Of a DNA stretch of 64,000 nt, positions 1 to 64,000 are shown one piece after another. Origin of the DNA: Sacculina carcini (taxonomy: Eukaryota; Arthropoda; Thecostraca; Sacculinidae); contig OU696580.1 in the NCBI GenBank assembly GCA_916048095.2, forward strand, positions 9,150,243-9,214,242, in the 5' to 3' direction. The translations under genes were made by a program, and so were the position numbers. The first letter of the stretch is position 1. Each line of letters starts with the position of its first letter. Under the pieces are notes generated by a model. That model saw nothing but the letters and a program-made list of their open reading frames with translations, made no database searches and was not told the origin of the DNA.

Positions 1-137
1 CGTATGACTCAAGACAATACCCAATAACTCAATACCCAACAACATACCCAATGTTCCAATTAACTTGCTATACCCAGATTTGTCACTCTCCGCTCTGCAA
101 AGTATAGAGGTGTTTTTTAATATATCGTTTGAATGTG

Positions 138-2180
138 TCAACTGACATGAAGTAGCATTGGGATTTTATCCAGTTGGGTAAGGATTTCCAAACTTCTGGT
201 CCACGATATATAATAGTGAAGTGATGTTCTGTAGCTCGGAATTTTTAAGTCAAGGTTGTTCCTTCTCGTGGATTGTTGATGCCTCTGTACGTGAAATATA
301 CTTTCGTTACACTTCATTGATCTGAACACCCTTAGTAATAGGAAAAATTTGTGTACATACTTCATTTTGAGTACTTTAAGTTCACTAAATACTTTTTTGG
401 TAGTTTCTGCTCTTCTCATGAACGACATTATCCGTAGCATGCGCTTTTGTACAACACTCAATTTTTCTGTAAATGAAGGCCATGTACATCCCCAAATTGA
501 AATACAATAGATTAATTTGGAATAGAATAAGCAATAGTATAATGACAAAAGCGCATCCTGTGTTAAACTGTATCTCGTACGGTAGATGATTCCAGCTATT
601 TTCGATAATGTTGTAGAGAGCGAGTCAATGTGATCTTTCCAATTTAAATTATCATCTACTGTTACACCCAAAAATTTGGTTGCATGTACTCTCTGAATAA
701 TTTCACCATCCACCTTTACTGCACCTATACAATGTGACAACGATCGATTTTGGAATAACATTAACTGTGTCTTTTTTACGTTTAGTTTCAGCTTGTTAGC
801 TTTTATCCAATTGTAGATTTTGTCTAACACTGAAGAAAGTTTAGCATGCAGATTGTGTATATTTCTGTCCGAGATTACAATACTTGTGTCGTCTGCATAA
901 ATTGTGAAGTGTGCATCAGCACAATTAACAATGTCATCGATGTAGATCAAGAACAATATGGGCCCTAATATGGAGCCCTGCGGGACACCATGTCTGATAA
1001 TTTTTTGACTAGAACTTTCATTATTGCATGTTACATATTGAAATCGGTTAGATAAGTAACTATTCAGCAATTTGAGAGCATTACCTCTCACTCCAATATT
1101 TTGTAGCTTTTTCGACAGTATATTGTGATTTAATGAGTCGAACGCCTTTGATATATCCAGAAATGCGGCAGCTACATGCATTTTATTATCCATTTTATTG
1201 TTAATTTCAGATACAAAATGAAGAAGGGCTGTTTCAGTGGAGCGGTTTTTCCTGAACCCGAATTGAGATTTAGTTAATAAGCCATTTTTTTCTAAATAAT
1301 CAGTCAATCTTTTTGCGATTGTTTTTTCGAAAATTTTGCTGAAAACTGGTAGAATCGATATTAATCTATAATTATTTACATCAGATTTCACACCCGATTT
1401 ATGTAAGGGTAGAGATTTAGCAATCTTCAACTTATCCGGGAAGACACCCTTGTACAAAGTCAAATTTATTATGTGACTTAGAGGAGTGGCTATGTGAATA
1501 GCAATCCGCTTCAAAATAGATGCAGGAATTTCATCATGACCAGCAGAGTTAGATTTTAATGAATTAATATATGATAGTACTTCTGATTCCGCGCAAGGAT
1601 ACAAATACATGGAGGACAATGTCGGTTGTTTGAGATAGGTGGTGAAGCTCGGTCCCGATATATTAGTGTTTTCATTTGTTTTGTCTATCAAGCCAGTGAA
1701 GTGCTTGTTGAAGGTTTCAGCTGTTTCCTTCTCTTCTACCTGGTCCAATTTTATATTTCTATTCATAGCACTTTCTTTATTACCCAGAATAGTATTTAAC
1801 ACTTTCCACGTTTCTTTTGGGTTTCCCTGTTTAACTTTCAGCTGGTTTCTGAAAAATTCATTTTTGGCAGTTCTCAACGCTCCAGTCAGTATATTTCTAT
1901 ATCTTTTAAATCTCTCTTTATAGGTGAGCGGCCACTTATACGCTAGTCTGCTTAGTCTGTGCTTCTCTTTGATACAGTTTATTAATCCTGTGGTTAAATA
2001 GCTTGATGCTTTCTTTGGTTTGAAGTACTTCAAAGGAAAATGACATTCAAACATTTCTCTGAAAGCGTCGGAGAACAAATCATATGCTTCATTAGGGCAA
2101 ACTGATGACAATACATGATCCCACTTGAAATCACTTAACTCATTGGAAAAAGATAATAAATTTTTTTTGACCAAAGTCAA
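138..2180 (-). mobile_element. 5'-truncated non-LTR retrotransposon (Jockey/I-like LINE) with intact reverse transcriptase frame
   Basis: A 680-codon frame without internal stops encodes the C-terminal part of a LINE ORF2. The RT domain runs from about residue 205 to 480. Visible motifs are the fingers/palm block around AFLDISKAFDSLNH, the primer-grip-proximal GVPQGSILGPILFLIYIDD, and the catalytic YADD at about residue 430. The first 150 residues match the linker that normally follows the apurinic endonuclease, but the endonuclease and ORF1 are absent, so the copy is 5'-truncated as in ordinary target-primed insertion. The truncated end abuts the (TG)n tract at 2184-2265, just before a Rel exon. 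The 3' end points to position 1, where a CAATACCC-like repeat follows the stop. The clean frame suggests a young insertion. The clade assignment is from general resemblance only. Confidence 0.9.
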
Positions 2181-2183
2181 AGT

Positions 2184-2215
2184 GTATGTGTGTGTGTGTG
2201 TGTCTGTGTGTGTGT

Positions 2216-2266
<51 letters not shown>
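2184..2266. repeat. (TG)n microsatellite directly before the first Rel exon
   Basis: About 80 bases of TG repeat with a few TC interruptions lie between the truncated LINE and the exon starting near 2272. On the transcribed strand this gives a UG-rich stretch in place of a normal polypyrimidine tract next to the 3' splice site. Confidence 0.95.
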
Positions 2267-2268
<2 letters not shown>

Positions 2269-2271
2269 AAG

Positions 2272-2654
2272 GGACGAGGCGAGGATAGTGATTATTGAGC
2301 AGCCTGCTTCTCGTTCCCTGAGGTTTCGTTACGAGTGTGAGGGCAGGTCGGCGGGCAGTTTGCAAGGCGTCAGCTCCACACCTGATAATAAAACTCAGCC
2401 GAGTATTGAGGTGCGGGGGTACCGCGGCCCTGCAGTCGTCGTTGTCTCGTGTGTCACCAAGCAGGCGCCGTTCAGACCGCACCCTCACAATCTGGTCGGC
2501 AAGGAGGGCTGCAAGAAGGGCGTGTGTACTCTGCCCATCGACCCCAGTACCATGTCACTGTCATTCTCCAACCTGGGCATCCAGTGTGTCAAGAAGCGAG
2601 ACATCGACGAGTCGCTCAAAATCCGCGAGAACATTCGAGTCGATCCTTTTCATA
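2272..2654 (+). CDS. dl: Rel gene, RHD exon 1 (DNA-binding part)
   Basis: The acceptor is one of the AGs at 2267-2271 after the TG tract. The reading frame then gives VIIEQPASRSLRFRYECEGR and continues to VDPFH. The donor is A|GTCAGT with exon end at 2654 (phase 1), supported because joining to 3909 gives a Dorsal-like VDPFHTGFEH. The next 1.1 kb is a tandem array built on this same donor. Confidence 0.9.
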
Positions 2655-5600
2655 GTCAGTTCGCCTGTTTGTTAAATACATAATTATTTTCATAGTCAGT
2701 TCACCTGTTTGTTAAATACATAATTATTTTCATAGTCAGTTCACCTGTTTGTTAAATACATAATTATTTTCAGAGTCATTTCACCTGTTTGTTAAATACA
2801 TAATTATTTTCATAGTCAGTTCACCTGTTTGTTAAATACATAATTATTTTCATAGTCAGTTCACCTGTTTGTTAAATACATAATTATTTTCATAGTCATT
2901 TCACCTGTTTGTTAAATACATAATTATTTTCATAGTCAGTTCACCTGTTTGTTAAATACATAATTATTTTCATAGTCAGTTCACCTGTTTGTTAAATACA
3001 TAATTATTATCATAGTCAGTTCACCTGTTTGTTAAATACATAATTATTTTCATAGTCATTTCACCTGTTTGTTAAATACATAATTATTTTCATAGTCAGT
3101 TCACCTTTTTGTTAAATTCATGATTATTTTCATAGTCAGTTCACCTGTTTGTTAAATACATAATTATTTTCATAGTCAGTTCACCTGTTTGTTAAATTCA
3201 TGATTATTTTCATAGTCATTTCACCTGTTTGTTAAATACATAATTATTTTCATAGTCAGTTCACCTGTTTGTTAAATACATAATTATTTTCATAGTCAGT
3301 TCACCTGTTTGTTAAATACATAATTATTTTCATAGTCAGTTCACCTGTTTGTTAAATACATAATTATTTTCATAGTCAGTTCACTTGTTTGTTAAATACA
3401 TAATTATTTTCATAGTCAGTTCACCTGTTTGTTAAATACATAATTATTTTCATAGTCAGTTCGCCTGTTTGTTAAATACATAATTATTTTCAGAGTCATT
3501 TCACCTGTTTGTTAAATACATAATTATTTTCAGAGTTATTTCACCTGTTTGTTAAATACATAATTATTTTCAGAGTTATTTCACCTGTTTGTTAAATACA
3601 TAATTATTTTCATAGTCAGTTCACCTGTTTGTTAAATACATAATTATTTTCAGAGTTATCTCGCCTGTTTGTTAAATACATAATTATTTTCATAGTCAGT
3701 TCACCTGTTTGTTAAATACATAATTATTTTCAGAGTTATTTCACCTGTTTGTTAAGTGCAGGTTTTATTCTTGAAAACGGACAGTTTGTTAACAGTATGT
3801 GATCGTGCATGTTAGTTGAGTATTAGTTGAGAACACAATACTCCACATCTAATGGTTTTATTGCTACTAAACGTTCGTGTTTGTGTTTATGTTTGTGTGT
3901 TGTTTCAGCCGGTTTTGAGCATGCTCGCAAACATTCTGTGATCGACTTGAACGTTGTGCGTCTGTGTTTCCAAGTGTTTATTGAGGGCAGTGAGCCTGGT
4001 CGCTTTGTGGTTCCACTACAACCTGTCGTGTCGGATATGATCTATGATAAGAGTGAGTTGTCTTTGCTGCCCTACTGGCTAATACTAGCTGACACCAAAC
4101 ATTTCACCACTGCCGGGTCCAGGGGGGTGAAGTGCCACCTAAATGTTTCCATCAACTCCTCATAACCTCCTCCTCATCAAGAGGTTCACTAAAAGAGATC
4201 AAGAAACATATATGTCTGTAGAATTAGTAGATATAAGCATTATCGCAAAGACGTTGCATAATGATGCATGTACATGAATGATCGCGCCCAAAACTCCTCC
4301 CCAAAATTGATTCAGTCCGTCCCGAAATTGCACTTTGGATCGGCCGCTGTATCTCACACTTGCTCTGTCTGATAATTATCGCAAACTGTACCGAACTGTA
4401 CCAATATTGCCGTCTGTCTGATAATAATCGCAAACTGTACCAATATGTACCAATATGTACCAATATTGCCGTCTGTTCTGTTTGTGTCGTCGTTATTGTG
4501 CTGTTTATCAATTGATGGTAGATTTATCTCCGGTGACTTTGTTGATTACAAAATGATACTGTTGTTGTGACGTAATTACGATGTGATGATGTGATGTTGC
4601 AGAATCTCTCAATGATTTGGTCATCTACAAATTGTCCGAGTATTGTGCACCAGTATCAGGGGGCAAGGAAATTATTCTGCTGTGTGACAAAGTGTCGAGA
4701 GGTGAGTTGTTCATTTGTTACCCATATTATCAGAATTATCAGGTTATAGGTCAGTATTATCAGGTAACAGGTCAGTATTATCAGGTGACAGGTCAGTATT
4801 ATCAGGTGACAGGTCAGTATTATCAGGTGACAGGTCAGTATTATCAGGTAACAGGTCAGTATTATCAGGTAACAGGTCAGTATTATCAGGTGACAGGTCA
4901 GTATTATCAGGTGACAGGTCAGTATTATCAGGTGACAGGTCAGTATTATCAGGTGACATGTCAGTATTATCAGGTGACAGGTCAGTATTATCAGGTGACA
5001 GGTCAGTATTATCAGGTGACATGTCAGTATTATCAGGTGACAGGTCAGTATTATCAGGTGACAGGTCAGTATTATCAGGTGACAGGTCAGTATTATCAGG
5101 TGACAGGTCAGTATTATCAGGTGACAGGTCAGTATTATCAGGTGACAGGTCAGTATTATCAGGTAACAGGTCAGTATTATCAGGTGACAGGTCAGTATTA
5201 TCAGGTGACAGGTCAGTATTATCAGGTGACAGGTCAGTATTATCAGGTGACAGGTCAGTATTATCAGGTGACAGGTCAGTATTATCAGGTGACATGTCAG
5301 TATTATCAGGTGACAGGTCAGTATTATCAGGTGACAGGTCAGTATTATCAGGTGACAGGTCAGTATTATCAGGTGACATGTCAGTATTATCAGGTGACAG
5401 GTCAGTATTATCAGGTGACAGGTCAGTATTATCAGGTGACAGGTCAGTATTATCAGGTGACAGGTCAGTAATATCAGGTGACAGGTCAGTATTATCAGGT
5501 GACAGGTCAGTATTATCAGGTAACAGGTCAGTATTATCAGGTAACAGGTCAGTATTATCAGGTAACAGGTCAGTAATATCAGGTAACAGGTCAGTATTAT

Positions 5601-6455
5601 CAGGTAACAGGTCAGTCTTATCAGGTGACAGGTCAGTATTATCAGGTAACAGGTCAGTATTATCAGGTAACAGGTCAGTATTATCAGGTTACAGGTCAGT
5701 ATTATCAGGTGACAGGTCAGTATTATCAGGTAACAGGTCAGTATTATCAGGTGACAGGTCAGTATTATCAGGTGACAGGTCAGTATTATCAGGTAACTGG
5801 TCAGTATTATCAGGTTACAGATCAGTATTATCAGGTAACAGGTCAGTATTATCAGGTGACAGGTCAGTATTATCAGGTAACAGGTCAGTATTATCAGGTA
5901 ACAGGTCAGTATTATCAGGTGACAGGTCAGTATTATCAGGTAACAGGTAAGTAATATGAGGTCAGGTAACAGGTCAGTATTATCAGGTGACAGGTCAGTA
6001 TTATCAGGTAACAGGTCAGTAATATGAGGTCAGGTAACAGGTCAGTATTATCAGGTGACAGGTCAGTATTATCAGGTAACAGGTCAGTAATATGAGGTCA
6101 GGTAACAGGTCAGTATTATCAGGTGACAGGTCAGTATTATCAGGTAACAGGTCAGTAATATGAGGTCAGGTAACAGGTCAGTATTATCAGGTAACAGGTC
6201 AGTATTATCAGGTGACAGGTCAGTATTATCAGGTGACAGGTCAGTATTATCAGGTGACAGTTCAGTATTATCAGGTGACAGGTCAGTATTATAAGGTGAC
6301 AGGTCAGTATTATCAGGTGACAGGTCAGTATTATCAGGTGACATGTCAGTATTATCAAGTTACAGGTCAGTATTATCAGATGACAGGTCAGTAATATGAG
6401 GTCACATGTCGGCGGTTTGTTTGTCACTGACTGTTTATCCTTGATTCTGTGTAGA

Positions 6456-6491
<36 letters not shown>

Positions 6492-7200
6492 TGTGCAGAC
6501 GATATAGAGGTACATTTTGTGGAGAAGTTGGATGAAGTAGTCGTGTGGGAAGCGAAGGGTCGTTTCTCGGCAGCTGATATCCACAAGCAAGTGGCAATTT
6601 CACTGAGAACCCCAGCTTATCACAATACCAAGGTGCATGTCAGTGTATGTGTTGGTGCTGTATTGCTCCAGTATACGGTAATTTGTTGTAGTGTTTGGCC
6701 GATTTACTTCATTTATCGTATTGAACGTGTTGTGATGGACTGTCAGTGTTTGTCAGTGATAGATTCAAGTAAACTGGTAAATTTGTGTTGTTCTCGTCGA
6801 TACAACGTGGGCGTGGCTATTTCAACTTGCTTCGACCATTCAATTAGTCTCATTTATTGTCTACCAATTAAACCCGATCGTTGTGCGGAAAAATTCATGA
6901 AATTAAATGCATATTTTATGAGAAATAAAATATTGCAAATTACAAAATAAATCAGGTAAACTCATAAATATCTTAATCAATTGAAAAGTTTAAATTAATT
7001 ATTTTTATTTTGACAAAATATTTTCCCTCAACCCGCCTCTTATTCAAACCCGTCCGTCGTACAGAACAATTCAGAACTCGAACACGATCCGTTCTGGATC
7101 TTGAAGTCAAATTCTTTAATTTTGTATATGCTATTTGCTTGTCTGTATTTGTATAGCTGGCATAAAATGGACCAAGGAGGGTGGGACAGACATACACACA

Positions 7201-7241
<41 letters not shown>

Positions 7242-10200
7242 AGAGGATCTCATATATATATATTTTTATCTGTCAGTTGTGGGTGGCTGAGTTGTGCAGC
7301 ATGATGTCTGAATTGTGTTATTTTACTTTATTATATAAATATGTTTGTTGTCGCTGCCACTGTCACATATATATATCCGACCTTGTTAACTTGTGCACAG
7401 TGTTTGTTGGTTGTTGCACAGTGTGTTGTGTGTTGACTGGCAGGTTGATAAGAGTGTGTGTGTCAACGTGCATTTGTACCGGCCGTCAGACCAGCAGTAC
7501 AGCGAGCCTCGTCAGTTCTTGTTGACCGGCGTGGATGCAGGTAGGCGGTCACTAGACCAGCATTGTGATGACTCGCTGCCTCACGGCCAATTATCACCGA
7601 TCACCCGGCCTCCCGTGCCTGTTACGAGACGCAACAAGTCGCTATCACGTCGACTTCTTGCCAGCGCGGTGTCCAGTGATTCTGATACTGATGATTCTGA
7701 TGATGAGCGAGTAGTTGATGGTGATGACAGGGTTTGTGTCGCCTCGCTAGTACAACTTGCTCCACCGTGGGCCGGTAGAGACGACGAGCTCTTTTTTGTC
7801 CCCTCTCCTCCTGCGCGTGTTCGTTGTTTGTTGGAGTCTGATTGTGAACAAGATGTTAGTCAGTCCAGGCTACTAGCTGACTGTGGTGTCAGTGATGTGG
7901 TGCGTGTCAGTGCTGACTGTCAGTCACTGGTTACTGCTGACTGCGTGTTACAGCGGTGTAGTAGTGTTACTTCCATCCCCTGTTCCGTGCTAGATTTATA
8001 TGTGTGACTTGCTATGACTCGCTGATAAGTTGAGTAATGTACTAGTGTGTTATCAGTTACCTCTGCTATACTCGACCGGGTTTGATGTCTGTTCTCAAGC
8101 AGTCTAAATTCAAACATTATCCCCACCTGGGCTTGGTTTTATTCACTTAGTTGAGTAGTTATCTGATCAGAAATGATGTGTTCTAGCGGTACAGTGGCAG
8201 TGAATTGAGAAAGACAATACTTCTAATATACCAGCTGCTACACTTGTATTCCCTGCTGAACAGCACATATCAGGCGGTTTGTGTTGATTATCGTTGTTAT
8301 AACATGCTGTCTCGGCCAGGCTACATTTCAGTGTACAATATATTGTTTCACCTCCTGCGTTGTTCTAGAACAAATATACAGGTAAATCGCACAGTTATGC
8401 GCTTTCATACTCTAGTGCAGTGGTTCCCAACCTTTTTTCGCTCCGTAACCATCAGCACAGATGCGGAGGGCTCCATGACCCCCACCAGTAGAAAATGAGA
8501 CGTTAGAAAAACACCTTTATACTGAATTCTTATCACATTCGATACTTTAATGCCATCGTCATTGAATTTATTCGAGGAAAAAATATCAGGTGTCCATAAT
8601 ATGGAATTTTTGCAAATTTTGACGGATACAATTTTGTTCAGGCAGCGGTCACGCCCCCCCCCTAGCTGTCACGACCCCCTAGCTGTCACGGTTGTGAACC
8701 TCTGCTCTAGTGTAATATAGTGTAATTGCACTGTATGTTATTGTCACTGGTGTTATTGTGTATTTGACGCTGCGTTCTTGAATGACCAGTGTCGTGTGGT
8801 AATGGTGAAATGTGCTAGTACGCGCGTGCAAAGTGATATTTTGGCAGATGTTTGGTATTTTGAGAGATACACGGTGCAGGTGCGTGTTAAGACGGATTTG
8901 ACGTGTGTTGTACCCTCACACTGTTGTACCCTCACACTGTTGTACCCTCACATTGTTGTACCCTCACATTGTTGTACCCTCACATTGTTGTACCCTCACA
9001 CTGTTGAACCCTCATACTGTTGTACCCTCACATTGTTGTACCCTCACACTGTAGTACCCTCACACTGTTGTACCCTCACACTGTTGTACCCTCACACTGT
9101 TGTACCCTCACATTGTTGTACCCTCACACTGTTGTACCCTCACATTGTTGTACCCTCACACTGTAGTACCCTCACACTGTAGTACCCTCACACTGTTGTA
9201 CCCTCACACTGTTGTACCCTCACACTGTTGTACCCTCACACTGTTGTACCCTCACACTGTTGTACCCTCACACTGTTGTACCCTCACACTGTTGTACGCT
9301 CACACTGTTGTACCCTCACACTGTTGTACCCTCACACTGTAGTACCCTCACACTGTTGTACCCTCACACTGTTGTACCCTCACACTGTAGTACCCTCACA
9401 CTGTTGTACCCTCACATTATTGTACCCTCACACTGTTGTACCCTCACACTGTTGTACCCTCACACTGTTGTACCCTCACATTGTTGTACCCTCACACTGT
9501 TGTACCCTCACACTGTTGTACCCTCACACTGTTGTACCCTCATACTGTTGTACCCTCACATTGTTGTACCCTCACACTGTAGTACCCTCACACTGTTGTA
9601 CCCTCACACTGTTGTACCCTCACACTGTTGTACCCTCACACTGTTGTACCCTCACACTGTAGTACCCTCACACTGTTGTACCCTCACACTGTTGTACCCT
9701 CACACTGTTGTACCCTCACACTGTTGTACCCTCACACTGTTGTACCCTCACACTGTTGTACCCTCACATTGTTGTACCCTCACACTGTTGTACCCTCACA
9801 CTGTTGTACCCTCACACTGTTGTACCATCACACTGTTGTACTCTCACACTGTTGTACCCTCACACTGTTGTACCCTCACACTGTTGTACCCTCACACTGT
9901 TGTACTCTCACACTGTTGTACCCTCACACTGTTGTACCCTCACACTGTTGTACCCTCACACTGTTGTACCCTCACACTGTTGTACCCTCACACTGTTGTA
10001 CCCTCACACTGTTGTACCCTCACACTGTAGTACCCTCACACTGTTGTACCCTCACACTGTTGTACCCTCACACTGTTGCACCATCACACTGTTGTACCCT
10101 CACACTGTTGTACCCTCACACTGTTGTACCATCACACTGTTGTACCCTCACACTGTTGTACCCTCACACTGTAGTATCCTCACATTGTTGTACCCTCACA

Positions 10201-12328
10201 CTGTTGTACCCTCACACTGTTGTACCCTCACACTGTTGTACCCTCACACTGTTGTACCCTCACACTGTTGTACCCTCACACTGTTGTACCCTCACACTGT
10301 TGTACCCTCACACTGTTGTACCCTCACACTGTTGTACCCTCACACTGTAGTATCCTCACACTGTTGTACCCTCACACTGTTGTACCCTTTCAAGATATTT
10401 CCAACTCTGGTTAACTTGTGTGTGTGTGTATGTGTGTGTGTGTGACTGTACCTGGTGACTAATTGTTCTTCAATACGAATTAGCATTTCTACCTGCTGTT
10501 GTTGTTTGGTGTGGCTTGTCTCGTATTGTCCTAGCCGGCTCATATCCTGCACCTAATTGTATCTAATTGTACACACTGATTGTATCAGTGATTTGGTCTC
10601 ACTGCACTCGATCTCGTCATTGAGTCACTGAAAGTATGGTTTTGTGAGTAGCTCGTGTCTGCACCGTGTGTGTGTGTGTGTGGTAATGTTACCATGTAGA
10701 TGATGTACTGTGTGTGTCTTGTGACCTGCATGTGCATCTATCATGTGCATGTATGAAAACATTGCATCACAACTAATATTTCCCACCATTCTCTGTGTTG
10801 ATAATTTTCTAGCAGTGTGCATATTTTCCAATTACTTGTTTAATGTTTTTGATAATTATTTCTGTTAATTTTGAGTTTGATTTGCCTGTAATATCCAGCA
10901 GTTTAGTACAACATGTATTGTGTGTGTGTGTGTGTCAGGTATGAGTGAAGGTGTGAGTGTGATTGTGCCATTACTGGGGAAACGCAGTCGCACCAACACA
11001 ATGTGTTCTTCACACAGTTCATGTAGTACTGTTCTGCCGGCTCAGGCGGTCTCTCTCAACCCTGCCCCTCTGTCCGTCAATGTTAAACTTGAACAAGGCT
11101 AGTCTCCCACCACTCACTCACTCACACACTGTGTATATATGTGAACCGGTGTCATTAATCTGCATCATTATTTCTGGTACAGCACTTCCACTATGTCCAT
11201 CAACATTGTGTCCACTGTTTGTGCATTAACTTAATATTTTCACCTGAACTATACTTTCCTGATATGATATATTAGCGTGTGTCTGTGTTCATCATACGTA
11301 ATGATTTATTAGCATGTAATGTACTAGCTCATAATTAATATGGCACTGGTACATGTACTGATACGGCATATATTCCTCGCTTATTGTTGTATTACTAGTG
11401 TATATGCGTGTGTTTGTCTCTAGTTTCATCAGTCTATTTTTTCCACTGAATTATTGTGTGTCAAAGCTGTCATAGCATGTGTAAACATTAACATCAATGT
11501 ATTTCTCTTTTTGTCCTCTAGTCGCGTCGTGTTCTTGTTGTGCTTTATTTCCCAAATAGTTCACCAAATTGATCGCTGTTAGGAGAGCTGACATGTTGTT
11601 GTAAATTATGCGTTTTTACTGACAAATACTCCACCAGAATTCAGTAAACAAGCACCAGAATGATTGTAGATATATTGTAAATGAGTTTCAGTATATGCTA
11701 GTGAGATGATAACTTGTTCTATGTCAACATGTATTGATATCAAGCGTGTCATCCAAGCCCGCCGTCCAATGAGGACACTCAGTGTGTGACACATCACTTA
11801 TGTGATCACACTTGGCTGAGGTGACGTGCAGGTGTTGTGTGGCGGTTGCCAGATGCTGACTCGACAAGGTTGGCAGACCTGGAACCAAGCAGACTGTCGC
11901 CACATTGTCGCTCCGTGTGTTCGGAACATGGTGGTGTCAGTGATGACGATGCTGTCAGTGGCAAATCACCACCGGTCGCTTCTCCGTCTCTTCTGGCCAC
12001 GCTAGCTAATAACACAAGCAACTCGCCACACAAGCCCAGTGCCAATATCGAGCTGGACTTGAGTCGTCTCAACTCGGACGACTTGAAAATGCTCAGCTTC
12101 CCGTCCATGTCCGACATCAACCTGCAAGCCATCGACAGTCAACTGTCACTGAATTTGTCACAAAACCTCAGTTTTGCCGAGGCTGTCGGCGACTCGCGCA
12201 ATGCTCGCGATAACAACGTGTCCGAGCTGTGTGCAGATTCTCAAATGCACAGTGCTGGATTGTCGAGTGTTCAGTGTGCCGTGTCTTCTGGCCAATCCAC
12301 ACTCAACCAACTCAGTCGACCCGTCTGA
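2272..12328 (+). CDS. dl: Rel/NF-kB transcription factor, Dorsal/c-Rel type (multi-exon, N-terminus outside or unplaced)
   Basis: Coding exons 2272-2654, 3909-4052, 4603-4701, 6499-6632 and 7444-7540 join in consistent phase and encode a full Rel homology domain. It opens with the DNA-recognition loop RFRYECEGRSAGS, passes the conserved NLGIQCVKK and DLNVVRLCFQVF blocks, and continues into the dimerisation (IPT) domain with GGKEIILLCDKVSR and VWEAKGRFSAADIHKQVAI. The segment VDPF-T-GFEH resembles Drosophila Dorsal. After the RHD, 7540 can be followed by direct read-through to 8007, by an exon at 10939, or by an exon at 11832-12328 rich in acidic and leucine residues, which looks like a transactivation tail. 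No ankyrin repeats are seen, so this is a class II Rel protein that would act in the nucleus and be held by an IkB/Cactus partner. The start codon must lie in an upstream exon, because the RHD starts at the first visible exon. Confidence 0.93.
2647..3757 (+). repeat. 40-bp minisatellite, about 27 copies, each unit containing the exon-1 donor
   Basis: The period is 40 bp with very low divergence. The array begins inside the exon: the last eight exon bases TTTTCATA and the donor GTCAGT are part of the unit, followed by a fixed 26-base intronic portion. Variants are CATAGTCATT, CAGAGTCATT and CAGAGTTATT. It ends near 3757, about 150 bp before exon 2. Reading through from the exon meets TAA within the first unit, so use of downstream copies as donors would truncate the protein. 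Confidence 0.97.
3909..4052 (+). CDS. dl: Rel gene, RHD exon 2
   Basis: The acceptor TTTCAG ends at 3908 and the donor GTGAGT starts at 4053. The exon is phase 1 at both ends. It encodes GFEHARKHSVIDLNVVRLCF and the linker to the dimerisation domain (VVSDMIYDK). Confidence 0.92.
4108..4349 (-). mobile_element. MITE-like element in Rel intron 2
   Basis: The ends read CACTGCCGGGTCC at the left and, reverse-complemented, CAGCGGCCGATCC at the right. The interior (ATTATCGCAAAGACGTTGCA and neighbours) matches in inverted orientation the interior of the element at 16084-16313. No convincing target duplication was found. It is a short non-coding DNA-transposon relic. Confidence 0.65.
4603..4701 (+). 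CDS. dl: Rel gene, RHD exon 3 (dimerisation domain)
   Basis: The acceptor TTGCAG ends at 4602 and the donor GTGAGT is at 4702. Phase 1 in and out. It encodes SLNDLVIYKLSEYCAP and GGKEIILLCDKVSR, the first strands of the IPT dimerisation domain. Confidence 0.92.
4735..6392 (+). repeat. 21-bp minisatellite, about 79 copies, Rel intron 3
   Basis: The unit is CAGGTGACAGGTCAGTATTA plus T, with GTAACAG and CATGTCAG variants and a higher-order unit containing ATGAGGTCAGG at 5950-6180. Because 21 is a multiple of 3 it stays open in several frames (apparent QYYQVTG repeats), which is not evidence of coding. It starts about 35 bp after the exon 3 donor, and each unit contains two CAG|GT donor-like words (GTGACA or GTAACA, and GTCAGT). 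Confidence 0.97.
6460..6496. repeat. (TG)n tract before Rel exon 4
   Basis: An interrupted GTGTGT tract runs up to the CAG acceptor at 6496-6498. Confidence 0.9.
6499..6632 (+). CDS. dl: Rel gene, RHD exon 4
   Basis: The acceptor GTGCAG ends at 6498 and the donor is AAG|GTGCAT at 6633. It encodes DIEVHFVEKLDE, VVWEAKGRFSAADIHKQVAI and SLRTPAY, closely matching the c-Rel/Dorsal IPT domain. Confidence 0.93.
7188..7243. repeat. (CA)n microsatellite in Rel intron 4
   Basis: Simple CA repeat followed by a short TATATA run. Confidence 0.95.
7444..7540 (+). CDS. dl: Rel gene, RHD exon 5 (end of IPT domain)
   Basis: The acceptor GGCAG ends at 7443. It encodes VDKSVCVNVHLYRPSDQQYS and EPRQFLL, the last strands of the RHD. 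The usual PKA-type RRPS site reads YRPS. A donor GTAGGC follows at 7541 (phase 1), but the frame also runs on uninterrupted to 8007. Confidence 0.9.
7541..8007 (+). CDS. dl: Rel gene, alternative read-through C-terminus (retained intron/terminal exon)
   Basis: Without splicing at 7541 the RHD frame stays open for 155 further codons. It contains a basic cluster TRRNKSLSRRL that could serve as the nuclear localisation signal, then a Ser/Asp-rich patch SSDSDTDDSDDE. The stop codon is at 8005-8007. The low-complexity acidic composition fits a short transactivation tail. It may be an alternative isoform or simply intron. Confidence 0.5.
8418..8704 (+). mobile_element. hAT-type MITE with exact 8-bp target duplication
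   Basis: The element starts CAGTGGTTCCCAACC and ends GGTTGTGAACCTCTG, giving imperfect terminal inverted repeats typical of hAT elements. It is flanked by identical CTCTAGTG at 8410-8417 and 8705-8712. It is 287 bp and non-coding. Confidence 0.88.
8908..10388 (+). repeat. 16-bp minisatellite, about 92 copies, Rel intron
   Basis: The unit is TTGTACCCTCACACTG with point variants (TTGTACCATC, CTGTAGTACC, CACATTG). It is strand-asymmetric, C- and T-rich on the sense strand. The open frames across it are a repeat artefact. Confidence 0.97.
10939..11102 (+). CDS. dl: Rel gene, optional exon with basic motif
   Basis: An acceptor after a TG tract (GTGTCAG, ending 10938) opens a phase-1 exon compatible with the 7540 donor. 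It reads MSEGVSVIVPLLGKRSRTNT and continues to a TAG at 11100. GKRSR could be an NLS close to the RHD. A GC donor (CAAG|GCTAGT at 11099/11100) would keep phase with 11832; otherwise this is an alternative terminal exon. Confidence 0.55.
11832..12328 (+). CDS. dl: Rel gene, terminal exon with acidic/leucine-rich tail
   Basis: The acceptor GTGCAG ends at 11831. The phase-1 start fits both the 7540 donor and the possible 11099 donor. It encodes about 165 residues with a Ser/Pro-rich start and the hydrophobic-acidic stretch ELDLSRLNSDDLKMLSFPSM, which resembles a transactivation segment. The stop codon is at 12326-12328. Confidence 0.75.
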
Positions 12329-13888
12329 CTGTCTTCTCACAACATGTTGTATTATACGCGCTACTTGTCCTTCTTTCTGGCTGTCGCTTGTTTCTTGTTG
12401 GTGGTGTAGCAGTTGTGTGGTGGATCATTCCTCCACGGTGTAGCAGCTGTGTGGTGGACCATTCCTCCACGGTGTAGCAGCTGTGTGGTGGACTATTCCT
12501 CCACGGTGTAGCAGCTGTGAGGTGGATCATTCCTCCACGGTGTAGCAGCTGTGTTTTTTCTGTGCAATCACCATTTTGCCATTCACATCTGTTTCGTCTT
12601 TTGTGTGCTCGGCTTTTTGCCATAATACCGGCACGTGGGCTATTTTATTTCGTGTTTTCATGCTGCCAAATTCTACCATATTATAATAATGCACTGAATT
12701 TTTATTGTTACATTCATAATTGACGTACATTTCAGAGTTTATATTCGCAAGAATATTTTTCATCCGATGTTTTTATCATGATGCCATTTTTAGATGTCAT
12801 ATTTTGAATGGTTGTATATAATTAATTATTATTATACGTATGAAATGCCGACATTGTATGAATATTTGGCATGATATTGTGAAATAACGTTCTCTTGTGC
12901 ATACTTGCTTTTTGTGAAGTATGTTGAGTACGTGTGAATCTGTAATTGGCGGTAGTTACCAGGTGAGGAGGCTATATGGAATCACGTGGTCACAGGCATC
13001 GCATTGAAATGTCCGTGTGTTTTTGGTCAAATGCAGAATCCACCATCCCCAGTAATAATGCATCATTCCTGAAGTGCCGTTGCTCTGTGATACCATACCA
13101 CTTGGATCACTATTTTCGTGTGTTCTCCATGATGCGAGATGAGGCTATGTTTCACGTTTTATTTGACACTGGCAATAATGAGCATGTTACCCGACATTCA
13201 GCTTACTGCTGCCAACTGTTCCACCGGGTTCTCATCACTTATTAATAGGCTGTCAAGACCTCGGTGCAATATCGCTTCACCTTTTAATTAAGAATCGATT
13301 GACTTCATGAGACTGTTGTTTGTGCATTCATATGACTGTGTGAGCGTTTTCCCTCACCACAACTCCGAATCTCTCATTATTATGTTTTGCCTTCGGATGG
13401 GTTGTTTTCCCACGCGTGTCAGGTGTTCTAGGCATGGTGGCGCATGTTGTCTGTCTGTCTGTCTGTCAGGCTCGTGTCCTTGAAGTATTTGCTTGTGTTG
13501 TGCTCCATGCGAGGCGGGCAATCGCGTAGTCCTCCATTAATTCACAATTCTCCATTATTTGCTCGCAGCACTTTGGGCTGTTCGACAAGGTCGGCCGAAT
13601 ATATGAATTCACTTGCCTTCAACCTGTCTGTCTTATGGTAATTTTGAGCTATACTGGACACCAGTGATTTCACACATCCTGGCTGCTTTTTTACCGGCTC
13701 ATCTCTCGAGCGAAACAGTCAAACAGACGCAGTCACATCCGTTGACATGTCACGTGATTTTCCATCCACGTGCGCATCTAATAACTGCGATCTGTTCGAC
13801 TGGCTGGCGTGTGCTCATCATCTCTTATCATTATTTGTCAAGTACTGCTTCATTGTTCTGTTTAGTGTACGAATGAATTCATAATAAA
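12329..13888 (+). other. probable 3' UTR of the Rel gene, with poly(A) signal
   Basis: No credible coding exon is seen here. An AATAAA at 13883-13888 is the first well-placed poly(A) signal after the stop codon. The length of about 1.5 kb is inferred, not shown. Confidence 0.45.
12403..12552 (+). repeat. 35-bp tandem repeat, about 4 copies, in the Rel 3' UTR
   Basis: Unit GGTGTAGCAGCTGTGTGGTG plus ATCATTCCTCCAC, repeated with single-base changes. Confidence 0.92.
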
Positions 13889-14999
13889 CCGACTGAATCA
13901 TTGCATTGTAAGTTAAACATCGTTGAGTAATTCATGACATTTTATTTTATTGTTGTCATGCTACGGGATTCAAATCATTGTTCACGCATGGTTTTATTCT
14001 CTTCCAATATATTTATTAATTTTGGTGACTTTGTATTTTAGTTGGCATTTCATTCAGCAGAAGATGGTGGTGTGAAATTTTGCTGAATATTGGCAATTTC
14101 TCTTATACTTACAGTCTTGTTTTTTGGCTTCCAGGGTTTTACCAAGTGAAGCTTCGTGACAGCCACTTGATTTTCGCTCAGTTGTTTTTTCATATACACA
14201 CACATATATATACATACATACACATACATACATCCACACGCGCACGAACACACGGAAATCAAACCGGATCGAGCCAACATATAGATATATCGATAATCTA
14301 CACGGTGTTGTCACAGTGCTGGAAGGATTGTCACCGAAACATAAGATCAGTCCTGTTGCTATGCTATGTACTTCTCACTATTTCTCGAGATCACTGGATC
14401 AACAGCGATCGCACGATTCAACGCCGTACAAGGACAACTAGAGATAACACAAAGGTGTGTGTTATCAGAGGTATAAACGTATTGTGAAATTCAAATTTGG
14501 TATCGTTTAATTTATTCATTCGATTGAGACAAATATGTTCATTTTGTGAGTATTTTCAGTTAATTTTTAAATGAACATTTGTCTGTTAGAGAAGTGCAAG
14601 AGACGAACAAAAGCGTGCATTTGTGCCGGAATTCTGGTGTTTCTACGAGAAAAGGAAGTGCGCTTTATTTAACACAGTGGCAGAAGAAAATGGAATAACA
14701 GACAATGCTGGAATGCAATAGGAAACCATTGCGCTGAAGCGATTGCCGAACGAATGCGTGGAAAAAGTTTAATTGTTTATCGAAGAAATGTGAACACGTA
14801 ATTGCTAGGAAAAAGCGATAATATCCTAGCATACTTGACGTGAACAAATTGAACGACACTTAGATATAGATACAGGCATGACAAGCTCACGCACGTCTTC
14901 AAATAGCAGCAAATAAGACGCTAATTACCGCGTGTCAACACTGTATCATGATTTAATAATTCGATCATGATATTCTACCGTGTTTTGTGACACTTCTTA
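13889..14999. other. intergenic sequence without recognisable gene
   Basis: AT-rich DNA with short CATA/CACA microsatellites near 14192-14234. No convincing exon, RNA gene or transposon end seen. Confidence 0.5.
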
Positions 15000-15040
15000 T
15001 TGGACATCGTCAACTTGAGCATAACCAGCGCAATCTATCA

Positions 15041-15094
15041 GTCACGATGTGACGACCGAACTTCTCGTCTCCTCGTCTCAGACAGTGTAAAACA
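15041..15094 (+). other. exon-like segment of unassigned gene
   Basis: Open segment SRCDDRTSRLLVSDSVKQ ends at a good donor CAG|GTGAGC, preceded by an acceptor-like CTATCAG. I do not recognise the protein. It could be part of a gene containing the segments near 15652, 16816, 19852 and 20699, but phases do not link all of them. Confidence 0.2.
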
Positions 15095-15651
15095 GGTGAG
15101 CATATGTCTTACACACACACACATACATACACACACACACATACACACACACAGAGAGAGAGAGAGAGAGGCGGAGTTATTGACACTTCCACAAGGACAG
15201 GCACTGTGGGCGATTAGTCAGGGACACAGCTCCTGGTCATTTAATGTGCATACAAATTGTCTCCAGACAATGTGTCTTCTTTTGTACGTGATACCAACAA
15301 ACTTGAATGCAGATTGTGCTTTTGTGGTGTATATTTATATAGACATGTTTGTGTATTTTCTTCTATATCATTTGTGCATTTGTGAGAATAGTAAAGTTGT
15401 GAGTGTGCGTGACTAGGCAGTGCGGGCGATGTGGTTTCAAGTAGTTGCGTGCCCTGCCGTGTCAATGTCGTACGGGTGTGTGGTGCGACACATCTTCCGT
15501 CTCGCGCCACCTCGCGCCCCTACCAGCTGTGTGTCATATTGTCCGTGTCATAGTGTATGTGATGTAGGAGCATGTGTGCGTGATCTTGTTTGTACGTGTG
15601 TCCTGGTCCTGCTGTCCTGTTATGTCTGTACTTGTAAATACAGTCGGTCCA

Positions 15652-15757
15652 AAGCACTCACGTTATCAACTTGTGTTGTTTCGTGGCAACCCAAACGCCA
15701 CACAGGTGCTCCGATATGTCAATTGTAGCCGCCTTGTTTGGTCGAGGAATTGGCGCG
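15652..15757 (+). other. exon-like segment of unassigned gene
   Basis: After the acceptor AAATACAG a frame reads GPKHSRYQLVLFRGNPNATQ then VLRYVNCSRLVWSRNWR. Possible donors are CAG|GTGCTC at 15705 and CGC|GTATGT at 15758. The amino-acid mix looks protein-like, but the family is not recognised. Confidence 0.25.
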
Positions 15758-16083
15758 TATGTGTGTGTGTGTATGTGTGTATGTGATGCGGAGCGGTATG
15801 ATCGTGAATCGAGTGGCGTGTGGGAGTTTTGTGGCCCACGGGTGTTTGGTTGTGGTTGTGTTTGCGTGATTGTGATCGAGTTTATGTAAGTTTGTTTTCT
15901 TGTTAATTGATTGGATTGTCCGCACGACAATCACTACACAGGTTTATTTTTAGAGTATTTTGTTGGAGTTTAATTTTTTGTCTTCATTATCTTCCGACGT
16001 ACAATACACATCGTTACACAGACATTCATCAGAAGTATCTAGATTTTGTTTGACCTGAGTTCGAGGTTGAATATCACTACACA

Positions 16084-16313
16084 CAGTAGCGGATCCAGAG
16101 TGCCATTGGGGGGGGGGATCTGCTAAATCTTGGGGGGGGGGGCTGAATCTTGGGGGCGATCAGTCATGTACATGCATCATTATGCAATGTCTTTGCGATA
16201 ATGTTTATACCAACAAATTTCACAGACACATATTTTTCTTGACCACTTTTAGTGAATCTCTTGGTTATGAATTGATGGGAACATTGTGGGGGCCTCCACT
16301 GGATCCGCCAGTG
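16084..16313 (+). mobile_element. MITE-like element, same family as 4108-4349
   Basis: Ends CAGTAGCGGATCC and (reverse-complemented) CACTGGCGGATCC flank a G-rich segment and an interior shared in inverted orientation with the copy in Rel intron 2. No clear target duplication. Confidence 0.7.
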
Positions 16314-16569
16314 CATAAGCAGAGTGATCATATCGCTTGTTGTCTTGCTGTGTGTTCGCTCATTATATGATTGAGTGGAAGATGGTACCAATAATCGGCC
16401 TAACTATTTGCATTGCACCGCAGTCGCTGCCAGACTTGCTTATTGCATTTTCTCGTGCATAGCACACACACACACACACACACAATCATTAGTTAAATTA
16501 CTGATTCGTATTTGCGCATGTACACAGCCCATAATGAGTTTGTTTTGTGTACAAGCACTGCAGTTTACG

Positions 16570-16813
<244 letters not shown>

Positions 16814-16815
16814 CT

Positions 16816-16912
16816 CAAGTCCAGGGTCAGAAGACTCCATAAAACAGGGCTGTCAGCGATGGCACGCGGCAGATTGTTCCTCAGTGGCGGACGATGAGCA
16901 TGGTGTCATTAC
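16816..16912 (+). other. exon-like segment after a TG tract
   Basis: The segment between CTCAAG and ACAG|GTGTGT is open in one frame (PGSEDSIKQGCQRWHAADCS then SVADDEHGVIT). It has the same architecture as the Rel exons that follow TG tracts. The product is not recognised. Confidence 0.22.
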
Positions 16913-16999
16913 AGGTGTGTGTCTGTGTGTTTGTTGTCGGTGATATATAGCTGTCGTGACATTGCACGACGCAGTGGGGAGGTCATTTGTTTGTGTGAA

Positions 17000-18886
17000 A
17001 CTTGCTATTTCCAACTATCCACTCGCCCATAAAGATAAGACGCCCACAAAACTCATTTCATTTGCATTTTCGTCAATTTAACCGCTTCTCGCCGACAATT
17101 CCGCCTGCAAACATTCTGTGTGATTAATAGGGCTGTCAAAAGGTCACCTTTTCATTAGCTGTCTAAAACACCATCAAACTTGCATATGATAATAATTTCA
17201 AGTTATTTGGTTACCAAAGGTTATTTTTTCATCTTTATGTTACTTTTTCTGCTTTTAGGTTACTTTTTCTCGAAAATAAAGTGACTTTTCCATTTTGGGG
17301 GTACTTTTTTGAGAGCCCTGGTAATTAATTTAGAGGAACGCCACTGGCTGAATATGGTAATGACTATTATTTTGGTGGTAATATGGTATGGTAATGACTA
17401 TTATTTTGGTGGTAATATGGTATGTTAAGTGTAAAGACGATATATTATATATTACAAATTATTGCCAATTGTTTGGGCGGAACATTTTTTGTGGCTTGTC
17501 AATTATTATTTGCTCCAGTATCAACTTATCTCAGTATTAACATAGTTATCCCAGTATTAACTTATTAATTAATACTTATCCCAGTATTAACATATTTCAG
17601 CGTAATTAGTAGTAATTCACCGTGCAGTCCCCAGTATGTGCCATTTCAAGTTCTCCACCGGATCATATTCGTTGGAAGGCATAAATTCACATGTATTATT
17701 ACAACAGGCATGAACGCCCATGGAACGTTTTCAAATTAACTATTTTTCTTTGGCACTGGTGTTGTCTTGTCACTTCCTGACAACTGATGAACTGTTCAAC
17801 TAGAAATTACTCATTCAGCTATTGCTGGACCTCCTCAACCTCAACCTTTCAGACCTTCTTGACTTCAGCAACTAAATCAATCAATCACTGATTCTCTGAA
17901 CCTTGTGTGCACCTGGCTGGCAGAGAAGATGTAACATTATTAGAGCACGTGAAATGCAAGCCGCTTTCTCGGCCGGTATCTTCGACGATGTTAGTGCTGT
18001 TATGTGGAAGATCTGGTTGAGGTCAAGTTCCTGACAGGTCAGACGTGCGTGTTGAAGTGAGGAGTGCTGGATCAATTGTTGCAGCATTCGAGGCGATCAT
18101 GACGAGCACGTGCCAGTGATCGAGATCTGCAGTGCGGGACAATGTGACATGATCACCTATCTTGAGTGAATCAAGGCGACGTCAGGCTTCACTGGGCGGA
18201 TGGCCGGTGTTTGAAGAAGGGCGTTGTAGCAGTGACCGCAATAGTCTACTGCATTACAAATAGCTGCACTAGCAGCTCAGTGAATGACGCAATTGTCTTA
18301 TCATTCGAGCGAATCAGCTCGGACAATCACAATGACCCACAACCATCGACACTGGCTCAGTAAATGATATCAGTCGGAACACTTGAATAGCACTGATGAC
18401 TTGTTTTGATAACTTGCCTCTCATTAGCGTATATGTCCATCCTGTCAAATGGAACCGCGAGAATGTATAACATTAACTAGTAATTTTGCGAAAACAAACA
18501 AATGCTCAATTTTCTTTTTCCGCAAATTGGAAGTCGTTTCCACTCATTTGTATGGTATATTTCATAAGTTATTTGCGTATGATATTCTCGGGTATTTCTT
18601 GTAATATTATGCTGATTGTTGTGAAACATCATCAACACGGGTGTGATAAGCACCCCTACTGATCAATGAATAGCTCTGTAGCAGGATGATGCCACGTTTG
18701 GTCAGGCCAGCTGACTGTTTCTACTATGAAACCAGTTGTGATCGTGCTGGGGCGTCAGTGAATCTCTGCGCAACATTCTTTTCAAGGATAACACCCGGCT
18801 ATTAAGTGGCATCTGATTGATCCATGTAGCATCATTGTGCGACTCGGTCGTGGATTAGTTCGGTGACTAACTGACAGTGTTGGCGT
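17000..18886. other. non-coding spacer
   Basis: Mostly AT-rich. It contains a direct duplication of about 37 bp around 17350-17420 (TAATGACTATTATTTTGGTG) and a degenerate triplication of CCCAGTATTAAC near 17520-17600. No gene supported. Confidence 0.5.
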
Positions 18887-19374
18887 CAGTGACGGCGATA
18901 AGGGAGGCAGGAGCTCAAGCCCCCCTAAAATATGCCAAGCCCCCCTGAAATATGCCAAGTCCCCCTGAAATAACTCAAGTCCCCCTGAAATATGCCAAGT
19001 TCCCCTGAAATATGCCAAGCCCCCCAAAAGACAATCATGGATATTACAATTTCTTACCACTGTAAATGAAACATTATTTTCCTACAGCAATCTCATTTGT
19101 CTTACAGTACTCAAGTATTTGTTACTGTAATGGTGTTTGCATGTGTGTCAATGTGTCATTATATTTTCTGTCCTATGTTATTCACCTCGTTTCGTTCAAT
19201 ATATAATGCCCTTCAATTATGGTTAAAGTTCGAGGACTGAATCATTGTACCCCAGTCCCTTATTATAATCTATTATGTAGTCAGCATTCGAGTGTAGGTC
19301 TTCATGTAAACCCCCACAACTTTTTCCTTAGCCCCCCTGGGCCCTCCATCGGACAAATCCTGGCGCCGCCGCTG
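18887..19374 (+). mobile_element. hAT-like non-autonomous element, copy 1
   Basis: The ends are CAGTGACGGCG and (reverse-complemented) CAGCGGCGGCGCCAGG. The interior matches 62354-62774 in inverted orientation. Flanks GTTGGCGT and GTTTGTGT agree at 6 of 8 positions, a decayed target duplication. The copy has gained tandem CCCCTGAAATATGCCAAG units at 18918-19022. Confidence 0.75.
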
Positions 19375-19851
19375 GTTTGTGTGTTCATGATTCATGTGAC
19401 GACTTTCATCATGCCCATTGGTGTCACCACGCACCCTTCACCCACAAACTCTCGATCATATCTGCCAAGCTGATGCACTGTATAAAGGTCTCATTTAAGG
19501 CTGACATGTTTGCACGTGACATTGCTGCCTGTTGTCTGACATTGAACACGTGTGAGACTGTCTTATGTATCAGATGTTGAGATGTGAAGGTATTGTATCA
19601 CCTGTACCATAATTGAACCTGAGAATAATTTAATCATCGACTTGCTGTATATAGCATGGTTTGTATGTGCATAAAATCAGCATATTACTGATTGTAGTTT
19701 CAATTGTCCAGTAATTTGTAACAACGAGGTGATTGGAAAAAGTAACGTTTTCAGTGTTATCGTAGGTCTGTGCAGGTACAGGTTGTGAAACTGCACGGTG
19801 ACTCGCAATATGCATGTGGTTAGATGTGCGTGCGCGTGTGAGTGTTTACAG

Positions 19852-19965
19852 GTGTGTAAGATAGACGCGCGTAATTCTATTAGCGACGTCTTGCTTTCTG
19901 CAGACGATCGTGTGAAGGAGTTGGGCATTATCGCGCCGTCTCTTGTTGCTTACAATGTTTGTGTA
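19852..19965 (+). other. exon-like segment of unassigned gene
   Basis: After the acceptor TTTACAG the only open phase (0) reads VCKIDARNSISDVLLSADDR then VKELGIIAPSLVAYNVCVK, ending at AAG|GTCACT. It is the most protein-like of the unassigned segments in this region. Family not recognised. Confidence 0.3.
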
Positions 19966-20698
19966 AAGGTCACTGCTCAAACACCTCACTTGCAGAATAA
20001 TTTGGCATTATATAATGCGGACGCGTGTCTGGCTACACAAACGTGTGTGTATGTGTGTGTGTGTGTGAACACATTGCCTTCTTGGATTAACTTGAAGCTC
20101 TCAAACTGTTTTCGTCAGAGAGACGTCGTGAGAGATATTCTATACTATATACTTACAAAATTGTCTCCGAAAAAACTGAATAGCAGCGAAGTTAAATTCT
20201 ATATTTATCGTCGTCTTAGTCGACTTTGCACCTCGAGACGAGTGAACGCACGAGCGACAACAAGAATAAAGAAATTGGTGCTCAACACATTCTCTTCGAG
20301 GGCTGCAAAACTGTATCGATGCATCTGAGGAATGTAAATGATTCAAATCTCGAATCTCAAATCTCGAAGAAACAGCTCGACGCATTTTTTAGAACAATAC
20401 CAGACCAGCCTAATCTACCTCACCACCGCAGCCTAACTCCATCGTCGACCAGATATTGGTGTAACAGACCGGCAGAATTAGCGCAGCAGCGTGAGCACGG
20501 TCGTAGCTAGGATATTACGCCTCGGGTACGTTTGGTTCATCTTCAGTCCGGACTGTCTTTCTCTTTCCTCACCTAGTCTAACCTGCCTAACCAACCAAGC
20601 CCAACTAACCTAACCTAGCATAGAACGGGGAAGAGAGCCGGGAGACCGAAGCGGGATCAAACGTACTTGAGTCGTAACATCATCTTTCCCACCACAGA

Positions 20699-20737
20699 AG
20701 ACCGGCGTCGTCTACAACTTCATTCTACAGGAACTAC

Positions 20738-20740
<3 letters not shown>
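20699..20740 (+). other. possible 42-nt micro-exon
   Basis: A segment between CCACCACAG and CTACAG|GTGTGT reads [14 protein letters not shown] in phase 0 and could follow the 19852-19965 segment. A 74-bp TG tract follows the donor directly. Confidence 0.22.
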
Positions 20741-20806
<66 letters not shown>

Positions 20807-20860
20807 GATAGGTTTATTTCGTGTGCATGCGTGTGGGTGTGATGATTGTGTTGTGCATGC

Positions 20861-20895
<35 letters not shown>

Positions 20896-20933
20896 TGTGT
20901 TTGTGTGTGTGTGTGTGTGGGTGTGTGTGTGTG
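20741..20933. repeat. (TG)n microsatellites
   Basis: Two TG-rich tracts, 20741-20804 and 20861-20933. Confidence 0.95.
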
Positions 20934-21407
20934 AATGACATATGCCGTAACTGTACAGCGGTCAGTAGTGTGACCTGTGACATTGAGTCCGGGTTTCATC
21001 ACGACGCTTGACCAACATGTCAATGCTTGCATATGTGCACACCCTTTGATTGCTTGTACTCTCCCACTGCATAATTTCAGTTTTCAGTTCCCAGTTGATT
21101 GTTTGTGATATCAAATCTCACGTCCAAAACAAAGCTTTTTCTCCAGGGTTCAGTGAAAACCAGGCTCTTCCAAAGTACACCTATGAATACAACTTGAAAG
21201 TAGCTTGTTAAGCATTCATTTATCGTGTAGTGTAAATTAGCGACTGTCTGATCTAATTTGAGTGAATTTGTATCTTTCTATTACTCAATTTCTGTTTTTA
21301 TGACCAAAACAAGCAAGATATATTGATAATAAAAATTTCCCCTGGTCCGGAACGTCGTTAATCTTGGTTATGATGATACATGTTGTTTTATATGCTATTA
21401 AATAGCA

Positions 21408-23729
21408 ATGCTTCCTAATTTATATATTGTGTTCTTTGGAATGATTGTCGGAGACATACCGTTTTTTCAGGTATGTTGCATTTTGATGATAGTGGTCAGT
21501 GTTCAGTACACAAGATGCGCACCGCAAACCACTTACAATTACCCTGTTCCTGATATCGAGTTCAACTATTTGCCTCCCATTGGAGGAGCGAGCAACAACG
21601 AAGGAACTGGCAGTCTGAATATTCTGCCCCAGTTGCCAGCCTTAGCGCCTCGTCCGTCGGGCTCAAGACGAAATAGACCTGTGACCGACAGGGGCGAAAA
21701 TGTCATTTTCACAGTAGAAGACATTACATCGTCACCTAAACCACGCCAACCTGTTTCACTAACGCCGAAGACAACGCCCAGTCGAGCTAGTACTGGAAGA
21801 ATAAACCAATACTCAACATCAGCAGTAACAAACACGGTCAAGTCAACTGTTCCTAGAAGACCTCCTGTGACAACTAAACCGTCATCTTCAACTACACGCA
21901 GACGACGACCATCTGGAAGCACGAAAAATCCCCCAAACAGCACAACGAGAAGACGCCCTTCTACCACGCGTATCCCTACATCAAGCAATAGACGACGAAG
22001 ACCATTAGTAACGAACAAGCCATTTTCGACCACTCCGCGTTCAACAACAAACGCCGGCTTGACAAATTCAAAACAGCCAACAAAAGTGAATACGCGTGTT
22101 TCTCAGCGACGACGACCAACAATCTCTTCCACTTTACAACTGCCCACTGGTTCCATTTCTAGACAACCAGTAACTCAACCGAGACCAGTTCAGTCCACAA
22201 GAACTACTCGCCCTATCTCAAGAAATCGCAGACCAACAACCAGTGGAGCAGTTTCGACTTCGGAAAATCGTTCACAATCTACTACACAAGGATCAATAAA
22301 TACTCCCATCAGTTATCAATACTTACCGCCTTCCATTGGCCCACCGTCTTCTGGAAGTCGCCGAAAGCCGATTCGTGCACAAACGACTGAAACACCTGAA
22401 ATAACAACGTACCGTCCTCCTCGAACACGGCGGCCCGCCGTCACTACAAGAAGACCAATAGTTTCCACGGAAAGAACCGCTGTCACCACTAGGAGGCCCA
22501 GTACTTTCACAAGAAAACCAGACTCAAGCAAAATCAGACCAATCTTCACTACCAGAAAGCCCTTGGTAACCACACAAAGACCAGTTAAAACAACAAGAAG
22601 ACCAATCATCACAACTAGGAGACCAATCTTCACTACAAGAAGACCAATCATCACAACTAGGAGACCAGCTGTTACTACAAGAAGACCAATCATCACAACT
22701 AGGAGACCAATCTTCACAACAAGAAGACCAATCATCACAACTAGGAGACCAGCTGTTACTACAGGAAGACCAATCATCACAACTAGGAGACCAGCTGTTA
22801 CTACAAGAAGACCAATCATCACAACTAGGAGACCAGCTGTTACTACAAGAAGACCAATCATCACAACTAGGAGACCAATCTTCACAACAAGAAGACCAAT
22901 CATCACAACTAGGAGACCAATCTTCACTACCAGGAAGCCCATCGTAACAACAAAAAGACCAGTTAAAACAACCAGAAGACCAGTCATCACAACTAGGAGA
23001 CCAATCGTCACTACCAGAAGACCGGTTGTTACTACAAGAAGACCGGTTGTTACTACAAGAAGACCAGTCATCACAACTAGGAGACCAGCTGTTACTACAA
23101 GAAGGCCAGTCGTTACTACAAGAAAACCCGCCTTTCCTTCGAGAAAACCAATTTTTACAACAAAAAAACCCAGTGCTACTACGAGAAGACCATTCACTAC
23201 GAAGAAGCCTGTCTTTACAACAAGGAATCCCACCATCTCAACATCGAAGCCTGTGATCAACACCTCGGGGCGTCCTAACGTTTCTACACTCAACTCATCG
23301 TCATCTGGTTCGGCAGGGAATTCGCAAGTGAGTCAAAACTGCCTCTCAGTCTAATCAAAGGCTAATGAAACTAATTATAGACACATCATAAGATGACTGT
23401 TATGTTGTAATATTAAGTCGCTGATATTGATACATCAATCAAGCTCGTATTGTAGGCGCTCGTATTGTGGCTGCCGGTGCATGTGTACACTGTACTGTTT
23501 GAATGTTTTTGTCTGATAGATGATGATGCACATGTCGCGACCCTACGAGTTCGGCTACAACATCGACGACGAGAACACGGACAACACGTTCAGTCAGAAA
23601 GAGAGCAGCGACGGCATGGTGATCACAGGTGAGTATCGCTGGAAGATGCCCGACGGCAGGACACAGATAGTCACGTACCTCGCAGACTGGGCGGACGGCT
23701 ACTACCCCAGTATTCGATACGAACGCTAG
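21408..23729 (+). CDS. Secreted Thr/Pro/Arg-repeat cuticle protein with C-terminal chitin-binding (RR) domain
   Basis: Two exons join in phase 0. Exon 21408(or 21471)-23327 has donor GTGAGT at 23328; exon 23520-23729 follows TGATAG and ends in TAG. The N-terminus has a hydrophobic stretch (VCCILMIVVSV) that fits a signal peptide. The real start is either ATG 21408/21441 or an upstream exon spliced at TTTTTTCAG (ends 21470), a common place for the first intron in cuticle genes. Residues about 140-640 are low-complexity basic Thr/Pro sequence, with a heptad TTRRPxx repeated dozens of times from about 22430 to 23130. The last 69 residues contain YEFGYNIDDENTDNTFSQ and GEYRWKMPDGRTQIVTYLAD, the Rebers-Riddiford chitin_bind_4 signature. 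It is probably an extracellular matrix/cuticle structural protein. Confidence 0.85.
22565..23130 (+). repeat. 21-bp coding repeat (RPxxTTR heptads)
   Basis: Near-identical units such as AGACCAATCATCACAACTAG encode RPIITTR, RPAVTTR and RPIFTTR. Synonymous and non-synonymous variants are shuffled in blocks, as expected from unequal exchange. Confidence 0.9.
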
Positions 23730-24290
23730 AAGCTTCGCAACGTTCACAATTCGTCAAAGTGGGGAACACTGCGCCGCGCGAGAAATTCACATCGTCCACA
23801 TGTGTCCAATTGATGTTTTCTGCTCTGACATGAGAAAATGGAGACTGTCGTTTACTCTTGTGCTGATTTTAATTGTTTTAGTAGGAAACTTCGCTGTACA
23901 TGCTCCATGCGCGAACTAAAATGGAACCACCGTTAAATAGACGAAGTCTACCTCGTGGACATATCATGAAACCACGTGAAATAGTAGGCCACGAAAAACA
24001 CATCAAGATATGCATGTCTCATTATCACGCGTAAAATATAAGATGAACCGTTGACCAATAATATGTATTTATGGTATCATACGCTAACATGTTTTGGTGC
24101 AGGAAAACATGGTGCAATTATAACAAAAAACGTATACGAAGAGAGGAACACAAGAGCAACACGATGACAAAACACAACTTGTTATGATTCTATATCACCA
24201 GCACAGGCCAGGGTAAACTCAGTGCTCACAACCGACACCTTACCTTCCACATTCACTGCTAACAGATAAATACAAACATAACGAACAGTA
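23730..24290. other. 3' flank of cuticle gene, nothing further recognised
   Basis: No open exon or repeat of note. Convergent with the minus-strand YKT6 gene, so both 3' UTRs probably lie between 23730 and 24430. Confidence 0.4.
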
Positions 24291-24350
24291 TGGTTGCCTA
24301 TCAAATCCGACCAAGTCCAGTCAAACTATGCACAAACGGTGCCAGGAAGA

Positions 24351-24354
<4 letters not shown>

Positions 24355-24403
<49 letters not shown>

Positions 24404-24404
24404 T
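24355..24404. repeat. (TG)n microsatellite
   Basis: Simple repeat just downstream of the YKT6 stop codon. Confidence 0.95.
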
Positions 24405-24430
24405 GATATTAATTCTCGTTCACTCGATGA

Positions 24431-25027
24431 TCAACCAAGTCCGCAACACGAGTTGGTCTTGCGAGCCGTCTTGTAGAACGTCTTGGACTGCATGCTGAGA
24501 TCTTCTGACTTGGCCACCAAGTCGTCGAGTTTCTCGCCCCGTTGCAACACCGACTCGATAGTGTTGTGCATGATGATTTTGGTCTCGTCCAACTCGGCCT
24601 GGATCTTGGACATTGAGTCGGCTTGTTCGGGGTTCTGGTAGCGAGCCAGACTCGCCTCCAGACCAGTGAAGTTGATCTTGTCGGTGGCTGCAGTTTGCCA
24701 GCTGGCGACAGGCACTAGTTCACTGAACTCATCGAGGGTGCGGTCGAGCAGCGAGTGCGCAACTCGACGGGGATACTCGTGGTCCGACACCACCACGCCG
24801 GCCAGACCGTCGGCGCGCACGTACACGTGACATATGTACTCCTGCTCTCGCACCGACTGCCGCGAGCCCAGGTGTGATCGCTCCACCAACACTTTACTGC
24901 TGAACACCATGAACTCCTGCACACTGGCGCGCTGGAAAAAGCCGAAACTCTGGAGATCATGTGCCGACTTGAGCGTATGTGCACTGTGTTGGTTTTTGTA
25001 GAGCACTGACAAACTGTACAACTTCAT
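24431..25027 (-). CDS. Ykt6: Synaptobrevin homolog YKT6 (longin-domain R-SNARE), intronless
   Basis: 198 codons, the same length as vertebrate YKT6. The start ATG at 25027 gives MKLYSLSVLYKNQHSAH; an upstream ATG at 25069 would only add 14 unrelated residues. Residues 1-135 form the longin domain (FGFFQRASVQEFMVFSSK, EYICHVYVRADGLAGVVVSD). Residues 138-195 form the R-SNARE coiled coil (SKIQAELDETKIIMHNTIES, LQRGEKLDDLVAKSEDL) with the zero-layer Arg. The C-terminus KTARKTNSCC keeps the palmitoylated/prenylated Cys pair, but the CaaX box reads CGLG, where other YKT6 proteins end in a conventional residue. It acts in ER-Golgi, endosomal and autophagosome fusion. The absence of introns contrasts with the neighbouring genes. 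Confidence 0.95.
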   Translation of the reverse strand: MKLYSLSVLYKNQHSAHTLKSAHDLQSFGFFQRASVQEFMVFSSKVLVERSHLGSRQSVREQEYICHVYVRADGLAGVVVSDHEYPRRVAHSLLDRTLDEFSELVPVASWQTAATDKINFTGLEASLARYQNPEQADSMSKIQAELDETKIIMHNTIESVLQRGEKLDDLVAKSEDLSMQSKTFYKTARKTNSCCGLG

Positions 25028-25149
25028 GACCCACCACACTGCTACTAACGTTGTTCTAGCAAAAACCAATCGCTCGGTTCAACACCAATATCGACCAACG
25101 ATCAGTGAATATGAAACAGTCAAAAGTCCACAACCAACCTGAAAAACAC

Positions 25150-26100
25150 CACCGAGGTAAGCACTGAATTTCAACCACTAAAATAATGAGATAAAGAATA
25201 AAGTGCTGTTTTAGTACAATGCATGAATTTAACATCCTGAACAGAGAGAACCAATCGTATCGAACAGATGTTTTTGTTTAGCGTGGACCGGTGTGAATAA
25301 GATGAACGCAGAGGTAATGCTTTATTGTAGAATAGTGCTTTGTTGTAGAGATTAGTGCTTTGCTGTAGAACATAGTGTTTTATTGTAGAACATAGTGCTT
25401 TGCTGTAGAACATATTGCTTTATTGTAGAGTATTACTTTGTTGTAGAGATTAGTGCTTTGCTGACGAGTGATAAGGTAGGCATAAATGAGTCACCAATCA
25501 TATCATCTGAGGAATTAAGCACTCGTATGAAGCAATGAGCAGATCACACACACGCGGATGGGATACACACGAAACACATTAGACTAGGATAAGCGAGGCA
25601 CAACTGATAGACGCGGGAAAATACACAAACAAATCACACACACGAAAAGGCAGGGTAAATGGAACAAAAAATGGTCTATTTTGTCTAATTTCACAGTAGT
25701 TCATGTCTTCGTATGCTAGGTTAATTCTCAGACAATCACCGGAGTCATATCGCCTAACTACAATATGTTCTAAAGTGCAACCTTTCTGTGCAACTTCGTG
25801 CAAAAACTAATTGAAACATTAGAACAACATGAACATACATACACACGTCAGCATATATTAAAACGCAACTATGATGCATGATAGGGCGATAAGTAGCGAC
25901 AATTGACAGCTAACATATGGTAGAGCCGAGTCGATTTCACACAACTATAACGATCCAATTTGAGATAACCACTATCGAAACCAATATTAAGTGTTGAGTC
26001 ATTGTAACGCAAGTATTTTCACACTGACAGCTCGGTGACAAGAATCGTCACACACACACACACACATCGAGTTTGACGGGTGCTGAAGCGGTGCGATAGT
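25150..26100. other. intergenic region between divergent YKT6 and Ig-like genes
   Basis: Contains a degenerate tandem repeat at about 25315-25462 (TAGAACATAGTGCTTTGCTG, roughly 20 bp) and CA repeats at 26051-26067. It must hold both promoters. No gene seen. Confidence 0.5.
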
Positions 26101-26153
26101 GCTTCTAGCACGCGCCAACAGTCGGTAAGTGTTAGCACGGCACTCAAGACGTC

Positions 26154-26825
26154 ATGTCGCCCGTCGTGTTCATTGTGCTAATTGCCGCATTATGTGGCTG
26201 GGCAAACGCTTTCATTCTGAAAAACTTCCAAATTCCCTCGGTGGCTTACAAGGGCCACCCGATCGTTCTATCGGTAGATTACAAGGTCAGACACGATGAG
26301 AAGATCACCAAGGTGAAATGGTTGAAGGACCACAACATGTTCCTAGAGTACAATCCAGAAGCACCGGCCCATGGTCGCTACCAGACTCACGAGGTGGAAG
26401 GTGTGACATCGCTGCTTAAAACACCGCTGCGCTGGAACAAGTTGCGACTGAAAAAAGTGCGTGCGACCAGTGCAGGAGTATACACGATTGTGATCGACCT
26501 CAAGTCGAACAACAGCATCGGCATCATGACCAGCAGTCACAGCATGAACGTGCCGGACTCGAAGCAAGCGCGCTTCAAGACAACCACTGTGTTCGGCTCC
26601 AACGTGTTCCAGGCCAGTGGCGTCAACAAGGACGACTTGCAAGCCTCACTCACGTCCATCAATAACGGACAAGTGGCAACAGTCACCAACCAGAAGCTGG
26701 ACAAATCGTTCTTCAAAACAATGAAGACGATCAAGAACACGTCTCGAACCGAAAACGAAATCAAGTTGCTCTACAACGAGATAAACTCTAAATTCAGCGA
26801 CTCATTCGACTTCAACTTTCCCTAG
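26154..26825 (+). CDS. Secreted Ig-like (Beat-like) protein lacking canonical cysteines
   Basis: 223 codons in a single exon. A clear signal peptide (MSPVVFIVLIAALCGWANA) precedes a V-type Ig-like domain at about residues 20-130. The strand C tryptophan is in KVKWLKDHNMFLEY, and strands E-F read LRLKKVRATSAGVYTIVID with the tyrosine-corner pattern. The B-strand position (PIVLSVDYKV) and the F-strand position (GVYTI) carry no Cys; the only Cys lies in the signal peptide. The YNPEAP segment after strand C recalls insect Beaten-path first domains. The C-terminal 80 residues are polar and unassigned, with no membrane segment, so it is probably secreted. An AATAAA at 26951 is a likely poly(A) signal. 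Family placement is an inference. Confidence 0.8.
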   Translation: MSPVVFIVLIAALCGWANAFILKNFQIPSVAYKGHPIVLSVDYKVRHDEKITKVKWLKDHNMFLEYNPEAPAHGRYQTHEVEGVTSLLKTPLRWNKLRLKKVRATSAGVYTIVIDLKSNNSIGIMTSSHSMNVPDSKQARFKTTTVFGSNVFQASGVNKDDLQASLTSINNGQVATVTNQKLDKSFFKTMKTIKNTSRTENEIKLLYNEINSKFSDSFDFNFP

Positions 26826-27180
26826 TGGTGATTTTCAGATCACAATCGATGTCACCATAATTCTTCTAAATATTTGACTCCAACTCAGTTCATCAGGCCA
26901 GCAAATACATGAAACCGACCTTCAGAAAATGCGAACATTCTAAATGCAACACAATAAATTCTTTATGTTGAGGCAAATACAATCGAAAGATAAACGATCA
27001 ACCGAAACGTATGCAAAGAAGACGTGCATGGTATTTATATGAAATGGAGGCACGGGGAAAGACTAGATTCAAGTAATATGACTGCGTGAGGAATTATAAA
27101 CATGATGGGCGATATGAGAATGAGCACCGGGAGTGACAATCCATCAATAAACACAAAACAATAAGTAAAACGTGAAACGC

Positions 27181-27381
27181 CTCAAGTGACAGCTGCCACA
27201 CGGGAAGAAGTCGAAGCTTATGAACACACACCCACAGGTATGCCGTGTAGCTCGCTGTTACCGCACAGCTGACACTCTCCACGCTATGACACCACAAGAA
27301 CCAAATAAATTCTCCGTCGGGTTTCGAACCACGGACCTTCCTCTTATATGGCGGGTGTGCTACCACTACACCACGGAGTCC
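27181..27381 (-). mobile_element. tRNA-derived SINE, copy 1
   Basis: Read on the minus strand it starts GGACTCCGTGGTGTAGTGG (Pol III A-box region of a tRNA-like head), has a B box GGTTCGAAACC about 45 bp later, and ends in a body shared with 50033-50353 (TTCATAAGCTTCG, GGCAGCTGTCACTTGAG). An intact tRNA gene is rejected because the homology continues past the tRNA length into the SINE body. Confidence 0.85.
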
Positions 27382-27681
27382 AACAATTTATTAAATAATG
27401 TACAATGTGGGGTTCACACAAGAACATGACTACGTGACAAAAATTGAGTATTAACGTCATTCATAAGTGTCTTCCAAAACGTCTCTGTATTGTCCGCAAA
27501 ATAACATTACGATTTTTCAACAATTTGGGTGAGTAAGAAAACTATATGAAAAATACTTAAGATTCATGTGCAAATTAATCATTGTGGAAAGACTAAATGA
27601 AATCTAGCTTACTTTAAGACACGCTAAAATTAGAGCAGAAGAAAACTCATTATAGAGTGACAAGTTCGCAAGGTCAAAGTG

Positions 27682-27725
27682 GAAGTGGCCCGAAGTCACG
27701 TGACTTGTGACGTCACCGCGCTGTA
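27682..27725 (+). promoter_or_regulatory. E-box/CLEAR palindrome plus CRE, probable core promoter
   Basis: GTCACGTGAC (27694-27703), a full palindromic E-box, is followed within 6 bp by a TGACGTCA CRE. Shortly downstream is an exon-like segment ending in a strong donor (CTGAG|GTAAGT at 27898). This is likely the promoter and 5' exon feeding the Arp2 gene. Confidence 0.5.
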
Positions 27726-27729
27726 CTTG

Positions 27730-27898
27730 TAAGTGGCTATTGCTGCATCTAGTTGAACATTCATTGTTCGCGAGTTGGTTTTCGTGTAATCAACGCTTCA
27801 AATTCGACTACATCAAATTATCAGCAATTTTCCACTGGTGCATCGACGGAAGACGAATGATGTCATCGTTACAGCCAGAACATCTTTACAAACTGAGG
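27730..27898 (+). other. candidate first (5' non-coding) exon with upstream ATG
   Basis: It ends at a consensus donor GTAAGT. An ATG near 27858 reads MMSSLQPEHLYKLR up to the donor. Splicing to the acceptor ending at 28858 (CATACAG), just before the Arp2 ATG, would be out of frame with Arp2, so this would be an upstream ORF or a separate gene's first exon. A second possible UTR donor is CGGTCAG|GTATGT at 28570. Confidence 0.35.
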
Positions 27899-28882
27899 TA
27901 AGTCGATTGTTTTCCTCTATCGTGGATAAAGTTTTGACTGCTCAACAAAGTAATCGATTCAAGCTTTCTCTACGGTCAAATAATTCAACTATCAAACCAG
28001 TCTGATTAAAATGCCAACGGTTGCTTTCTTCAGTACGCTCAAATATTGCTGGACTTCACATTGGCTGTGGCTGTGGCTGACCAGACTCACATCAGGACCC
28101 AACGCTATATATATCATATATCGATATAAATTCCCATAGTAATACCTACGATGAACAGAGTATATTCCTTTAACGGTGTACGTTGAACGAAATATTCACT
28201 GCGCACAGTAAAGTACAGACGTACACAAGAAACCACCTTCGGCTTCTTTGCGCCACGACCGAATCAATAATGTCCGTGAGTCAACGTAACGGTAACAAGG
28301 TAATCCTTCATTGTTCTCATAACTAATGAGAATGCATCGATGTAAATAATGCTGATACAATTTCACAATCTATTTATTCGTGTATTCATGCTATTAAGAA
28401 CATGGTATTATTTTACATTGCAAGACAAATTCAACTGGGTGTCGCCTAATTGCCGCGTCGGGTGTGTCAACTGGTTTGTTGTATGCGGTTCGATTGGATG
28501 TTCTCTCGGCAAACGTGGTATTTAATAATATTGTTGAGTTGATAACGCTTCATGTGGCTGCTCGGTCAGGTATGTTATGCTATTTAATATTTCATCAATG
28601 CGATGTACAGCTCTAAGTATTGCACAAAGTTTCTATGTTCGTGTGGCACTTATACCCAGTCATTTTGTGTCTATCTGAGTGAGATTATTTTCAGCGAAGA
28701 TGCGCACGTTCATGCATTTATTCATTGCAATATGATGCAATATCATCCTAGATTCGGTTTATATAGTGTTGGTGTAACGTCATATGCTCGCGTCATATGA
28801 CGTGTATTTGCTTCTTAACTAAGTTCGTTTTTGTTTGCATGACTGGGATTTCATACAGGTTTTCGTCGCGTTGGTGTAGATT

Positions 28883-30067
28883 ATGGATAGTCAGGGGCGC
28901 AAGGTGATCGTGTGTGATAATGGCACTGGATTTGTCAAGTGTGGCCATGCCGGTGCTAATTTTCCGGCTCATATTTTCCCTTCAATGGTCGGCAGGCCAA
29001 TTATTCGTGCAGCCAACAAAATTGAAGGCATCGAAGTGAAAGATCTCATGGTGGGCAATGAGGCTAGTAAATTGCGTCACATGCTTGAAGTAGGCTATCC
29101 TATGGAGAATGGCATCGTACGCAACTGGGAAGATATGCAGCACGTGTGGGACTACACGTTCGGCGCCAGCAAGATGAATATTGATCCACGTCAATGCAAG
29201 GTGATGCTGACCGAACCTCCCATGAATCCCAGCCGTAACCGAGAGCGCATGCTGGAAGTAATGTTTGAACATTACCAGTTTGCTGGGGCTTATGTGGCAA
29301 TCCAGGCCGTACTGACATTGTACGCGCAGGGTCTTCTTACTGGCGTTGTCGTTGACTCTGGCGACGGTGTGACTCACATCTGTCCCGTGTATGAGGGTTT
29401 CGCGATGCCTCACCTCACACGCCGCCTCGACATTGCTGGACGCGATATCACGCGCTACATGATCAAGCTGCTGTTGCTGCGAGGCTACGCTTTCAACCAC
29501 TCGGCCGATTTTGAGACGGTGCGCATGATGAAGGAGAAGCTGTGCTACGTCGGCTACAATGTGGAGCAGGAGCAGCGTCTGGCGCTCGAGACGACCGTGC
29601 TGGTCGAGTCGTACACACTGCCCGACGGCCGCGTGATCAAGGTGGGCGGCGAGCGTTTCGAGGCGCCCGAGGCTCTCTTCCAGCCTCACCTGATCAACGT
29701 CGAGGGCTACGGTATTGCCGAGCTGCTCTTCAACACCATTCAGTCGGCCGATATCGACCTTCGCTCGGAAATGTACAAGCATATTGTGCTTTCAGGCGGC
29801 TCCACCATGTATCCTGGCCTGCCGTCGCGACTCGAGCGCGAAATCAAGCAGCTGTACTTGGAGCGCGTGCTGCGCGGCGACACTGAAAAGCTGGCCAAGT
29901 TCAAAATCCGCATAGAAGACCCTCCTCGTCGCAAGGATATGGTGTTTATTGGCGGTTCTGTCCTGGCCGATGTTATGAAGGACAAAGAGACGTTTTGGAT
30001 AACCAGAGAAGAATATGCAGAAAAAGGAGTTCGCGCCCTGGAGAAACTCGGTATGCGAGTCAGTTGA
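28883..30067 (+). CDS. Arp2: Actin-related protein 2 (ARP2), complete, intronless
   Basis: 394 codons, matching the usual ARP2 length. It begins [20 protein letters not shown] (phosphate-1 loop) and continues [19 protein letters not shown], characteristic of ARP2 rather than actin or ARP3. It contains [20 protein letters not shown] (phosphate-2/connect region), the adenosine motif [20 protein letters not shown], and ends with [20 protein letters not shown]. The protein binds ATP and, with ARP3 and ARPC1-5, nucleates branched actin filaments. The start is fixed by homology. The whole gene is one exon, whereas most animal Arp2 genes are split. GC-rich codon choice and the intact frame argue that it is functional and not a dead retrocopy. 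Confidence 0.97.
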
Positions 30068-32052
30068 AATGTTCCGACATTCCTGCTCTGATGTCACTTT
30101 TATCGTCGCATTTATTCCTGTTGTATCTTGCTGGTGATTGAATATCAACTTTCTATGTGCATATTTGTGTGTTGAGCTTTCGGGTGGCGTTTGTATTGAG
30201 GTGCTTGTTTGGTGGGAACTGCTTGTTGTCGACCTGCTCTGCTAGAGTTGTTCCGATCAAACTGCTTGTGATAATTTAGAATTTATCAATGTTTGCCTTG
30301 TGAGTTGATGCGCAGTTATTGTTTAATGTTATTTATATTTTTCTACCGATGATTATGTCAGTTTTATTGCAGAGTTGATTGAGGCGGACGTCTCAGTGAC
30401 TTTTGTGCTTTTTATTGCTTGTTTATGCTTGTCTGCTGCCGCGCTGCTTGTTTATAATTCAGTGAACGATTGCTTCACCGCTTTCTCTCGCTCCAATCAA
30501 GTGTAGATGAACAGACTGCAGCCGCGTGTAATTGCTGATTCTTCCAATATATCTCACCGGGTCGTCGTCAGTGTTTGATCGCTTGTATTTCGGTCAATAC
30601 ACTGTTGACAACGTGTCACTTGTTTCTTTTGTCACATGACATGAGCCCGCACAAAGTCTGTTTTATTCAAATTAAGCGTTAAGTGAATCACTAGAGGTAC
30701 AAGTAACTGGACATTGATCAGTGCTGGGATGTGGGATGATTATTGTGTGTGCAAATATCACCGTGACGATGTCAACTTGGTTATGTTCGGTGGCTTAATC
30801 AGTGCGAATTTGTTCAGAGCAATGTGAAAAACACTTGCACATTGGTCGAGTGTTGTATAATAATGTGCGAATATCTGCCGAGCCGAAGTAGCTTGTTAGT
30901 GTGTGATGATGTGACACATTAGCACCACAGTTCTCTGATACTTCACAGACTCGACACATTTTATCAGCTGAAATTCTACCGTTCTCTTGAAAGCCTGGTT
31001 GAATCAAACATGGCTACATTATAGATATGAGCTGCGTTCAGGCACTCAATGATGAGATCAAGTCTGTAAGAAACATCAATGCTACGATACAGCGCGGACA
31101 AGTGGATTTCTCCGCATTCTGAATGTATGAGCGTTTGATCGAGCGAAGACAAGAACAGTTTGACAGGTCATCTATTGATTCACACGACCAGACACGCACC
31201 GATACAGGCGTGTGGTGAAAACAACGCTGTTGATAGAAACGCATGCGACCACGTCAATATGATTGATATGCTCCCAGCGCAACGTTCAAACAATCATGTG
31301 AACAATACTATAAGTTGTGTCAGCATCGCCAGTCGTGACATATATCTGTCTTGAATAGCGGCATTGGTGCATCGCTGGCGGAAATGTGCAAATTAACACA
31401 GATCAGGCACTAAAGACTGCTCAAACGTAGCAGCAGTACGGCGCACAGTGCAACATCACACGATAACACGCGCTGATTGAGGCCCCACAACAACACGCAC
31501 GACCGACACACTAGAACAACCAACAACTACCATGCAAAGCTGCCATCCTGCAAGCGATAATAAACGGTGAGACAATATATAGCACCGTATATACTTGATT
31601 GGATTTTCACGCCAGAAATGCAGGTGTCCCCGGCCTTCTGTCACGCGAAATAAACAAAATATCACAGACATGCAACGTTGAATGACATTCTTGTAATTGT
31701 CATTGCGAACCATCCATCCACTGTGCTGATTGTAGTCAAACAATGGCCAATTTGACATCAACATCACAAGCGGCCTTATCGGCTAGCTTTGATACCAATA
31801 CAAAATTAGACACACACAGAGAAGCACACGGTGACGCATTTAGCAGGTGCATCATTATAGACGAGTTATGAGATGACAGTTGACTGCTACTATTTTGTCA
31901 GCCGGCGCGTGTTTGAGCAGCGCAGTGAGGCCCCGTATCACGTGACCTCGTGTCCGTGTCACCTTCCTCCTCCTGTTGTCCAGTTTCAGTTTTCAATCGA
32001 GTTATCCTGCATCAAAATGCAAATATACAACAAAGTATCATATTTGACGCGG
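30068..32052. other. spacer between convergent Arp2 and capicua genes
   Basis: Should contain the 3' UTRs of Arp2 (+) and cic (-). Short open stretches on both strands look random. A last small cic exon beyond 32119 cannot be excluded. Confidence 0.45.
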
Positions 32053-42986
<10,934 letters not shown>

Positions 42987-43086
42987 GTCGTGCGAGTCAT
43001 CGCGGCTACACAGCCGACTAATACTCAGCTCAACATGCTCAACTCCACGCTACAAGACATGATCATCTGACAAGCAGATCTTCAGT

Positions 43087-44337
43087 ATTCACGCATATCT
43101 TGAAGACATAGATAATGCCTACAACTGGACCAACCATGATGCAAACAGCTGCAAACAAACAATCATGTAGGTGAAATCAACTCGCGTAATCACGACTATG
43201 ACAATGTGATTCACAAGGCAAATACTTCATTCTAAAAATCAACACAAGTCGATACACCTCGTAGAGATGCATCAAGCCGCAAATAACCGCTACTGTATTA
43301 TCGCTCGCACTTCACATCACATATATCGAACAAAACTTTGAACAGGGAACAAACTGATACCTGACGAAAGAACAGGAGCCATTTGTGGCTGGATTTATGT
43401 GAAAATGCTGCAATGAAACATCATCATATGCTGTTACAGCGTCAATATAGTCACAATGGCGATATTAACAATTACAGTTGATAGCAAGTAATAAAATTCA
43501 CAATTAATATTACAGTGATCGAAAGCAGCTTCATATGGCACCAATTAAAACACCAATTTCCACTGATCTTACGTGAAATGTGATACCACAAAAGACGTGA
43601 TTATAGATGAAATAAAAATTCCAAAGTACCGTTAATGGTGATCAATGGTACACAGCATGTATCGTAGTGTGATACATGGGATGCAGTCCAAGTCTACACA
43701 AAGCAACACTAGCACCAACATGCACCAACAAGCAACACTAGCACTCGCTACGTACTGCACTGACAAGCGCAACCTACTTCAGCTGTACTCACAGCCGTGC
43801 GTAACGTGTACTGCCTCTGTCTGTACGGCCTCTGACATTGATCGATCTACACACTCGTTCACACAGGCGATCACCGCTGTGTAGTGTGCCAGGTTGTAGC
43901 GTGCGGTTGTTCCATGATGGATAAATGTTAGTATATTGTGGAAGTATTTAGTATGTTTCGACCTCTGGTGAATAAGATAAATTATTGAGCAAGTTTCACA
44001 TAAACAAGCTCCAAGTACAATCACGCCAATAAACGCGTACCATCGAATTTCAAAGTTAAATTTCTATATGAGGCAGATGCAAATGAAAAATTGCGCCTGG
44101 TATATTAAGGAATGCTTACAATGCTTATTGACTTAATTTTTCACACCATCTAACATATAATTCTTCCTCATAGTGTTGTGCAATGCGCCAACAGATAATT
44201 AGAGCTTGCACCCCAGAAAATATAAAGCTAGCATAATCGCGACTCAATCAAGGTCTCGAGGTCAATGTCTTGTGTATAACTTTATCAAATGTGTATTCAG
44301 TTTATATTAAATAATATTCGGCTTATGTGCTTCATAG
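43087..44337. other. 5' flank of capicua
   Basis: No further exon or repeat is certain. A divergent or upstream cic promoter should lie in 43.0-43.9 kb. Confidence 0.4.
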
Positions 44338-45210
44338 TTAACAACAACAACAACAACATGTATTTGATATAGCGCACTGTCGAGGGCAAAGGTGCGAGTA
44401 GTAATAATAGTATAGACACATGTGGGCACATGGAGACCGGTATCGAGACAAAAATATGGAGCACAAATCGACAGAAAGCACATGACTGCTTGCAAAATTG
44501 AATACATACATACAAACACATGTACACAAACACATACACACGCACATACATACACATATAAACGCATACACATATACACATATGCATATGTGAATAATAT
44601 AATGGAATAGAGAATATAATAGAAATAGAGAAAATATATGATGATGATGATGCGAAAAATATAATAGAAATATATATCAATAGAAATATATATAAATAGA
44701 AATATATAATATAATATATATACATACATATAATAGAAATATATATAAATATATAGAAAATATATAATAGGAATAGTGCAGCGCCCGGGAAAGTCCGGAC
44801 CGCGGGACGGTTCCGGTCCGCGGAGTGGTTCAATCCGGCCCGCGAATAGCGCGATTTTAGCCCTGTCATGTGTTTGTTTTAGGGACTTTCAATAAATTGT
44901 GTTTTTTCGCATTTCTGGCCCCGAGCGTTAAAAAAATCTACATTTTGGCCCGCCGAATGAAAAGTTTCCCGGGCACTGGAATAGAGAAAAGAAAGCAAAG
45001 TGAAAATTAAAAAAGAGAATAAAAAGCATATAGGATATAAAAGAAAGGAAAAAAAGAATAAAAAGAAATGTTAGATGGCCGTTGGCTAGCGAGTAGCTCT
45101 TCCGCCCATGGACAGGTTTTATTTTTAGTCCTGCTGGGTGTCTAGCCACCCTCCTCACTGGTGGGAACCAGTGGGGGAGCTTGTTTAGTCGCCGACCACT
45201 CGACTATGAG
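44338..45210 (-). mobile_element. (GTT)n-tailed interspersed element, copy 1, interrupted
   Basis: On the minus strand the element runs from about 45210, through a body containing CTAGCCAACGGCCATCTA, to GCGCTATATCAAATACATG and a (TTG)n tail at 44340-44356. The body has low-complexity expansions and carries the hAT MITE at 44779-44978. A second copy lies at 46880-47062. Confidence 0.6.
44779..44978 (+). mobile_element. hAT-type MITE, 200 bp, with near-exact 8-bp target duplication
   Basis: Termini CAGCGCCCGGGAAA and (reverse-complemented) CAGTGCCCGGGAAA. Flanks GAATAGTG (44771-44778) and GAATAGAG (44979-44986) match at 7 of 8 positions. Non-coding. Confidence 0.85.
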
Positions 45211-46400
45211 ACTGGTTGTCTGGGCTACACAGTACCAGTAGCAGGAATTATCCTGACCAGCCAATTTTTACGTAAGTTCACTGAATTGAGCGTAAACTCA
45301 ACAAGAATTTTAAAAATGAACCTATTCATTAATATCAGGTTGATTCCATAATTTATTTATATGGAATTTAATTGAACATTTTTGTTTCAGTGCATAAAAT
45401 GTCATTAGTTCATTTTTGCGTTAATGAGCTAAATTTATTTATTCTAGTTTGAAGTATAATGATTATACATCCAACCAAAAAAATGTTTAGTTGGAAGTAT
45501 AATTATTTTAAAAATGGAAATTATTAATTCAAACATTTTTTTGTTTTGATAAAATGATCAATATATTAAATTAATCCCATAATAATTTCACTTGAGCTTA
45601 TATGGTGCACTAGCGCATACATCGTTGTTCATTTCTGCATTATGACCTCACAAATGAAAAATATAGTTTATAATTAATTAATTTTTGATTAATTGAGTTA
45701 GCAATAACAGGATGAAATTACTGAATACTTTGAATATTGAATATTCGGGTGGTCACGATGTAAAACGTTGATGGTATTAAGATGTATGTTTGTGGTGTTG
45801 TGCCAGTATGGTCTTCCCGAGAGGGCAGCCGATAAACCTCATACAACCCGCATTCCATCATTGTATGACGTGACAGCGTTTGATAATATGAACATATAGA
45901 TGGCAATGTCTTTTCCTTCAATTATTTTTGTGTCCTGTTAGTGTAGCCCAGTCTTAAGTCTTAAGTAAATTATAAGTCCCGTGATCACAATCTACGCTTT
46001 CTCTGGTAAATCATCTGTAATCATCATACACACACGTCATATCATTCAACTAAAGAATTATTGATTTATTTATTTCGTCAAATGGTTCACTTTCGTGTAT
46101 CTTTCGTGTCATTCAGTTGAGTTGAGATTCAGTTGCTTGAAACTTTCCTGCGAGAATACCACCGTATCATTTCTGCGAATTGTACTTGTAAGAAGGGTGT
46201 TATCTCAAATGCATACACACAAACACACACATACACACACGTACACACACATGCACGTACAGATTCATTCATTCATTCGTATTAATTGCCCGCAGCTACA
46301 CCAAATGGTCCAACAAAAGACAATATCGTCCACCAAGCAAAAATACAAATATACCAACACAACAAGGACACAATATCGTCCTGAAAAAAACAACAAAATA
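45211..46400. other. AT-rich spacer
   Basis: No gene recognised. A CA-type microsatellite lies at 46212-46260. Confidence 0.5.
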
Positions 46401-46430
46401 CCGATGTGACCTACACAATCATTCTACACG

Positions 46431-46432
<2 letters not shown>

Positions 46433-46491
<59 letters not shown>

Positions 46492-46570
46492 ACGAACACA
46501 AAACACGTACAATACACACATACACACGCACAATACAAACACAGGTACGCACTCACACAAACACGCACAT
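46433..46570. repeat. (CA)n microsatellite
   Basis: A pure CA tract at 46434-46490 followed by imperfect ACAC sequence. Confidence 0.95.
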
Positions 46571-46879
46571 ACCAATAATACTAGTGTTGAATTTTTATAC
46601 AGTATTCTCGCTACACAACAAGAATTCGTAAATTATCTCGCAGCCTACACAATCACTATATTTATAAGAAAAAATGTCTTCTATTGCATTAAAATTAAAC
46701 ACATCACGGAGGGGATCTAGTACAAAACTTAAACCCTGTGAGCCCTGTGAGCATATAAGCCCTGTGAACATATTAGCCACAAACGCTTGTATAGTCCCAT
46801 TCTCTGCAATAGGGCAATATGTTCACCTCGGCCAGTGTAGTGTCAAAGGCGTACCAAGTCAGGTGAATGCGACTGCGGC

Positions 46880-47062
46880 TTGTGGCGGATGAGCTATCTG
46901 ATAGCCAACGGCCATCTAGCATGTTTCAGTTTGCAAACGTGTTTTCATTTTTCTATTTGTGCCTATTCCCTGCTGGCTGTGATGTTCCTGTCGGTTGTGT
47001 CTTTTTCGCGCCTGTGTATAAATATGTGCGCTATATTAAATATATGTTGTTGTTGTTGTTGT
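46880..47062 (+). mobile_element. (GTT)n-tailed interspersed element, copy 2
   Basis: Shares GATAGCCAACGGCCATCTA and the terminal GTGCGCTATATTAAATATATG plus (TTG)n tail with the element at 44338-45210, in opposite orientation. Confidence 0.6.
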
Positions 47063-47330
47063 GGCCAATATGTTCACTTTTCACCATGGAATAATTTCAG
47101 TGGTTTTCAACACAAGACACGAGTATATACACAACAGGTAGCTAGCACCTTACATACTGTGCGGTTATTGGCTAGGCTCAGTAATCTAACTTGACTTAAC
47201 CTGATCTGACCTAACCTAGCCAATAACCGCACAGTATGTTAGGTGCTAGCTACTTGTTGTATAGAAACTCGTGCGTTGTGTTGAAAACCACTGACATTTC
47301 GCTATGGTGAAAAGTGAACATATTGGTCAC
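47062..47330. mobile_element. foldback element: near-perfect 115-bp inverted repeat
   Basis: The left arm 47062-47176 begins TGGCCAATATGTTCAC, contains TACTGTGCGGTTATTGGC and ends GGCTAGG. It is the reverse complement of the right arm 47215-47330, with few mismatches. The loop is 38 bp. The outer motif CAATATGTTCAC recurs in inverted orientation at 46756-46826, suggesting a family of foldback MITEs. Confidence 0.85.
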
Positions 47331-48790
47331 AAGCCGCAGTACTGCACCACATCATTCTCTGTTTGTACTCCCCACATCTATATTTCCTCTCCTCTATCGG
47401 AATGGTTCCTCGTCCTCTTCTGTTCCACCTCCCAACTTCGATTGCCAGCGAATGAGCCGATAAACGGAATCTGGTAAGCGCTATTATGTGGTGTTCTTGA
47501 GTCTCAGTGTCGCCGCGATATACCGCCGTGATATCCGGGTTGATACTCACTTATGTCTTGCGTCGCGATGACGCCGAGTCAATTATGACATTTCTAAGTC
47601 GCACGAGGTCCTCCGCTACGTCGTCTATGTTGGCTCGCAGAATGCTTCTCATGTACGTGCAGGTTCGATATTGCGTGGACAAAACGCACTTCATGACCAA
47701 CATCAACGGGTCTTCACTCATCGCCTGTCTTTCTGCCTGTATTTGAGTGAAAAATATCCGCTGCCTGTGAGTAACCAGCGCTTTCAACGAGAGACAACCA
47801 GTTTGACATATCATATATCATTGCATGTGGACAGTCGATCAAGTATTTCAGTCATCAGTTATATAATTTCTCCACCGGTCTCAATTCAGCTTCCATCCAG
47901 GATTCACATCCGTACAACAATGCTGATTTGACACACATACACACACACACATACACACACATATACACTGTGCGCAGTGGCGGATATAGTGCGTAGCAAA
48001 TCGAAGCGTTTCAGAGCTAAACACCCGATGAGGTTCAATGTGTACGTAAAACTTCTTAGGTTACGAGGTTACGAGGCGCACACAGTGCAGGTTTACTAGC
48101 GACAATAACCGCAAGTGACAGCGACAATAACCGCATCATAACCAACAGTGGATTCCGCTCTTTTAATAGCAAAATACTGTGCGCTGAAATACCAATAGTA
48201 AAATACTAAAAGTTAATTTGAATGAATTTAATTCGGGAATCAGGAATCAATTCAATTCGGGAATCAATTCATTTTCAAGTTAGGTGTAATTAAAAGAATC
48301 TACGTAAAGGAGTGAAGTACTGTAAAGTATCTACAGTGTATGAATCGATCCGTAAAAGACTTTGTTGCGTCGTATATTGCCGCGGTTTGTGAAGTCGGAC
48401 AATTCGCATAAACAATGTAGAGAGTGAAATCGCTCGGTAACGTTGAGCGCTGGTTTTCTCCGAAATTAGTTGTTCAATCGGTTTTGTTTGTGTCGTGTTG
48501 GCTGAGTTTTGCTCGATATGTTGAAGGTCAGTGCTTGGCTTTATAGTTTTGTAAATTTATTAGTTCATGGATATGTGTCGTTATGATAGGTGTTCGAGTG
48601 ATTGGTGCACTATGAAACAACTTTCGCAAGCTAATAGTGTGAATTCATAGACAATTCTGGTAAAAAAGGCCTGATTACTTGCTTGTTTATGTTCTTCACT
48701 GAATGTTGTCATTTTGGGTAGATGTGTGAGGAACTTTTAAACTACTTGTAGAAAGCGTTCTAAAAGACAAGTCAGCCCGCGCCGGAATTG
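47331..48790. other. spacer and probable LINE 5' region
   Basis: No cellular gene seen. CAGTGGCGGATATAG near 47985 resembles a DNA-transposon terminus. Sequence from about 48350 to 48797 may be the 5' UTR of the LINE that follows. Confidence 0.4.
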
Positions 48791-48797
48791 AGCGGAG

Positions 48798-49860
48798 ATG
48801 GCGGTCGACAACTTGACCGAGTGGATGGCTCCTCACGATGTTACAGCCGTGAGACGGTTCAACCTCACCAACGGAAACCATTCGCCGATTTTACAGTTGA
48901 CTTTCATCAAGCTGGTTTGCCCAAACGAGCTGAAGTTTTCGTGCGCCAAATACGCTGTCAATCCATGGTACCCGAGTCCAATGATCTGTACGCACTGCTG
49001 TGAACTCTTCACATCCACACACTGCAATGAGACGTCACACAGTTGGGAACAATGCTCCAACAACCCACACTGCAGCAAATGCAATGATACTCATCCTTCC
49101 ATGTCCAAACAATGCCCAGCCAGATCGAAAAACAAATACTTGAAGTCAAATACAGAAACAAAATCACTTATAACGAGGCTAAGGAGATCTGCAAACACAC
49201 AAATACCCGCAACAACACAAGCTGCTCGATGCGAAACACCAGAGCACGACAGCGAAGTCATCGCAGCGATGCAAGAACAACTCAACACCATGTCTGGTGC
49301 CGTCACCCAGCTCACCGCCGTGGTCGTCGACTTGGTGAAGACAATGGTCCCCGTCATAGCCAATCTGACCAAACATAACCCCAATACAACTGTACCATCC
49401 GTCTCTTGTACCAACAACGCTACTGACTCCACTGACTCGCAACCACCGGACATTATCATGTCTACATCTCCCCCCCACTCCACTAATGTCACTGTCATCA
49501 CTGACGCTCATTCGCAGGACAGTGACACCTCCGCACCGCCAAAGTACTCGAGAAACATCAATCAAACACATCCGAGACCAAAAACCTCTCACAGTACAAC
49601 CATCACGGATGATCACAGTTATACCGGTGACACACAAAAACCCACAAACCACATGAACACCAGGACAAACAAAACACCAAAACGACAATTATACGCTGAA
49701 TTACCTTTTTTTCTTTTTTATAATGTATCTCAATTTTTGATTATCTCATCTTCCAATGGAACTGTCGAATTTTAATCCATAAGTGGTCTGAATTTCGACA
49801 CATGTCCAATACCATATCTTCAGCTATTATAGCTATTATTATTGTTTTTTGTGGAAAATA
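48798..49860 (+). mobile_element. LINE fragment: complete ORF1 (zinc-knuckle gag-like protein) and the first codons of ORF2
   Basis: A 325-codon frame starting at 48798 (MAVDNLTEWMAPHDVTAVRR) encodes an ORF1-type protein with Cys/His knuckles at about residues 63-105 (CTHCCELFTSTHCNETSHSW, CSNNPHCSKCNDTHPS) and a Thr/Pro-rich tail. Near the stop another frame reads FQWNCRILIHKWSEFRH, the typical first residues of a Jockey/I-type ORF2 endonuclease. It breaks off after about 30 codons into an AGCTATTATT-rich tail. ORF1 is intact but ORF2 is deleted. Confidence 0.85.
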
Positions 49861-50032
49861 TATTGTTATCACATAATTGTAAAACACATGACCCTTCATA
49901 TGAACATAACACATGCACATGAATGTAATATGATGGGAATAAACATATTTGTCAGAAGTTTTGGAAATAGGGCGACATTAGGAGTGAGTCACACAATAGT
50001 TCATTTCTGTTTTGGTATTATTTTCTTCAGTT

Positions 50033-50353
50033 GGACTCCGTGGTGTAGTGGTAGTACACCTGCCTCGCTAGCGGGAGGTCCGTGGTTCTAATCCTAGCGG
50101 AGGAGAATTTCATCGGACGAATTCTATAATCCAACAGTCCCTGTCCACCCAGTAGTAAATGGTACCGGATATCAGTCATGAGTTGTGTCATGCATTCTGG
50201 GGAGGTGGTCCTCTCTAATACGTCTTCCGTCCTTGTGGCGCCATAGCGTGGAGAGGGTTGGTTCTGCGGTGGCAGCGAGCTGCACTGGACACACCTGTGT
50301 GTTCATAAGCTTCGGCTTCTTCCCGTGTAGCAGCTGTCACTTGAGCAGCCTTT
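50033..50353 (+). mobile_element. tRNA-derived SINE, copy 2 (longer)
   Basis: Head GGACTCCGTGGTGTAGTGG with A box, B-box-like GTGGTTCTAATCC, then a body with GTTCATAAGCTTCGGCTTCT and AGCAGCTGTCACTTGAGCAG shared with 27181-27381. This copy has an extra middle section of about 110 bp. Confidence 0.88.
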
Positions 50354-50401
50354 AATCTTTAACTGAAGTCTGTCAGAGATTCATATGAGCAACGCCACAT
50401 T

Positions 50402-50422
50402 GCAACCTAACCTAACCTAACC
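50402..50422. repeat. short (CCTAA)n tract
   Basis: About four CCTAA units, the complement of the arthropod telomere repeat TTAGG. Too short to be more than interstitial. Confidence 0.7.
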
Positions 50423-50647
50423 CGCCGCCTGATAACGTAAATATTTGCCGATTTTAATAGATGCCGGTTACACTGTCGTTGATCAAACACTCTGACCAAG
50501 CTCGGTCAGTTATTATATGAGTACTTATACTCGTACTTGTAACAATGTTACTGGCGCTGTATCCACATACTGGCTATTATTTGAAGCTGATGATATGTTT
50601 AACGCTGCCAATGCTGTACTGTGATGTGTGTGTGTATGTGTTTACAG

Positions 50648-50785
50648 TTGGGGTTATGTCGCAGTGTTGTTAATCGCCGTGTGTTTTCTCGCTCACTGAA
50701 CACCACGAAACTGTTCATCAATGGCCAGTTTGTGGAGAGTGACACGACAGAATGGATTGATCTTCACAATCCTGCTACTAATCAG
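50648..50785 (+). CDS. ALDH6A1: ALDH6A1 exon, presequence and N-terminal strands
   Basis: The acceptor TTTACAG follows a TG tract. It encodes [20 protein letters not shown] then PATNQ. The donor is CAG|GTGCTT, phase 0. Confidence 0.92.
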
Positions 50786-53700
50786 GTGCTTCCAGTGACT
50801 TTTCTGGCTTGCTCTGCTTGTCTGCTTGTTGTACTGATCTCAATGATCCGGTGCTGATTATTTTCACACAGGATGACAGCTAAGACGGCGGTGAAGATAT
50901 TATACGTATCACTTGTGTGTTCGCCTCGGTACTTCTCATGCAGCGTGTAGTTGAACTCAGAGCTGATCAGCGAGTAATTTTGGTCACTGAAATATTGCAT
51001 CGCCAGCAGAAGAAATGTTGCTGTTTTGCTAAAAGCTAGATATTTTTTTAACTAGTTTTCTCGCGGTCGTCTGAGATTCACGCCAGACGCGTACTTCCAG
51101 CAAATCATCACGCTCAATATACTAATATTATCGTAGCCGCCATTTCAATAAATGTGCAGTCTTGAGTGTACTGGCGTGTATGAGAACTATGCGTTATTAA
51201 GTGCTGTCTGTTTCTGTTCTCTGCTGAACGAGAGATTTTCTTGCATGTCGTTTTGGTTTTGCTATAACAACTTGCTTGACTGTATTTGATACCTGCCTGG
51301 TGATCACTGATTTCCTCAGTAATTGGTTTCTGCCGCGTCGAGAAACCAGCCGTTTTATCTGGTTCTGGCTGGTTTTGACATCTGTTGGTTATGCTTGTTT
51401 ATTATGCAGTGAGTGAAGCGAGGCTAGCAAGACCTGCTCTGTGTTCTGTGTCAGTAACAATGTATGGCTGCTCTGTGTTATGTGTCAGTAACAATGTGTC
51501 GCTGTGGTGTTTCTGTTTGTGTTCTGTGTCAGTAACAATGTGTGGCTGCTCTGTTCTCTGTGTCAGTAACAATGTGTGGCTGCGGTGTTTCTGATTGTGT
51601 CTCGTGTTATGACCAGGTTGTGACCAGGGTTCTTGTTGTTGTCTCGTGTTATGACCAGGTTGTGACCAGGGTTCTTGTTGTTGTCTCGTGTTATGACCAG
51701 GTTGTGACCAGGGTTCCTGTTGTTGTCTCGTGTTATGACCAGGTTGTGACCAGGGTTCCTGTTGTTGTCTCGTGTTATGACCAGGTTGTGACCAGGGTTC
51801 TTGTTGTTGTCTCGTGTTATGACCAGGTTGTGACCAGGGTTCCTGTTGTTGTCTCGTGTTATGACCAGGTTGTGACCAGGGTTCCTGTTGTTGTCTCGTG
51901 TTATGACCAGGTTGTGACCAGGGTTCCTGTTGTTGTCTCGTGTTATGACCAGGTTGTGACCAGGGTTCTTGTTGTTGTCTCATGTTATGACCAGGTTGTG
52001 ACCAGGGTTCCTGTTGTTGTCTCGTGTTATGACCAGGTTGTGACCAGTGTTCTTGTTGTTGTCTCGTGTTATGACCAGGTTGTGACCAGGGTTCCTGTTG
52101 TTGTCTCATGTTATGACCAGGTTGTGACCAGGGTTCCTGTTGTTGTCTCGTGTTATGACCAGGTTGTGACCAGGGTTCCTGTTGTTGTCTCGTGTTATGA
52201 CCAGGTTGTGACCAGGGTTCCTGTTGTTGTCTCGTGTTATGACCAGGTTGTGACCAGGGTTCCTGTTGTTGTCTCGTGTTATGACCAGGTTGTGACCAGG
52301 GTTCCTGTTGTTGTCTCGTGTTATGACCAGGTTGTGACCAGGGTTCCTGTTGTTGTCTCGTGTTATGACCAGGTTGTGACCAGTGTTCTTGTTGTTGTCT
52401 CGTGTTATGACCAGGTTGTGACCAGTGTTCTTGTTGTTGTCTCGTGTTATGACCAGGTTGTGACCAGGGTTCCTGTTGTTGTCTCGTGTTATGACCAGGT
52501 TGTGACCAGTGTTCTTGTTGTTGTCTCGTGTTATGACCAGGTTGTGACCAGGGTTCCTGTTGTTGTCTCATGTTATGACCAGGTTGTGACCAGGGTTCCT
52601 GTTGTTGTCTCGTGTTATGACCAGGTTGTGACCAGGGTTCCTGTTGTTGTCTCGTGTTATGACCAGGTTGTGACCAGGGTTCCTGTTGTTGTCTCGTGTT
52701 ATGACCAGGTTGTGACCAGGGTTCCTGTTGTTGTCTCATGTTATGACCACGTTGTGACCAGGGTTCCTGTTGTTGTCTCGTGTTATGACCAGGTTGTGAC
52801 CAGGGTTCCTGTTGTTGTCTCGTGTTATGACCAGGTTGTGACCAGGGTTCTTGTTGTTGTCTCGTGTTATGACCAGGTTGTGACCAGTGTTCTTGTTGTT
52901 GTCTCGTGTTATGACCAGGTTGTGACCAGGGTTCTTGTTGTTGTCTCATGTTATGACCAGGTTGTGACCAGGGTTCCTGTTGTTGTCTCGTGTTATGACC
53001 AGGTTGTGACCAGGGTTCCTGTTGTTGTCTCGTGTTATGACCAGGTTGTGACCAGGGTTCTTGTTGTTGTCTCGTGTTATGACCAGGTTGTGACCAGGGT
53101 TCTTGTTGTTGTCTCGTGTTATGACCAGGTTGTGACCAGGGTTCTTGTTGTTGTCTCGTGTTATGACCAGGTTGTGACCAGGGTTCCTGTTGTTGTCTCG
53201 TGTTATGACCAGGTTGTGACCAGGGTTCTTGTTGTTGTCTCGTGTTATGACGAGGTTGTGACCAGGGTTCCTGTTGTTGTCTCATGTTATGACCAGGTTG
53301 TGACCAGGGTTCTTGTTGTTGTCTCATGTTATGACCAGGTTGTGACCAGGGTTCCTGTTGTTGTCTCGTGTTATGACCAGGTTGTGACCAGGGTTCCTGT
53401 TGTTGTCTCGTGTTATGACCAGGTTGTGACCAGGGTTCCTGTTGTTGTCTCGTGTTATGACCAGGTTGTGACCAGGGTTCCTGTTGTTGTCTCGTGTTAT
53501 GACCAGGTTGTGACCAGGGTTCCTGTTGTTGTCTCGTGTTATGACCAGGTTGTGACCAGTGTTCTTGTTGTTGTCTCGTGTTATGACCAGGTTGTGACCA
53601 GTGTTCTTGTTGTTGTCTCGTGTTATGACCAGGTTGTGACCAGGGTTCCTGTTGTTGTCTCATGTTATGACCAGGTTGTGACCAGGGTTCCTGTTGTTGT

Positions 53701-56700
53701 CTCGTGTTATGACCAGGTTGTGACCAGGGTTCTTGTTGTTGTCTCATGTTATGACCAGGTTGTGACCAGGGTTCCTGTTGTTGTCTCGTGTTATGACCAG
53801 GTTGTGACCAGGGTTCCTGTTGTTGTCTCATGTTATGACCAGGTTGTGACCAGGGTTCTTGTTGTTGTCTCGTGTTATGACCAGGTTGTGACCAGGGTTC
53901 TTGTTGTTGTCTCGTGTTATGACCAGGTTGTGACCAGGGTTCTTGTTGTTGTCTCATGTTATGACCAGGTTGTGACCAGGGTTCCTGTTGTTGTCTCGTG
54001 TTATGACCAGGTTGTGACCAGTGTTCTTGTTGTTGTCTCATGTTATGACCAGGTTGTGACCAGGGTTCTTGTTGTTGTCTCGTGTTATGACCAGGTTGTG
54101 ACCAGTGTTCTTGTTGTTGTCTCGTGTTATGACCAGGTTGTGACCAGGGTTCTTGTTGTTGTCTCATGTTATGACCAGGTTGTGACCAGGGTTCCTGTTG
54201 TTGTCTCGTGTTATGACCAGGTTGTGACCAGGGTTCCTGTTGTTGTCTCATGTTATGACCACGTTGTGACCAGGGTTCCTGTTGTTGTCTCGTGTTATGA
54301 CCAGGTTGTGACCAGGGTTCCTGTTGTTGTCTCGTGTTATGACCAGGTTGTGACCAGGGTTCTTGTTGTTGTCTCGTGTTATGACCAGGTTGTGACCAGT
54401 GTTCTTGTTGTTGTCTCGTGTTATGACCAGGTTGTGACCAGGGTTCTTGTTGTTGTCTCATGTTATGACCAGGTTGTGACCAGGGTTCCTGTTGTTGTCT
54501 CGTGTTATGACCAGGTTGTGACCAGTGTTCTTGTTGTTGTCTCATGTTATGACCAGGTTGTGACCAGGGTTCTTGTTGTTGTCTCGTGTTATGACCAGGT
54601 TGTGACCAGGGTTCCTGTTGTTGTCTCGTGTTATGACCAGGTTGTGACCAGGGTTCCTGTTGTTGTCTCATGTTATGACTAGGTTGTGACCAGGGTTCCT
54701 GTTGTTGTCTCATGTTATGACCAGGTTGTGACCAGTGTTCTTGTTGTTGTCTCGTGTTATGACCAGGTTGTGACCAGTGTTCTTGTTGTTGTCTCGTGTT
54801 ATGACCAGGTTGTGACCAGGGTTCCTGTTGTTGTCTCGTGTTATGACCAGGTTGTGACCAGGGTTCTTGTTGTTGTCTCGTGTTATGACCAGGTTGTGAC
54901 CAGGGTTCTTGTTGTTGTCTCGTGTTATGACCAGGTTGTGACCAGGGTTCTTGTTGTTGTCTCGTGTTATGACCAGGTTGTGACCAGGGTTCTTGTTGTT
55001 GTCTCGTGTTATGACCAGGTTGTGACCAGGGTTCCTGTTGTTGTCTCGTGTTATGACCAGGTTGTGACCAGGGTTTCTGTTATTGTCTCGTGTTATGACC
55101 AGGTTGTGACCAGTGTTCCGCGCAGCACAACAGCAGAAATGGAATCGGCCGTGCAGGCCGCTCGTGACGCCTTTGCCTCGTGGTCTTCTTGTTCCGTGCT
55201 GACTCGCCAGCAAATCATGTTCAATTATCAGAGCTTAATACGTCGCAACATCAAGGAACTGGCCAGAAACATCACACGCGAACAGGGCAAAACTCTGAGT
55301 GACGCCGAGGGAGATGTTCTTCGAGGATTACGTACGTACATTCAGGAACGTAGGTTTGTGTCGAGGCTCGGGGGGATGACAGTCATCATCTATTAGTGTT
55401 CAAAGTTGACTCAGTTGGCCAATTGCATGATATCACACACACCTCAATGATAAATATATTGCATATACTTGCATACACACATTTGTCGTGTATTGTTACC
55501 CTTTTTATATGCAGATTTTGATCTGAATATAGTCAATGAACTTGTTTCAGTAGAATTATCGGGGGGTATGATTACATATTGTCGGGGGTGTATATACCCC
55601 CATACCCCCAGGATGTACGGTCATGGGTACAACGTTTTATTTCACTGTTATTTTCAGACTGACATTTGTCATGTTTTTGTGCGACTTTCAAGTGGTGTTC
55701 TTGTTGAATATTGACACGACAGCTGGCTCGTTTGTTATTTGTTTTACTGACGCTTGTTTTTGTCTGTTCAGAGTTGATCGATCAGAACCGATATACACTC
55801 GGATCAATTGCTGATTTCAGAGGTTGTTGAGCATTGTTGCAGCGTGACGTCACTGCAATTGGGCGAGACATTGAGCAATGTGGCCAAGGATATGGACACT
55901 GTGTCGTACCGGGTGCCTCTGGGTGTGTGTGCCGGAATTGCGCCGTTCAACTTTCCCGCCATGATTCCGTTATGGGTGAGAGGCAGTGTGACAGTTTCAA
56001 GCACGTGCTTGCTTGTGGTAAATAGTAACTGAATTTTAGGCGCCAGACAATGGTGTTTGTGTGTTCAGATGTTCCCCACGGCGCTGGTGTGTGGCAACAC
56101 GTACGTAATGAAGCCCAGTGAACGGGACCCTGGAGCCTGCATGATGCTGGTTCAGTTGTTACAGGTGCGTTCTCACTAACGCATTCCTCGTGCAATATGC
56201 CCAGTATAATTATCATAAATATTATTCTAGCATGACATCGATGATATCGCTAGCTCGTGTTTATCTGGATTTATTGAAACATTTTGGTTCAATTTGCATT
56301 GCGTTCATGAATATGTACAGTTATTTTGGGATTGTTTAATAATTTCAATAATCCGTTATTTTGGAGAAAACCCTGAAAATTTGTGTATTTCTTTATCATA
56401 ATCTGCGAACAGATTGACATATCTTGATTAATTGTGCAACTAAGAGTTGAGTTATTATTTGAGTTGAGTCATGGAGATTGTGTTAGCACAATGGACCGAC
56501 ATTACCAGCTTGAATCAATCTGGTGTTGTATTGTTCGTGTGACCGTGACTCAAACTCATCCACAAGTGATGTTCTGCTGAATCAGTGAGTATTGGTGCTG
56601 TTCATGCAGGATGCAGGCTGTCCTGATGGAGTTGTCAATGTGATTCACGGCCAACATGAAGCGGTCGACTTTATTTGCGATCATCCACACATCAAAGCCA

Positions 56701-59700
56701 TCTCTTTTGTCGGGTCAGATCAGGCGGTCAGTTTTACATTCAGCTTTATCATTCATTCTCTTGCCATTTAGCTTTATCATTCATTCTCTTGCCATTCAGC
56801 TTTATCATTCATTATCTTGCCATTCAGCTTTATCATTCATTCTCTTGCCATTCAGCTTTATCATTCATTCTCTTGCCATTTAGCTTTATCATTCATTCTC
56901 TTGCCATTTAGCTTTATCATTCATTCTCTTGCCATTCAGCTTTATCATTCATTATCTTGCCATTCAGCTTTATCATTCATTCTCTTGCCATTCAGCTTTA
57001 TCATTCATTATCTTGCCATTCAGCTTTATCATTCATTATCTTGCCATTTAGCTTTATCATTCATTATCTTGCCATTCAGCTTTATCATTCATTATCTTGC
57101 CATTCAGCTTTATCATTCATTATCTTGCCATTCAGCTTTATCATTCATTATCTTGCCATTTAGCTTTATCATTCATTATCTTGCCATTTAGCTTTATCAT
57201 TCATTATCTTGCCATTTAGCTTTATCATTCATTATCTTGCCATTCAGCTTTATCATTCATTCTCTTGCCATTTAGCTTTATCATTCATTATCTTGCCATT
57301 GAGCTTTATCATTCATTATCTTGCCATTCAGCTTTATCATTCATTCTCTTGCCATTTAGCTTTATCATTCATTATCTTGCCATTGAGCTCTATCATTCAT
57401 TATCTTGCCATTTAGCTTTATCATTCATTATCTTGCCATTTAGCTTTATCATTCATTCTCTTGCCATTTAGCTTTATCATTCATTATCTTGCCATTTAGC
57501 TTTATCATTCATTATCTTGCCATTTAGCTTTATCATTCATTATCTTGCCATTCAGCTTTATCATTCATTATCTTGCCATTTAGCTTTATCATTCATTATC
57601 TTGCCATTCAGCTTTATCATTCATTATCTTGCCATTCAGCTTTATCATTCATTATCTTGCCATTTAGCTTTATCATTCATTCTCTTGCCATTCAGCTTTA
57701 TCATTCATTATCTTGCCGTATTGATAAAACATTGTTTTGTCAGTGTTTTTATTTCCAGTCAAGGCAAATGGTAATATTTTGAGTGTGTTGATTGAATGGC
57801 ACAATGCTATTTTGCACAATAATTGATTGCAGTTGCGTGTATCCGCTGTTACTGGCTTGTGTTTCAGGGACGACATATTTACTGACTTAACATTACTGGC
57901 TTGTGTTTCAGGGACGACATATTTACTGACTTAACATTACTGGCTTGTGTTTCAGGGACGACATATTTACTGACTTAACATTACTGGCTTGTGTTTCAGG
58001 GACGACATATTTACTGACTTAACATTACTGGCTTGTGTTTCAGGACGACATATTTACTGACTTAACATTACTGGTTTGTGTTTCAGGACGACATATTTAC
58101 TAGCTTAACATTACTGACTTGTGTTTCAGGGACGACATATTTACGAGCGGGGAAGTCGTAATGGCAAGCGCGTGCAGGCCAACCTTGGTGCCAGAAACCA
58201 CGGCGTTGTTATGCCCGATGCTCAGCGAGACCACACCATCGACCAGCTGGTGGGAGCTGGGTTCGGTGCGGCCGGACAACGCTGTATGGCTCTCAGTTGT
58301 GTTGTGTTGGTTGGCGAGGCTCGTCAATGGCTGCCTCAACTCGTAAAACGAGCCTCCAAACTCAGAGTCAACGCCGGTACTTCTACACTGTCATTTCACG
58401 TTGAACTTGAGTCCACGCCATTCACGAACTTGCGTATCTCTCTCTCTCTCTCTCTCTCTCTTTATATACGCAAATCACATGCAAACACACACACACACAG
58501 ACATACAAGTTGTTCGCATGAAATAGTTTGAAAACGTGGGCAATATCTGAGGAGAGAGTGATAAATGGTTGAAATTGATGCAATGATTATTGACAAGTAG
58601 CTAATGAGAACCTGTGTTCGTTGACAAACATCGGCTTGGCTGGTTGAAGGTGCAATAATACCAGACACTTTCCTGGCTTCCATCATGTTATGCATCTACA
58701 TCAATTATATAGCCAGATCATCGAGGACTTGTTCATTGGTCTACTTGTTGGCTGACCATTTAAAAGTGAGAACAATTAATAAAGAAAATGCCGAGAAATG
58801 CAAGTATCAATACATCGGAACAAATGGCATATTAAGAAGTTTTGCAGGCCGGGAGAACAACGCATTGTAGCTAAACATCTGGCAAACATTTCTGAGTCGA
58901 AACTTTTTGTGCAATTCATTCTCGAAAGTTTGTGAAACCAGCAGAATTATTGGCGTTGTTTGTTTTTATGGAAACATTAATGTGTATGTACACTGGTGCA
59001 TGCATATATGCGGGTATGCGTGTGTGTGTGTGTGTTGGGTAGGGGATAGTGATAATGTGGATGTTGGACCTGTTATATCGCCTGAGGCCAAGGCTCGTAT
59101 TTGTGAGCTGATACAGTGCGGTATAGATGAGGGAGCCAGGTGTGTTTTGGACGGTCGGAACGTTCAAGTGGCAGGCTATGAGAATGGTAATTTTATCGGA
59201 CCCACCATTCTAACCGACGTTCAGGTGGGACTTCACGTCTACACATCCATTACATCAGTCTCTCGTCAATCTCTTGATTTATCTCAAATATTTATCTCAA
59301 AGAGAAAAGTGTTTGGTTAAGTGACAACAGCCAAGACCAGAAGTCGTATTTTTCTGATTTTTTCCAATATTTACTTTCTCTAAATGTATGAGCCTCTTGT
59401 TCCATGAGCTAGCATAATTTCTGCATTGTTGGGTTAGTGAACTGAACATACCAAATGTTATATCAATCCTGTTTGCCTGCTATGTAGTGAATTATTATTC
59501 AGTGTTTGTGCTTGACTACTGATATTATTTTCATTTGTTCTTTTTCAACACTGATGCGCTGATTCATGTGCTCGATGCTGAAATTACAACCACACTTACT
59601 GAATCATATTCAACCTATGCTTAAATTATGCTGGTACTTATTTGAAGCGGCACGACATTGTTTTTCAGTAGGCCGCAATCAGCATTGTTGTATTAATTGA

Positions 59701-62044
59701 TATTGCTAGAACAAGGCGGTGTAGTTGGTTTGTGAGAGAGACTGGGGCAATGACAAGCAGAAATGAGATCACCATAGCTTCACTATCACGACACCGCCTG
59801 TGTTGCAATCATAAGCTCGAGGTCATTAACGATTGACGGCTTTGTTGGGGCGGCTTTTTCTGTGCCACACATTACATTGTCACAACGTATTTACTGCTCT
59901 GCGCTGCTACCAACGTCGTTTTCGCCATGAGCCGGGGACATATTTGATCGTGTCATTGAATCTGAGTAGTGAACGTTGAACTGAATTGAGGAGGCGAGAA
60001 GACCTGAGAGGGAAAACGAAGAGCAAGAGTTCGTATAATCAGCATAGTTTTGTGTAAGCAGCACACACAGGATTGATGATAGTTTTGAGACATGAGCTGT
60101 GTTGAAAATCAAGATGAAAATATGTTTTGACGTCATCGATGTATGGTAGATTATGATGGAACATCCAACACGAATGGTACACTGAGAAGCTGTGTTAACG
60201 GTCATGTTTCATGGGATATATCTGCGATGGATTAGATTTCAGCTAATACAATGGTATATGCGGTGGGTGATATGCACTGTGGACAAGTGTATTTTGAACA
60301 AATGTATGAGTGAACTGTTCTTGTTGAATGATATACTCATGATTTACGGGCGAGTTGCAATTATTAGTTGGTAGTTGTGTGTAAATACAGGGCTACTAGC
60401 ATGAGATAGGATGCACTTTTGTCATTGTTATGCATGCTACTTGTGCTCTTTCAGTATTAATGTCGGTGAGTTTTAATTTTAATCAGCGTTCACTGAGAGA
60501 GAGGTATATTTATTGGCAATATTATGCTGGTTTTGCGGTGTTGTCGAATGTTAGTACTTTTATATGGGCTCATTTTCTATGTGATTCACACCTTATTGTG
60601 GACTTGGACAAATGACTGATGTTTCAGTATTTAGTACATCTTCAATGCCCATACGGTGTGGTGCGTATTCAAGTTCTTGTAATAATTGAGATGAGTCTCA
60701 TATAAGTCAGCAAGTAATATCATCCAGGAGTTGCATGTGTTGTAGTTATACATTGATGATGATATAGGGCCATTTCATGCCAGCTACTTTGCTATTGTGA
60801 TTGTTGTTATCTGGCGTGATATTTGGGCAGACCAATATGCGCTGTTATCAAGAAGAGATATTCGGTCCGGTTCTTTGTGTTTTAACGACGGACACGCTCG
60901 ATGAAGCTATCCAGTTAATCAACAGAAATCGCTATGGCAACGGCACGGCCATTTTCACAAGCAGTGGGGCCAACGCGCGACACTTTTCTCACAACGTCGA
61001 TGTTGGACAAGTGAGCACATTATCTCGAAACTCACGCTAACACAACAGACAACGTTTGTATTGTGAGGGTTTTAAGGCAGGATGTCTGACGGTCTGTGCG
61101 TGCTGTTTGTTGAGCAACAGTCGATTGTAATTGATGATTCTTTTTCAGAGCTGAATAGAATGGCTGTTCTGCCATATTGTACATGTTCTTATCTAGTTTT
61201 TCCTCTCTGTTATATCTGGATTTTCATCTCAAAGATTGAAACATCTGTAACGAGATCAATTAAACTTTTATCACAAGCTGCACATATACAAAACAGTAGA
61301 ACTTTTCCATACAAAACATTACAAACACACCACATGTGCGCACAACTAAATGGCCTATCTAAACAGCGATATCACACACTGAAGACAACACAACTTATGT
61401 GACCATGCATTTATTGTTTTTATCTGATCATATGTTATTTTTCATGTAGAATAATTTGTTATTCAAGCAAGGTCTGAGCTATATTGATCGAAAACTGCCA
61501 ATAATCACTATGCTGAATTAATTATCCGTGTGAGACGGTATGATCAGTGATGCGTTGTGTCAGTCGGGGTCGTGAGAGGTTTTGTTCTGGCAATATTTCA
61601 CGAGCGACATGGCCTCATCCACTGATGTGTTCTAATGCGTCAATATGTAAAATATGTAATTGTCAATATGTAATTGTCTACGCTAAATTGGCCACACATG
61701 CTGACTCATTGTCAACATTATATCTTATAGCTGGTGAGAATATTGTATGTGTGGTATTTGTTTAATTTATTTGTATAAGTGAGGCTGAATGTTCCACTCT
61801 TATATACAAGCTCAACAGGTTTCATCTTGATGGTGCTTGTGAACGTGTGAATACAACCGTACTAAATCTATCACATGAGTTCATGTTCAGTAATTGGGTG
61901 ATTGTTTTCAGAATGACAATAGACATTTGGTGTTTTGTTGATAAGGTTGGCATCAATGTACCGATTCCTGTTCCACTACCAATGTTTTCTTTCACTGGCT
62001 CGCGTGGCTCTTTTCTCGGAGATACGAATTTCTACGGCAAAGCG
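50648..62044 (+). CDS. ALDH6A1: Methylmalonate-semialdehyde dehydrogenase (acylating), mitochondrial; last exon beyond window
   Basis: Nine exons join in perfect phase: 50648-50785, 55103-55331, 55821-55975, 56069-56164, 56610-56726, 58130-58376, 59043-59224, 60831-61010 and 61946-62044. The enzyme converts malonate and methylmalonate semialdehydes to acetyl- and propionyl-CoA in valine and thymine catabolism, using NAD+ and CoA. The first visible exon has an Arg/Ser-rich mitochondrial presequence ([20 protein letters not shown]). [10 protein letters not shown] and FVGSD mark the NAD-binding region, and [10 protein letters not shown] holds the catalytic Cys. EEIFGPVL and [18 protein letters not shown] are also typical of the family. 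The initiator Met exon upstream and the final exon (expected FYTQ-K-TxxxxWK) were not found. Two introns contain giant arrays made from their own acceptors. Confidence 0.96.
50786..51597. other. first part of a 4.3-kb ALDH6A1 intron
   Basis: Contains short AACAATGTGTGGCTG/TGTGTCAGTAACAATG repeats at 51450-51580, just before the 42-bp array. No exon supported. Confidence 0.5.
51598..55114 (+). repeat. 42-bp minisatellite, about 83 copies, each carrying the acceptor of the next exon
   Basis: Every unit contains TGTTATGACCAG|GTTGTGACCAG, identical to the true splice acceptor and the first exon bases at 55103. Since 42 is a multiple of 3 both strands stay open: the plus frame ([14 protein letters not shown]) is the same frame as the exon, and the minus frame gives [14 protein letters not shown]. 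One unit has TAG at 54680. The 1,000-residue open frames are repeat artefacts. Confidence 0.98.
55103..55331 (+). CDS. ALDH6A1: ALDH6A1 exon 3 (of those seen, second)
   Basis: Acceptor GACCAG ending at 55102 gives [22 protein letters not shown], with no gap relative to the family. The nearer AG at 55113 would be out of phase. It ends TTAC|GTACGT in phase 1. Confidence 0.9.
55821..55975 (+). CDS. ALDH6A1: ALDH6A1 exon, NAD-binding region
   Basis: Acceptor GATTTCAG, donor TGG|GTGAGA. It encodes [19 protein letters not shown] and [20 protein letters not shown]. Confidence 0.96.
56069..56164 (+). CDS. ALDH6A1: ALDH6A1 exon
   Basis: Acceptor GTTCAG, donor [29 protein letters not shown] then [12 protein letters not shown]. 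Confidence 0.96.
56610..56726 (+). CDS. ALDH6A1: ALDH6A1 exon
   Basis: Acceptor CATGCAG, donor [29 protein letters not shown] then [20 protein letters not shown] 28-bp array begins within about 15 bp of the donor. Confidence 0.96.
56735..57716 (+). repeat. 28-bp minisatellite, about 35 copies
   Basis: The unit is CAGCTTTATCATTCATTATC plus TTGCCATT. Main variants are CATTCTC/CATTATC and CATTTAG/CATTCAG. It starts directly after the exon donor at 56727 without including exon bases. Confidence 0.97.
57849..58129 (+). repeat. 44-bp tandem repeat, 6 copies, each carrying the next exon's acceptor and first 15 bases
   Basis: Units read TTGTGTTTCAG|GGACGACATATTTAC (one G lost in the last two), then TGACTTAACATTACTGG. 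The true acceptor at 58129 is followed by the same 15 exon bases and then GAGCGGGG. A decoy acceptor would read GRHIY and then TGA or TAG. Confidence 0.96.
58130..58376 (+). CDS. ALDH6A1: ALDH6A1 exon with catalytic cysteine
   Basis: [31 protein letters not shown] and [12 protein letters not shown] (catalytic Cys). Donor GCCG|GTACTT, phase 1. A CT microsatellite follows at 58438-58461. Confidence 0.97.
59043..59224 (+). CDS. ALDH6A1: ALDH6A1 exon
   Basis: The acceptor GGGTAG follows a TG tract. [20 protein letters not shown], then [16 protein letters not shown]. Donor GTGGGA, phase 0. Confidence 0.95.
59225..60830. other. ALDH6A1 intron without further features
   Basis: Ordinary AT-rich intron; short open stretches on both strands look random. 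Confidence 0.55.
60831..61010 (+). CDS. ALDH6A1: ALDH6A1 exon
   Basis: Acceptor [27 protein letters not shown] and [15 protein letters not shown], ending NVDVGQ at CAA|GTGAGC. Confidence 0.96.
61946..62044 (+). CDS. ALDH6A1: ALDH6A1 exon, penultimate
   Basis: Acceptor [26 protein letters not shown] then [12 protein letters not shown]. The donor GTTGGT is weak but phase 0 is as expected; the C-terminal exon lies beyond the window or was not recognised. Confidence 0.93.
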
Positions 62045-62353
62045 GTTGGTTTCACATTGTTTCTGCAGCCATTTTCCGCTTGTTATAGAACAATTAGTGC
62101 AATGTTTATGTTTATCTGGTTATATTAGGTATAATTTACTGATTATCGTTGTTCAAAAACATCACGGATATATTGAGAATGGCGCCTACATATATTTGTT
62201 ATCACAACAGTCTTTCGTGCCGTAATAATAATGTCCTATGGAAGAAGAAATTCAATATTGTAGATCAATGTTGTCATGAGTAATATATCAGTATTTTAGC
62301 AGCCAAGTCATTCTATATTGAGCTGGAGTTTATATTGAATTTGTCCGACCTGA

Positions 62354-62774
62354 CAGCGGCGGCGCCAGATTTGTCCGATGGGGGCTGAATGGGGACTGAG
62401 GAAAAAGTTGTGGGGGCTTGGCGAAACATGAAGACCTACACTCGAATGCTAACTACATAATAGATTATAATATGGGACTGGGGTACAATGATTCAGTCCT
62501 CGAACTTGAACCATTATTGAAGGGCATTATATATTGAACGAAACGAGGTGAATAACATAGGACAGAACATATAATGACACATTGACACACATGCAAACAC
62601 CATTACAGTAACAAATACTTGAGTACTGTAAGACAAATGATATTGATGTATGACAATAATGTTTCATTTACAGTGGTAAGAAATTGTAGTGTCCATGATT
62701 ATGTTTTGGGGGCTTAGGGGGCTGGACATATTTTTGGTGGTGCTCCCCCAATCCCCTGCTTGGCGCCATTACTG
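62354..62774 (-). mobile_element. hAT-like non-autonomous element, copy 2, with exact 8-bp target duplication
   Basis: 421 bp, same family as 18887-19374 in inverted orientation. Termini CAGCGGCGGCGCCAG and (reverse-complemented) CAGTAATGGCGCCAAGC. Flanked by CGACCTGA at 62346-62353 and 62775-62782. Confidence 0.88.
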
Positions 62775-63084
62775 CGACCTGATCATAACGCACGCCAATA
62801 TTTCACCAACTATTGCCCCAATTTCTACCAAATGTTTGCCTTTTGTAGATGCGAATGCCATTTTATAGACTGGAATTTAATTATTGTTTATGTAATGTGA
62901 GCTCATTGACTAGAATTTATATGGTGTATAAGAATAAAGCGAATTTGAAATGATTTTTTGTGGAGTTTAATTTCAATTCTGTTTTCTTATGTCTACATAA
63001 CTATTCACTCCATTTTAGTCACGTGTCTGCCATTTTTTAGATAGTTCAATTTAATATAATTTGATATACAGTTTAATGAATAAA

Positions 63085-63295
63085 CCCTGCGGTTAGGGAT
63101 GAGAATACTGCCGTCGTACCCGCTGCGTGTCGTGTAAGAGGCGACTAAAAGCCGACCCTCTGCTTCTTCCCTCCCTGTACTGCCACACCAAGGGGGGTGG
63201 TGATAATTCAGCAGGGTTGGCACCCCCTTGGATTATTGCAGCTGCCTTCTGTCCTATCCCTCTACCCGAACTAAAAATAAAAATAAATTAATGAA
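63085..63295 (+). mobile_element. short interspersed element with A-rich tail
   Basis: Begins around CCCTGCGGTTAGGGATGAG, contains CGTGTAAGAGGCGACTAAAA, a sequence I associate with dispersed repeats in many invertebrates, and ends in an (AAAT)n-type tail. Boundaries approximate. Confidence 0.5.
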
Positions 63296-63419
63296 TAAAC
63301 ATTCGATGTCTTCGAAGTCTCATAGGCACATATTGTAAGCGAACCTGAAAACCTTATATGTGGCACGATATGACGAATATATGAAAGATGTATAGGACTT
63401 GTTAGATCAGAGATGGGCA

Positions 63420-63560
63420 ATTTCTGGTCCGCGAAAGTTTAGCGTCCGACCCGACATGGCATAATTATTGCTATCTGACCCGCCTGTCTTTCATTGAACA
63501 TAGAGACCAAATTCCCATTCCAATTTATTTTACATATCCTTTTTATTCTTTTTCTTACGG
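63420..63560 (+). mobile_element. hAT-like terminus (partial)
   Basis: Starts CAGAGATGGGCAATTTCTGG, a hAT-style end with TCCGCG and GACCCG words recalling the MITE at 44779. The other end was not located. Confidence 0.4.
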
Positions 63561-64000
63561 TAAAATGGGACAAAAGCGGCCAAAGTCAACGATAATTTCA
63601 TGCTTTCAGGGTAGCAACACGCTAATACGAAGTTCATTTGTATTGAACATCAATCTATCATAAATATTATAGTTTCCACTGCATGTGTTAATGACAATAA
63701 TGAAAATTAAATAAATGAAGCAAGAAGAGTTTTTAATTGCTCGCGCACAATGATAATTTCTATTTTGTACAAGATCCAGCATATTCTTGAGAACATATTG
63801 CAGCCTGAGCTGATGTTGATGAAGTTTTTGCGTCAGAGTTGCGCTCGTCAATCGCTTGAGTGAGGCTGCTTTCTGGCCATTTCTATTGTACAAATCTTGT
63901 TACCAAGGACTAATATTATAGTATTAAGTTTAACGGTAGTTCTTGATGTGTGTGCATACATAGGTTAGGTTATTCTGATATATTCTGAGATATTATTCTG

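Follow-up and report, generated by a model that had tools for sequence, protein, structure and literature searches.

How is one acceptor chosen when most of the intron in front of an exon consists of copies of that same acceptor? The question is raised by an ALDH6A1 gene of Sacculina carcini, which lies within the 64,000-nucleotide stretch of contig OU696580.1 that we analysed (the window). A sequence-only reading of this DNA had proposed that about 83 in-frame copies of a splice acceptor precede an ALDH6A1 exon, and had presented the arrangement as a single oddity.

The acceptor array of ALDH6A1

The exon at positions 55103 to 55331 of the forward strand (VVTSVPRST.., 229 nt) matches methylmalonate-semialdehyde dehydrogenase (TIGR01722, 1.1e-23; PDB 8xxq, 1.8e-22), in agreement with the proposed ALDH6A1 identity. 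It is part of a model of nine exons that covers 50648 to 62045 and yields one open frame of 481 residues, with the end of the last exon approximate by one base. The preceding exon (50648 to 50785, forward strand, ..LHNPATNQ) ends at the donor CAG|GTGCTT and is followed by an intron of 4317 bp (50786 to 55102, forward strand), which is array for the most part. When the exons were joined at 55103, their product aligned with 8xxq ungapped across NPATNQ|VVTSVP (233 bits), which bears out the earlier placement of a gap-free junction at this position. The family alignment leaves no gap between the joined exons, so that at the protein level there is no call for a further exon between them, and the true start of the exon, as placed by this alignment, is within a repeat unit rather than elsewhere; the sequence-only reading had staked its claim on both points.

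Tandem Repeats Finder (TRF) reported a single array on the forward strand from 51598 to 55119, with a period of 42, 83.9 copies, 97% matches and a score of 6519. The start of the array is therefore as first described, but its end is not, since the span of 51598 to 55331 given earlier runs on to the end of the exon. Each unit comprises the final 25 bp of the intron, AG included, and the initial 17 bp of the exon, and the array ends 17 bp into the exon, whose first 17 bp form the last partial unit. Counting back in steps of 42 from 55103 (k=0) to k=83 gives 84 junction positions, and the AG is intact at 82 of them, which matches the proposed copy number; the two exceptions read CAC (k=20 and k=56), and k=44 reads GAG. 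An exact search of the 264-Mb genome for the 22-mer GTTATGACCAGGTTGTGACCAG yields 80 matches, every one of them listed and inside this array, whereas its reversed pattern has zero matches in the same genome. Variation among units is low (7 of the 42 columns are variable across 83 units), and two changes are peculiar to k=0, the unit at the exon edge. The units are thus homogenised inside the array and diverged at its exon edge, as described for mirages, the boundary-spanning repeats to which we return below. Units k=14 to k=21 match k=50 to k=57 in order (8 units, against a mean of 5.2 and a maximum of 9 in shuffles), which is weak evidence at best for a block duplication. A separate 34-bp array (51434 to 51583, forward strand; TRF, 4.1 copies, 76% matches) lies just 5' of the main array, is more diverged and is off the junction.

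Junction arrays in the surrounding region

The ALDH6A1 array is not a single oddity, as the window contains two further junction arrays and no fewer than four others occur within 204 kb, and the class has been published as mirages. The second acceptor array is also in ALDH6A1, in the intron that follows the exon at 56610 to 56726 (forward strand, ..FVGSDQA). It covers 57849 to 58144 on the forward strand (TRF, 44 bp x 6.8) with the unit ..TTGTGTTTCAG|GGACGACATATTTAC.., and provides seven acceptors (57868, 57912, 57956, 58000, 58044, 58087 and 58130), the last of which is the true one. The exon that it enters (58130 to 58376, forward strand) shows a protein match that is ungapped across the junction (203 bits). 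The third array is on the donor side of a Rel/NF-kB gene. A Rel-homology exon (2285 to 2654, forward strand, start approximate) ends with ..RVDPFH/T at the donor CATA|GTCAGT, and the array (2647 to 3755, forward strand; TRF, 40 bp x 27.7) has a unit that includes the last 8 exon bases and GTCAGT. The true donor at 2655 is the first copy, and GTCAGT is kept in 18 of the 27 further copies. Alignment with Gambif1 (266.5 bits) has no gap at the donor junction and one gap elsewhere.

We examined the window together with 140 kb upstream, 204,242 bases in total (2,742 of them N), and retained minisatellites with a period of at least 15, at least 3 copies and a score of at least 120 that were not dinucleotide-like. 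This filter gave 35 minisatellites, at least seven of which span a splice junction: the three arrays above, one each in genes that we take to be ARL2 and CBL, and two in a modular gene for which Pfam gave no match. The ARL2 acceptor array (42 bp, 6 acceptors) adjoins exons that match Pfam Arf, and the CBL acceptor array (21 bp, 6 acceptors) lies in a gene that matches Pfam Cbl_N3 (1.2e-39). One donor array of the modular gene (20 bp x 147.8) holds 137 matches of TTG|GT[CT]AGT, true site included, while in the other (64 bp x 5.2) the three further copies that were matched read GTAATG or GTGATG instead of GTGAGT. Both boundary types are therefore hit in one genome, the donor in Rel and the modular gene and the acceptor in ALDH6A1, ARL2 and CBL. 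Database alignments that cross the junction show that the exon-touching copy fits the family in both ALDH6A1 arrays, Rel and CBL; for ARL2 this follows from reading of the translation. All six CBL acceptors, in 21-bp steps, open into the shared exon. Frame compatibility is nevertheless not common to the class, because each of the five ARL2 decoys reaches a stop at residue 6 and neither the 44-bp nor the 40-bp period is divisible by three.

A scan by codon score placed the three junction arrays of the window high in its ranking and brought the 20-bp donor array to light; its remaining rows were taken as low-scoring or coding repeats. By reading, three further arrays begin no more than 10 bp from a donor that itself lies outside the repeat: a 28-bp array in ALDH6A1 (TRF, x 35; 56737 to 57717, forward strand), which begins 10 bp into the intron of the second acceptor array, a 17-bp array in CBL and a 23-bp array in ARL2. 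A 100-kb comparison sample inside another contig held 5 arrays under the same filter, and no array stood out there as a junction case in the codon-score scan. Minisatellites cover 14.7% and 16.1% in this region versus 1.6% in the other-contig sample, the filter for this comparison being slightly different.

We also considered whether junctions are favoured seeds for minisatellites. The count of 7 in 35 is biased, because the arrays themselves helped us to notice ARL2, CBL and the modular gene, and exons next to the remaining arrays were assessed by visual inspection alone. ALDH6A1 and Rel were recognised independently of their arrays, and in these two genes junction-spanning arrays number 3 among the 6 intronic ones tested, versus 0.52 expected (P 0.010 for a 5-bp overlap and 0.0047 for 8 bp), a set that omits a 16-bp Rel array (8906 to 10388), whose flanking exons are unfixed, and an array after the Rel stop. 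A genome-wide preference of minisatellites for splice motifs was not borne out by counts of motif triplets. GGTAAGT triplets gave 89 hits in 13 places and triplets of the reversed motif 100 hits in 24 places, the baseline from single copies in a 304-kb sample being 18:27; TTTCAGG triplets gave 154 hits versus 6, counts in which long arrays are entered repeatedly and for which single copies alone already stand at 42:14. The junction cases may need no more than random seeding in a region rich in minisatellites. As for the fate of the copies, six arrays together showed 16 variant types in 34 splice-motif columns versus 29 in 175 other columns. Decay of the decoys was unsupported: once ambiguous variants and those of the true copy were removed, a shift test gave 14 versus 10.2 expected (P 0.11).

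Selection of the true acceptor

To compare the acceptors, we used a matrix built from 11 acceptors outside the arrays, which covers bases -20 to +3. The true ALDH6A1 acceptor at 55103 scores 4.49, which is the median of its 83 decoys, and 64 of these score at least as high; by the same matrix, the true acceptor of the 44-bp array has the lowest score of the seven. Because decoys match or exceed its score, the sequence from -20 to +3 cannot pick out the true acceptor. The matrix does not reach the two changes that set k=0 apart, which sit just upstream of its span. What distinguishes the last acceptor of an array, or the first donor, is that no other copy borders on a normal exon. An established mechanism of splice-site selection, exon definition, would make use of this difference and is the likeliest selector of the true acceptor.

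The reading that we favour, with a probability of about 0.8, is that the array is a minisatellite of the mirage type and that splicing proceeds to 55103 through exon definition, with the decoys ignored or little used. On this account, a short segment across the acceptor (25 intronic and 17 exonic bp) would have been duplicated in tandem, and unequal exchange or slippage would have expanded the duplicate until about 84 near-identical units were present. Of these, the one adjoining the exon would have stayed a working acceptor while all others turned into intron. The donor and exonic sequence of the 229-nt exon would then pair with the nearest upstream acceptor, which would direct splicing to 55103, and any decoys used at a low level would mostly lead to termination at an in-frame TAG. 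It is possible that the first-made acceptor is used in part of the transcripts, from which a truncated product would be expected.

That TAG (54680 to 54682, forward strand) also supplies the AG of the acceptor at k=10, and the frame is open from 54683 to 55396. Acceptors k=1 to k=10 are consequently open and earlier ones meet the stop, as had been noted together with the fact that the period is a multiple of three. An alternative, which we consider unlikely, is that the last 11 acceptors are appreciably used, such that ALDH6A1 would be lengthened in its NPATNQ|VVTSVP turn by n x 14 residues while transcripts spliced to earlier sites would undergo nonsense-mediated decay. The sites are near-identical, and leaky use of k=1 to k=10 would keep the frame because these acceptors are open and in frame; CBL provides a second case in which every acceptor is open in frame. 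However, use of the k=1 acceptor, which adds one unit, opens a 14-residue gap in the family alignment and lowers the score to 216.4 bits, a cost of 16.6 bits. The eight types of substitution across 83 units comprise six amino-acid changes, one stop and one silent change, so that seven of eight are nonsynonymous or nonsense; the changes are few, but their make-up is that expected without constraint, and they give no sign of selection on the units as protein, or of the purifying selection on codons that is expected between units of a coding repeat. The stops met by the ARL2 decoys indicate that the architecture is independent of open frames, and amphioxus mirages, as far as the excerpted report describes them, appear by RT-PCR to be spliced regularly. 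It likewise appears doubtful that junctions in this genome, having repeatedly become long minisatellites, yield through leaky in-frame choice (steps of 14 residues in ALDH6A1 and 7 in CBL) a ladder of protein lengths that varies between individuals with array length.

We also weighed an assembly artefact, in which the array would in truth have far fewer copies or lie elsewhere. Assemblies readily get the copy number of near-identical arrays wrong, and a run of 2,500 N occurs in the stretch neighbouring the window. An artefact is nonetheless quite improbable, given that unique sequence bounds the array on both sides, that variants are interspersed within it and that it is one of many independent arrays whose units differ.

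A real coding extension, in which the array encodes a 14-residue protein repeat, is more improbable still. The frame is open for 1048 aa before the TAG and for 237 aa after it, but an even longer open stretch (1225 aa) lies on the minus strand, which indicates that openness is a property of the unit and not of coding. Together with the in-frame stop, the lack of coding constraint among units and the absence of such a repeat from the family alignments shown, the evidence leans against a translated array, the count of changes being small.

Least credible is recursive splicing, in which each CAG|GTTGTG would serve as acceptor and donor at once and the long intron would be excised 42 nt at a time, so that the mRNA would show nothing of it: GT directly follows AG in 82 of 84 units, but GTTGTG is unlike the 13 donors of ALDH6A1 and Rel (T at +3 in 0 of 13, and G at +5 in 10 of 13 where GTTGTG has T), AG|GT is absent from other junction arrays (e.g., CAG|GGACG, CAG|AGGTT and TAG|TTACG), and instead of the strong acceptor and strong donor of a recursive site the acceptor scores 4.49 versus 8.4 to 24.7 for the 11 training acceptors, whose scores are flattered by self-scoring.

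Arrays in which 82 AG acceptors or 137 matched donors have nearly identical surroundings, and in which a single copy abuts the exon, are natural experiments on the choice made by the spliceosome, because the sequence of the site is near constant while its distance to the exon varies.

Comparison with known systems

A minisatellite with a splice site in every unit has a counterpart on the donor side. Turri et al. in 1995 are said to have described, in the interferon-induced gene 6-16 (IFI6/G1P3), a donor minisatellite whose 12-bp units are used as alternative donors. That system resembles the 42-bp array in bearing a splice site in every unit and differs in being on the donor side.

Closer parallels are known from amphioxus, where, according to the excerpted report, the term mirage was introduced for tandem repeats across exon-intron boundaries of Adh3, and globin genes were later seen to have them too (PMC3087553). 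The cases described there are on both the acceptor and the donor side, with AG or GT signals in many units, differences between haplotypes and divergence at the edges, and RT-PCR suggested regular splicing (PMC3087553). Mirages in amphioxus PGBD5 were described likewise, with troponin C cited (PMC3902484), so that the mirage genes named in the available parts of these reports are Adh3, the globins BflGb6 and BflGb9, PGBD5 and troponin C. In human duplicated genes, as excerpted, boundary minisatellites with units of about 30 bp and about 4 repeats on average alter introns; some of them form novel introns, whereas here a pre-existing conserved junction was multiplied (PMC2812944). An intronic minisatellite of C. 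elegans was linked to alternative splicing, in the text available, without copies of a junction (PMC4039745). A narrow literature search, with sources partly in excerpt, found no junction arrays this large, or beyond amphioxus and human.

The 42-bp units combine 25 bases of intron with 17 of exon from a real junction, which is fixed by the ungapped protein alignment, and the array thus belongs to the described class of mirages, of which it is an unusually long member. The unit numbers given in the excerpts for amphioxus are 3 and 6 in BflGb6 and 2-7 and 3-6 in PGBD5 (none are given for Adh3), compared with about 84 and about 148 here, so that the copy numbers are far above those in the amphioxus reports (PMC3087553, PMC3902484). 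The arrays bear on the lengthening of introns and on the proposal, made in the excerpted report, that mirages seed new introns (PMC3087553). Taken together, the value of the ALDH6A1 array beside these systems lies in its scale, in the recurrence of such arrays within one region and in the test bed that it offers for splice-site choice.

Rare variants in the ALDH6A1 array and minisatellite density

Within the 42-bp array that ends inside the ALDH6A1 exon (51598-55119), rare variants are confined to the CAG of the acceptor, which reads CAC in two units, TAG in one and GAG in one; the sole exceptions are two changes in the exon-edge unit. Selection on the decoys, the further array copies of a splice site, found no support in a test that covered six arrays. 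Minisatellites cover 14.7-16.1% of the sequence at 9.01-9.21 Mb of the contig carrying the window (C15), which lies at most 0.6 Mb from the end of this 9.568-Mb contig, versus 1.6% in a comparison sample from the interior of a different contig (C7:5.0-5.1 Mb).

Repeats in and beside open frames

Adjoining the Rel-homology gene is a 717-aa open frame on the minus strand (138-2291), which we take to resemble a non-LTR reverse transcriptase. A short distance past the stop (12328) of a late open frame of the Rel gene lies a 34-bp array of 4.5 copies (12403-12554), which is probably 3' UTR. In contrast to the intronic arrays, a 42/84-bp repeat at 22593-23224 is apparently coding; it lies within a 650-aa open frame (21402-23354) in which TTRRP units are abundant. 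Outside the window, a 25-bp array of 6.1 copies (C15:9084309-9084460) starts within an open frame and takes in its TAA, as though the last part of a coding sequence had been copied repeatedly together with its stop.

Recurring arrays and ALDH-like frames on other contigs

Arrays recur three times at ~27.5-kb spacing on C3 (6262084, 6289568 and 6317052) and at ~6.5-kb spacing on C8 (7418372, 7424911 and 7431450), which suggests segmental triplications. The C7 contig of the same assembly (G000) carries two unbroken 550-aa MMSDH/ALDH-like reading frames with almost equal scores, L009 (939777-941132) and L010 (968688-970043), 29 kb apart. These are possibly intronless paralogues, present in addition to the intron-rich ALDH6A1 on C15.
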